Source: Tremella fuciformis (taxonomy: Eukaryota; Basidiomycota; Tremellomycetes; Tremellales; Tremellaceae). From it: 64,000 bases of DNA. The stretch lies in contig CP136490.1 of assembly GCA_032768795.1 (NCBI GenBank), forward strand, positions 1,984,001 through 2,048,000, given 5' to 3'. A model generated the notes under the pieces. The model had not been told where the DNA came from. It ran no database searches and saw nothing but the letters and a program-made list of their open reading frames with translations. Of this stretch, positions 1-64,000 are shown piece by piece (position 1 is the stretch's first letter; each line of letters begins with the position of its first letter). Position numbers and translations under genes: made by a program.

Positions 1-772
1 TTTCAGGCACATGTGCCGGCAGCTCGATTGAACCGCCCGACATGACCTGTAGCTTGGTTTGCAGCAAGCTATCGAACACACTCTTTTCGGACACCAAGAA
101 CATGATCCGCGGGACGTTGACCAAGCCTCGGCTGTGGATGATGTCAGCGGTAAGCTCGAACGACTTGGAGGCGAAACCTGGCGAACTATGCCAGGATCCC
201 CCGGCGGTCAGGCTAAACATGTCAGATAACTCGCTGAGCGCAGAGGCTAACAGCTTGGACAGCTTGTGCCCAGGTTTGGCAGTGTCCGTCCTGGATGGAC
301 CCGACTGGTTGGTGCTTCCCGTTGACTGACCGCCGGTCAGCTCGACCTTGTGACCAGCAGAGGACCCTTTCGAGGAGCTCTTGCCAGTCAAGGTCGAGCT
401 TGTTTCACCCGGCATTGACGACCGACGTCGGCCCATATTCTCTCCCTCAAGCTCATCTCTCAAGGCGCTCATGAACCTGTGACTGCACTCACGGTTGTGG
501 ACAGTCTCGTGCGCGTCCAGGTTGACCGACATGTATGACTCCAAGTCACGCTGCAATGCCTCGACTTCGTCTTGCTTACTTGAGTGTAGGTGCCTGTAGT
601 CCAGCGCTTGGTGCTGTCTTGCAGTCTTTGTCCCTGTCCGCAGGGGGAAGGCGAAGCCTACCAAATGTTGATGGCCTGCGGACGTGTACGCGAGGACCAC
701 CTCACCGAAATCTGGCGTGTCAAGGTTCGCACCGGCCGGCGCGTCCAACTTGCGAAGCGGGGTGAAGGGCAT
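1..772 (-). CDS. Tandem IYAFPL-motif family, member 1 (partial, runs off left edge)
   Basis: An open minus-strand frame starts at an ATG at 770-772 and continues for about 257 codons past the left edge without a stop. It belongs to the unknown family repeated downstream. Residues about 26-45 contain LAYTSAGHQHLVGFAFPLR, matching the N-terminal block of the other members. A central helix-like NRECSHRFMSALRDELE follows, and near the edge the C-terminal block reads RIMFLVSEKSVFDSLL. A Ser/Gly/Thr-rich linker (about residues 110-170) makes it longer than its paralogues. The nearest paralogue lies beyond the copia element at 1162-6830; with the element removed the spacing would be about 1 kb, like the rest of the array. 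No signal peptide or membrane segment is visible. Function unknown. Confidence 0.72.
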   Translation of the reverse strand, partial: MPFTPLRKLDAPAGANLDTPDFGEVVLAYTSAGHQHLVGFAFPLRTGTKTARQHQALDYRHLHSSKQDEVEALQRDLESYMSVNLDAHETVHNRECSHRFMSALRDELEGENMGRRRSSMPGETSSTLTGKSSSKGSSAGHKVELTGGQSTGSTNQSGPSRTDTAKPGHKLSKLLASALSELSDMFSLTAGGSWHSSPGFASKSFELTADIIHSRGLVNVPRIMFLVSEKSVFDSLLQTKLQVMSGGSIELPAHVPE

Positions 773-1156
773 GTCACTTCGCGCGGTGTGCCACGCGATT
801 TGTTAAGAGAACACGTATCAATATTGTGCGGGGGCTGGGGATGGGAATTGGGAAGCTTATCTATATCCATCGCTCAGCTGGACCTCTCGGCGCTCTGCGG
901 ATCGAGGGGCTTCCTCGGCGACAAAGGATCGCCTTGCTTTGTGCTCAAGCCTTTGTCGTTCCAGCCAGTACGGGATAACGGCGACCGCGTCTAGCTGGCT
1001 AGACCGACGGCTTTGGGAGACCTGGACAGTACAGAGTTTATCTCAGGTTTGAAAAGACGCGCTTAGTGACAGGCGGTGGCATATCAGAGCAATAGAAGTA
1101 TGTACTGTATACGAGTATATACGAATCCACAGTCTGCATGGGGTCGACATGCAGGG
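773..1156. other. Intergenic, upstream of array member 1
   Basis: No gene seen. An AT-rich stretch with TATATAC on the minus strand near 1115 is a possible but distant promoter element for member 1. The segment ends at the copia target site. Confidence 0.5.
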
Positions 1157-1161
1157 GAGGA
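1157..1161. repeat. Target-site duplication of copia element 1 (left)
   Basis: GAGGA directly precedes the left LTR. The same five bases follow the right LTR at 6831-6835, as expected for integrase-mediated insertion. Confidence 0.9.
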
Positions 1162-1317
1162 TGTTACACAATGATGAGAGCTATGCATTCGTCCATCTCT
1201 GCAGTTCTCTACTTATGAGCTGTCGCTCTGCTCAAGCCATCTACATAAGGTTACTCATTTGGCCGCAAGAGGCAATTCTGACCCTATGAGGCGTCTCTCG
1301 GGGCCTATTGTTCAACA
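1162..1317 (-). repeat. LTR (3' LTR of copia element 1)
   Basis: 156 bases with TGTTACACAA...TTGTTCAACA ends (TG...CA), matched base for base by the copy at 6675-6830. The gag-pol stop codon lies just inside this LTR. Confidence 0.93.
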
Positions 1318-4300
1318 CTCCCCCTCGAAGTCTGCAGGCTGCAGGTGGCCGCAACAGGTCTGGCGGTTGTGCCAAGGACCTACCGGGCATCCCCAAGCCT
1401 GCTGATCTTCGCTCCAGGACGATAGAGGCCCGAGACCGCGCGTCGCGAGCGTCGCACGGTCCAGACCAACACTTCCTTCAGGCTGATGGGAAGGCGTCCG
1501 GCCGTTCTCCATCAAAACCGACCCAAAATCGATGATCTTGGTGTCTGCCGGTAGCCCTGATCCTCTTTGGGATCCTCTGGCTCCCCCTGCATGCATACAG
1601 TCTCTGATACCCCGTGTGCATGCAGTAAAGCGTTGCCAATGAAGCTGAGTCGCGAGCTGACTATCGGCATTTCGGCGTTTTGACCCGACCACGTGGTGTG
1701 GCAGACGAACCGGAGCGCGACTGACTTTGTCATTCAACGTCTTCTCGCTACCGCCGATGCCTTCTAGATCGCTGAATGCAGCCGCTAGGTGGACGAGAGC
1801 GCGCTCCCCGCCGGCAGGCGGACGCCCCAGACCCAGAGCTTCAAAATGGCGCGCGTGAGCGGCCGCCGGGAGCGACTTTGTGAGGATATCCGCCTTCTGG
1901 TCTGCAGAGCTGACGTATCGCAGGCTCACCTTGCCTGCGTCGACAAGTTCTCGGATCAAATGATGCTTTATGTCGATATGTTTGGTCCGAGAGTGAGTGG
2001 TTGGCTGTCCTGCAAGCCTGATAGACCCCTGGTTGTCGCAGGAGAGCGGCGTTGGTGATCTCTGCTCGAGTCCTAGCTCACAGAGCAGATTCCTGAGCCA
2101 AACCGCTTCCTTGGCTGCTTCCGCGACAGCGATGTATTCGGCCTCGACAGTCGATGTTGAGACGGTAGTTTGCCTGCGAGACGACCAAGTGATCGCCGAA
2201 CCCTTGAACTCCATCAACCAGCCTGTGGTTGACCGCCGAGTGTCCTTGCAACCCGCCCAGTCCGAATCTACCCAGCCCTGCAGCCCGTCATCTTTCCCGC
2301 CGCCTAGCCTGAGCCCGACAGTCCGTGTGTGGGCTAGGTAGGTCAGGACGCCTTGTGCGAGGTCCCAATGCTGACGGGTAGGTGCTGCGAGTGCCCTGGA
2401 GAGGTACGAGGCCGCGAACATGACGTCCGGACGCGTGCAGCCCGCTAGCCATAAGAGACACCCGACAAGCTCTTGATAAGGCGTTAGGGAGGCTAGATCG
2501 TCCTCTACCTTCATCTTGGTGTCCTGCGGCAGCGGTGTCGATCGTGAGCGTCTACTCGTGTGCTCTGGGAAGCGCTCGAGCACCCTGTCGACGTATGCGG
2601 GCTGACTCAGCCAGACCGTCCGCCTAGCCTTGTCCTGCGATACCTTCATCCCGAGCACGGTGCCGACGTTGCCTATGACCGTAATCGTCCACTCAGCCTT
2701 GAGAGCGGTCCACAGGGCGTCTATCTCCCCCTGCGACGATGCGGCAATCACGATGTCGTCGACATAGACCAAAACAAGCACGATTTGGCCTTGCCCTTTG
2801 GACTGTCGGACATACAGTCCCCAGTCGCCGTTCGTCCTCTGGAAGCCCTGTCGACGTAAGACTCGTCCTAGCTCTTCCCACCAGTTCCTTGCTGACTGCT
2901 TTAGGCCGTACAGGCTCTTCAAGAGCAGCAGAGCGTCGCAGCCCTGCCTCCGCCGCATCCCGTCGGGGTAACGGATGTAGACTTCGGTATCAATAGGGCT
3001 GTTCAAGTAGGCACCCTCGACATCGGCCTGCGCGACGATCATGCGGTCGGCTGCGGCGATCGCCAGCAACAGTCTCAGAGACCCAAGGCGGCCTACAGGC
3101 GCAAACGTCTCTTCAAAATCGATACCCGGCACCTGCGAGAAGCCCTGTGCGACGAGCCGCGCCTTGTGTTTGACGACGTTGCCGTCCGCGTCGGTCTTGA
3201 CCTTGAATACCCATCGCGAACCGACAGCCTTGCGGTCTGCAGGAAGCTTCACCTCGCGCCAGGTCCCCTTACTCTCGATGTTCGAGATCTCCTTTTCCAT
3301 GGCGGCAATCCACTCTTCCCTGTCGCCGCCCGCCATCGCCTCTGCTAGGCTCCTGGGATCCACAGGCATTACGGGGCCGTCGGCGGCATTGGCGGACAGA
3401 AAGGCAAACGGGCTGTGCAGCCGTTCTGCGATCGCACCGAATTTTGGAGGCGGTCTTTTGTCGCGGACGGGCCGTCCGACGGTAGTGGTAGCCACAGGAG
3501 GTGCCGGTGGTGCCGCCGAGACGGGAACATAGGTCCAGCGGTCGGCAACAGGGATCCTGGGACGATTGGTGGCCACTGGCAGTCGGGACGGACGGGGGAC
3601 CCGAGGCTGCTCGGGTGTGTTGGAAATGACCGGTGCGGGATCGTTGATTGTGAGCTCTTCTTCCGATGCATCCACCCCAGCGACATTTTTCTGGGCTTGT
3701 CCGGAGTCCTGCTGATCCTCAGATGCCTTCGGATCGTCTCTATCATCACTCCTGCCCGAATGACTGGCGATCTTGCCCCCCATCGATCCAATAGGTATGA
3801 GCTGTGCTTGGTCGCTTTGGGTCACGTGACCGAAATCGGCTTCATCGTCCTTCGACATCTCGAGCACTTTGACGTCTCTTCGATGGGCAATCTCACCCGT
3901 GGCGTCGAGCTGCACGGTCCAGCCGCTCTGGGTCTCACTCTGACCGAGTATCCGACACGCCTCGCCGCGCTCTTGCGTGAAAGACGCCTTACGGCGGATC
4001 TGAGACGGGATCTGCGCATGACATCTCTGCCCGAATCGTAGGATGGAACCTAGGCCTCTCTCACGCCCTGTGAGTGCGCTCCAAGCCGATAAGCCCGTCC
4101 TGGCTGACTCAGACAGCTTCATGATGATCACCGCTGCGTATCGAGCCGCGAACGACCAGTAGGAGTGAGGCAAACGGCTATCGGCTAGCATTGCGGCTGT
4201 CATGTCTTTGATGGTGCGTATCATTCGTTCAGCCGCCCCGTTGAGCTCGGGCGTGTACCTAGGCGTCATGTAATGCTGAATACCGGCTGACTGATAGAAA

Positions 4301-6330
4301 GCGCGGGCTTCCAAGCTGTCGAACTCGCCTCCGCCGTCACTGCGAATGACTCGGACGCGATCTCCGAGCTGCCGCTCGATCTTGGCTACAAACTGCTGCA
4401 GGGCGTTAAACGCCTCTGACTTCCGGCCTATCGGGACCACGCCAAGGATCTTGCTTGAGCGCTCGATAGCTACGAGCATGTTCTCGCATCCGTCAACGGA
4501 TGTCTCGAACGGTCCGGTAATGTCAACATCAACGCCGACACCGTCGCCGCCGCCTCTGAGCAGCGGAGCGTCACCCGCCTTGGGCGGCCTGGTAATTTTG
4601 GTGCGGGCGCACACCTCGCATGCAGCGGTGACGAACGGATCGTCCTTATAGGCGCGCCAGGGCTCGGTAAGTAGGTCTTTCCTACCCAGCTCTTTGAGCC
4701 GCTCAACGCCTATATGACCTAGACGCTGATGCTCAGCCTCGAGCGGTGATCTAGCGTCGACAGCGGTGGCAAGCAAGATCGTGGGGTGCGTCCTGCCAAG
4801 TCGCACGGTCCAAAGCGAGCCTTTCTTTCGCAGAGCTAGCCTTTCCTGCCGTCGCTCGAGCGTCCCGCCGTCCCCTTTCAAATCGGCCCGCCAGCCCCAC
4901 CGAAGCAGCCTCGAGAGCGAGCAGAGGCTGACCCGAGCCGTCGGGACATGATAGACGTCTCGAAGCGTGAGGCGTTGCCCGGACGACAGAACGAGATCTA
5001 CCTCGCCCACCTCGATAGCCTGGATTGTGCCGGTGTCGCTGGCTAGCCCAAAGACTCGAGGCGTGTCAAGACGGCGGACACGCTTTAGGATTGACCGGTG
5101 CGGGGTCAAATGATCGGTGGCCCCGCTATCTAGGACCCAGACGGGCTCGACGGCCTCCGACTCGACCTGCAGGGTGTCTGCGGTGAACAGAGCGTCATTA
5201 CCAGCCTCTGCAGACTCGTCCTCAAACCACGGGTCGTCGAGCTGGTCGGGAAAGACGATGCGATCGTCGCTATCGTCGTCGAGCTCGGCCCATTCGGTAG
5301 CGGCAACGGTGAGACCTGCCCATGGATCCATGTCAACTTCCAGGGCTGCAGCGAGCAGTCCGGAGTCGGCCTTAGGCGGGATCGTGATCCTCTTATCGGC
5401 GGCGGTGACGTCCTGGCGTTCTTGGACGCCCTTGCGTTCGCCGCGGCCACCTCTCTGTCGAGCAGAACGACCGCCACGGCCCTGCAGGCCGCCGCGCTGC
5501 AGTTCTGCAGCCTTCTTGCGGCAATCACGCTCCCAATGACCTTTCTTGCCGCAATGTCGACATTCGTCATTGGTCTTGTCTCTCTCGAAGCGCGGGCGAC
5601 GCTCGACAGCCATCGCGAGCGGTTTGCCGCCATTACCTTGCCGTTGAGGCGGCCTAGCCCGTCGTCGCGCGATCTCGGTCGTGTATTTCGAGAGCACGAC
5701 GGCCCAGGACTGCTTGTCCTTGGCGATGGGGGCCAATTCAGCCCTCACGATGTTGAAGGCGGGGTCAAGGATCGTGGCGAGGAACCTCTGAGCGCGCTCG
5801 GTGTCGCTCAGGACGATCCCGACGCGCTTGCCGTCCGAAATCGCCTTGGAGAACGTCTCGACATGAGCGCTCATCTCGTCTGCGGAGGCGTCCCCTCGAA
5901 GATCGAGCGTCCACAGGCGGGCGTGCACGATCCTCTGATTCTCAAGCAGATCGGCCTCGTGCATCCTGTCGCAATACTTCCACATGTCGACTGCAGCGAG
6001 CAGGTCTTCAATGTCGAGCCGAACGGCCTCCGAAACCGTCCCCTTCAACATCGCCTGTGCCCTGCTCTCTCGGGCTTGCCACCTCTCCCAGTCTTTCTTA
6101 TCCTCGCTGCTGAGCCCGCCAGCCTCGGATCCCGCCGGCATGACAGACCCGGCTCGAGTGCGGCGCTCGGTGGCTGCAACGCGCCCTGGCTCAAGATCGA
6201 GGCCCAAGGCTGCATTCCAGCAGTCTCCGAGCTGCAGGGCGACTTCTACGGCCGCCCGCCATGGGGCGTATGACGAGGGATCGTGCGAGAGCTTTGGGAT
6301 CGCGTCGATGTTGACTCTGGTGGCAGACAT
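1312..6330 (-). CDS. Copia-type Gag-Pol polyprotein
   Basis: One frame of about 1,672 residues from the ATG at 6328-6330 (MSATRV). The frame is open further upstream but has no earlier ATG. Domains in order: Gag capsid-like region (1-250); zinc knuckle CRHCGKKGHWERDC; aspartic protease with LDSGATDHL; GAG pre-integrase HQRLGHIG...CEVC; integrase core with the D-D-E residues in the copia pattern (VDVDITGPF, RSDGGGEF, TPELNGAAERMIR); a Pro/Ser-rich spacer; reverse transcriptase with the YVDD box; RNase H with DSDWAGC and KHIDIKHH. About 150 residues after RNase H have no recognised domain, and the stop falls inside the 3' LTR. No stop or frameshift interrupts it. It makes the proteins for reverse transcription and integration of this element. 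Confidence 0.95.
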   Translation of the reverse strand: MSATRVNIDAIPKLSHDPSSYAPWRAAVEVALQLGDCWNAALGLDLEPGRVAATERRTRAGSVMPAGSEAGGLSSEDKKDWERWQARESRAQAMLKGTVSEAVRLDIEDLLAAVDMWKYCDRMHEADLLENQRIVHARLWTLDLRGDASADEMSAHVETFSKAISDGKRVGIVLSDTERAQRFLATILDPAFNIVRAELAPIAKDKQSWAVVLSKYTTEIARRRARPPQRQGNGGKPLAMAVERRPRFERDKTNDECRHCGKKGHWERDCRKKAAELQRGGLQGRGGRSARQRGGRGERKGVQERQDVTAADKRITIPPKADSGLLAAALEVDMDPWAGLTVAATEWAELDDDSDDRIVFPDQLDDPWFEDESAEAGNDALFTADTLQVESEAVEPVWVLDSGATDHLTPHRSILKRVRRLDTPRVFGLASDTGTIQAIEVGEVDLVLSSGQRLTLRDVYHVPTARVSLCSLSRLLRWGWRADLKGDGGTLERRQERLALRKKGSLWTVRLGRTHPTILLATAVDARSPLEAEHQRLGHIGVERLKELGRKDLLTEPWRAYKDDPFVTAACEVCARTKITRPPKAGDAPLLRGGGDGVGVDVDITGPFETSVDGCENMLVAIERSSKILGVVPIGRKSEAFNALQQFVAKIERQLGDRVRVIRSDGGGEFDSLEARAFYQSAGIQHYMTPRYTPELNGAAERMIRTIKDMTAAMLADSRLPHSYWSFAARYAAVIIMKLSESARTGLSAWSALTGRERGLGSILRFGQRCHAQIPSQIRRKASFTQERGEACRILGQSETQSGWTVQLDATGEIAHRRDVKVLEMSKDDEADFGHVTQSDQAQLIPIGSMGGKIASHSGRSDDRDDPKASEDQQDSGQAQKNVAGVDASEEELTINDPAPVISNTPEQPRVPRPSRLPVATNRPRIPVADRWTYVPVSAAPPAPPVATTTVGRPVRDKRPPPKFGAIAERLHSPFAFLSANAADGPVMPVDPRSLAEAMAGGDREEWIAAMEKEISNIESKGTWREVKLPADRKAVGSRWVFKVKTDADGNVVKHKARLVAQGFSQVPGIDFEETFAPVGRLGSLRLLLAIAAADRMIVAQADVEGAYLNSPIDTEVYIRYPDGMRRRQGCDALLLLKSLYGLKQSARNWWEELGRVLRRQGFQRTNGDWGLYVRQSKGQGQIVLVLVYVDDIVIAASSQGEIDALWTALKAEWTITVIGNVGTVLGMKVSQDKARRTVWLSQPAYVDRVLERFPEHTSRRSRSTPLPQDTKMKVEDDLASLTPYQELVGCLLWLAGCTRPDVMFAASYLSRALAAPTRQHWDLAQGVLTYLAHTRTVGLRLGGGKDDGLQGWVDSDWAGCKDTRRSTTGWLMEFKGSAITWSSRRQTTVSTSTVEAEYIAVAEAAKEAVWLRNLLCELGLEQRSPTPLSCDNQGSIRLAGQPTTHSRTKHIDIKHHLIRELVDAGKVSLRYVSSADQKADILTKSLPAAAHARHFEALGLGRPPAGGERALVHLAAAFSDLEGIGGSEKTLNDKVSRAPVRLPHHVVGSKRRNADSQLATQLHWQRFTACTRGIRDCMHAGGARGSQRGSGLPADTKIIDFGSVLMENGRTPSHQPEGSVGLDRATLATRGLGPLSSWSEDQQAWGCPVGPWHNRQTCCGHLQPADFEGEC

Positions 6331-6660
6331 CGCGATAAAGGTAGGTAAAGGTGGTCTGTGCACACGCGGGGGTGCTGATTTTGATAGATATGACGGCACG
6401 GTGTGCGTCAGCGGAACGATACCTCACAGGGGACGACTTTCGCGATAGAGCGCCTGTTACTAGGCCCGACGCTCTCCCTGTGTGCTTACGAGGTGTTCTC
6501 GTTCTTCCTCTAGCCTTCTCTGACGGCTAGGAACTTCCTCGAGCGTCCGCGGCGATGTAGACGGCGACGGCTCGGTTTGTGGCGGTGTCTAGAGCGTCTG
6601 CGGCGACGGCGACGGCTCGATAGACAGCCCGTATGCTCTCTGTAGTCTCGGGCTGAGACT

Positions 6661-6674
6661 TGGGACTTTTAATC
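6661..6674 (-). promoter_or_regulatory. Primer-binding site of copia element 1
   Basis: Directly after the 5' LTR the element reads GATTAAAAGTCCCA (minus strand). It lacks the TGG start of a normal tRNA 3'-end site. Its complement TGGGACTTTTAATC looks like the anticodon stem-loop of tRNA-Lys(UUU), which suggests priming by a cut half-tRNA as known for Drosophila copia. Element 2 has the same 14 bases at 40065-40078. Confidence 0.6.
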
Positions 6675-6830
6675 TGTTACACAATGATGAGAGCTATGCA
6701 TTCGTCCATCTCTGCAGTTCTCTACTTATGAGCTGTCGCTCTGCTCAAGCCATCTACATAAGGTTACTCATTTGGCCGCAAGAGGCAATTCTGACCCTAT
6801 GAGGCGTCTCTCGGGGCCTATTGTTCAACA
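6675..6830 (-). repeat. LTR (5' LTR of copia element 1)
   Basis: Direct repeat of 1162-1317 with the same 156 bases; should carry the element's promoter. It is followed by the right target-site duplication GAGGA at 6831-6835. Confidence 0.93.
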
Positions 6831-6892
6831 GAGGAAGGTGAGGCATGACAGCTTTGAACAAGCACTACGATACGCCGTCTGACGAGGCAGAA

Positions 6893-7453
6893 TCAAGACT
6901 GCGCTACAGAGGAGGGGTCGTCATAATCGGCATAGGTCTGATCTTTAGACGTCGGTTGTGACGATCCCGGTCCAGCAGCCATGCGTCGCAACGCTTCATA
7001 CGTGTCCGAGTCATCGACCAAGATCAGTCGCTGCGGGAGCTGTTTGTTCGATTTCTTGAGGTCTCCAATGACGTTTTTCACATGTTGATGACTGCTAATC
7101 GTTCCCCCTCCTGAGACAAAGCGTTTGAAATCACTTTGCACTCTCTTGGCCTTATCTGTAAATTCGGTGTAAGGTCTTATACGGTAGATAAAGCTGCCCA
7201 TGCGGGTTGCCCATTCCTCTTTGAAAGGGCCACGCCAGTCGTGTATTTTTGTGGTCTTGGGCTCTAGTGGCTCTTTGGCCAAAGAGATGGTAGGGAAACT
7301 AAAACAATGCACCGTCTTGTCTGTGAAGAGCCCACTTCGGGACGATATGCTGGCCTGTACCACAAGGCCCACTCGTACTTTAGTAGAGGGGAGAGAGGGA
7401 TCAGTGACAGAAGCGGTAGCCGGAGGCTTGGTGCTTTTGCGGGAGACGCTCAT
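6893..7453 (-). CDS. Tandem IYAFPL-motif family, member 2
   Basis: Single-exon frame of 186 residues. The ATG at 7451-7453 (MSVSRKSTKPP) is chosen because the frame upstream has no other ATG. It is the most divergent intact copy. The N-terminal block ends DKTVHCFSFPTISLA where relatives have IYAFPL, and the C-terminal block is LPQRLILVDDSDTYEALRRM where relatives have a hydrophobic strand followed by FDxLxxxIE. The tail is Ser/Asp-rich. The LPQ[RK] core is closest to member 3 next door. It lies just outside the right LTR of copia element 1. No domain I know; function unknown. Confidence 0.6.
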   Translation of the reverse strand: MSVSRKSTKPPATASVTDPSLPSTKVRVGLVVQASISSRSGLFTDKTVHCFSFPTISLAKEPLEPKTTKIHDWRGPFKEEWATRMGSFIYRIRPYTEFTDKAKRVQSDFKRFVSGGGTISSHQHVKNVIGDLKKSNKQLPQRLILVDDSDTYEALRRMAAGPGSSQPTSKDQTYADYDDPSSVAQS

Positions 7454-7997
7454 GATGACAAGACGCTGATGGCTACTCACTGGCAGAAAAAGATGCCGGG
7501 GTGTTTTGGAGAGGAATGCAAGTCTTCGCCGTCACATATTGCACTTGGCTTTGCACATTCTGATCCTTTCAATACTTACATCTTTTGTCCAACTATTGAA
7601 CTACCGCTGTGGCCAGGCCTGTATGCACGAAGCTCCGCTTGACGAGCGCTCGAGAGGAAGAAGGCGCCAGCGATCAACCCTTTCAGAATTCTCACGTTTC
7701 AGTTTCACAAATTTGAGCGGCGCATCAGTCTGGGCTCCCCTCGGGGCTGGTGGGGACCCGAGCAGCATGTAGCTGACAGGCGAGACTGCGGTCTGGACCG
7801 GAAAGGAAGAGACCAGCCGCTGTTGTAGGTGCGCGCCCTACCACGTTCAGCCTATACCTCCAGGCCGTCCGACACACAACGGCAGTTCCCTTTCAGAACG
7901 GCGGACGACGTTTCATGAGACGTGGAGCTGCTCAGAAGCTAGGCGCGACTGCAAAGTCTTGTTTACGTACTGTGTCTGCTGTCGGACTCTGTGCTCA
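7454..7997. other. Intergenic between array members 2 and 3
   Basis: About 540 bases without a supportable gene. Plus-strand open frames here have no family features. It should contain the member 2 promoter. Confidence 0.4.
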
Positions 7998-8824
7998 TCA
8001 AGAGGGGGAAGACGTACTGGTCACGGCTCCTAGAAGATATTCCGTGCGGAGGTCAACGACACCTGATAGGTCTGGATGGTAGGCTCGTACCCGCATGTTT
8101 CCCATATAGCGGCGCGTCACTGATACGATGAGCACGCAAGGAACATCTTTTGATTCCCAGATGTATGACACGTTTGTATATACAATGAGATGCATGGAAT
8201 TACGGGTCGCACTGGTACCGCAGAATCCTTGACCATCCTTCCCGCGAGAGTCATGAAGAACATACGCAGATCCGACCAGCTTAGTACAGCCGTCCGTGAA
8301 GATCTCATAGAGTCTTGGGAGATCCATGAGGACGATCTTTTGCGGCAGGGGTTCTCGGACCTGCGAAGTCCCTCTAGCCACTGTGAGAATTTATCAGACC
8401 AATCTGCCTCTGAGCACTCGGAAACGAACGAGCTCTTCCCGTATTCGCTTTCCAACAACAGTGCCAGAAATTGCTTTGCGTGCGTGTTGTCCCAGACTGC
8501 CCGCTTGTCTTTGTCTTCGATGACGCCAAGAGTGTGCAGCTCAATCGTAGATAGCGTCTCCACTGCAGTTGAGCGTGGAGCAGACTTTCCCTCCTCCCCA
8601 CTTTGGAGACAGAGTCTTGAGTCAATCGTCGCGGGCGGATCGATTGCCTCATCCTCAGAGGCTTGCGCAGGATACAGCACTGCAGCTTGGTATGTCCTGG
8701 TGTCGGTGAGACATAGCAGCGTGCTGAAAGCGGTACATCGCCGGCGGGCATCCTCACTTTCGACCTCATCTTCTGGAAAGCGGGGCGGGCTACACTGATC
8801 CGGAGAGGAGGTGGTGTCGGTCAT
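7998..8824 (-). CDS. Tandem IYAFPL-motif family, member 3 (frame change inside)
   Basis: Starts at the ATG at 8822-8824 (MTDTTSSPDQ). The N-terminal block (STLLCLTDTRTYQAAVLYP) and a long acidic middle are in one frame. The C-terminal block LPQKIVLMDLPRLYEIF, which matches member 2, is in another frame at about 8290-8360. The switch lies between about 8440 and 8365. A phase-compatible intron (donor GTTTCC, acceptor CGCAG, 65 bases) would join them, but its donor is weak, so a frameshift is equally possible. Beyond YEIF a GTATGT at about 8270 could be a further donor; the 3' end is therefore uncertain. Function unknown. Confidence 0.45.
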
Positions 8825-9237
8825 TTCGGTGCTGGATGGAAGGAAATAACCTACAATGGTGTCGGTGAAGGGGCTGTAAGATCACCCTTAGCTTCAGTAC
8901 TGTAGTCCTGCGGAAAGACAAATAGAGAATTAAGCGGACCGGATGGCTTTTTGGGCAGCGCTCTTTAGCCGCGAACCTACAACAAAGGTTCGCCTACAGC
9001 GTCGCGGGCAAAGTAGGGGCTGGAGCTCGATTGTTTCGCTTGCCCACAAGAGCCAGCAACAGGACAGGTTAATCGCAGGTCGAAGGATCCTCCTGCATAT
9101 TGTGAACGCCACAAGCAGTTTAGAGATTTGGTATGTACATACACGGTGGAGGTCGAAGGGCGTACATGCATCCGCCCAATCAATGTAGGACCTGCTCAAC
9201 GTACTTGGAGCACTGCGATGGTGATGAACGAGCACTC
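8825..9237. other. Intergenic between array members 3 and 4
   Basis: No gene supported; open frames here lack any family block. Confidence 0.4.
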
Positions 9238-9837
9238 CTAATCCGCGTCAACGTCCATCGGATCGCCAGGCAAGATGACGGTCTCGGTCTCAGCCTCAGT
9301 CGGTGGTAACGGAGGCTGCACCGCTTGCCCTCTCAACGCGGCCTCAATGCTACATCTGAGGTAGTCGAAGAGGTCTCTCCGAGTCGTGGCAAAGACAGCA
9401 TTCAGATTATGAGACTTTGACGTCCCCAGGTTAGTACAGGCTTGCGTAACTTCGTCCCGCCGGAGGCTGTCGCGCCGTGTCCACGGATTTACATGTAGTC
9501 GAGATATCATGCTTACGGCTTCTTGGTTCCCGCCCTCTTGAGCGCCCGAGACGTTGGGGGCGACGAAGGACTGGTCGAGACTCAGCATCTTCGTCAAGTG
9601 GCTGATGACTTGTGCTGCGTCAAGAGAAAACTTGGACCACCATGGCTCGCGAGTTGGCGCAGTCGGGAGGTGCCTCTGAATTGCTTCGAAATGGCTCCTA
9701 AGCGTCTCGCCGCCTGTTTCCAAATTACAAAGCATGCTCACCAGGGTTTCTCCAGCCCTGAGAGGATACAAGTACACGCAGAGGTCGTCGTGTGTACTGA
9801 AGGCGACAAGTCCAACTGTCGTTCCAGAGGCAGACAT
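9238..9837 (-). CDS. Tandem IYAFPL-motif family, member 4
   Basis: Intact single-exon gene of 199 residues from the ATG at 9835-9837 (MSASGTTVGL). An in-frame ATG nine bases upstream is possible, but this start aligns with the neighbours. Blocks: GLVAFSTHDDLCVYLYPLRAG (split as GLVAFSTHDD and LCVYLYPLRAG, residues about 8-29), a central SLDAAQVISHLTKMLSL (about 75-91), and the C-terminal NLNAVFATTRRDLFDYLRC followed by SIEAALRG (about 140-167). The tail ends in GDPMDVDAD, like the GDPMEID tail of member 6. No signal peptide, membrane segment or known domain. Probably a small soluble protein; function unknown. Confidence 0.68.
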   Translation of the reverse strand: MSASGTTVGLVAFSTHDDLCVYLYPLRAGETLVSMLCNLETGGETLRSHFEAIQRHLPTAPTREPWWSKFSLDAAQVISHLTKMLSLDQSFVAPNVSGAQEGGNQEAVSMISRLHVNPWTRRDSLRRDEVTQACTNLGTSKSHNLNAVFATTRRDLFDYLRCSIEAALRGQAVQPPLPPTEAETETVILPGDPMDVDAD

Positions 9838-10188
9838 CCGGGGCATGCAAGTCAAATGCGAGATAGAGAGTACTGGGAAAATCGGGGTGCTTATGCAAGA
9901 ACCTCAATATGAATGAAGACGGGCTTGGGCCGGAGAAGCAAAGAGGTCGCTTGAGTCCAAGGGGCTCGGTGAAGAAGGGAGCAAATGTGACAAAACTCGA
10001 CGCCTCGCCTTCTGCTTGGCAGCGTATAGATCAGAGGCCCGCGCACGTCAACAGAAGGCGAGACAAGCCATCGAGTGGAGCTGCACCAATGCCGACAGAG
10101 CTTCTCTTAAACAGGAATCGATGCGGGATGCCCTGTCTACGAACAGACCGTTGTATGCTTATCACGACAACTACGAACAGTTTGGACT
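9838..10188. other. Intergenic between array members 4 and 5
   Basis: No gene supported. It probably holds the member 4 promoter and the old 3' end of member 5. Confidence 0.4.
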
Positions 10189-10882
10189 TCAATTGCACGC
10201 TAATTCATACGCAGCGTTACGATGGTCCGTGTACTGTAGTCCCGGTTTAAGGCTGAAGTGCCGGTGGGCGACAGTCTCGATCCATCCAGACGCCATTGTT
10301 CTCGTGACAGTCCCCCGGGTCCCCCAATAAGGTGTCCGCCTTGTGTCCTTCGCGTGAGGTGCTGACGATCCCTTCAGCAATCGACTCTGCAACTCGGCCT
10401 CAATCTTTGATACGACTTGGTCGAAGGCATTCTTTCCCGTTCAGAGAGCACAGCACGCAAAGTACGAGGCGGATATTTCAGTAGTAGATCCAAGCATGTG
10501 TCTTTCACATCGTCCTGTCTGAGGACAAGGGACCGCGCCAAGCGGTTTCTCACTAGCCGAGTCATCATGCCAATTGCCTCCCCCTTCTCGACCTCATTGG
10601 CGCTTGAAATCTTGGGGGGTTCGGACTGCAAGAGCCTGAGCTTCTCTCTGATGAGCTTGACGAATCCTGCACTTCAGAAACGAAGTCGTCCGTCCTTGGG
10701 CTCTGGGTTGACGCGGTCGGAAGGTGGCTCCTGATCCTCTCGAACTCCTGCACGGCGGATGTCACATTAGTGCCAATGAGAACGGAAGTTGGAGATTCAA
10801 GAGGAAATGTGTACATTAGGAGTTCGTTCTTTGTGCTGAACGTCGCCAGTCCAAAGGGCGTTCGAGAGGCAGACTCAGACGT
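10189..10882 (-). pseudogene. Tandem IYAFPL-motif family, member 5 (decayed)
   Basis: All family blocks are recognisable but spread over three frames. The N-terminal FGLATFSTKNELLMYTFPLES leads into SHLPTASTQSPRTDDFVSEVQD. Near 10660 the frame must shift to continue with VKLIREKLRLLQSE and MTRLVRNRLARSLVLRQDDV. Near 10430-10437 it must shift again to reach NAFDQVVSKIEAELQ. At the position of member 4's ATG this copy has ACG (880-882 of the 10 kb block), so the start also appears lost. No consensus intron explains either sh.ift. The order and spacing follow member 4 closely, so this is a degenerate duplicate. Confidence 0.7.
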
Positions 10883-11218
10883 AGACTTTAGGGGTGGCGA
10901 ATGAAGAGGGAATAGAGCAAGAATCAGATGTCTGAGGAGAACTGACAGAATGGCTGCCTTCTGTCCACACATTGGGCTGTCAGAAGAACGGAGCGAATGT
11001 GAAAAGCAATTCCTCTCCATGATGAGGGGGCATAGAGGTACTGCTAGCTTTACCAAGCCCGAGCGACCGAACGAAGGCACCCAGATTTTACGAGAGGAGT
11101 GGGCAAACTTCTAGCGTTCGAAGGCATATTCGCGCACGGATCACACTGTCTGAGTTTCACGTATACATGCTCGTGTGGAAGCCCACGCCCGAGCGTTAGG
11201 ACGCATAAGAAAACAATG
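10883..11218. other. Intergenic between array members 5 and 6
   Basis: No gene seen; only short open frames without family blocks. Confidence 0.4.
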
Positions 11219-11766
11219 TCACTGCTTGGTATCAATCTCCATCGGGTCCCCCGGCTCGATGCCCCTGAAAGTCGACTCGATACGGGAAACAAATTGATCG
11301 AAGAGCGTTTGATTCTCTACAAACCATATACTGTCCAGCCCGTACGACTCTGACGGCTCCTTCAAGCAACAAAAGGCCAAGTGAACGTTTTCCTGTGTAA
11401 GGCCGCCCCTAGTAGCGGGAGAGACGACTTTAAGACGCCACGTTTGACCGACAAACCCCTCATTGCATGTGGCGCTTTCAGGCGCCGGACGGGAGCTGAC
11501 GACACTCAGACCGAGGGTTTCTTTCAGACTGTTGATGAAACGCTGGCATCCTGCGAGGCAAGGTTTGACGTTAGGAGTGCTCTGGTCTTCGTGCGAGATA
11601 TCATGGTCTCGATTTCGAGGCTGCATGACCTAACGATTCCATCTGACTTTGCAAAGGTTTCAAAAAGCAGCCCTTCAATGCCGGCTTTAAGGGGAAAAGC
11701 ATAGATGCTTAGCTCACTGTTCGTGCAATAGGCAACTGTGGCAAAACGGGTTTTCTTGGGAGGCAT
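11219..11766 (-). pseudogene. Tandem IYAFPL-motif family, member 6 (single frameshift)
   Basis: The ATG at 11764-11766 (MPPKKTRF) opens a frame with VAYCTNSELSIYAFPLKAG, the clearest version of the N-terminal block. Near 11591-11610 the frame must change to continue into CLAGCQRFINSLKETLG, TWRLKVVSPATRGG, then SIWFVENQTLFDQFVSRIES and the tail GDPMEIDTKQ. No donor and acceptor pair of usable length sits at the change, so a one-base indel is the simplest reading; an assembly error is possible. Everything else looks intact, so the loss, if real, is recent. Function unknown. Confidence 0.62.
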
Positions 11767-12270
11767 TCGTTGGGAAGCAAAAAGCACAAGGATGATGGAC
11801 TATTGTGAACTGAGAGGGGGGGGGGGGGGGGGGGGTCTTCTGGCTGCTGTGTGTTCCGCTTGTGCGAGAAGCTGAAGGAAAGGAGGAACTGCTGCCAAAC
11901 TTGCCACAATGGAAGAGACGAATGTGAGCCGATTTCGAGACACAGGGAGGGGCGCCAAGGTTTTTCTCTACTTATTATAGGCGGATGCATCGCTCGCATA
12001 CTTGGGCGTTGGGGATGAAAGCGAGCACCTGAGTGTAAGAATATGTAGCCGCTACATACCTGGAGAGGGGACGAGCTCTTCATCTGCTGAAAAGATCGGA
12101 AGCCGACATAGTCCTGGCTTGTCTGGAGCGGAGTGCTTGAATGCACATGGCCAGGGAAGATCCGCCTAGTTAATCGAGGGAAATTGCATGATGCGAATGA
12201 ATAGACTATAAACATGGAATTCACTGAGCAGACAGATGGCAGCAGCCGTCGCTGCTTGTCACAACGAATA
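11767..12270. other. Intergenic with poly(G) run
   Basis: About 500 bases between members 6 and 7. It holds a run of about 20 G at roughly 11816-11835 and a TATAATAAG on the minus strand near 11970. Nothing codes convincingly. Confidence 0.45.
11816..11835 (+). repeat. Poly(G) homopolymer run
   Basis: An uninterrupted run of about 20 G 50 bases upstream of the member 6 start. One of four such G/C runs in the window. Confidence 0.85.
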
Positions 12271-12876
12271 TCATGGAAAGAGCGCACGGTCCTCCTGTCC
12301 GGTGAGGCCCTCGTCTGCCATTGTAGACCTATCCGCTGGAACGCTGTGTTGGGAGGGGGAAACCGCGCCTCGCAGTGCTGACTCGATTTCCATTGTGAGC
12401 TGATCAAAGAGGGTTCGGTTGCCCGCAATGAAAAGTCCATCAAGCCAGAACGAGGCATCGTGCTGCAGCTTCCACAGCGCGGCGACGAAGCTCGTCTGAT
12501 CTAGCCCTTGAGTTGCTGAACTGGTAACGAAGAGCCGAAAATTTCTTCCGACCGGGTCCACATCAGCGACCGCCGCGCTTCCGGTAAAGGGAACGAGCTG
12601 CGGATCACGAGACAGCGTGAAGCGACTCATCAGCGCGTCCAGGCATTCCGTCGCGTTATGCAGGCAAGGCTCAAAGCTGGCCTGCTGACCAGTCTCTCTT
12701 GGCATGGCGATGCAGGCCTGGATGTCTGCCAGGGCTAGCTGGAGAGTATCGTTCTGGTTGATAGACCAGTAACTGCGGACAGGACCGGAGTTCGGGTCGA
12801 GCGGGAAAGCGTAGATATTTGAATTTGCCGTTGTGCAGCATGTGACTACACCGTAAGGATATCGGCCAGACGTCAT
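12271..12876 (-). CDS. Tandem IYAFPL-motif family, member 7
   Basis: Intact single-exon gene of 201 residues from the ATG at 12874-12876 (MTSGRYPYGVV). All four family blocks are present: TCCTTANSNIYAFPLDPNSG (residues about 10-29), CLHNATECLDALMSRFTL (about 75-92), FRLFVTSSATQGL (about 118-130) and LFIAGNRTLFDQLTMEIESAL (21 residues, seen as LFIAGNRTLFDQ then LTMEIESAL, about 153-173). The tail is Ser/Pro-rich. A TATAAG on the minus strand at 12975-12980 lies about 100 bases upstream. No signal peptide, membrane segment or domain I recognise. It is the best reference copy of the family. Function unknown. Confidence 0.7.
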   Translation of the reverse strand: MTSGRYPYGVVTCCTTANSNIYAFPLDPNSGPVRSYWSINQNDTLQLALADIQACIAMPRETGQQASFEPCLHNATECLDALMSRFTLSRDPQLVPFTGSAAVADVDPVGRNFRLFVTSSATQGLDQTSFVAALWKLQHDASFWLDGLFIAGNRTLFDQLTMEIESALRGAVSPSQHSVPADRSTMADEGLTGQEDRALFP

Positions 12877-13515
12877 AACGGCGATACGTGGAGTGAAGGG
12901 AGATGCTGAGGGATGCAGGTAAGTGTTGAGCAAGAGTGACCATGCAGTCGGGCGTCTTGGGAATTGATCGCCAGCTTATAACAGCTTGGAACAGTGGGGC
13001 CTTCTGGCTTGTCACGCACGGTCGTGAGTCGCCTTCCTCCGTTTGGCAGAGATGCAAGGAAGGTTTGTAGCGATATCTGATGAGCACAAAGGACGGCCCA
13101 CGAGAAGGATACCTGGTCTTCTCGAACGGGCTGGTCTTTGGGGTGAAAAGAGGGAATACAGGGGCAAGCGAGCTGGTCATTGCATAAAATGTAGGTACAG
13201 ATTAATTGGAACAAACGATACCAAGCAAGATGAACGGGTCTGTTACCAAGTTTTTACCAAGTTTGAGCCGTGATTCAGGCAGTAGGTATGACTTTGAGGA
13301 ACTTGGGGAACAAAGACAAAGATGGGATGGAAACGAATGCATGAAAAGAGTAGTACAGTAAAGTAACCAGACCAAGCACTTGTGTGCACGGCAACATTTG
13401 CTTCTTCAGAAGGTTTGGGCAACGTTGCGGGGGGATCATCCGCCCACATGTTTGAGAAGTGGTAACTGGAAGGGTCATGCGGGACGGCCGGGTCGCTGGA
13501 CAATGTTGCATGTTC
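12877..13515. other. Intergenic between array members 7 and 8
   Basis: About 640 bases. It has the TATA-like element of member 7 at 12975-12980; otherwise I see nothing supportable. Confidence 0.4.
12975..12980 (-). promoter_or_regulatory. TATA-like element of array member 7
   Basis: TATAAG on the minus strand about 100 bases before the member 7 ATG, a normal position for a TATA box with a short leader. Confidence 0.35.
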
Positions 13516-14208
13516 TCACTTGAAAGAAAACAAACGGCTTGCCCTCTCCCTCCAACTCTCTGAGGCCCGGTTGTCTTCCTCCTTCGAGGCCTGTCTGTTC
13601 GCTTCCTCCGAGGCACGGTTGTACTCCTCCATTTGACCGCCCCACACGTATGAGATAGGATCAACTGCTATACCGGAATGTGATAATGCTCTGGAGACAA
13701 AGCCATCAAAAGCAACTTTGTTATCAGTTAGCAAAGTGCACCTCAATCCGGGGGCGTCCTGAAGCAACAGCTGTAGGTCGTAAAAGATCACCGCCTCATT
13801 GAATGTTTCTGGGGGCCGTAGCGCCCATCCCATTGTGCCTTGAGTATCATTGTGAACCGTCGTCATACTAGGAGCTCCCTCAGATGTGTTGATACCCATG
13901 CGGCTGCTCACTTTTTGGGTCAGTTGCTCGAGAAATTGATTGGCGTAGTAGAATGTGGCCTGTGGCACCGTCCGAGCTGCTTCGCTTTCGGAGCCCGTGA
14001 GTAGATATGGCTCAAGCTGAGTGAAAAGCCGATCGATCGCATCTGCTTTGTCCGTTCTGTACGTCCTTGCGATATCGGTACCAAGCTTCAGCGGTATAGC
14101 GCAGATAGTAAAGCAGGCATCCTCAGCAAGAGCTGCAATGGCAAAGGGATTCGGCTGAGCTATCCGGAGTGTTTCTGCTGACTCTGCTTCAAGTGCGCTG
14201 GTTGACAT
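13516..14208 (-). CDS. Tandem IYAFPL-motif family, member 8
   Basis: Intact single-exon gene of 230 residues from the ATG at 14206-14208 (MSTSALEAESAE). Blocks: FAIAALAEDACFTICAIPLK (residues about 23-42), YYANQFLEQLTQKVSS (about 86-101), GWALRPPETFNEAVIFYDLQ (about 125-144) and CTLLTDNKVAFDGFVSRALS (about 155-174). After the last block comes a charged, coil-like tail rich in Glu, Arg, Ser and Ala that other copies lack. The family core is kept although overall identity to its neighbours looks low. Function unknown. Confidence 0.66.
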   Translation of the reverse strand: MSTSALEAESAETLRIAQPNPFAIAALAEDACFTICAIPLKLGTDIARTYRTDKADAIDRLFTQLEPYLLTGSESEAARTVPQATFYYANQFLEQLTQKVSSRMGINTSEGAPSMTTVHNDTQGTMGWALRPPETFNEAVIFYDLQLLLQDAPGLRCTLLTDNKVAFDGFVSRALSHSGIAVDPISYVWGGQMEEYNRASEEANRQASKEEDNRASESWRERASRLFSFK

Positions 14209-14667
14209 GATCTCTCTTACCTGTCACTCTATTAATGGGTTGAAGCGATCGTTTGCAGGGAAAAGAAGGATTGCCTCTGACAAGCAAGCCTATAAGGCTG
14301 TGGAGCCAATGGCCTTCTCTCCGGCCTGCTTCTTTCAACCTCTCTGACGAAGAACGCTTCGAGGGAAGCCTCTTTCAGACACCGCATTCGAAAAGGCGAT
14401 TGGTAGAAGCAAGCGCTGTGAGAGGCTTCGCTGTTGCTACTTTTGGCAACCGCAATGCTTGACCACGATAAAAGGTGAGTGTCTCTGCCCATCGCGAGAT
14501 AAAGCAAAGATGGGCTTAGAGCAGCACTTTGAAGTAATGGTCGCATGACTCAAAGTAGGGTCTGTCTATACAGTACAGTACAGGTGCTATGGCTGTTTCA
14601 GAGTGCAACAGCGCTCTGTGTGCATCGGGGAAGTGGAAGGGCATACCTACAGAGAATGAGGATCCGT
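14209..14667. other. Intergenic between array members 8 and 9
   Basis: No gene seen; a CTATAAGG element near 14290 is on the plus strand. Confidence 0.4.
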
Positions 14668-15276
14668 TCACTGTGACCGGCAGCCCAGATTGACGTATTC
14701 TCTCCACATCGCAGGGTGGGTATCGGGCCTCGCCTTGGGCTCCAGCTTCGCAGCAGGCTCAATTGAAGGGGTCGGTGTCAAGGCCTTCTCCATCTCACTT
14801 ACGATCTTGTCGTAATATCCCTCGTCGCTCGTCAGAGAGGCGGCCCTCAAGAATGGCACATCTTTTGTCATTCGAGTGGTGTGTAGACTACGAAGCAAAA
14901 GTTTGAGTGAATTGTAGGCATCACTTTCTAGGGGCAGTCGATACCTCTGCGCAGTTGAGCCTCGACCTTCAGCCGTTTGGGGCATGGCGTCAAGCTGCAC
15001 TTGGTCAGTCAAACCCCCATGTTGACTAAAGTTGAGAGCTTGGAGGGTGGCCTGAACATGGGCGGAATTGAGGGTGCATGGCCACCCCGATCCTCCCAGT
15101 GGCGTCCCGGCCTCGTTTTCGAAGATTGACTCCCACTCTCTTTGATAACCAGTTTCGTCCTCGAACGTTCTGAACGGGCCAGTGTGGCAGCCCTTACGGC
15201 GAGGATACGCATATATGGTCAACTCGGTATCTGAGACGTGACCGAAAATCCCAAAGTAGTCGGTTTCGGTCGGCAT
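14668..15276 (-). CDS. Tandem IYAFPL-motif family, member 9
   Basis: Intact single-exon gene of 202 residues from the ATG at 15274-15276 (MPTETDYFG). The frame is open further upstream but lacks features there. The N-terminal block YFGIFGHVSDTELTIYAYPR is very close to that of member 10 (YFGLVGHRTDHEITFYAYPR), so these two adjacent copies form a subgroup. Further blocks: TLNSAHVQATLQALNFS, RYRLPLESDAYNSLKLLL and, near the end, EGYYDKIVSEMEKAL in place of FDxxxxxIEAxL. The tail is Pro/Lys-rich. No known domain; function unknown. Confidence 0.68.
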   Translation of the reverse strand: MPTETDYFGIFGHVSDTELTIYAYPRRKGCHTGPFRTFEDETGYQREWESIFENEAGTPLGGSGWPCTLNSAHVQATLQALNFSQHGGLTDQVQLDAMPQTAEGRGSTAQRYRLPLESDAYNSLKLLLRSLHTTRMTKDVPFLRAASLTSDEGYYDKIVSEMEKALTPTPSIEPAAKLEPKARPDTHPAMWREYVNLGCRSQ

Positions 15277-15874
15277 GATGCAGTGCAAAACAGGCAGGTG
15301 AAGACAATTTGTCGTGAATTCACCCAATTGAACGGGGTAGCAGGTGAAGAAGAGTTTTTTTTCGGTGGAGCTGTTATTTGGGAACTTCCCCGGCGGGCAG
15401 AGATGCAAGGAGGGATTAGACCAATTCACACAAGCCTGTTCGAAAACAAAAACGAATGGAAGTCGAGAAGCCTCAGCCGCTCGCCCACACATATATACAT
15501 ACAGTACGTAGCCTTCGCAGTAGGAAGGCGGGTGGGGCTGAAACACTGGTTGCCTTAGCGATGGAGCTGTGCTCCGTTGTCAGAATATGCATGTTGAATA
15601 ACTTGGCCGGGTCTGGACCGGGCAATCGAGATCTGAAACAACATACCTTTGCAAAGCAAGGCGCCCGGGGGTAGCAGGCGTGGTGCGTCCGAAGGCCCTG
15701 CCACACGGGCTGGCCGGCAGGTTCGCACGGTCCGTCTTTCCCAGTCGGCGACACAGGGACAGTCAGTGACCTGATGCACCCGAATGGTCATTTCCCGAAT
15801 AGGGTACTCATGGAATCGCAGGTACTGCATGTTTAAGACTGGCTGTATAAACTAAAGTAATCCCTTGACAATAC
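15277..15874. other. Intergenic between array members 9 and 10
   Basis: About 600 bases. TATATAT on the minus strand near 15490-15500 is the only promoter-like element; no gene supported. Confidence 0.4.
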
Positions 15875-16457
15875 TTACTCTGATATGAACGACGACGACG
15901 ACTTCGCGTCGGACCCAAATGGCTCGGTCGGCCCCGACGGTAAGGTGGCTTCGATCCGGGCTACGAGCGTATCGAAGAGAGTCTTGTCCTCAGTGAGGGA
16001 GACACCGCGGATAAATCGACCACAGTGGGCGTTCTGGTTGGCGCTCAACTTCTCCAGCACCTCGGGGTCTATGAATGAATGACCTTGAGTCTACCTGGCC
16101 TCTGCTGAGTTGATAGGTCTGCCCGGCGGGTTTCTCACCTTCGGCCGTCTCCTCTATATCGTTGGCGCCGACGTCTTCAGCCCATGCGGGGAAATCACCA
16201 TGGGCCAGAGCCACCAAGCTATCGAGCACATGCAGCTCATTAAGAGTCAGGGTTGGTGTTGAGGCTGTCGCATCGGGCGCGGACGGTATCTGGAGAGTTC
16301 CGCGAATCGACTCGAGGCGTTCTGCACAAGACGCTTGGTCATTGAACCTGAACACGCCCCGGGTAAGTGGCTCGTCAAGACGGGGATAAGCGTAAAAGGT
16401 AATCTCGTGGTCCGTACGGTGGCCGACGAGCCCAAAGTATTTGGTTTCTGCCCACAT
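15875..16457 (-). pseudogene. Tandem IYAFPL-motif family, member 10 (4-base duplication)
   Basis: The ATG at 16455-16457 (MWAETKYFG) opens a frame with the N-terminal block, TLNELHVLDSLVALAHG and GQTYQLS. At about 16070-16083 the plus strand reads TATGAATGAATGACC. One extra GAAT unit throws the frame; without it the reading would run from VDSRSFI directly into DPEVLEKLSANQ and the C-terminal block EDKTLFDTLVARIEATL, ending at 15875. As it stands the protein ends early and lacks that block. Closest relative is member 9. The lesion looks like replication slippage, either recent or polymorphic. Confidence 0.68.
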
Positions 16458-16804
16458 AGCGAGCGAGACAGAAGATCTGCGACGGAGGGTGTGAGGTCGT
16501 GACGATCAGATGTAGTAGTAAGCAAAGGGTCCTGTCGGTAGTGATCTAACAGCCCTTGCCGCTGGTTTAGCTAGCAGGGATGGAAGGAGCGATCCCCGCC
16601 ATTTCAAAAATGCGATTTGCGATGGAGAAGTCAAGAGAGGCTGTAGGACTGACTGTATCATGTTCAGCGAGCGAAAGGAAAGTGCTGACGAGATATGGGA
16701 GTAGCGTGTGGCGTGAAGCCCACGACTTCAGCTCGCTCAAAGTGAGTGGTTACAAATTCCCTCCTGATCGTGACAAGTCGTGATGCATAAATGTCAGACA
16801 GATA
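16458..16804. other. Intergenic between the array and the ADAM gene
   Basis: About 350 bases without a gene. It holds the 3' end of the ADAM gene and the upstream region of array member 10. Confidence 0.4.
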
Positions 16805-19588
16805 TCACCTTCCCCACGCCTCTCTAACCCCGTAATTCGGCCCGTTATAAGCAGCCGGGTCGACCCACTGACTCTGAGTTTGATACCCCTGCTGAGGATG
16901 GGCAGGCCAGTTGGTGTGCGGCTGAGCACCATACGGGTACCCTCCCTGCTGAGCCTCATACGCGTACCCATACGACCCCCTCGGCTCGCTAAAGTTCGGC
17001 GCGGCAACAAGCTCGCTTGGCGGCCTGGAAGCGTCGCTATCTTGCCGCGGGATGACGTTGGTACCCGTGATGGCATCTGTGCTGCTGAGCGAGTCTGAAT
17101 GGCGATTGATCGGCGGTGGCGGGAGCTGAGACATGGGCGGTGCACGTGGGCCAGTCTCGGCTGGAGGGACGTAGTAGCCTGATCGGCGAGCTGGTTTGCG
17201 GGATCGCCAGCATAGGCAACCTCGGAGGATACAACGGCCAACCAGCACAAAGAAGCCGAGTATCTGCGCATCAGTCGACAAACGATGGAAGTCGCTTGTG
17301 ACTCACCAGGATACCAGCGACCACGGTGACCGGGATGGAAATCTGCAGGTTCTGGGTGTACATTGCGTCAAAGGTGTCTTCCCAACTTCCGGACTGGCAC
17401 GTCTGGTTATAACAATGGCCGCCATATCCACATGGCGAGCCATCGATCAATGCTGTCTGTAGGACGATACACTGGTTGCTGGTTGTCAGCAGCCGTTCTG
17501 ATCGGAAGAAAATGCTTCTTACCTCTGCGTCGGGTCCCGACAGCTGATGACGCAGCTCGTTTCGTCCTTCTGCCCGCATGCAGTTGTCAAATTCATGTCA
17601 CTGCCAGACTGCTGACACTGCAAATTCAAGCTCGTGCAGTGCCCACTAGCACACGCCAGACCCCCACTTCCGCAGCTCGTGCCGTCTTTCGTGGTGACGT
17701 CCGCAGGACATGTAGCGTTGTTGCCGGTACATACTTCGGCCTGGTCACATCGGGTATCGATGGCGGTACGGCAGACCGTACCTGCCGAGGCGTACTGACA
17801 CGAGCTAGTGCAGCAAGCCGAATTCGATGGGTCACACACGGAGCCAGTGGTGAATTTGCATGTGGAGCTGTCGCAGCATGACGATGTGGCGTTCAGGCCG
17901 GGGTCGCATTCTTCGCCTTCTTCGACAATACCGTTGCCGCACTGCTGAAGGGAGATGACTGTTCGGCTACCGGGTGTCTGGAGGCAGGTCGAGCTGACAA
18001 GACGGTTTCCGATACCTGAGCAGATGTTGCCGAGGGTGCAAGCCGAAAATGTCTGTTCGGTCGAAGAGGTCGTTGGGTTCATGATGTATTGCCCGTTTGC
18101 GTCACAGGATGAGGTCGAGTTGGGACAGCAGCTGCCGGAGAGAGAGCAGCCAGATGTGCAATCGTGGATGGCGCCAAAGCTGCCAGTAAGCATAAAATTC
18201 TCAACTACTATGAGAGGTCGCTGACCCATGTCCAATCTCATGCGCTATCAAGCTCCATTCCGTCGTGGTGGCTGTGCTGATGCCCGTGCCGCTGACATAG
18301 CTTCCATCCTGATCCGTTGCGCTGGTCTGACACAGAGTGCCCAACCACGCGACACCCACTTCGCTGTCGGTCGGACACGCACTAAGAAGGTGCCATAGCC
18401 CAGCGCCATCGTCGCCCTTCTGTCCGCGCCAATTACTGAAATCACTCAACCTCTCGTCGAGGGTCCGGTTCGTGTCGCATCCGACGTTCCACTCTTGTCC
18501 CGATACAGCCGAGGTAGGACACGTCGCATTCTGGACCTGCAGCTCGACTATACCCAAGGAGATGTTGAAAGTCGCCTTGTACAGTGCGGAGATCTGGTTC
18601 CAATCGTTGAGCGCCTGCGTGCGAGCGGCATCGGTCGAGCCGTACGTGGTGACGTAGTTGCAGTCGAGAGCCACACCCATGTAGACGATCTGCTGTGTCG
18701 AGGGACACCCGTTCGACGAGCCGATCGAGTCGATATAGTTGGTCGAGGCTGTCATACCGCCGGTATCGTCTCTCCTGTTCAAGGGAAGGCGTGAGGCGAG
18801 AGTGGAGAAGGGGTCGAAGAGGGACACGCCACTGAGAATAGGATGATCGGGCCGCGAGTTGAAAGGCAGCGATTCATGCGAGCACGAATGCGTTTTGTGA
18901 GAAGAGTCTGGGTGGGCTCGGTCGCCTTCGTGGATGACGACCAGGTCGCCTAGCTCTTCGACCTCGGCATCGAGAGGCGTCTTGACCCGCAAGTACTTGT
19001 CGCGCGTCATGATCTGGTAGGTCTGGCGGTTGACGGAGAATTGACCTTCAAAGACCGGATCAGACGAATCGTCACCAGGGTGATGTACCATGATCTGAGC
19101 TGTTCCAAGTACGCCTCGCCGGTCCATCTCGAGGCCGGCGGCAAGGAGGGATTTTGCCCTCTCGGCCCATACAGGTGTCACAACGTAGCCACTATACAAG
19201 CGATAGTCTTCCGCGCGAAGGGAATGGAACGTCTGTGCACTGCCGTGTGAGATTCGAGCGTCGGGGTGGAAGAGATCCTCGGTGGGTTGCAGGAGGAGGG
19301 TGGCATTATGGTGCAGGAGGGAAGGGAGGGAGAGGGTGATGAGGAGGGTATCGTCATGTCGCAGACCAGAGGGATGCGGGGCGAGGTCACGGGTCTGATA
19401 CGTCGAACGGCGAGGGAGGATCTCTAGCGAGCGCGCAGAGGGGTGATGTATCCGTTTGAGCGGCGGCGGGTGGGGAGAGCGGGCTGGACGTCAGGCGACC
19501 CGCGGTGCTTGACGTCAAGAAAAGTAGACTCACCGTCTACCGAAAGGGGGAGGAGCACAAGGAGAGCAGCCACCAAAAAGAGGAGCAT
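16805..19588 (-). CDS. ADAM-family zinc metalloprotease with disintegrin domain
   Basis: A five-exon model, complement of 16805-17263, 17307-17478, 17523-18179, 18226-19483 and 19534-19588, gives 866 residues in phase. Parts in order: signal peptide MLLFLVAALLVLLPLSVDA; prodomain (about 20-210); reprolysin-type catalytic domain with zinc site HEIGHGFGAIHD, whose codons are split by an intron, and a Met-turn (YIMNP); Cys-rich disintegrin region (CGNGIVEEGEECDPG); one membrane span near VTVVAGILILGFFVLVG; Pro/Gln/Tyr-rich cytosolic tail. All three zinc His and the catalytic Glu are present, so it should be an active cell-surface sheddase-like protease. An in-frame ATG upstream (about 19.73 kb) would add a Pro-rich extension; the start that puts the signal peptide first is preferred. 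Confidence 0.9.
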
Positions 19589-20416
19589 GCGAGACGGCCG
19601 TGGTAGTGCCGCTGACGACGGTCGGCGAGTTGACCTCGTCGACTGATCGCCTCGCGGACACGGGGACGTCGGCGTCGGCGAGACCGCCGACAATGGCGGC
19701 ACAGGCGGCGGTCTGCCCATATCGACCACCATCTCCGTCACTTCTGCCGCAGAGGTGAAGAGAAGGCGCTTTGTCGAGTATGTGCAGGTGGAAGAGAGTC
19801 GCAGTCGACGCGAACAGACGAACAGAAGGGATCCCACAAAGGAGGTCGGCCGGGGTCCTCGGGACAGAGCTGGGAATGGGATAAGTTGGCAGTAGGGATG
19901 TATGCTACAGCTCGTATGCAAGACGGGCCATCGAGGCTGGTGAAGCGACAATAGAGATCGTATAGATACAGAGGATGTCGAGCGTTGTCAAGTGAATACC
20001 AGTCAAGAGAGACGTTGCGAGGCGATGCGATGTCTGAAAGTCTGGATGCGGTGAATCGCCTTGGACCTCGGGCTCAGGTCCGGCCTGAGCAATTGGTGGG
20101 TGGCTTGGCAAGTGATAGGAGAGCTTGGCCTGCGTCACGACTCGCCGAGCTGACGAGTGGGCAAGTGCAAGCTGACAAGATGTGGGTTGCTGCTCGCTGC
20201 CTCCTTGTTGCTCGAGGTCGAGACAACAGACGACAGGGGAAAATCAGACGCGAAGGGGTTATTAGGCCAGGGACTATGGTGATTAGACCAGGGATTAGTA
20301 TTTCATCTCATCATCTAATCACATGACCTCCCAGCAAGAGGCAGCCAAAAGTTCAACTACGAACATCGGTCCTTGCTCTTTGAGACGTGAGTTGGGGTCG
20401 ACTCTTCAGCAGCGAC
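19589..20416. other. Divergent promoter region, ADAM / COX16
   Basis: About 830 bases between two diverging starts. Part may be 5' leader of the ADAM gene, since its frame stays open upstream to about 19.73 kb. No other gene seen. Confidence 0.45.
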
Positions 20417-20996
20417 ATGTCGCTTCCCCGCCGGACACGCACCCCCCATCCACTGCTACTCGCCGTGCGCCGGCGGCCATTCCTCATGTTTGGCGCGCCC
20501 TTCGTCACCCTCATAGTGCTCGCCTCGTTTGGCCTTCAAGGGCTCACTCAGACGCGGTACGACCTGCACCAGCAGCGCTCGAGCACGATGAGCAAGGAGG
20601 AGGAGCTGGGGATGGACAAGGGGCGGAAGAAGCTGGATATTCGGGAAGAGTACTTTGTGAGTCGTACAGGCGAGCGGCGAGGCTCGGACCTCTTCTCAGC
20701 CATACTGGAATTCATCCAGAGACAGACGAAGATGGAGTGGGACAGTCACTGATGTGTAGAGACTCAACAACCCCTCCGCGTCCCCCGATACCGCCGACGC
20801 TGCACTGGATGCCTCTCCACGCCCACCGACGCTAAAGAAGAAGAGCAGAGGCGGCCTGTCCATGTCGCCTGTCAGCCAGGACGCTTATGAGCCTGTGCGT
20901 GTACCCCGTCCAGATGGTGTGCCGGAGTGGGGACCCGGCAAGGCGGTGGATGAGGCGCCGGTCAAGGGGCAGAGGAAGGAGGATCGATGGGTTTGA
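20417..20996 (+). CDS. COX16: Cytochrome c oxidase assembly protein COX16
   Basis: Two exons, 20417-20656 and 20760-20996, give 158 residues. COX16 is an inner mitochondrial membrane protein needed for cytochrome c oxidase assembly. Family marks: a basic N-terminus [10 protein letters not shown], one membrane span around FGAPFVTLIVLASFGL, then the TQTRYD signature, a Lys-rich stretch and LDIREEYF just before the intron. The intron has a GTGAGT donor and a TAG acceptor. The second exon adds the tail EPVRVPRPDGVPEWGPGK, typical of fungal COX16. It converges with the dehydrogenase gene (160-base gap). Confidence 0.9.
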
Positions 20997-21157
20997 CCCA
21001 TGTCGGCGACACAGAAACAAGAAGAAGACGACAACCACATCTCACCTGTCTGTATGTTGTATGATTGACATCTCTGGCATTTCTACCTTCTATCCGTCCT
21101 ACACTTGTCTCTAGATCCGGGAGGATCGCGGACCGCGCTCTGTGCCTTTGCCTCTGC

Positions 21158-22491
21158 CTAAGCCTTCGCCTCGCCCGTCCAGTCCTTGTGCACCGTCTGG
21201 CCCTCCTGCCTGACCCGATCAAACCAGCCTTGCACGATCCTGCTCTCCTCCCAGGGCATCCTCGGCGACTCCTTCAGCCCCTTGGCCAAACACCGCGCCA
21301 CCTCGTCCGCCTCGTAGTGCATCCCATGCCCGCCCTGGATCGGGTGCAGATGCTCCTCTAACTCTTTGATGGCACCCTCACGCCCCGCGGCGTGGGGGTA
21401 GATGGTGTATCCCTCGGACTTGTACGGCGGCCAGTGCACCGCCAGATCGCCTTCTTCGCACTGCAGCACAGCCGTCGCAGGCTTGAACCCCTGCGTGCCG
21501 AGGTCGGTCAGCAGCAGAGCTTGGGTGTTGAGGTTCTCCCATTCCAGCAGCCAGCGTGAGTTCTGGTCGACGCCGGTGGGCTTGAATACGGTCTGGTAGG
21601 AAGTGAGGAAGAGCGGGGCTTTGCCTTTGTTCGACGGGTGGTGGTGGAGGCACATCATCGCCCATACCGATGGGTAAGGGCCCCTTCGTGTCAGCCGCTT
21701 TCATCATATCGAATGTTGAGACCCACATGTCTAGTAGCGAGCCACCAGCCAGATCAGGGTTGAGCAAGCGTCCACTGTGGTCCGCAGCTATCGCTCAGCA
21801 TATCCATTTCGAGCAATGGTTGTCTCTGCTCACTGGCCAGCCCAATGTCCATCGAAAAGTCCGCCTGGAACCGCTTCGGCTTGCCCAACCTTCCCGAGGC
21901 GATCTCCTTCTGCACCGCAAAGCCATTTGGGTGGAAACGCGTCCACACCGCCTCCATCAAGAACAAACTCTTGGACTTGGCAAGCGCGATGAGCTCGTCC
22001 AGCTCGGCCAGGTCAAACGTGAAGCACTTCTCGCACAGGACGTTCTTGCCCGCGTTCAAGGCGTCCTTTGTGTTCTTGAAGTGGTAGTTGTGCGGGGTAC
22101 CGATGTAGATGGCGTCGACGTTCTGTCGCTCAGCATATCAAAGGGCCAAAGAGGGGAGGTCTGACTGGATCCGCGTAAAGTTCTTCGTACGTTGCGTAGG
22201 CCTTGCAGTCGTCCATGTGTCCTTGCTTTGATCCCCAGTCGAACGGAGCCTCGGCGCCCTTGATCTTGTCTACGAATGCCTGCGCAGACTCGACCGACCG
22301 CGACCCAACAGCGACAATCTTGTGCAGGACGTCGGACACTCCGCGCTCGGCGGGGTTGGTCATGAGGTCCTGGCCATCAGCTGGATGAAGAGCCCGTGAT
22401 CAACCGGGGCTACCTTGGAGAAGTGGGTCGCGATGCCGCCGGTGGAAATGATGCCCCACCTGACGACATGGGGAGAGGTGGTGGATGACAT
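21158..22491 (-). CDS. Gfo/Idh/MocA-family NAD(P)-dependent dehydrogenase
   Basis: Five exons, complement of 21158-21683, 21727-21787, 21834-22122, 22166-22369 and 22414-22491, give 385 residues in phase. The N-terminus RWGIISTGGIATHFSKDLM is a Rossmann nucleotide-binding fold. AIYIGTPHNYHF and the catalytic-Lys region CEKCFTFD follow, then RLLNPDLAGGSLLDM, typical of the dihydrodiol / D-xylose dehydrogenase-like branch. It probably oxidises a sugar or a trans-diol with NADP in the cytosol; the substrate cannot be read from sequence. The family's E-K-P reads E-K-C here, with Lys kept. Introns are 43-46 bases with CTGAT/CTGAC-like branch sites. Diverges from the gene at 22905. Confidence 0.88.
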
Positions 22492-22904
22492 GTTGGGCTA
22501 TGGTGTTGTAGTGGGAGAGAAAGATGGTAATGCTAACTGAGGTGTGGACTGACTTAGTAGTCACGGAGGGTGGAGGTGGAGGTTAGTCGGGAGATATCTA
22601 ATGCCGACATAAGGGGACGTCGGGAGATATCAATTGCCGATCAACCGACCGACCGGAGATTGCTATACTTTCCCACGGGTGTTTCAGAAGTAGAGTTGGG
22701 TGGTGCCTGGGATTGTGTTTGCGTCGCGTGTTTAGGGAAAAGAGAGGAACAGGTCCGAGCGCGTCACATTTCTTTCTTCTCACTATCAATTGACAATTCG
22801 ACATGGACAAGAGGTGACAACCGACTCGCAAGGCGACAACGGACGAGCGACGACCCGAGAGACTGTCAAGACAGGGACCGACGAGCGCTGCGACCGGGTG
22901 CCCG
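22492..22904. other. Divergent promoter region, dehydrogenase / disordered protein
   Basis: About 410 bases between opposite starts. The direct repeat GGGAGATATC occurs twice (about 22588 and 22622). No gene seen. Confidence 0.45.
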
Positions 22905-25422
22905 ATGCACGCACCCCGCCCCCGAGTCCCATCAAGCACTACCTCGACGCTGCTCTCCTCCTCGCCCCCATCCCTCGTGGGCGGATGGGGCGGCCGAGAG
23001 CGGGACATGCCCCCCTCCCGACCGAGCACAAGCACGTCAATATGGAGTGACGGGCAGACCGCCATGCCGTCCCAGGCGTACACGCACGATAAAGCGTCCG
23101 CCATCACGATTATGGACGGCGAGACGCGGGCAGACGAAGAGGAGGATGATCCGCCTTTGATCGAGCTGGACGATGAACCAAAGTCGCGCAGGAGTATGTC
23201 TGTGCAAGGGCCGAACTTGCAAGAGCAGCTCAGGGTGCTGTTGAAGACGATGGAAAGGGCCGTGGAGGATGCTGCTCCTTCGCCTGCGCCTGCACCTGTC
23301 CTTCGGAGAGTGCTCTCCCCGCCGGAGCGGACCTCGACTCCGGCCCCAATACCACGTCGCCCGGCCTCGACGTCGAACTCGCATGCTGGTCCAAGTCGCT
23401 TGTCGATGTCCCCTCCGGAAAGGAGCAGTACTCCATATGAAGAGCAGGCGGGTTGGAAAAGCCGCAGAAGCAGGATGATCCTACAGCGACCGCTGTCGGG
23501 CGGGGAGGATGACGAGGAGGACAGTCCGCCGACACCGCCGCCGAGAATTGTCAACCCGTACCTCAACTCCAGCAGGAGGGTATCGGGGGAAGCCAGCAGG
23601 AGGAGTGCTACCCCTCCAAGCGGGACCGACGGCAGTGCCCGGACGAGCTCTAGAGCCGCGGTCCTCAATGCCAGTATGTCCTCTCGGTCAAAAGTCACGT
23701 CGTCAGCTGATTCGCTAGGTATATCCAGACCCAGTCCTTCGAGCGAGCGACAGCCGTCTGCGCTGGAACGCTTCATACAGTCTCATCCCAACCCTTCAAC
23801 ATCTCGCCGAACTCTCGACCACTCCACTTCCAGTTCAGGCTCATCGCGCAAAGGCAAGGAGCGTGCGCATACCCCCGACCCTGTCGACCTTCCACGCCGG
23901 CGAGACTCGGCAACATCTAGCGACGTATCTGGAGCTCGACGGTCACATACGCCCAGAAAGTTCAGCGTGGATATAGCAGAGGACAGCGTCATGTTTGCCA
24001 AAGGAGCCGAAGCCCAGCTACATGCTGAGGTAGATCTAGACTTGCACGTGGAGGAGACAGAAGGCGCACCGCCATGGGCGTCGGCGTCGGAGACAGAATC
24101 TGTGGCGGACTCGGTTGGTGACGAGCGCGATCTGCCAGATCACACATTGAGAGCTGCTTCCTCGTCGCTCGCTGCAACGAGGAGAATCCTCCAACGCCCT
24201 CGACGCGAGGATGTATCCTCGAGGTCTCCACAGCATGTCTCGGAACGCTCGTCGTTTGCTTCCAGATCGCTCGAACGGCGACAGTCGGACGAGATCAGCC
24301 TGCCTGCTCTGCCAGAACCTGATGTCTCCACCAGCCCCGAACAGGAAGAAGTCGACACTCTGTCTTCACGCCAGGCTGCGCTTTTCCGCTCCTCATCTGC
24401 GTCATTGTCGAGATCCACCATTCGCCAATCTTCTGCATCCCCACGCGTACAATCGTCTCCACAGCGCTCGGCGGCCCGCACCTCGCCAGCTCGTACATCT
24501 CCATCGCTTTCCCACTCGACTTCGCGCCTATTGCGACCTGACGCGAGCTTTCACATGAGCCCTGTCAAAGTCGGCATGGCCCTACATACACCCCAGAAAT
24601 CCCAAGATACTTCCCTCGGTCCGACACCTCGCCCACCAGGAGCATGGAGGGAGACTCCCGTCTTTGCGCGTACAGAGCAGAGTGTCCGCTTTTCCTCTCC
24701 ACTGGCTTCGGAGCAGACCCACCAAGACCATCCCGAAGACATCTCGGTCCATCGTCTCAAAATGTCCCCAGCTCGATCACCCAAACGCTCCCCAAAGACC
24801 AAATCTTCGTCAAAGACTCGTGACGACAACGCCGAGGACGATGCCGACACGTCGTTCACTGCCCGTCTCACTCGTTCTGTCGCCAAGAATGTGGCTCGTG
24901 TCTTGCCGCGACCATCCAGGACGCTTCAAGAGGCTCAGGTGGCACTGGGACAAGCTGCAAAAGAGAGCGCTGCCGCAGGAGACAGGGTGGAGCTGAGTCA
25001 GCGCATGTGGCTCGAAGCTCTTAGTCAGATGACCCTGCGAGACGGTGTCTCGGTCGTGAAGACCGGCTGGGGATGGGGAACCTGGGCTTGGTGGATGTCG
25101 ATGGAGGTGTTGTTGCTCTGGGGCGTGTTCAGGTGGGTTGTCGAGCCAATTATCGACTGCAATGCTGATGTCAAGGCTGACCCTGGACTACGCCACCTCT
25201 GCTCATCTCGCGACGATCGATCCCTTCAGCCCGCAACATGGGTTGGGCATGTCGTTGACCATACCCCTCCCTGCGGGTCTGTCGACGTTTGTCTTGCCCC
25301 ACAGGGGCTCGGTCAATTTCTTTGATTTGCTAGAACGGGCGGGCGTGTGGAGACGGCTGGATATGGGCCCGGTTGGGTTGGTGGATGGGAGATTGTTGGG
25401 CGGGGGCTGGGTGCCGAGTTGA
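22905..25422 (+). CDS. Large Ser/Pro-rich disordered protein with hydrophobic C-terminal segment
   Basis: Two exons, 22905-25132 and 25176-25422, give about 824 residues. The 43-base intron has a GTGGGT donor and CTGATGTCAAG acceptor. Residues 1 to about 680 are low-complexity: many SPPERTSTP-like and SPxRS repeats, basic-Ser patches and acidic patches, suggesting heavy phosphorylation. A basic segment (TARLTRSVAKNVARVLPRPSR) precedes a Trp-rich hydrophobic stretch WGTWAWWMSMEVLLLWGVF, a likely membrane anchor. A conserved-looking tail follows (LDYATSAHLATIDPF and FFDLLERAGVWRRLDMGP). This suggests a C-terminally anchored membrane or nuclear-envelope protein, which is inference. The first ATG is used; a later one at MPPSRPS is possible. 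Family not recognised. Confidence 0.65.
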
Positions 25423-25604
25423 GGCGCGAGGAAACAGTGATACAGGTGTGAACTGGGGTGATGGAGATCTAGGACATTAGGCCTCGATGTATCTTGGGTC
25501 TGTGTTGCTCGGGGTGGGGACGCGTTGAGTGGTATACTAAGTCAAAATGACGTGCATCAAGGCAATCAAAAGCGATGTGCCTAGTTCAAGATATTATGTA
25601 GATG

Positions 25605-25949
25605 TTACCTCAAGACAGACGAAGCCAGATCAGTGACATCCGACCAATCCTCGCCTGCCGCCACGCCAGTCGAGACGGGCACGTCGCAGCGGCCCCAGAC
25701 GGACGATGTCGCAAGCTCATCTGGATCCAGTAGGCTAGGAAGGCCGCGGGACACCGTGTCCTGGTTGGAGACATTCGCAGGGCTCGGGGGCGGAGCAGGT
25801 GGCGGCGAGGGCGGATCAGTGCGAGAGCCGTCTGTGCTACTGCCACTACTGCCACTACTGCCGCCGTGGCGACCACGTTCATGTACAGTCCAGTGGCCAA
25901 GTAGGGAGCCGGTGAACCTGGAAGGCTCGATTAGATCGACGACGGACAT
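25605..25949 (-). CDS. Small proline-rich protein, unknown (accessory region 1)
   Basis: A frame of 114 residues from the ATG at 25947-25949 (MSVVDLIEPSR). It has Gly/Ser repeats from a GGCAGTAGT-type triplet repeat, then a poly-Pro stretch PPSPPPAPPPSPANVSN, and an acidic tail. A TATATAAG lies on the minus strand at 26046-26053, about 97 bases before the ATG. The Pro stretch resembles PPPPVPPNSPANGSRN in the frame at 27866-28312. Another frame over the same triplet repeat encodes a Val/Ala-rich membrane-like segment, so the true frame or splicing is not settled. Function unknown. Confidence 0.35.
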   Translation of the reverse strand: MSVVDLIEPSRFTGSLLGHWTVHERGRHGGSSGSSGSSTDGSRTDPPSPPPAPPPSPANVSNQDTVSRGLPSLLDPDELATSSVWGRCDVPVSTGVAAGEDWSDVTDLASSVLR

Positions 25950-26045
25950 TTTGGCGGGTCTATGTCAAGAGGCTCTTCTGGCTTTCTTATCTCGAGACTA
26001 AGTGGAGGTAGTCGGGTGGGCTCGTTCCCGTATCAGGCATCTTTA

Positions 26046-26053
26046 CTTATATA
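26046..26053 (-). promoter_or_regulatory. TATA box of the small gene at 25605-25949
   Basis: TATATAAG on the minus strand, 97 bases before the ATG. Confidence 0.45.
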
Positions 26054-26197
26054 TGCGTTGCGCATTCGGCAAGCAAGACTGGACTATCGTCCCTTTCTAC
26101 TGGACGTCTGGGCGGAGAGTCATCGAGGACCGCCCAAGAGAAAAGTGAGGACTTTGAATACTTTGGAGCTTTCGCTCATCGGCCGATCCGTCAAAGC

Positions 26198-26323
26198 GCT
26201 TGCTGAATTCGTGCGCAGTCGCTCAAAAGGAGATCCGTGCGCAGGCGCAGACCGAAATATCGCTCGCTGAATTCGTTCGCAGTCGCTCAAAAGATCCGTG
26301 CGTAGGCGCAGACCGAAATATCG
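26198..26323 (+). repeat. Tandem duplication, two units of about 62-64 bases
   Basis: Two adjacent copies starting CGCT[TC]GCTGAATTCGT and ending GACCGAAATATCG (about 26198-26261 and 26262-26323). The second differs by a 2-base deletion and a few substitutions. Function not apparent. Confidence 0.85.
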
Positions 26324-26928
26324 TCATGATTCGGCGAAGATGGCGAGAGGGGCTTCTCGGCGAGATACAGACTTCCGACCGCTTGACGAGTCGAAGGAGT
26401 ACCTCGCGGTCGGGAGAAAGCGGCTGCAGCCTCGGAGTAGCTTTTACGTCTGGATCTTCGAGTCGGACGAGATAACGGAAGGAAGGCGAGTAGGCTGAAG
26501 GGTAGTGGAGCGGTGCGCACGGTCGGGTGGCGGATATTGCCAGACTGCGACATCCGGGCGGCGTACACGTATGTATCCTCGACCAAGGTCTTATCGCTTA
26601 TCTGCGATAAGCTGGCGGCTCGCGCAATTATCGTGAGTTAAGTGAATTGGCGGTCATCATGAAGTTGTGTCGAAGACTCTGGTGGTGTGAAAGCAAAGAT
26701 GCATGCACAGAACAAGCGTACTGTAATGTCAGACGAAAAAAGGGATTAGAGGTTATATTAGAGAGCGGTCGTGGAATCGGCCGCGATGGACGTCAAAGTG
26801 CCGCCAATATCCACGTTTGTGGGTAGGCGCAACAGAGATGAGAGGGTGGGTCGAGCGAGGGAGGCGGATTCCAAAAGACCTGTAGCGAAGTGTTCAGATC
26901 GGTTTGCGTCACTCACAGCACGGAAGGA

Positions 26929-27276
26929 TTATCCCATGGCCGACTTTAGCGTGCCCATGTTTGAGCCGACTCCAAGTGCATATTTGGAAAGACAGGACGA
27001 GGCTGTGCCAAAGATTGAGCCGGTCAACGATCTCTTGGCCGGGGGGCTGGGCCCAGGTTTTTTCACTGGGGGAAATTTGGGGATCACGTCTATGACTTGC
27101 TCTAGGGGATTCATTCTGGTGGGCTGCGACCAGCCCGGATCTGGACTCTGACTGAATTCAGCCTTGGAAGCAGCTTCGTTTGGGACCAGCGTCGACCCCA
27201 GAGTGACAGGAGCTGTGAGATCTTGGGTCGGCCCTGGGCGAGATCCTTCGGGGTCCAGAACGCTGGGCGACGGCAT
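26929..27276 (-). CDS. Small proline-rich reading frame, unknown (accessory region 2)
   Basis: A frame of 115 residues from the ATG at 27274-27276 (MPSPSVLDPEG) with the Pro/Lys stretch FPPVKKPGPSPPAKRS. A GTGAGT donor and a CTACAG acceptor lie just past the stop (about 26914 and 26880), so a further exon in another frame is possible. It shares orientation and composition with the other small frames in 25.6-31.7 kb. No family recognised; it may be the 3' part of a spliced gene. Confidence 0.25.
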   Translation of the reverse strand: MPSPSVLDPEGSRPGPTQDLTAPVTLGSTLVPNEAASKAEFSQSPDPGWSQPTRMNPLEQVIDVIPKFPPVKKPGPSPPAKRSLTGSIFGTASSCLSKYALGVGSNMGTLKSAMG

Positions 27277-27865
27277 TGTAAAGTCTGACTGGCGGGTCTA
27301 AGAGATTCCAGACGAGGAGATAGACGCACTCGATTCCATGAACTGCAGTACAGGAAGGCTTGTTGACGGATAAAGCAGCGCGACCAAGTGTATCGGGGTA
27401 ATCCTTCTTTTCACGAGGCCTTCGTCTTCCTGAAATAGTCAGATTCTGCTCAGAGCATCAAGCGAGGCGCTTTTTGCCGCTGAACGGATTTGCAAGTCGT
27501 CTATCGCAACACTTGAAGACCCCGTTCGGGGACATTTGACCGACGGGAAGGATCCAGGCGAGCTTTCAGCTGCGGATATGAGCTTTCAAATTTGGCTATG
27601 TGACGCTGTGCGGCAGGCGAAGGAAACAAGCGATGGGAACCGAAGCGAGCCTGGTTACCGCTGTATGAGTGCAAAGCATGTGTCACTGCCGGTCCTTGTG
27701 CACTGCATTCGTCTGCAACCTGCTCAGGCGCCCGACTTGAGCAGGTGTCAACTTGTACATGTACTCACAAGACACGGGGAGGCTCATCATAGAAGGTGCT
27801 ACTGTCAAAAATCTACCGAGGATATGTCAGAACGCCGTATTGGGGCGATTCGCATACAAAATCGA
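27277..27865. other. Gene-poor stretch
   Basis: About 590 bases with only short open frames on both strands; nothing supportable. Confidence 0.35.
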
Positions 27866-28312
27866 CTACTCAGTTCGGAACGCAGGGGTCAGCTCCGTGG
27901 CGGCCGAACAATCATCTGCGTCAAAACCAAAGGTGGGTGACCACTCAAACCCGACATGTTCATCGACTTCATGGTACCCGCTGTGCCGATCAGGCAGTGA
28001 GCTGACCGGGAGGTGGTTGATTGAAGCGCTGAGAGCGCTCGAAGTACTCGACGGGACCAGCGTGGACCTGTTATTCGGCAGTGGATTCCGAGAGCCGTTC
28101 GCAGGAGAATTAGGAGGGACAGGCGGTGGCGGTGGAGGTGAATCGTTGTGAGTATGCCCCAATTCGGGAAGCTCACGATATAGACAGAGACGACCCGTGG
28201 AGGTGGCGGCGCTTTGAGAGGTGAAGTCGATCGGTTCCTTGGTGAACAGACATGACCTTGACCCACCGCTTAACTCTTCGGTCTGGTACTGGGTGTATAT
28301 GCTCGCAAGCAT
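27866..28312 (-). CDS. Small proline-rich reading frame, unknown (accessory region 3)
   Basis: A frame of 148 residues from the ATG at 28310-28312 (MLASIYTQYQTEEL). It contains SPPPPPPVPPNSPANGSRN, resembling the frame at 25605-25949 in both protein and DNA, and an acidic/aromatic tail (DEHVGFEWSPTFGFDADD). A TATATA lies at 28393-28399, about 84 bases upstream. A GTGAGC inside (YR|ELP) could be an intron donor, so the true protein may be shorter. Function unknown. Confidence 0.35.
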   Translation of the reverse strand: MLASIYTQYQTEELSGGSRSCLFTKEPIDFTSQSAATSTGRLCLYRELPELGHTHNDSPPPPPPVPPNSPANGSRNPLPNNRSTLVPSSTSSALSASINHLPVSSLPDRHSGYHEVDEHVGFEWSPTFGFDADDCSAATELTPAFRTE

Positions 28313-28392
28313 GATGCCGCTTCTCCTATTGCAAAGGGATAGTCAAAGACAATATCACTGATGAATGAAGGTCTGCACAGTGGTTTTACCGC

Positions 28393-28399
28393 TATATAT
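28393..28399 (-). promoter_or_regulatory. TATA-like element of the small frame at 27866-28312
   Basis: CATATATAGC on the minus strand about 84 bases before the ATG. Confidence 0.4.
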
Positions 28400-29182
28400 G
28401 TTGGCAGCGCGATATACCCTCGCCTCGATACTATCTCACGCACCAACATCCCTTCATTCGCCCGACTTCTGCGCCGAGACTCGCTTTCAGTATGTTCTCT
28501 GCATGCTTCCTTGAACGGGTGGCTCCATGAGGACCGCTCAAACTCTTCTCAGCGCTCAAAAGAGAGCGCACGGGTCCACGCAGTCGAAATCTTCTACTGC
28601 CGGGCAAGATTGGCAATGCCCCCTCTTGACCGAACTTGGCCTTCCCGGACTGAAAAGAAGTTCACGATCTGTGTCACACGGCAGGTGCGGCAACGGAGTT
28701 TGACCTGTCTTCTGTCGCTGCGGAGAAGAAGCTGGTCAAGGGAGAGGGCTGTGCGACGGCCGTTCACAGCATGCTCGTCGCGGTCATCAAGCCTGGACCG
28801 TCAGAAGCCATGTGGATCGCAATCTTATCCCGATCTCGGCCCAATCAGACCGAGGACTTCTCCCTATGTTCAGCTCCGCTTGCGCCTTTTCTCTCTGACC
28901 GAGCGCCGTGACGCTACGGCCACGGTATCTTCAGCTGAACCTGCGGGAAGCGATACAGGGAGAAGATCAGGAAATTCTCCTCGGCCTCAGCCTGGCACTC
29001 GGGAGGGATACAGCAAGGTAAGGTCTGAACAAAGGGCGACGTCGACAACATAGCAGGCTCCTCCTCAGCGGGAAAGAATGCATAGTCAAAGTTAAGTTGA
29101 TCGAATGAAGAGGGAAAATTGGCTGTTCTCCGGCCGCACAATCACAATCTGTGACGGGCCCATATCGTTGATGGGTCCCCCC

Positions 29183-29203
29183 GGGGGGGGGGGGGGGGGG
29201 GGG
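29183..29203 (+). repeat. Poly(G) homopolymer run
   Basis: About 21 G directly after CCCCCC. Confidence 0.85.
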
Positions 29204-29810
29204 CAAAGGGTGTAAGTATTGTGATGGACGACTAGCCGACACTGATGGCTCGAGATCAAATCATCTTGGGAGTGGGATTGAGCAAAAAGAGATTGAGTAT
29301 GATGAGGCAAGGCAGAACGGCCAGGCTACCAGTTTGAAAGCAATCGGGGAGTGAGAGGCACCTCTTCTCGTTACTCGCCTAGTTGTTGGCGGCTGTGTCT
29401 TGGGCATGACTGTATCCGGCCTGCCTGGGCGGGCGGGCAGTCTAAGACCAAGGAGCATGGTATACTTAGAGTCCGTGTCTCCTCAAAGTCCTTCATTCCT
29501 CTCGCTTTCCCTCCTCCTCCTCCTCCTCTCTTTCTCTTCTCCACTATCCTCCTCCTTTCTCCCGGCGATCGCGGGCGGATGGGTGGGCGATCGGCCACAG
29601 CGACAGCGACTAGGCTTGGAACGACCCGAGGCGTCTGCAACTGCGATGAGTGACGGTTGAGAGACGGTCTCAGCCTTGCTCGGAGCCTTCAAGTCACTAT
29701 CCCTACGCCACGTGACCGTCCAAGCTAATGATGGTTGGCATCCAACGATCTAGCTTGCGCCCGCAAAAGCACAAGATGCCGAACCATCAAAGCCGAGACC
29801 GCAGCTCAGG

Positions 29811-30194
29811 TTACGGGGAGCCCTTTGAAGAATCACAGCTTCCTGAGGAATGCCAGTGCCCGTCAGTGTTTGTCAAGTTGTAGTGACTAGGCTGCGACAG
29901 ATCAAGCTCCAATTGCGGTCCGAGGAGGGGAGGGGGGTCGGGTTTCTGGATCAGGGACTGGACCGAGCCGATTGAGAAACGGAAAAATAGAGGTGCGGTC
30001 CGTCTTGATGCACGCGAGCGATTCACAGGCTCTGACGCCCCCGAGGCTGAGCTCCAACTTGAATGATCCGCGGAGGCAGATAAGTTTGAGATGGTAGGCT
30101 GGGCAGGATGTGTCAGACTGTCGCGCCCGTAGGAAGGCCTCCCGATAATGGTTGCTTCGCTGGGCCTGTCGTGAGCTATGTCATAACAGGGCAT
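29811..30194 (-). CDS. Small Ser-rich reading frame, unknown (accessory region 4)
   Basis: A frame of 127 residues from the ATG at 30192-30194 (MPCYDIAHDRPSEA). It is Ser-rich with a short Pro stretch QKPDPPPLLGPQLELDL. It overlaps another minus-strand open frame reaching 30580 that has no features. It lies in the same orientation as the other small frames nearby. No domain recognised. Confidence 0.25.
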   Translation of the reverse strand: MPCYDIAHDRPSEATIIGRPSYGRDSLTHPAQPTISNLSASADHSSWSSASGASEPVNRSRASRRTAPLFFRFSIGSVQSLIQKPDPPPLLGPQLELDLSQPSHYNLTNTDGHWHSSGSCDSSKGSP

Positions 30195-31335
30195 TGCGAC
30201 GTACTAATTATGTTCAGAAGGGAACTCGGTGTAGCACGGCATGGACACAACCTGGACGATAAACGTTTTGCGACGTAGAAGCAAGATATAAGAGGGTTGG
30301 GAATTGGAGAGTCATCAATCTGCCGACACAGTAGATATTCCTCGAACCGACAGTTCACCAGCCCACAACGGGAAGCTAGAGCTTCCATTCTCGCTAGAGT
30401 CCTTTGACAGGTGGGCAACGAGAATGCCCATTGCCAATGACCAAACATTGTTTGGGGTTCCCGCAATGATGCTTCTCGGATTGGAAGTAAGAGTCGGGTT
30501 CGTATTATATCGTGGTTTTCATCGAATAGACGGGGAACAACGCAGCTGCAGTCGATATCCTCTCGGCGGTTCATGTTCATCGTGTAAGTTGTCTTGGGAT
30601 ACTTGAGAGGTTATGTCGGAGCAACGCTTCGGTGACGGTGATCTGTATAGGAGGGGACATCAGACAGTGGGGGCCTCCTCGACAATTACATATAATGTAT
30701 GGAAGCTACGAGAACGGCCCCAGCTCTTCGGCAACGCAATCGTTGCAAACGAAGCCGCGATTGCGGCCTCTCAGTGCACGCCGAGTATGTGGGTTCGAGC
30801 TCAATGAGATGCTCGTCGAGAAAAGTTGCCACAGGCGAAAGGCGCCACCATCGCTGTTTCGCAGAGCCTATCGTAAGCGGACTTGAATATCGAGCATCGT
30901 ATGAGGGAGAGCTGGGCGGAGGCTTCCAGCCCTGGCCTCCAATCCTCCCCAGACAGCTCAAGGAACGGACGTTGCAGAGCGTCAAGTTTCGGAAACGATT
31001 GAATGCATGACAGAAATGACATGTAGCTCATAACCAAGGGGGGAGGGGCTGTTCGTATCGATCTAATAGGAAGTATGTTGGGAACTGCTTGGGTCGGAAA
31101 AGGGACACTAGAAGAGGTGAGGGTGATCTAGGAGGGAAGGGAGAGTCACAAGGGGATGTGCTGAGTCTGCTTCTGCCGAGAAGGGGATGAGGAGACATGT
31201 ATGAACAGGCCGATGAATTCACACCGGTGTCGGGTGAGTTGGACAGAACAGCTGAAGTAGCATTTGAGTGAGCGAGCTTCTTCGGCCATAAAAAGCCCGA
31301 TTGGCAACTAAAGAGAAGCCCTTTTGTAGGAGAGG
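30195..31335. other. Gene-poor stretch
   Basis: About 1.1 kb of short open frames on both strands. One minus-strand frame near 30690-30980 (GWKPPPSSPSYDARYSSP) has the Pro/Ser composition of the neighbouring small frames but no ATG. Nothing can be assigned. Confidence 0.3.
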
Positions 31336-31698
31336 CTACTCGAGTGACCGAGGCGGAGAGGCGAGACTCTGTTCCGCCAACTGGTAATCTGGACCGATCC
31401 AGCTCTCGCTAGTCTGCCCAGACAAGTGAGCTGAGTAGCTATCATAGGTGTCACGGCCAGGCAACGGCCAGGAGGCACCTGAGCCCTGTGTGTCGCTCTT
31501 ACGTGTCCAAAACTTGGCCGAATTGCGCGGCTTAACAGGTATGGGGGGCCTTGGTGGTTGTGGTCGGGGATTCACGGGATCCGGAGTTGAACTCATACTG
31601 AGTGTGCCTGAGTGGTCACGCACAGATGTCTGGGTCATGAGCATTGAGTCCCGAGACATACTTGGTACGGCGTAGGTCGACTTGCGGTCAGACGACAT
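31336..31698 (-). CDS. Small proline-rich protein, unknown (accessory region 5)
   Basis: A frame of 120 residues from the ATG at 31696-31698 (MSSDRKSTYAVPSMSRDS). Middle: PDPVNPRPQPPRPPIPVKPR; tail rich in Ser/Tyr. The codons just before this ATG read in frame as a hydrophobic stretch (IIFVALITSLSALTLVL) with no ATG of their own. Either the gene has an upstream exon giving a single membrane span, or this is chance. A TATAAG at 31785-31790 favours the short form, with the hydrophobic stretch as leader. Function unknown. Confidence 0.35.
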   Translation of the reverse strand: MSSDRKSTYAVPSMSRDSMLMTQTSVRDHSGTLSMSSTPDPVNPRPQPPRPPIPVKPRNSAKFWTRKSDTQGSGASWPLPGRDTYDSYSAHLSGQTSESWIGPDYQLAEQSLASPPRSLE

Positions 31699-32399
31699 CA
31701 GGACAAGTGTCAGAGCTGAAAGAGATGTTATGAGGGCTACAAAGATGATTGAGGTTCGAACAGGTCAAGCATTCAGGACTACATCTTATATGCCCCACCT
31801 TGGGAGTGGCCCGCTCAAACCTGACAGTCTTACCCGAGACAAGTGAATGGATGACCCTTCTCATATCTCTCGCTTGATTCGCAGTGTCGGGTCCTCCTCC
31901 CTCTCCACTCGACTTCCCGTACTAGAATCAAGTCGAAACGTGGAGAAGTTGACACATACACCTCGCTAGAAGCTCGGTCTTGGCTTCTGCCCGAGATAGG
32001 AAGGAGCGCCAAAGCTTCCTGAGACCTGCAGTACGATACGATAGGAGGTTAAGCAGCTTCGAAGATCGGCTCATTCTTGAACGTTATTTGAAGGTTCGAG
32101 AAAAGCACATACCGTGTCAGATGAGGCTGAGAAAAGTATTCGGGTATGCGCGAGTGTTGAACGAATGATCTGTTTGCACAGCGAATTATGAACGAGCGAG
32201 CAGTTTCGTGTACAAGACTCGAGAGGCTTACTGTCGATGCCAGTATTATTTTGCCACTGTGCAAAGTGCCACAAATAGTGAGATCACGTGATCTATTGAC
32301 CAAATGTCCTACGAGTCCAACGCCATCAGGCTTGAGTTGAAAGTCCTCCAACTTGCTTGTGAACCGAAGTCACGCCGACTGGGGGAAGGCGTGGAGGGC
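31699..32399. other. Divergent promoter region before NAA25
   Basis: About 700 bases between the small minus-strand gene and the plus-strand NatB subunit gene. It holds a TATAAG at 31785-31790 for the former. A minus-strand frame at 31830-32012 with a GTAAGA donor is open but unrecognised. Confidence 0.35.
31785..31790 (-). promoter_or_regulatory. TATA-like element of the small gene at 31336-31698
   Basis: CATATAAG on the minus strand about 90 bases before the ATG; the same motif precedes the gene at 35984-36700. Confidence 0.4.
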
Positions 32400-35300
32400 A
32401 TGGCGAAGCAGACAGACTGGAGCGCCGAGGAGCGCAAGCTGCAGTCGGCATATGGTGCGATAACATCTGATCATTATCCTACAGTCTTCCGGCACACAGA
32501 GGGAAGGGGAGTGTTCACTGACACTTAGAGGACCTCGAAGCTGGCCGATACAAGCTTGCAGATGCGACTGTCGCAAGATGGCTCAAGAAGCACCCGAGGT
32601 CTCAGCCGGCTCTTGTGCTTCGAGCCTGCATCATCGATCGGACCGGAGGCGATGAGGAGAGCGTACTGAAGGCTTTGAAGGATGCCGCAAAGACAGGCAG
32701 TCCGTCGGCACGGAGTCTGCCTATCATCACTGGCATCTACCAAAGTAGACATCGATGTCAGTAGAAAATCCGCAGGAGCTTGAGAAGGATCAACGGGAGT
32801 CGCTGATCAACAAGTGGATCTGTGCGTATCGATGTTTGCAAAACGCTTCGAGGAGAACCCCACGTCGCCCGATATTGGCGAACAGCTCTTCCTCTTTGCG
32901 GCCGCCGCCAACGATACCGCGACCATGGTGACCGCTTCGCGAAAGGTGTTCAACTTGACTAAAGCCCAAACATGGGCTCGCGTCGCCGCTTACTCCGAGT
33001 GGGCCGACAAAGTCCCATTGCCGAACAGCAATTACGACTTTTCTGTGTCAGTAGATGCTGAAGCGCTGAAACCGGCGTCGGTTCTTTTCGGCATGTCGGC
33101 GAAGACTGCAACGACTCCCGATCATCTTTGGCTGAGATTACACATCTTGATGGCGGCTGGAGACATCCGACAGGCGTGGTCCGTGACGCGGGAGACGGTC
33201 GATGGCAATCTACATCGACTTTACGCAAGGATACAATGTTGTCGTGAAATATACCGTCGAGGACAATTGCTTGGTGACAAATGGGAGTGGAGGGGCGATT
33301 TCTGCCGGATAGAACAGAGATGGGCCTTAGACATATTAGAGATCAACCCGGATGCGTGAGTTTTCCGTTCCTACTGACGATGTGTTCTTCTCGCTGAGTC
33401 GTCAGGCAGCACAATTACGTGTTTTACGAATATCTGCTTTGGATTACCAGACTGGCGGTTGTCAAATCAAATGAATACTACCCCGACACCCAGGAGCTGC
33501 TGCTCAAGCTGCAACAGAGCATCGGCCTGAAGGAGCGAGCGCCTGCATTGGCCTTACTGTCACTGCAGAAGGCGATGCTGGAAGATAACCATTCCATCGC
33601 GGACCCTCTCCAGAAGTGGAAAGACTCGATCCACCGTTATGCCGAGTATTGGGGTCATAAAGGGCCGTTCCTTGTGGAGCTGGAGAACATCCTCCCGCCG
33701 AAGGACGATGAGAGGCGGGCCATCATTGACGAGTTGCTCGAATCATGGTCGCGACAGCCAAATGTAAGCATCAGAGTAGGCCTCCCCTTTACTGACGATC
33801 AGTCCGATGTCGCCTCATGGCATCGGCTGCTTGCCGCACAGGTGTGGCAGCTACGACACGCTCCCGAAGACTGGACGCCATCTCTGGAAAGGGTGCAACA
33901 GTTGTGGAGTCTTTATGAGGAGGGCCTGATTCATGGCACGCCTCTCTTTTCGGATCTCGATGAGCTCTGATGTACAGGCAAAAATATCGCCCCGAAGACG
34001 GATGTCCAAATCGCGGACCCCGCCGGCCACATAGCAGCACAATTAGCAATAGAAATGTGGCACAGAGATCGCTCGAACGAGCAGATCCTCCTGCGCGCTC
34101 TGCTGTGTGCTCGTAGAGTCGCTGAGACATGTCCCATTGGGGCTGAGACCAACTTTCTCTTGGCACACCTCTATCGAGTCATAGGTAAGCTCTTTGCACC
34201 CCGCCTGTCGAAATACTGACGCCAGGCGCGTCGTCACTGGCTGTGCAGCATGTCGCAGCACTACAGCCCGCTGAGATACAGCTCGACACTATCCTGCACA
34301 AGTTCATTGACTGTGGTGGAGGGCCTGAGGCCGTGCTGTCATCCTATGTGGATACATGGATGAGCTATGTCGCTCGCCAATCCGCCATGTGGCACAAGGG
34401 GCAGATCGATCTCTCTATTCACATTCGCAATGCGATCGGTCAGGAGTCCTTCTCTGCAGTACCCAGTCTTCGCAAGCTTCATCGCGGCCTCGCCAGATCG
34501 TTGGGCCAGGCAAGTACCGCCGTGGAGGCGTTCAGGCTGGAGATACTGGCATCCCCTGGAGGAGACCTCCCGGACCTTACGGAGTATGTCGACATGGCCA
34601 ACGCCGGCTTAGAGGATCTCAGAGACTGGGAGTTGATGCCGGATATCGGTGGCAAGCGACCGCAAATCCTCTCAATGATACCACTTGGCGAGGTGACTCC
34701 GATCACCCTCAAGCAGCGGCTGGCAGTCTGGGACGCAGTCCGCGAAATCGGGGACGCGCTGCTGCCCGACCAATTCCCTGATACCTCCTCCGTGAGTGAC
34801 CGCGATTGAGATCTGTTTTCAACTCATCAAACAGCTGTCCAAAGCCGAACAAGATTTATATGCGGCGATATGGAAGTTGTTGAGACGAGGCAATGAGGTC
34901 TTCGTCTTGAGCGGCGAGCAATCTGAGACAAATCTCCCATTAGACGCTATCTATGACAGTGCGTCCAATCTTGCGCAGATAGACATCATGCTCACACAGC
35001 AGCTTTGGCCGCACGATGCTTGCAGTCGCCGACCGGGACGAGATGGGAGCAATTGCAGCCGTTCATACACGTTGCAGAAGTACGCACCGCCCACGGGCAT
35101 TGACGGGGCTGACCGAACAGCTGCGTGCTGTCATTGCGAGACTCATTTCTCTTCTTGGTCCGGTCCTCGCACAGAAAGGCAAAAAACGGGCCCCGATAGC
35201 CGTAGAGCTCGAACGTGATCTACAGAAGGTGGAGGCGGCTTGGAAAGAGCGAATATCGCCGGCTATTTTGGCAAAGCTCGATGAGATGCTTGAAGCGGAT

Positions 35301-35474
35301 GACCATGTCGTACCGCTTGATCTGGCTGGCGACTTGCTCGATGTCAGTGGATATACTTCTTTGCCAGCTCAACTGTCTGATCCTCAGGTCGAATGGGTGC
35401 ATGAAGCTTGGCGGGATGTCAAACAGGCAAGGCGAAAGCATGTGGAGGGGTTGCAGAAGTTGTTACGATCTTGA
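32400..35474 (+). CDS. NAA25: NatB N-terminal acetyltransferase auxiliary subunit (NAA25/MDM20)
   Basis: Ten exons: 32400-32454, 32529-32744, 32815-33355, 33406-33763, 33803-33908, 33978-34184, 34226-34791, 34835-34958, 35000-35079, 35121-35474; about 868 residues. NAA25 is the TPR-like scaffold that holds the catalytic NAA20 at the ribosome for acetylating Met-Asp/Glu/Asn/Gln N-termini. Family marks: the N-terminal TPR-like segment YEDLEAGRYKLADATVARWL, the WGHKGPFLVELENIL region, and the central LLAHLYRVIGASSLAVQH and IQLDTILHKF helices. Most introns have good GTRNGT donors and CTGAC branches. The weak point is the intron at 33909-33977 (donor GTCTTT), required because the unspliced frame meets a TGA at 33968. 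The 39-base intron at 33764-33802 is in frame and could be retained. Confidence 0.85.
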
Positions 35475-35983
35475 CGGGACGACTCTATCTCATTCACTCT
35501 GTCAATCTCACAGGAGTATGTGCATACATGACAGATAACCAAGCTGGTTAAAGCAACGGTATGAACAGACGGGAACCGCACCTTCAGCTCGCTATCCACC
35601 TTCCGTGGGTTCCTCGGGGTCCGATGGAGCCACTCCATTGGATGATTCCAGGCCGGACAACCAACACGGATCATCAGCCACACGTTCCGGTTGATCCTGG
35701 ACGCAAATGGCATGAGCGCCGAGTCCTGGCGCGCAGGGAGAGATAAGGGGGGAGCGGGAGGGGCTGGGAGCAGGGGGCTGGGGGGAGGGGGGGTGGGGAA
35801 GAGAAGAGGGGGGTGGGGGGAAGGGGCTCACTAATGTCTGTACCGAGATAAGCAGCTCGGCAGGGTGCATGAAGAACGTATAAAACAAGTAAGGTAGATC
35901 GCGATCGCAGTCCATCGTGGACGCCAACAAAGAGATGGCCAGTCAAGTCGGGCTCGACTGAAATAAACTGAGCACGCCTTGTA
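35475..35983. other. Convergent intergenic region with G-rich tract
   Basis: About 510 bases between convergent genes. It has a strongly G-rich stretch on the plus strand (about 35741-35826); no gene. Confidence 0.5.
35741..35826 (+). repeat. G-rich low-complexity tract, quadruplex-prone
   Basis: Many runs of 3-7 G separated by A or short spacers (AGGGGGGCTGGGG type) over about 85 bases. Such spacing can fold as G-quadruplexes; position between convergent 3' ends. Confidence 0.7.
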
Positions 35984-36700
35984 TCAGTCGCGGAGACTGT
36001 ATACAATGTCAGGACCCGGACCTGCCTCCAAGCTGTAAGTGATATCTGCCTCCGAGGGTCCACCCTTGATAAGGAGGGATTGCACGTTTGACTTGACTGA
36101 CTTGACTTCCCATTTGTACTCCCAGTATCCCTCGCCAGGACGGGTGATCCTGAAATGACGGTCATCTTGTGGGTGCTTGCTTTCGAACCTGACTCTCACT
36201 TGGCTTCTTGGGTCCGTGATGTCAAACTTCAGTCCTTCATAATCGGGCTCGGGCTGAAACCCCGATTTCGCGAGCATTGTCTCCAAATCCTCATTCAGAT
36301 ATTGAAAACGATTCTCGTCCCCATTGATATCCTGAAGGGTCCAACTAAGAGAGGTTGGAAAGTCACCATCAAGCTCGAAGGGAGGCTGCATGCGACAAAC
36401 CTTCGTACGGCCTACATATGGGCTCTTCGCCCATGTCCTGTAGGTAGGAGAGGCCGACAAGTCGGAACCGTCCCAGCAATCGACGGGTTGGGGGAACTTG
36501 GCACATAAGTCCGCAATCGTTTCCCGAGTGACTCGTTTGAAATGCTTCTTGCCACTATCGTCGCCAGCGACGTCCTGGTCGGCTGTCTCCATAGGGACGG
36601 CTATCTGTGTGGCGATGGCAGTCTCTGTAGCGACGGCTGTAGGATCAGTCGATACTGGTGAGCAGGGCTCTCCTGTAAGCTGGGAACGAGCGTTAGTCAT
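35984..36700 (-). CDS. Unknown protein, 238 residues
   Basis: Single-exon frame from the ATG at 36698-36700 (MTNARSQLTGEP), preceded by a TATA box at 36748-36753. The first 55 residues are Thr/Ala-rich and low complexity. From about residue 60 the sequence looks folded: DLCAKFPQPVDCWDGSD, VCRMQPPFELDGDFPTSLSW, FKFDIT-like LKFDITDPRSQVRVRFESK and HFRITRPGEGYWEYKWEV, suggestive of an all-beta domain. No signal peptide or membrane segment, and no family recognised. The C-terminus GPDIVYSLRD is complete. Confidence 0.6.
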   Translation of the reverse strand: MTNARSQLTGEPCSPVSTDPTAVATETAIATQIAVPMETADQDVAGDDSGKKHFKRVTRETIADLCAKFPQPVDCWDGSDLSASPTYRTWAKSPYVGRTKVCRMQPPFELDGDFPTSLSWTLQDINGDENRFQYLNEDLETMLAKSGFQPEPDYEGLKFDITDPRSQVRVRFESKHPQDDRHFRITRPGEGYWEYKWEVKSVKSNVQSLLIKGGPSEADITYSLEAGPGPDIVYSLRD

Positions 36701-37192
36701 TCTGATAATGCAATTCTTTAGATCGATGTTCTTGCCTGGCTGTGCAGCTTATATGTCTGTTGCGGTCTCTTATCGAGCTTGTCGAAGCGAAACAGAATGA
36801 AAGGAGACAGTATCAAGGGAGGCCACAAGGGAGGCCGCAAGAATTTGCCAGAGGGCAGGCGAAGGCATCATGAAACGCTGCTCTGTACACAAGGCAAGGT
36901 CAGCATAACGATCAAAGGGCATATTGCGGATGTTTCCCCGGAAGTGCGCAAGCAAGAGGCTGTCGCCCAGACAGGTGGAAGCTTGCGGGATTCAGCAAGA
37001 ACGAAGTAGTACAGCAGGCGTGACATGCCTATTCGGTGAGCATGCGTCAATACAACCGATTCATGGCTAGATCGAAGCACCGGAGGACCGGGTTGTATGA
37101 CCAAGGCCAGTGCTGCGATCATCGCTCAATGGGATCGAGAAAGGTGGCGCTTCTCATCGTTCAGCCGACATCGATATGGCAAGGAGGAGCAC
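36701..37192. other. Intergenic between the unknown gene and CTK3
   Basis: About 490 bases. It holds the TATA box at 36748-36753 and possibly a last small CTK3 exon (see that entry). Confidence 0.4.
36748..36753 (-). promoter_or_regulatory. TATA box of the unknown gene at 35984-36700
   Basis: CATATAAG on the minus strand about 48 bases before the ATG, identical to the element before the small gene at 31336-31698. Confidence 0.45.
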
Positions 37193-38280
37193 TTACTCTC
37201 GCATCTTCTGCTCGTCCTCTTCTCCAAGATCACTGCACGTCTCCCACAGTTGCTCAAATTCGACATCCAGAGCTGATTCTGCACTACCTCTCCCTGTCGA
37301 TGATGAAGGATGCTGTATTGGCTGGTCTGCAACCGGCTTAACAGGCGGCGGTGCCATGCTCCCTTTGGGTCCTGGCACCAAGCTTGTATTTGCCGCAGCT
37401 GTGCCAGGTGTATTTGTCGTCGGAAGCGTAGAAGGAGAGGCAGGGGTGAATGGTGAAGGAGTCGCTGGGGACTGTTGGGAAGTATGTGGACTCGTTTTAG
37501 AGGGTCGTATGGCAGAAGAAATGGGACGACTGGGTTGTGAGGAGGGCGGTGCGCTTAATGGAGGAATGGGCAGGATCCATATTCGCTCTCGCAGGCGTTT
37601 ATGCCGCTCGCGGTCTTCCTCCATACGGCGAAGGATGTCGTTGCGTGAGAAAGCGTGCTCGTGAGAGCGCTTGTTGGAGTGTTCGGCTCTATGTGATGAG
37701 CATAGACCATACGAAGAGACATAAGCCCGTTTTAGTGCACTGACGATTGCTTTCGCGCGTCCAGTGTTACCAGGGCCGTGTCAACAATGTCGGGGTCGAG
37801 CATGCGTCGAGTACGCCACGACTCCAGGATCTACAGTCAGCACGCAATCAACATTGCAGGGCACATGCCTGTCTCTTGGCTGACTGCGCAAGAAGTCCGA
37901 CTCACCTGTCTCGCTGCCTTGTAATTCAGCACGCCCTCCCTGCTTTCCGGCAGGACCCCTTCCACGATCCTCCCCAAATCCCGAGCGACCATCCCTAGGT
38001 ACCCGATAGATGTCGAGCTGCTCCCCTCCGCCGAAGCCGTGTTCTCCAGCGCCAAGGACGCCTCGCACAGACCATCGAGAAAGTAAAGAACATTGATGCG
38101 GGAGTTGAGGCTCCCCTTGGCGCACTCCTCGACCACGCAGTCCCACAGGTCCTCGCCGGCCCGTGATGCGTGTTTGAGGGCGTAGGCGACGACTTTCTGG
38201 ATACTCTGCTGCGATGCGTTGAGTTTGCGCAGGAGCTGGAGGAAGTGTAGGCGGGCTTCGAAGGGATCGAAGGAGGACAT
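37193..38280 (-). CDS. CTK3: CTD kinase subunit gamma (CTK3)
   Basis: Three exons, complement of 37193-37688, 37745-37830 and 37906-38280, give 318 residues. CTK3 is the CID-like subunit of the CTDK-I kinase that phosphorylates Ser2 of the RNA polymerase II C-terminal repeat. Family marks: the start MSSFDPFEARLHFLQLLRKL, HASRAGEDLWDCVVEEC, KGSLNSRINVLYFLDGLCE, GVLNYKAARQILESWRTRR, then the basic EEDRERHKRLRERIW and the acidic C-terminal FEQLWETCSDLGEEDE. A Ser/Pro/Thr-rich linker lies before the C-terminus. The stop GAGTAAG overlaps a perfect GTAAGT donor, so an extra terminal exon is possible. An in-frame upstream ATG (38352) is disfavoured by family alignment. Confidence 0.88.
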
Positions 38281-38575
38281 GGCGGGCGACGCTGGTATGA
38301 CCCGCAACGCGAAGAGACTATCTGTCGACGTCAAGATACCTTGTCGGTTCACGAGGATAGTATTGAGAGGGTCGGCAGTGTTGTTATTGCCTCAGCATAC
38401 TGTCGAGAAAGGAAGATGAATATAGAGTCGTTGCACTTGAAACGAGTGACAACACCAACAACTGCCCGGTGGAGGTGCACTTTCATATTCATCTTATCCC
38501 TGTCTTGGACCAAAATGCACAATGCGTACAAGTAGGATGTACAACAGACGCAAGCCAAATGATGTACAAGAAGGC

Positions 38576-39911
38576 CTATGCTCTCCTCCATGGTCTCTTG
38601 GGGAGATGTTCGCTGACAACGACAAAGTCTTTGAGTATCGACGGATCCACCAGCGAAGGGCTGAATAATGGCCTCGCTTCAGTCTCCCACCACGGTCTGA
38701 CCCCGGTCTCTCTGATAGGGCACCAGCTGATGTGCTCCCCGACGATGTCGAAGGTCTTTGTCGATCCTTCATCTCCCTTGAATGTCCACAGGCCCACTCG
38801 GCGCTGACATATTCGACAGTGCACGATATCGGTAGGCTGCTCGTTGTTCGAATCGACGTGTTCTGATGATTGAGGCGCATAAGGAAACCACCCAAACAAA
38901 GCCAGAGCTGCGGCAGAGATGTCGACAGGTTGGGCATCCTCGTTGTCCCGCCGATGCTTCGTGAGGTTCGAAGTGAGAATCAGCGACTGTTTCTCGTCCT
39001 TCTGATCAGCACAATGCTGAACGATAGATAGCTCAGATACTGACCAGTGGGCTTGCCCAGTTGATAGGCTCTGTCAAGCAACGTCTCCGCAGCGCTGAAG
39101 CGAGTGGATTTAGACTGCTGGACAACATGGGTTGCAGTATCCGTCTGATCCGCCCATGAAGCGATGCTAGCACTCAGCGCAGGCCCTGAGATCTCGACAG
39201 CTTTGCTCACCTGATGTCTCGGCAACTCTCCAACCACAGCCTGGCGCATGCCGACTCTGCATGCCCTGGCCTAATCGCCTTGCCACCTCGTTCCGGACAT
39301 CAGAGTCTCTGATGTCGCGAATGCCGGAGAGATCCCAAGTCGTCTGACACGCGCCACATCTGACTCGCTCCCGACCATCGGCAACCCATCCGTGCCGGGC
39401 GAACTCAACAGGTGTCAGGGGCGGAGTATCCAGTCCGAACTGGGCGGGCGAGTATGTCCTGAGTCGTGCCAACAACGCCAGAGCAGTGAATGGTCGAAAA
39501 TCCACAGGCGGCAAAGGTGACATCGGTGAGGTAGAAGGGAACACATCTGCTCCAAAATTCGTAGCAGGAGCATAGATGCGGTTCTTCCTGCTAGGCCCCG
39601 GAGAGAGCAGGCTTTCGATCTGGGAGAAGAGTCGTTTCTCATCGGGTCAGTCTCGTTCTACATCGCCAGTGGTCCTGCTTACCCTGCTGAATCTCTCAGA
39701 TGGCAGCTGAACGCTATCCTCCACCACGTCCACCTCGTCTGCGGGCTGCTCGACCTCCTGATCATAAAATACCGGACCGTAATCCGACCACGTCACTCAC
39801 CTCGTCGTCTCCCGCTCCCCACTCGTCACCCTCATACAGCATCTTGAAGACATCTCTGAGGTCCTCGTCCATCCCATCGCTCGCCGGCGACTCGGGCGAC
39901 TCGAACGCCAT
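38576..39911 (-). CDS. rsm1: Rsm1/NIPA-type C3HC zinc-finger protein
   Basis: Five exons, complement of 38576-39001, 39045-39166, 39211-39619, 39683-39757 and 39801-39911, give 380 residues in phase. The family (fission yeast Rsm1, an mRNA-export factor; human NIPA) has two BIR-like modules. The first is in exon 3: FARHGWVADGRERVRCGACQ ... HAPGCGW, with the zinc Cys/His. The second is in exon 5: VHCRICQRRVGLWTF ... FDIVGEHISWCPI. The linker exon 4 (about residues 200-240) is not recognisable and least certain. The start MAFESPESPASDG lies only 37 bases from the 5' LTR of copia element 2, which must have displaced most of its promoter. Confidence 0.82.
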
Positions 39912-39942
39912 TATGACGACTCTGTGCAGATGTAAAGCTTCT

Positions 39943-39947
39943 ACTCT
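39943..39947. repeat. Target-site duplication of copia element 2 (left)
   Basis: ACTCT before the 5' LTR, repeated at 45388-45392 after the 3' LTR. Confidence 0.9.
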
Positions 39948-40064
39948 TGTTAGCGGTGCCGCCACCTCGAGTCATAGGGTAATTACCGAGAAACTCCGTC
40001 AGCTAGTAGGACCCATTACCATCTCGTAGGATATGTCAGATGCGACTCATATCTCACGTCAACA
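39948..40064 (+). repeat. 5' LTR of copia element 2
   Basis: 117 bases with TGTTAGCGGT...CACGTCAACA ends, identical to 45271-45387. Confidence 0.93.
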
Positions 40065-40078
40065 GATTAAAAGTCCCA
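40065..40078 (+). promoter_or_regulatory. Primer-binding site of copia element 2
   Basis: GATTAAAAGTCCCA directly after the LTR, the same 14 bases as in element 1. The complement fits a tRNA-Lys(UUU) anticodon arm rather than a tRNA 3' end. Confidence 0.6.
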
Positions 40079-40798
40079 GTACTCGACCTAGGCTCACGGC
40101 AATCCCTAGCGGTCACAAAAGCAGAGCCTTGGTGCAGTGGTTAAGCTGCCAGGCTTGGATTCTTTCTCATTCTGTGGACGGCAGTACCTTTTGGCGCTGT
40201 TCGCTTCCCGTGTGGGATTAGCTGTCGAGTTGCGGTCCTCCAGTACTCTCGTGTGCGCTGGTTGTGACTTCTCGGCAGGGAGTCTAGAGTTCGAGTACCA
40301 CGAGGTGCGGCATAGCGGGCATTCAGCAATACGACCGATCGTCAGACCCGTGCAAGTCACATCGCTCTCGGTAGTCGACACCGAGACGGAACGCCTTGTT
40401 CGATCCGTCGCGTCCTGGAGGGCAGGTTTTTGCCTTGGACGTGCGCGTTGTCCTGGAGGGCGGTTTTGCCTTGGACACGGAAGACGGAGAACTGGAAGGG
40501 CGCGCCTTGTTCAACCGGAAAGCCCACCACTCTTGGGCGGGAGAACTGAAGGGCGGAAGTAACGCTCTGCACCGTACTGGTGTAGGAGAAGCGGGCAGTC
40601 TAGCTTCGGCTCAGACGTAGACATTGTCTTCGGACGGTGTGAAAATCCAGATTATCACTGGTGGCGTGCACGGAGAGGCCCTTGGTGCACGTCTTGCGTA
40701 CGATAAGTCCTCTCCGAGAGTTTGATCACTCTGTTTAAGGCTGTTGCTGAATTTGCGACGGATAAGGCCTTGGTCGTCATCACCTATTCTACGGCACG

Positions 40799-43700
40799 AT
40801 GAACGACAATTTCACTTCAACCACCACTGCCGCCCAGGCAATTCCCTTCCTCTCGACACCCCGCGGCTACTTCAAATGGCGCTTTGCTGTCCGTCTCGAC
40901 CTCACTACGGCGGGATGCATTGGCATCATTGAAGGTACGGACGTTGAACCGTACAGGACGGGTGGAGCTGGAGGAATGCCAGTACGCACGGCACGTGCTG
41001 GGTCAGTAGCACCTGAGGGAGACACAAGTCTCACAGGTGGCGTGCTGGGCACCGCAGAGCTCAAGCGGTGGGAGGAGTGGAGGAAGCGGGAATACTATGC
41101 GCAAGGTGTCATCCTACGCAGGTTAGACCCGGGGATTCAGATGGAGATCTCAGAGATGAAGTCGGCCAAGGAGATGTGGGATTGGCTGGAACGGGACATG
41201 AAGCGCGAGGACCCCGCATACAAGGCATCCACCGATGATGCTCTACGCGCTATCCGCCTTCTTGCCAACGCCACTGTCAAAGATCACGCCGATCATCTCA
41301 ACAAGTTCAACTCTCTTTTCTTCGAATCTCAACAAGCCGGTAACAAGTACGAGGACTCCACACGCGCTCTTATTTTCCTCAATACTCTTGTCAACAACCC
41401 ACGTTGGGACATCCCTATCCAATTGCTCGAGTCATCACCCCTTTACGAGCAAAGCTGGTCGGAAGTCCGACAATTCTATCAAACCCAAGTATCACGGTGG
41501 GAGGCCAAAGGTCTACCGTGGAAGGAGGCTCAGCCTGCAGCTCAACTGAACGCTGCGGAGAAGGGCGAGCGGATCTCCTTGGAGAAGGGTGCGAAGAAGG
41601 GTGGCTGGAAAGCCAAGAGTGCAGGAAAGGGCACGAAGCTGGTGTGCTGGACGTGCAACAAGGAAGGACATCTCAAGCGAGACTGTCCAGAAAAGACAGG
41701 CGTCCGAGGGAGCAGCAAGGCAACCAAGGGTAGAGGAGAGAAGCAGCAGGATGGCGAAGAAGACCGACTAGTCAACTTCTTTGCGGGCGCTACCTTCTCG
41801 GAACAGGCCGTTGCCTCGACCTCCTCAACGCCAGAATTCCTTGTCGATAGTGGATGCACGCACCATGTGTCCCCGTACAAGCATTTGTTCACCGACCTCA
41901 GACCTCTGAAAGAGTCTGTTGTATTCCACGTCCCTGGTGGTCACCAGTTTACGGCAACCATGACAGGCGACATTGTCATCACCACATCCTCCGGACACAA
42001 GATCAAGCTGCTCGATGTCTATTATCATCCTCAGACAACGAAGAACATGCTTTCAGCCTATACCCTCATCGACAAAGGCTGGAGTGTCAAGCTTAAGGAG
42101 GAAACTGTGGAGGTGGGACCTATCAAGGTCAAGGGGACACGGCGAGGAAACTTGCTGTGGGTCAAGCTCGGTGCAGTACGCCACACAGAGCTTGAGGATC
42201 CAGTGAAGTTGGATGTGAGGGAGATCAACGCTCTCACTGTCCGTGAAAGCCCGCTGGAGGAGGAGCACAAGCGTCTAGGACATATTGGACGGGAGAAGCT
42301 CCTGAAGCTGGCCGGTGATGGCCATCTACGGTATTCTAAGGAGGAGTTGGAGAAGGACAAGTTCAGGCTGGATGACTGCGACGCTTGTCAAGCTCGGAAA
42401 ACAACCCGACCTCCAAAGAATGGTGAAAGCCCTCGAGGGCAGGCGGACTGCGAAGTCATACATGTCGACATCGCTGGTCCAATGGACCCCTCAAAAACAG
42501 GCTTTCGGTATTACCTCGGTATCATTGATGATCACTCAAAGATCAACAATGTGGTTCCCCTCGTCAACAAGCAGAACGTCTTCTTCCACGTCGTCAACTT
42601 TGTCAATAGGATTGAACGGCAGACTGGTCACAAAGTCAAGTTCATCAGGACAGATGGTGGCGAGGAGTTCAAGAGCGACAAAGCTTTGGTATTCTATCAT
42701 CAGACTGGCATCATTCACCAAATCTCGCCACGGTACACTCCTGAACTCAACGGAGTGGCAGAAAGGTTCAACAGAACGGTGAAGGAGATGATAGGAGCGA
42801 TGCTTTCCTCGGCAAATCTTGGACATGAGTACTGGGATTACGCAGCCAAGTACACCTCGGTGATGCTGATGAAGACGGCATGGGGAGGAGATGGCGTCAA
42901 TGCTTGGACCAAGTTCACTGGAAGAAGTCCAAACCTGGCGCACACTCTCATGTTTGGCGAGCTGGTCTTTGCTCAGATCCCAGCAGAGATCAGGAAGAAG
43001 GCAAGACTGGATACGGACAAGGGAGAACTGGCACGAGTGATGGGGTTGGAGATACAGCGGAGCGGCTGGTTGGTGAGGATGGAGGGAGATGGGCAGCTGC
43101 ACATCAGTCGTGACGTCAAGAGCGCATCTGGACACCCTCTCACACCGGACAACACCATCGTTCCAATTGATACACCACAACAACCCCCGGCAGTCACAAC
43201 AGAAACAGTTCCTCCGGCGCCGGTTGCCATTGCACCAATATCCATGGCACAAGTCCGACCAGTACAAGCGGCTGCAGACATTCCAAGTCAGGAAGAAGCT
43301 GCTCGGGAACCAGAGAGGAGAGAGGAAGTGTCCGTGCAGGAGAAGGAGGGAGAGCAGCAGCAGGTGGAAAGGGCATTGGAGCAAGCATTGCCGGTCAATG
43401 CTGCTCAGGAAACTACAACGCCCGACACACTGCTGGACACCCTCCCTGTACCGACACCGCCTGAAGTTGTGCCACCACCCATGCCAGTGAGGCGCAGCAA
43501 CCGTGTTGCAGAAAGGGCAACCTCTGTTCACGAGGCAAACCTAATGCAGGCATGGCACGGAGAGGATGCAAGGGGAGCATACCTAGCATCCGAGACAAGG
43601 CTAGAGGAGGACACATCCTCGGGAGAATCAGAGCCTCGAACAGCACGAGAGGCACTGATGGGCAAGGATCGGGATAGCTGGAAGGCAGCAATGCTGAGGG

Positions 43701-45202
43701 AGCTCGACAACATTGAGTCAAAAGGGACTTGGGTCGAGGTGATGCTCCCACCTGGTCGGAAGGCCATAGCATCTCGATGGGTTTTTGCTCAAAAGTACGA
43801 TGCAGACGGCAAGGTCATCAAGCACAAGGCGCGCATCGTGGCAAAAGGCTTCTCTCAACAGCCTGGGGTTGACTACGAGTTGACCTATGCACCCGTAGGA
43901 CGGATGGCAAGTCTACGGCTTCTCCTTACTTTGGCGGCAACACTGGGTCTCAAGTTACGCCAAGCGGATGTCGAGGGAGCATATCTCAATGCAGACCTAG
44001 ACGAGGAGATTTACATGGAGCACCCCGACGCAGTGGTCAAGAAGCGACAGGGGACAGTGCTCCGCCTTCTCAAGTCACTGTACGGGCTCAAGCAATCTGC
44101 AAGAGTCTGGTGGCTGGAACTCGGCAAAGCTCTGCGCGAGCTAGGGTTCAAGAGGCTTGAGGGAGATTGGGGCATGTACTACAGGCCTGGCGGGAAGCAT
44201 GGTGGACCAATGCTTATCCTTGCCTATGTGGACGACATGGTGATGGCGGGAAGGAGTGACAAGGAGATTGATGTGGTCATGGCGGCATTGAAGAAGCAAT
44301 GGGTGATGACGGAGATTGGCGAGATGAGCCAGATCTTGGGACTCAAGGTTGTCCGAGACCAAACGAAACGAGTCATTCACCTTTCTCAACCCGCATACAT
44401 CGACAAGGTTGCTCTACGGTTCCCGGGACACTCTCATCACAAGTCACTGGTAGTCCCACTGCCTACGCATCGGGACGGTCAACCAGCAGTCACCGCACAC
44501 GACAAGGCAACCCCTCTCTCACCCTTTCAAGCAGTGGTCGGATGCTTGATGTGGATTGCAGCATCCACCCGACCAGATATCAGCTTTGCGACCAACTACT
44601 TGGCACGGTACAGCTCAGCACCACTGGAGTCACACTGGCGACTAGCAATGCGCGTAGTTGCCTATTTAGCCAAGACACGCACTCACGGGCTGGTCCTCGG
44701 AGGAGTAAGCATGAGTGGCGTTGAGGGATGGGTGGACTCCGACTTTGCTGGATGTGTGGTCACACGGAGATCCACAACGGGCTATGTGTTCAAGGTGTGC
44801 GGATCAGCAATCAGCTGGATATCAAAGAGACAAGCGACGGTTTCAACATCAACGCTGGAGGCGGAATATGTTGCGATGGCGGAGGCAGCCAAGGAGGCAA
44901 AGTGGTTGAGCGGGTTGATGGAAGAGATAGGCTGGAGAAAGAGGCCGACAACTCTCTACTGTGACAACCAGGGCGCTCTCACTCTTGCGGAAAATCCTGG
45001 CATTCATGCCCGCACAAAGCATATTGAAGTCCGACATCACTTCATACGAGAACAGGTGGAACGAGGAGAGATCAGATTGATCTATGTCCAGAGCGCAAAC
45101 CAGCATGCCGACATCCTCACCAAAGCCTTACCGGGTCCGCGGCTCTTGAAGAACAGGGAGGATCTGCGGATAGAGGCAATTTGGACGGAGCAGGATGGGT
45201 AA
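40799..45202 (+). CDS. Copia-type Gag-Pol polyprotein
   Basis: One uninterrupted frame of 1,467 residues from MNDNFTST. Domains in order: Gag (about 1-260, including WDWLERDMKREDPAYKASTD); zinc knuckle CWTCNKEGHLKRDC; protease FLVDSGCTHHVSP; GAG pre-integrase HKRLGHIGREKLL...CDACQ; integrase core (HVDIAGPMD, RTDGGEEF, TPELNGVAERFNR); Pro/Glu-rich spacer; reverse transcriptase with YVDDMVMAG; RNase H with WVDSDFAGC and KHIEVRHHFIREQ, ending LTKALPGPR. Catalytic residues of all four enzymes are present. Unlike element 1 there is little extra sequence after RNase H and the stop lies before the LTR. Confidence 0.95.
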   Translation: MNDNFTSTTTAAQAIPFLSTPRGYFKWRFAVRLDLTTAGCIGIIEGTDVEPYRTGGAGGMPVRTARAGSVAPEGDTSLTGGVLGTAELKRWEEWRKREYYAQGVILRRLDPGIQMEISEMKSAKEMWDWLERDMKREDPAYKASTDDALRAIRLLANATVKDHADHLNKFNSLFFESQQAGNKYEDSTRALIFLNTLVNNPRWDIPIQLLESSPLYEQSWSEVRQFYQTQVSRWEAKGLPWKEAQPAAQLNAAEKGERISLEKGAKKGGWKAKSAGKGTKLVCWTCNKEGHLKRDCPEKTGVRGSSKATKGRGEKQQDGEEDRLVNFFAGATFSEQAVASTSSTPEFLVDSGCTHHVSPYKHLFTDLRPLKESVVFHVPGGHQFTATMTGDIVITTSSGHKIKLLDVYYHPQTTKNMLSAYTLIDKGWSVKLKEETVEVGPIKVKGTRRGNLLWVKLGAVRHTELEDPVKLDVREINALTVRESPLEEEHKRLGHIGREKLLKLAGDGHLRYSKEELEKDKFRLDDCDACQARKTTRPPKNGESPRGQADCEVIHVDIAGPMDPSKTGFRYYLGIIDDHSKINNVVPLVNKQNVFFHVVNFVNRIERQTGHKVKFIRTDGGEEFKSDKALVFYHQTGIIHQISPRYTPELNGVAERFNRTVKEMIGAMLSSANLGHEYWDYAAKYTSVMLMKTAWGGDGVNAWTKFTGRSPNLAHTLMFGELVFAQIPAEIRKKARLDTDKGELARVMGLEIQRSGWLVRMEGDGQLHISRDVKSASGHPLTPDNTIVPIDTPQQPPAVTTETVPPAPVAIAPISMAQVRPVQAAADIPSQEEAAREPERREEVSVQEKEGEQQQVERALEQALPVNAAQETTTPDTLLDTLPVPTPPEVVPPPMPVRRSNRVAERATSVHEANLMQAWHGEDARGAYLASETRLEEDTSSGESEPRTAREALMGKDRDSWKAAMLRELDNIESKGTWVEVMLPPGRKAIASRWVFAQKYDADGKVIKHKARIVAKGFSQQPGVDYELTYAPVGRMASLRLLLTLAATLGLKLRQADVEGAYLNADLDEEIYMEHPDAVVKKRQGTVLRLLKSLYGLKQSARVWWLELGKALRELGFKRLEGDWGMYYRPGGKHGGPMLILAYVDDMVMAGRSDKEIDVVMAALKKQWVMTEIGEMSQILGLKVVRDQTKRVIHLSQPAYIDKVALRFPGHSHHKSLVVPLPTHRDGQPAVTAHDKATPLSPFQAVVGCLMWIAASTRPDISFATNYLARYSSAPLESHWRLAMRVVAYLAKTRTHGLVLGGVSMSGVEGWVDSDFAGCVVTRRSTTGYVFKVCGSAISWISKRQATVSTSTLEAEYVAMAEAAKEAKWLSGLMEEIGWRKRPTTLYCDNQGALTLAENPGIHARTKHIEVRHHFIREQVERGEIRLIYVQSANQHADILTKALPGPRLLKNREDLRIEAIWTEQDG

Positions 45203-45270
45203 AGGACTGGTGATAGCGAGCACGGCAATTCGGGTAGCACCAGGAGACTCAAGAGCGGCGGCAGAGGGAG

Positions 45271-45387
45271 TGTTAGCGGTGCCGCCACCTCGAGTCATAG
45301 GGTAATTACCGAGAAACTCCGTCAGCTAGTAGGACCCATTACCATCTCGTAGGATATGTCAGATGCGACTCATATCTCACGTCAACA
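45271..45387 (+). repeat. 3' LTR of copia element 2
   Basis: Direct repeat of 39948-40064, followed by the target-site duplication ACTCT at 45388-45392. Confidence 0.93.
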
Positions 45388-45551
45388 ACTCTTGCCGTCG
45401 ATGTCTGCGGATCTAGGATGGAATGCTTACGTAACTGTACCTGAAACTTGGACGCGTCTTAGTCCGAGGTTTTGGCTTGTTTCGTGCCCCGAGACAGCGT
45501 CCTAACCACTCTTTCACAAAGCCTGTCCAGGTGCGCTTGCAGCTCGCCAGG

Positions 45552-48500
45552 ATGGCCTACCTCGACCCGCGCGAGCTGAACGAGCTCGACGCTCTGGCAG
45601 CAAGAGGCGGTATCGGCGAAGCAGTCGCGTGAGCCGCTCTATTCTGCCTCAACAGAACACACACACTGTCGGTCTCCAAGCTTACGCATCAACAGGCTAT
45701 GCGACTGTGTCGCCGAAGCACCCGATCAGCTCATGTATATCAAAGACGATCGCCTCATCCTTCTGCGCGACCTTGGGTCGGTCCTGCTCGCCTCATGCGA
45801 GGGTGTGGTGGGCTGGGTGCACCGTGACCATGTCTCCTTCACCTCGCTCGCGGGGACGTCTTCGCCCAGATCCAGTCCTAACGGCTTCAAAACGGTCGTA
45901 GTTGCGCCTTCTCCGCCTCCACAGACGCAGGCGCTAGCCGACGGTAGTCCGCTGGACGAGGCTGACCCTGAGCGCAGCGGCGCTTTGGGCTTGGACACGG
46001 ACGATTTAAAGGAGCGTTCGCCTTATCGCGCCTCGGGACCTTTCGACCTGGAGACACCGCAGTACAGTCCGGCTTTGGAGGAGGGTGTGCAAGATCCTTT
46101 CTCCAGGAAAGAGCAGGCTGGTCAGGTGGCGAAGGAGCAGGCGAAGAGGCGCTCTGCAGATTCGGCTCAGAGCGGGGAGTGGAATGTCCGGCATTCCAGC
46201 TATTCGACCGCTAGCAGCGATGCTCTCGGTGGTATCGGAGGCTTCATGATGGGGTCAGGACGAGACTCTGTCGATGGAGAAAGCCTCGAAGAACTGAAAG
46301 GTGAGCTTGATGACACTTGGAACTGAGCTCACAAAGTAGAAGACTCGTCCGTTGCGCACAGCTCCGTCGAAACGCCCTGGGATCACACACCGCTGCGCAG
46401 AGTCCAGACTGAGCCTCGAGCCCGCTCGCCCTCCTCCCCGGCGGCCTCAGAAGATACGCAGCGCAGCGATGACTGGGACATTTACGGCGACTATGCCCGT
46501 GATAGCTTGTACGGCGGCAAGCGACAGAGCCTGGCTTCAAAACGCGGTACTCTGCAGCAGAACGGCGAGGAGATTACATTCCACGCCTTGGCTGCCCTGA
46601 AAGATATACCCGACAAGAGAGTGTCATCGGTGGAGACCCCACCCAGACCGCCAAGGAGAAGGCCGGTCGCTTTGGACCTGAGGAACACTGTTGTCGCAGG
46701 CTCAGAGGAGCCGACTACACCCAAAACCGGCAATAGATCTCTTGATTCTGCGATCACCCCTCAATCGGCCTCTCCTCTACCGCACGGGCAGCAAGAGGAC
46801 CAAAGTGTCGCGCAGCTGTTACGACTTCGACTGCAGAAGCAGATGTCTCGTGAGCATCTCCCGACACCCGTGGCGGCGCAGGTTCCCGATGTTCCGGCTC
46901 CCGATGTACAGGCTGCTGCTGCTCCTCGTGTCGACCCTACGGACTCACACCTGCAAGACGAGAAGATTGACTCGCCTGCAACGCCGGACGTGGTCGTGGA
47001 AGCTGCACGACTGGTCTTGCGAATCGCAAACGCCAGCTCCGATTCCGAGGTCTCCCCGGTCGAGTCGACCCCGAGTGTCCATAACCCTCAGGAGTCACAG
47101 GCTATGAGCCGTACTTCGTCTAGCGATAAGCAGGCCGATTCCGACAATTCGACGATCTTGGAAACCCCACACACAGCCAACGAAGATCACCTGGGCCATT
47201 CTACCATTCCCTCACTGGCCCCGATGATTGCGCAAGATGAGGGCAACACCCTACTTGCTTCGCCTATTCCGTTGGACACCTCGCCCAAGCTGCTGCTGCC
47301 GGAAGAGGAGTCGCAATTCTCCTCTCCAGCGGCGGACGATTTGCCGACCAGGACTGCTTCGTCTCTTGCGCCCAGGTTGGTCCCTCCACCACCTCCGGCC
47401 CACTCTCCCAGCCTGTCTCCGAATCCAGACTCGTCTCCGAATCTCAAAGGCAACCCAAGATTATCTCCTTATTCGGCCTCGCCCAGCGTGGACCGGTCGC
47501 GGTGGTCGCCTGGCTCGCAGGCCTCCCCTCATTCTGTGCAGGCAACGAAACATGCGGTCGAGGCGCATCGATCTACGCCGGAGACCAAGAGGCCTCGTGG
47601 TCTGACGCTTGTAGGTAGAATCGACGCAGACCTATCCGCTTCTCGAGGCCCTGTACCGATCACTTTCCTCGTCGGAGGACCGGGCATGCCCACGCCCCTC
47701 CCGTCTGCCAGTCCGAACGGCATTGGTCTGGGCCTGCCGTCCTCTATGGGTCTGTCTCCTCGGCCTGCCGGACCAGAAAGGCGGGCTACATCGCCCAACG
47801 CCAATCCGCGACCACCTACTGTTCTCGAAAACCCTCTCGCGACCAAGGATGCAACGGGTCGTTATCCGACCCCCGCCCGCAGCGTGACCTCACCGCCACC
47901 GGACCTGCCGCAAATTAACCCAGCGACCTCGCCCCGGCCTCACACTGCGTCAAGCGCTGCACAGAATATTCGACCGGCCATGCCTACGAGCAACTCTATG
48001 CGCGCGGCACCTCCAGCTCCAACCGGTGCTCCAGCCGCTGCTCAACAGAATCGCCCGAGAGCTCGAAGCTTCTCTGCCGCGATGGCCAAAACGCTCGGCA
48101 GGAAGAAAGAGCATACGCCACCGCCTCCTGCGCTGAAGATCGACACAGCGATCACGCAGGCCCCACCTGTCACCTCGCCAGCTGCACAGGGCTCAACTCC
48201 TGCGCGCAAGCTCTTTGGCCGAAAGTCAGAGACGCTTCCTACACCCCTGGCAACGGCTCAGAGCGCCAAGCCGGAAGCGTGGGTTCCACCCGCTATCACT
48301 TCACCCACCAAGTCGTCAATCTCTTCGCCTACAAAGCTCGCCAATGGGCTTCCAAGGGCGTCGGTCTCGACCGTCTCTTTGGCTCGAGGTTCCACATCTA
48401 CGGCTTCACTCCACCACGCGTTGCCTTCTGGTACGTCAGCGACATTCAATCTGCCCAACGATTCGAATCAGTCCCTGCCGGCTCCCCCGTCGGCAAGATC

Positions 48501-49903
48501 ATCATCTTTCTCCTTCACATCGAAGTCCTCAAAAACGCCACGCAAGACGTCAAGAGTCCTCCCTAGTCCAGTATCGCACAAAGACTACCTCGAGGAGACG
48601 GTCAAAGCCGACGGTATGGATTTCGAGCTCGTCCAGCCACGCAAGAACCCTCTGTCCCCTCTGTCTCCCGGAGGGTCCATGACCAGCGTTGACTCGCCCA
48701 CCACCGCCACTCCTAATCAGGAGCGCCCCGGGATAAGTCGCCACGACACCATGGCCACTCTCGCCACACAAGCCAGTGCCGGCAGCATGCGCGTCTTGGC
48801 CGAGACGGATGAGTGGGGATTCTTGAAAGACAAGAGTCCCACGCCTGAAATCTTCCAGAGTCGCGCGGCCGGGGCGGACACCAGGATCATGGAGCAGAAA
48901 TGGGTATGCCGCAACGTCGTGCCTGTTTCATTGACTATATGCTGACACCCAGCTTGCGATCATCTCCTCGCCTCTGCCTGCATCCTCGGGTCCCCCGAAA
49001 AAGGTCAAGAAGCTCGTCATCGAGAACGGGGTTCCTGGCTCCTTGCGCGGCAAAGTTTGGGCCTGGTTCTTGAGTGGGCAGATGTCTGCAAGACGGCCTG
49101 GGCTGTATCAGGAGCTGCTCGAGCACGACAATGGCAAGGCAGACGAGCAGATCGAGCGCGATGTCGGCAGGCGAGTCCCACTTTCTTAAAGAGATCGAGG
49201 CAATGACACTTACTGACCGATAGCGCCTACCCCGACCACTCCATCTTCTCCGAGTCCACCTCGCCTGGATTCTCGGATCTCCGCTCCATCCTTCGTGCTT
49301 ACTCAAACTTTGCGCCTTGCTATCGATCCGAGATGGCCCTGATCGGCGGTGCCATGCTCATTCACTGTGTCGCCGAAGAGGCTTTCTGGCTTCTCGGTGC
49401 CTTTGTCAACGGCGTCCTCAGGGAGTATTACAGCAAAGACCGGACAGGTTTACGGATCGATGCGAGCGTCTTTGCTGGTGTTCTGTGGGGCAGCGAGCCG
49501 AAGCTAGCGAGGCTATTCAGGGACGTTGGTGTCCAGCGTCAGTCCACTCTCTGCATCGATCAGTCCATGCTGATTCTCAGCATTGATGTTCCTCGACAAA
49601 TGGTTCTCTCAGCTATTCATCCGGGTTCTACCATGGCCTACGGCACTGCGAGTCATCGACGCCGTTGTCTCGGAGGGCCCGCGGTTCCTCATGGTAGCCT
49701 CCCTCACCGTCCTCACCCTCTCGCGGGATCGCATCCTTGCGTTGCCGCGAAAGCACGCGGCGGTATTGGGATACCTGCGCGACTTGCCGCAGGACAGCTT
49801 GGTCCTTCCTGAAACGTTCATGAAGGCGTGTGAGAACGTCAAGTTTAAAGAGGAGGACCTGCAACGTTTGAGGGTCAAGGTGGAGCAGGAGATCATGCGG
49901 TAG
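45552..49903 (+). CDS. SH3 and TBC domain protein (RabGAP-like, probably catalytically degenerate)
   Basis: Six exons: 45552-45628, 45696-46300, 46340-48903, 48953-49170, 49224-49537, 49581-49903; 1,366 residues. The N-terminus has an SH3-like domain (DDRLILLRDLGSVLLASCEG then GWVHRDHV, about residues 45-80). A very long Ser/Pro-rich disordered region (about 90-1080) follows. The C-terminus is a TBC domain: ENGVPGSLRGKVWAWFLSG, IERDVGSAYPDHSIF, LRSILRAYSNFAPCY, EEAFWLLGAFV and PLMFLDKWFSQLFIRVLPW. TBC proteins normally switch off Rab GTPases with an Arg and a Gln finger. Here the IxxDxxR position is Ser under the predicted splice and YxQ reads YRSE. The intron at 49171-49223 needs a GC-AG (GCGAGT) donor. 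The start lies 165 bases after copia element 2. Confidence 0.85.
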
Positions 49904-50397
49904 CGAGCTGCAAAGAGGTTGATTGAGGGAGCGAAGCGAAGCCCGTTTCGCGCGATTTGTGTATCTTAAATTGCATCTCTAGCATGTGCATTTGTAGTGG
50001 TCATTCATCTTCTGCATATCATACCTGCGAGATGCGCCCGAGTTATCAAGTCTTCCGGAGGGGCTTCGCACTCTGTTGCATGGTGTCAAGTCCAGCTCAC
50101 ACCTCGAGCGTGACTCTGCACCAGGCGATGTGATAGCAAGACAAAGGTGTGTCCGACTTTCTCGCGCGTTTCATCGACTCAACCCTTGTTCTCGTTCTGA
50201 TCTACCACAAGGAGGAACCCAGATCAAAAGGCTTTCTGTGCTTGATGCTTCGTATTAAGCGGCATGCTGAAAGGTCGGATCGACCAGCTGTATGAGCGTT
50301 CAAGCAGAAGAGCCCCTGCGCCCCCCCCCCCCCCCCCGTGTCTCTTCCACCCTGTAGCCCAGGCTCTGACAAGCCCTGCAAACTTTCGTCCGCGTCA
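49904..50397. other. Intergenic with poly(C) run
   Basis: About 490 bases; 17 consecutive C at 50321-50337 lie 60 bases before the next start. No gene. Confidence 0.5.
50321..50337 (+). repeat. Poly(C) homopolymer run
   Basis: 17 C in a row, about 60 bases before the ATG at 50398. Confidence 0.85.
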
Positions 50398-51151
50398 ATG
50401 TCTCCCACAAACACTGCCGCCCTCGCGCCCGAGGCGCAGGCCTACAAGTACCGCATCGACCCGCCTACCTTCGCCTCGCTGCCCCTGCTGCGCAAGCTGG
50501 CCGAAGCAGTCCAGTGGACGCACTTGGGGTCGGGGATGACCCGCGCAGAGCACATCCAGGACATCATCACCGCACTGGAAGAAGGGGCCGAGTACCTGGA
50601 AGACCAATTCGAGTACGTCTAGAGCATCCAGACGGACATGTCGTGCCAGTGGGTCCCGTCGTGGGTTCCATCGTCCAAGCCTGCCGCTGAAGCAGGGGCG
50701 AACAATACCGCCGATGCGGCGTGGAATCTCCTCAACACGACCGATCCGAGCGAGTACGCCTGGATGCGCGACAAGGAGCCGCACATCCGGCGCACGCTGG
50801 AACAGGCGCACACGGCGCTGTACCACTATATCGTGCCCCTTGGGGATCTCACGAATTTTCCGCTCAGCATGGAGAGCGGACCGCAGGGGACGTTTTGGGT
50901 GGTTGATGTGCCGTGCTCGTTCTTTGAGCCGAAAGGATACGGCTCGACGTGGCGCGTGGTCACGCCGTCCGAGCTTCTTGAGCGGGACGAGCGACTCTCT
51001 GGTGGACAACACGGAAAGGCCTCGCAGTCCCTCTGTGCATCTGAAGAGGCAGAGTCGCTCTTCAGGTGGGGCGCGGCGATACAGTGTAACAGCCAGGGCG
51101 TCATCGGGCAGCGATGAGCTCCACTTGTGACCAGGTATGGCGGTGGGCGGT
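50398..51151 (+). CDS. Unknown protein with an internal TAG or mini-intron
   Basis: Starts at MSPTNTAALAPEAQAYKY (ATG 50398). The frame reads RIDPPTFASLPLLRKLAEAV and TRAEHIQDIITALEEGAEYL, meets TAG at 50620, then continues in the same frame with WVPSWVPSSKPAAEAG, RRTLEQAHTALYHYIVPLGD, GTFWVVDVPCSFFEP and TWRVVTPSELLERD. A 33-base GTCTAG...CCAG segment (50617-50649) could be removed in frame as an unusually short intron; otherwise the TAG truncates the protein. A final intron (donor GTGGGG near 51066, acceptor CCAG at 51134) would give the ending LFRYGGGR. GC-rich third positions support coding on both sides. Family not recognised. Confidence 0.5.
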
Positions 51152-51748
51152 AGCCGGCGTGTAAGGACGTTGGCAGACATCCGCGAGGGACGGCAGGGGG
51201 ATGGAAACGTTCTGCGGGTCAAACTTGCCAGCGTTTGCAGTCAGGGACGCTCATATCCGGTGATCGATCTTGAATACTACAATCTGTCCATGTTGCACAC
51301 GGATCACTTCCTTGATGTGGCCATATAATCTGCCTGCTTCTCCGAGCGTGACAAAGTATAGGCTCTGGGCTGATCGATGCATACCCATAAACCCCGGCAC
51401 CCTCGTCACAGTCTAAGACCCGACCCCTCTTACCCGCTGAGGTCCTCTTGCATGTCGACCAATCACGTCGAGGGGAAACGTAACCGCCCAGGTCCTCACT
51501 CCTCCACTTTCCAATTACCCCACTTTTGGTCCGCGGTCGACTTTGCTGCTGGGTCGCGATGAGACAAGAGACTGATTGGGAGTTGGACAGCATGCAAGGT
51601 CAAAGCGTGACCGCTGAGGTGCTGAGCTCGCCCATGGAAAATTAATACGGATACATTCGTTCATTCATCGAAACTCTTGACCGATCCACTCGCTCTGGAC
51701 ACAGCGACAGCCAAGCTTTGAGCAGAACAATCGATCGCGAACAGTACC
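51152..51748. other. Intergenic before the CobW GTPase gene
   Basis: About 600 bases; no gene supported. Confidence 0.4.
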
Positions 51749-53910
51749 ATGGTAGACGATAAGATGGAGGCCGACGCGCGGCTGCCCGTCACGCTGCTCA
51801 GCGGGTTTCTTGGGAGCGGCAAGACCACCCTCCTCAGCCATATCCTGCGGTCCAAGGAGCACGGGCTGCGATGTGCGGTAATCGTCAATGATATGGGCGC
51901 CCTGAATGTAAGCTTTGCGCTTGAGTACTGGAATGAGCTGATAGTAGATTGACGCTTCGTTGATCGCGAATCATCGTCTCACGCAGAAAGAGGAGAAACT
52001 GGTCCAGATGCAGAATGGCGAGTAGATCACGTTATCGCTCGAAGCAAGGCTGATTGGGGCAGGGTGTATCTGCTGTACTTTGAGAGCGGACCTTTTGGAG
52101 GAGGTCGCCAACCTTGCTCAAGCTAAGGCTTTCGAGTCTGTCCACAACATCCTGTGTGGTGAAGCAAGAGACTGATGGCAGTTATCTCATCATAGAGTCT
52201 TCTGGTATCTCCGAGCCTATCCAGGTGGGCCCTTGATGTGACACAATGATGGAAGAGCTGACTCCAGGTCGCCGAGACCTTCACCACCGAGTTCGCCGAG
52301 ACCATGGCCTCCGACTCTCTCGAAGAAATCGAGGCGAACCTGCCGCCTCTCGAGCCTTCCAAGAAGGACACGAACCAGGAAGAAGACAAAGAGGCAAGAA
52401 TGCGCCTCGCCAAGCTGATCAAGGACGGTGGTCTCTCTCGCGTTGCGCGGCTCGACTGCTGTGTTTCCATGGTGGACTGTACCACCTTCATGGATGATTT
52501 CGACACGACCGATTTCTTGACAGACCGTCATGGAAAGGACGTCGCACCAGAAGACGAGCGCAACATCACCGACCTGTAAGCTGCTGCGGCGGGGTGTGAG
52601 TTAGGTTGAAGTCCAGCTTGACCGACCAGATCGAATTTGCCAACGTCGTCCTCCTCAATAAGACCGACATGGTCTCGGCCGCCCAAGTCGCCCGCGTCCA
52701 AGGCCTAGTGGAGACCCTCAACCCAGGGGCCAAGGTGCTTCGCACAACTTACTCCAAAGTCGACCTGAGGGAGATCCTCGACACCCGCCTATTCGACTTT
52801 GAGAAAGCCGCCACGGGCGCTGGGTGGTTGCAGTCTCTCCGCGAGAACACGCTGATGGAAATTACCAACACCAAGGGGGAGAAGCAGATGGTCCCGAAGC
52901 CCGAGACGCTCGAATATGGGATCGGCTCCTTCGTGTACTCTGCACGTCGGCCATTTCACCCAAAGCGGCTGTGGGATCTGGTGTGCGAGCCTTTCTGCGT
53001 ACTGCAGAATGCCATGGAGGACGAAGAAGAGGAAGAGAGCGACGAGGAGGATGGGGATGAGGATGAGGAGATGGATGAGGACAAGATGCGGGAGGAGCAG
53101 CTCGAGGCTATGAGAAAGGAGAAGGAAGAGCTTGACTTGCCTAGCCGAGCGGCATACAAGCGCGCCAGTCCGGTGTGGAAGGGATTGCTCCGGAGCAAAG
53201 GATTTGTTTGGCTCGCCACCAGGCCTCATGTGCACGGCGAGTGGTCCCAGGCAGGAGTGAGCATGGTCCTGAAAGTCAGTAAGGAGAGCTGATGAGAGAT
53301 TATGTTCACCCTGAATGGTGGTGGGCCGTGGATGTGCCGCGTGCCAGAGTCGGAATGGCCCGGCTCGGACCACCAGGAGGTCATTGACGCGATCAAGTTG
53401 GACTTTATGGGCGAATGGGGAGACCGTGGGTGCACTCAGACTGATCATGAGACTTGAAAGGCTGACTCAAAGGACGACAAGAGCTCGTTTTTATCGGTCA
53501 AGAGCTTGACCAGGAGCTGTTGACCAAGACTTTGAACGAGGTGCTCCTGACAGACAAAGAGTGGGCGCAATGGGAAAAGGTGAGTGGCTCGATGGGGATG
53601 ACCACGTCATGCTGAGATACGAGGTCATGAAGTCGCGCAAATCGGACGAGAAGAAGATGCAGAAACTGTACGACCTGTTTGATGGTGCGTCGACAACGTT
53701 TCGATATTCCAGGTCGTCATCTGACTGACCGCAGACGGCTGGGAGGAATGGGCCGACCCCGAGGCGGTGGATCACGACCACGACCATGGGAACGCGACAA
53801 AGTCAGACGAAGCGAAGGAGTCTCCCGACTCGGGAACTCTCGAGAGCAAGCCACATCCAAAAGACCACGTCCACCCGCACATCCAGAAGCGCCCCAAAGT
53901 CACTCCGTAG
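51749..53910 (+). CDS. CobW/COG0523-family metal-chaperone GTPase
   Basis: Ten exons: 51749-51907, 51948-52017, 52063-52135, 52182-52224, 52268-52575, 52617-53256, 53299-53425, 53473-53579, 53624-53684, 53735-53910; 587 residues. Members are G3E GTPases that insert metals, often zinc, into client proteins. Motifs: Walker [15 protein letters not shown] (about residues 17-30), metal site CICC right after an intron, [12 protein letters not shown] for guanine binding, and the C-terminal CobW_C domain (GEWSQAG and [13 protein letters not shown]). It carries an acidic insertion of Asp/Glu (about residues 365-385) and His-rich motifs near the end ([16 protein letters not shown]), which suit metal binding. 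The intron at 52018-52062 needs a GC-AG donor (GCGAGT). Confidence 0.9.
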
Positions 53911-54283
53911 ACTTACTGTATGCCAAGAGATGCCACACTGCCACATTTGCCACCTTGAACCCAGAAATAGACTGAGCACGTGCGTGAGCGGAATCAAATT
54001 GTTTCATCCACCATGTTCTCCTCTCTCTCCATTCGTTCTCGTCTTTGCACCTCTCCACAACACCAATGTGACTATATCGACACTGTATCAGTCGCCCAGT
54101 CGACGCATCAAACCTCTATAAACCGCCCTAAGTGATCTCGAGGAGCTTTGGGACATTTGTTCCGGCACGCCTCGCCACCCCCTCATGGTTCGCGCTTCTG
54201 CTTCTTGCGCGACCATGGACCTCCTTTCCATCCCTGGCCAGCGACTCGACCCATAATCGTCTTCCTACGCTCATTGAGACATC
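53911..54283. other. Intergenic before the CorA-type transporter gene
   Basis: About 370 bases, CT-rich near 54010-54060 as common in fungal promoters; no gene seen. Confidence 0.4.
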
Positions 54284-57252
54284 ATGCCGCTCGCGATGGT
54301 CGACGACGTGTCCCCAAGGACGCCGCAGTCCCCGACCATCACCCTGCCTCAACATCCCCCGGCGATATACGACCCTTCTCCCCTTCGATACCGCCGGACC
54401 TCGCGCCCTGTCCCGCTCTCCGCGACCATCTCACGTGGGGCAGCTAGCTCGCGCAGTCCTCCACTGCGCGCCGGTCTCTCGCCAATTTTGACGAGTACAC
54501 CGACTCACAACCTCACCTCGCCATCAGTCCCCCAGTTCGCCGAGGAGCTCACGCCCGCCCGCCTACGGAGGAAGAAGCGCCATGCGCCAATTCTGCCTGC
54601 TGCTGGTGAGGACGTGGCACCGATGGTCGCTGGACCGTCGGCGCAGGGATACTACACCAACGATGGAGAGCTGTATCGCGGAGCAGTGCAAAACCCCTTG
54701 GCGCCCCTGCCCCCGCCTGCGATAGACGACGATGCTATCACGCTAGGATCCTCGTCGTCCAGCTCGAGCAGTGCTAGCTGGGCGTCTGGACTGGAGCGTG
54801 GTAGACGAGCCACCATGGCGGTCATTGGGCGAGTTGGAGAAGCCATAGGCATGCGCCGAGGCAGTTCTGCCTCGAGCTCGAGCGACGACTCGACCATCGA
54901 AGGCATCAGGCTCAAAAGGAGGAGAAGGATGTCGAGGATCTTGACGAGGACAACCAGCCATACGAGGAGCGACACGTCGGACAAGCCGAGACGCGAGCAC
55001 CTTCCGAAAAAGAGGGAATTCATGCTCCTGATGCCTCCTCCACCCGGTCACAACTCGCCTCCTCCAGTGTATCAGTTCCATGAGGACCTAGTACACGAGG
55101 CCATCCCGAAGATCACAGACTATCCTCCCGACCGAGTCATCATCACGCCTTCTCTTCCCGACGTCATTGAACGGATTCGCGTTATCCGCGCTGCGAATGG
55201 TCACTCTGCAGACACACCTCCTCAGACGCCCGGAGCGAATGGTCATGGTGGAGTGCCCTTGGGGAGGAAACCTCGTTCGGCTCCGGGGCATCCTAGAAAA
55301 GGTCACCCTACATTCGCTGCTCCACCGGTGCCTCGTCCGGGGTATGGTGCCGCTGGCGGACGCAGCATGAACCGCCTGCAGGCATTGCGAGAAGAAATGC
55401 CGATTCGCCCGAAGAGCGTCAGCGACCTTATGGGCATGGCTCGGCCGTCCGGCAGCTCCACAGTCAGCTTGACGTCGCTCAAAGACTCGTCAGAGCGCGC
55501 TCCAAGTCCCGCTCCGACACTTGCCCTTCCTGAGTACGCAAAGGGGAAGGGCAAAGGCAGGGGATGTTGGTGGTTGGATGTCAGCTGTCCCGGCTGGGAG
55601 GACTTGCGCGACATCGGCGAGCTCCTCTCTCTGCACCCGCTCACTCTCGAGGATGTGCTGCAACAAGATCCTCGCGAGAAGCTCGACACGTTCGAGCGGC
55701 TCGGCTACTATTTTGTGGTGGTTCGTGCACTGGACGAAGAGTACTTCAAGTACACGCCAGGTGCCTCGCCGACAACATCTTTGACTGCTATCGGTGCAGC
55801 CAAAGGCACGCCGAATGGGAGTCCTGCACTGGATCCGGAGACCGGGGAGCTGAGTGAGAAGCGAGAATATGATCCGGAGAGGGACAAGCAGACGAAGAGG
55901 GAAGGACGAAGGCGCGGCTGGGGCATGGGCAGGGCAGCGGGCAAATTTGCGAGCAAGACCGGAGAAAAGGTTGAGATCATTGAGGACAATCCTGGTCGAG
56001 AGGGCTTGGAAGGTCTTGGGGTGGGAGGTCTGAACGTCTACCTGGTCGTCTTTGCGGACGGCATCGTCAGCGTGAGCATCTATCGAAACAGCAGCTGGCA
56101 ATCAGAGCATGAGCTCATTCCTAGTTCCACTTTGACGACATCTCGAAGCACACCAAACGCGTGCTTGATCGCGTTCTCTCCCTCGCATCGGACGATCATG
56201 GCTCCGACTGGATCGCCCACGGCTTGCTCGACTCGATAGTCGATGCCTTCTTCCCGCTCGTACGGTATGTCGACGGGGAGGTGGACGAGATTGACTCTCT
56301 CACTATTGATCCTTCTACCGATCCCCGAGCCACTTTTCCATCCTTGGACTCCTCGCCCACTTCATCCATCACTGATGATCCCGACACCTACGAGATGGAC
56401 GAGAAGCTCATCCTTCCCGCTCAGACTCAATCTCGCAGACGCGTCCTCTCTCGCTGGAGGCGTCCCGCCAAACCACCCTTCCACTTTCCGACCAGCCCAA
56501 GCAGAAGCTACTGGTCCATGAGACCGAACCTCCATCTCCCTGCGTATCTCGTGTACCTTCGCCTGTTCTTCCTCCCAACGTCATCCGCCAGACCGCGCAA
56601 GCACGAGACTGCCGGCCAGACAGTATACGACCGCTCGACCATGCTGCGCCGCATGATGATGACCCGCAAGCTCGTCACTGGTCTATCGCGTCTTCTGGGC
56701 GCCAAGAACCAAGTCATCGGCAAGCTGCGCAAGCGCGCCAAGGAGTCTGGCGGCGGTGTCGAGGCGTACATTGGCGATGTGGAGGACCACGTCCTCCTGC
56801 TCCAAACTTCGCTCAGCCACTACGAAGCCATGCTGTCGCACTGCCAGCCGGCCTACCTCAGCTACCTCAAAGTCTCGTTCTCGTGGGCGAGGGGCGGCAC
56901 CGACCAGGCCATCTTGGCACTCAGCACCGTGTCCATCTCCATCCTCCCCATGATGCTCATCATCGGTAAGTACGCCCAATCTTTGAAGCGTGCCATTCTG
57001 ACGACATCAGGTGCTGGGTCCATGAACATACATGTCCCGCATAATGGCGATGCCGACGATAAGCACCGCGAAGCCGATGGGTCATTAGCTCCCTTCAGCT
57101 GGTTTGCGGGTATTGTCGTGCTTGCTTTCCTTGTGGGATGCGGCATGGTCATGCTCATCCGGTACTGGCGGTACACGGCGCGCGTCAAGTGGGCCGGTCT
57201 GAGAGGCGAGGGCGTGCCAGACTTCTGGAATGCCTTCTGGGGATGGCAGTAG
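54284..57252 (+). CDS. CorA-type divalent cation (Mg2+) transporter, fungal Alr/Mnr2 branch
   Basis: Three exons, 54284-56071, 56125-56965 and 57011-57252, give 956 residues. CorA proteins are pentameric Mg2+ channels. A long disordered N-terminus (about 1-420) precedes the cytosolic domain (HPLTLEDVLQQDPREKLDTF, YYFVVVRAL, LVVFADGIVSFHFDDISKHT). Coiled-coil helices lead to two membrane spans: TVSISILPMMLIIG and, near the end, FAGIVVLAFLVGCGMVMLI. The segment after the first span reads AGSMNIHVPHN, so the usual G-M-N pore signature is S-M-N here. This gene fits the vacuolar or plasma-membrane Mg2+ carriers of fungi; which membrane cannot be told. Converges on the ABCC gene. Confidence 0.9.
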
Positions 57253-57466
57253 GTGGTTTGGTCAAGCGTTTAGGTATATACCCCGCATTCTCATACCGAC
57301 ATCTGATACGATACCACATTTATAAATGTAATCTCCAGTGCCCCGGACTCACAACAGAGGGCGACAGCCCGTATAATCAGTCGATGCGTATGTATGCATG
57401 GACAAACGCTAGTAAGTCAAGTGAGTATCTACAGTCTAGGATCTACTGGAAAAGCTTCTCGCTGGG

Positions 57467-63196
<5,730 letters not shown>

Positions 63197-63593
63197 GATT
63201 GGTAGTTGGACGCCGGCGAGGTTGCATTCTCTGCGTCAGAGGGAGGGAAGGGGTGCTTATAAGGGGTGGGGGCGACAGGCGCGAAGGATCATTGCGAGAT
63301 GTTCCTTTCACTTCCAGGAAGAGCTGTGACACGCGTATTTCCCCTTTGTTGAGCTGCTACCGAGAAGGCTCAATGACAGGATGCCATCAGCGCTGCGAGA
63401 TCAGCAGTACGAGGATCAGATCTTGAAGGATCTAGCTGGAAATGCTGGAAGACAAAGACAATAGTCAAGTTGAGATGATGACGATGTGAGTGGAGGGCAA
63501 AGTCGTTATCTTATCGAGCATTTCACAACTAGTTACTCTAACTACATTCGCATCTAAGATATGTTATGTCTAATCGTAACTAGTTGTTGCTGC
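63197..63593. other. Intergenic between the two tandem ABCC genes
   Basis: About 400 bases holding the promoter of the left ABCC gene and the 3' flank of the right one; no other gene. Confidence 0.5.

Positions 63594-64000
<407 letters not shown>

Follow-up and report, generated by a model that had tools for sequence, protein, structure and literature searches.

Tandemly arranged families of orphan genes are common in fungi, and effector genes are often tandem orphans. The array analyzed here, in Tremella fuciformis, resembles the fungal orphan tandem families in that its members have no homologue in the databases searched, lie in tandem, and include intact and broken copies side by side. It differs from them in that the duplications are old and the encoded proteins are apparently soluble and intracellular rather than secreted. 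Because such families are common in fungi, the surprise is moderate. Prp/YsxB-like ribosomal-processing cysteine proteases, which rely on catalytic His and Cys residues, are recurrent but weak structural matches of the array proteins, with no significant score and about 5% identity; the array proteins are larger and possess an extra C-terminal helix. The RNase-H-like fold comprises a five-stranded sheet of order 3-2-1-4-5. The order of predicted elements in the array models is compatible with this fold, the strand order being putative and the fold matches weak. The RNase-H-like and actin-like ATPase folds gave no significant score, and superpositions on Hsp70 had an rmsd of at least 20.

The family present in the array is real and unrecognized, and it is smaller and older than first described. 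It has been tested statistically, apparently has not been described before, and is located in a mushroom genome assembled without gaps; its predicted fold has no convincing match. We assign a probability of about 0.5 to the reading that the array is a lineage-restricted tandem family of about eight soluble, probably non-enzymatic, intracellular binding proteins undergoing slow birth-and-death.

Organization of the array

The DNA examined was a window of 64,000 nucleotides (C1:1984001-2048000) of T. fuciformis Chr01, in a genome of 28,140,229 bases and 11 contigs. According to PMC10696834, PacBio HiFi reads were used together with Nanopore reads to assemble Tr01 haplotype A, so that multiple one-base assembly errors inside a single array are unlikely. 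A preliminary description of the window had placed ten genes or gene remains on the minus strand. The ten open reading frames (ORFs) or remains were located there (Table 1) with slight corrections to their starts, since the ATG of m4 lies at 9846, nine bases before the proposed position 9837, and no ATG is present at 10882 in m5. The start-to-start spacing of about 0.9-1.4 kb, calculated after subtraction of the length of a copia insertion, was confirmed by the ORF starts. The ending GDPM[DE][VI]D attributed to two copies was also found, as GDPMDVD near the end of m4 and as GDPMEID near the end of m6. The open frame of m9 contains an earlier ATG at 15492, upstream of the aligned ATG.

Table 1. 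Coordinates of the array members and of the copia element in the window.
Feature	Coordinates	Strand	Description
m1	1..772	-	intact single-exon ORF, 281 aa; 3' end ~70 bases outside window
m2	6893..7453	-	186-aa ORF; membership doubtful
m3	8117..8824	-	235-aa ORF; membership unsupported
m4	9238..9846	-	intact single-exon ORF, 202 aa; C-terminal GDPMDVDAD
m5	10380..10882	-	decayed copy; blocks in three frames
m6	11219..11766	-	N-/C-parts in different frames; C-terminal GDPMEIDTKQ
m7	12271..12876	-	intact single-exon ORF, 201 aa; AlphaFold2 model
m8	13516..14208	-	intact single-exon ORF, 230 aa
m9	14668..15276	-	intact single-exon ORF, 202 aa from aligned ATG; AlphaFold2 model
m10	15878..16457	-	N-part 16098-16457, C-part 15878-16090, different frames
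copia LTR retrotransposon	1162..6830	-	between m2 and m1

All the blocks of the family were contained within one ORF in five copies (m1, m4, m7, m8, and m9), for which the proposed lack of introns was upheld. The claim did not extend to m10, which harbors a candidate intron. Introns were sought as formal GT..AG pairs, 30-200 nt long, whose removal connects the frames; there were 19 such pairs in m6, 24 in m10, 50 in m5, and 7 in m3. The candidate retained in m10 (16138-16069, 70 nt, GTGAGA...ATAG) would, if removed, delete strand beta4 of the predicted fold. This copy, split over two frames, is therefore either frame-broken or spliced without beta4. None of the other candidates was judged convincing, including all 19 in m6, which is likewise split over two frames. 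The N-terminal block of m5 lacks an ATG, an in-frame ATG being located at 11020, and the family blocks of this copy are distributed over three frames. Judged by their reading frames, m5 and m6 are broken, and two or three of the eight supported copies have decayed.

The copia element is a recent insertion of 5,669 bp, flanked by a 5-bp target duplication (GAGGA) and bounded by two 156-bp repeats that are 100% identical. It was inserted 62 bases beyond the stop codon of m2, and no member was disrupted.

Membership of the family

Membership was evaluated by a leave-one-out approach, in which a profile built from the other pieces was searched against 2,173 six-frame ORFs from 104 kb of DNA (the window and 40 kb adjoining it). 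The set comprised nine pieces from eight members, and all nine were recovered when left out, with E values ranging from 4e-15 to 0.006. These values were 4.4e-15 for m7, 2.2e-11 for the N-part of m10, 2.7e-9 for m4, 3.5e-8 for m9, 3.9e-7 for the C-part of m6, and 1.3e-6 for the N-parts of both m6 and m5. The faintest were obtained for m8 (0.0033) and m1 (0.0057), and the top clear non-member over the nine runs had an E value of 0.25. The C-part of m10, which was in no seed, was matched in 13 of 13 profile runs (E 7e-8 to 0.063). Further parts of m5 were matched in the other two frames in the profile and genome searches. Composition shuffles scoring as high as the real sequence in the profile test were not obtained for m8 or m1 (0/2000 in each case).

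The preliminary description had included ten copies in the family. Leave-one-out profiles and shuffles supported eight of these (m1 and m4 to m10), but left m2 doubtful and m3 unsupported. In the profile test, 694 of 2000 shuffles of m2 scored as high as m2 itself. In a three-block test with spacing limits, only 9 of 1000 shuffles of m2 scored as high, but four unrelated ORFs scored above it. Shuffles of m3 scored as high in 321 of 2000 cases (profile test) and in 591 of 1000 (three-block test). A match of m2 to positions 57470-58051 of the window, with E values of 0.001 in blastp, 0.023 in phmmer, and 2.25 in the genome search, was taken as chance; by eye, this short stretch resembles what we take to be part of an ABC transporter.

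The block test also ranked the supported members. When left out in turn, m7, m8, and m9 each scored above all non-members, whereas m1 (28.0) scored below one long non-member ORF (29.5). On these scores, m1 is the weakest of the eight supported members. A profile built from half of the members had been expected to find the other half, and did so in part. The profile from m4, m7, and m9 recovered three of the five other supported members (m5, m6, and m10), but not m1 or m8 among the best 16 matches listed. The profile from m1, m8, m6, and m10 recovered m9 (2e-7) and m5 (0.005), with weaker values for m4 (0.028) and m7 (0.054). Recovery was partial because m1 and m8 are distant. At the level of sequence, the profile comparisons demonstrate the common descent of the eight copies.

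Age of the duplications and constraint

Synonymous divergence (dS) was computed for 11 chosen pairs, all 52 inter-gene pairs being aligned without dS. It reached 1.07 and 0.94 for two parts of the m4/m5 pair and 1.28 for the N-parts of m9 and m10, and was at least 2.5 or saturated in the eight other chosen pairs. DNA-level similarity among the copies is nearly gone. Outside the coding blocks, the matches listed comprised just two short pieces of shared flanking DNA, one of 22 bp (20/22, E 0.029) in the upstream regions of m7 and m9 and the other of 23 bp (E 0.35) in those of m4 and m5. Since the closest pairs are at a dS of about 0.9-1.3 and DNA similarity is nearly lost, the duplications are old and do not represent a recent burst. 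Relatives are therefore predicted in other Tremella species, in which the age, constraint, and function of the family could be tested. The occurrence of intact copies beside broken ones fits the birth-and-death pattern proposed initially, with a slow pace since the duplications are old.

The same pattern would be expected of recognition genes acting in self/non-self discrimination or against transposons or viruses and diversifying by birth-and-death, since the array combines a tandem layout, strongly diverged neighbors, and broken beside intact copies. We nevertheless regard such a role as unlikely, and a stress-response role, also suggested initially, gained no support from the findings. The duplications are old, dN/dS is below 1 in the readable pairs, diversifying selection not being seen, and no recognition domain was detected in Pfam. 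In particular, HET, NACHT, and NB-ARC domains were not matched by the ten ORFs (E up to 1) or by 11 pieces (E up to 10), and HET- or NLR-type fungal recognition proteins were rejected on this basis.

The opposite possibility, that the whole array is decaying and that no functional copy is left, is distinctly unlikely. It is in keeping with the two or three frame-broken copies among the eight that are supported, and with the failure of one line of evidence for constraint. Identity was higher at second than at third codon positions in every pair considered (11 of 11 chosen, 52 of 52 inter-gene). Codon-shuffled unrelated pairs, used as a control, nevertheless gave this excess in 96% of their 300 alignments. 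The excess is uninformative because it is produced by aligning the sequences via protein, and it was dropped as proof of constraint. Against general decay, third positions are near saturation in most pairs, yet five frames of 201-281 codons are still open. The dN/dS ratio is also about 0.5-0.6 in the closest pairs, with values of 0.51 and 0.62 for the m4/m5 parts and 0.52 for the m9/m10 N-parts, in alignments that span most of the shorter piece and in pairs of which one copy is, or may be, broken. The own frame had the best codon score of the six frames, and a positive one, in 14 of 14 ORF pieces, m2 and m3 included, with a score that was trained on 11 ORFs of the window and favors stop-free frames by construction. 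For m2, the score was positive solely in its own frame. Support for constraint is only modest.

Relatives, predicted fold, and possible roles

The absence of a known family, as initially proposed, was borne out for the eight copies in Pfam, NCBIfam, PHROGs, PDB sequences, and a set of 5.8 billion proteins. A search of the latter with seven sequences sharing 100 words yielded 5759 candidates, none with E<=1, and a search of the same set with m7 alone yielded 220 candidates, none with E<=10. A neighboring ADAM-type protease used as a control query retrieved 108 relatives, including one at 94% and others named as fungi, indicating that the searched set includes fungal sequences. No family match was obtained in Pfam for the ten ORFs (E up to 1) or the 11 pieces (E up to 10), in NCBIfam for nine proteins (m5 left out), or in PHROGs and PDB sequences. 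Pyocin_S (0.14) and DUF3781 (0.24) in Pfam, SlpX in PDB sequences (0.034), and phrog_28091 (0.036) were considered as chance-level matches. Among the papers listed in literature searches on T. fuciformis and on such families, none was on this family.

The T. fuciformis genome was searched with nine single-protein queries, corresponding to seven pieces of supported members, m2, and m3. The seven supported-member pieces revealed no further convincing copy, in searches in which m8 and m1 matched no member but themselves, so that remote copies elsewhere could escape. Two loci were rejected for lack of a convincing match to the family profile, C1:3860180 (E 0.53, m4 query) and C3:1512921 (E 0.008, m1 query), the latter containing two TGA and one TAG codons. 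Against these outside loci, the family profile gave an E value of 6.2 at best and otherwise no match among those listed.

Structure prediction for m7, a check proposed at the outset, gave an AlphaFold2 model with a pLDDT of 77.8 and a pTM of 0.73. The model of m9 (pLDDT 68.3, pTM 0.65) displayed an identical order of strands and helices, the two models being built on the same 11 sequences and hence not independent. The four common blocks of the preliminary description map onto predicted beta1-beta2, alpha2, beta4, and beta5-alpha4 in these models, and this order of elements is predicted to be shared by the family. Among the matches listed, Foldseek searches against the PDB (m7 and m9) and viral models (m7), and VIA searches (both proteins), gave no significant structural match.

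Few positions are conserved in the member alignment. In m7 numbering, these are Pro25 (8/8), which ends strand 2, Asp158 (8/8), which opens the last helix, Leu115 (7/7), and Leu82 (8/9), and they probably have a structural role. Asp158 is the sole conserved acidic position, Glu165 being present in 6 of 9 sequences, and no acidic column was found in strands 1 or 4. Neither a His column nor a Cys column above 5/8 is present in the alignment which, together with the lack of a Pfam match, led us to reject a Prp/YsxB cysteine protease. An RNase-H-like nuclease was rejected because the conserved acidic catalytic set is missing, Asp158 excepted. We consider it quite improbable that the family is an old alpha/beta domain (Prp/YsxB-like or RNase-H-like) derived from an enzyme or a mobile element and having lost its catalytic residues, although a mobile-element origin would also account for the lack of introns.

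Since the members share no set of acidic, Cys, or His residues that would point to catalysis, binding of an intracellular partner is the most likely activity, and a non-enzymatic intracellular binding role is our best inference from these alignments. According to this reading of the array as a family of binding proteins, about eight members would have arisen by old tandem duplication at one Chr01 site, each intact gene encoding a small protein (about 200-280 aa) with an alpha/beta domain. The protein surfaces would diverge from one copy to another as the array slowly gains and loses members. Candidate partners may include a non-self or mobile-element signal, a stress protein, or an ordinary cell component.

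A more specific proposal, which we hold to be very improbable, is that an undescribed alpha/beta fold family restricted to Tremella or close kin provides a polymorphic system for recognition inside the cell. In a dikaryon, such a system might sense non-self, mobile elements, or the partner nucleus. Copy variation between nuclei could be revealed by the 27 T. fuciformis haplotypes reported in PMC13066641.

Secreted effectors used in association with a partner fungus are the least probable candidates, since the association of T. fuciformis with Annulohypoxylon, described in PMC13288022, would suit such a role, but the intact copies contain few cysteines and no strongly hydrophobic stretch of N-terminal or membrane type, and their hydropathy predicts soluble proteins that are not secreted. 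In m8, the hydropathy of one stretch is borderline (1.75 over 19 residues).

Other elements and genes in the window and beside the array

The second copia-type element, like the first one, is a young insertion. In the metalloprotease ORFs, which are on the minus strand, the stretch at 17522-18241 was matched by Pfam, and the ORF at 18204-19127 has a protein counterpart in the database at 94% identity, which is encoded on a 14-kb contig.

Features located in the window
Feature	Position	Strand	Remarks
Second copia-type element	39943-45392		Identical 117-bp repeats; target duplication ACTCT
Reprolysin/disintegrin (ADAM-type) metalloprotease ORFs	17519-19127	minus	Adjoin the array

Below the array, the adjoining sequence L007 contains ORFs at 1968-3701 and 6704-8102 (L007's own coordinates). 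By their appearance these comprise a kinase-like protein preceded by an AN1-type zinc finger, together with a gene resembling enoyl-CoA hydratase, all of these names having been assigned by eye rather than from a family search.

Short sequences upstream of array members

Upstream of each of the intact members m7 and m9 lies a common 22-bp stretch (13045-13066 and 15396-15417, respectively), identical at 20 of 22 positions. The start codon of m6, a frame-broken copy, is located about 50 bases downstream of a run of 20 identical bases (11816-11835), which are C when read on the minus strand.
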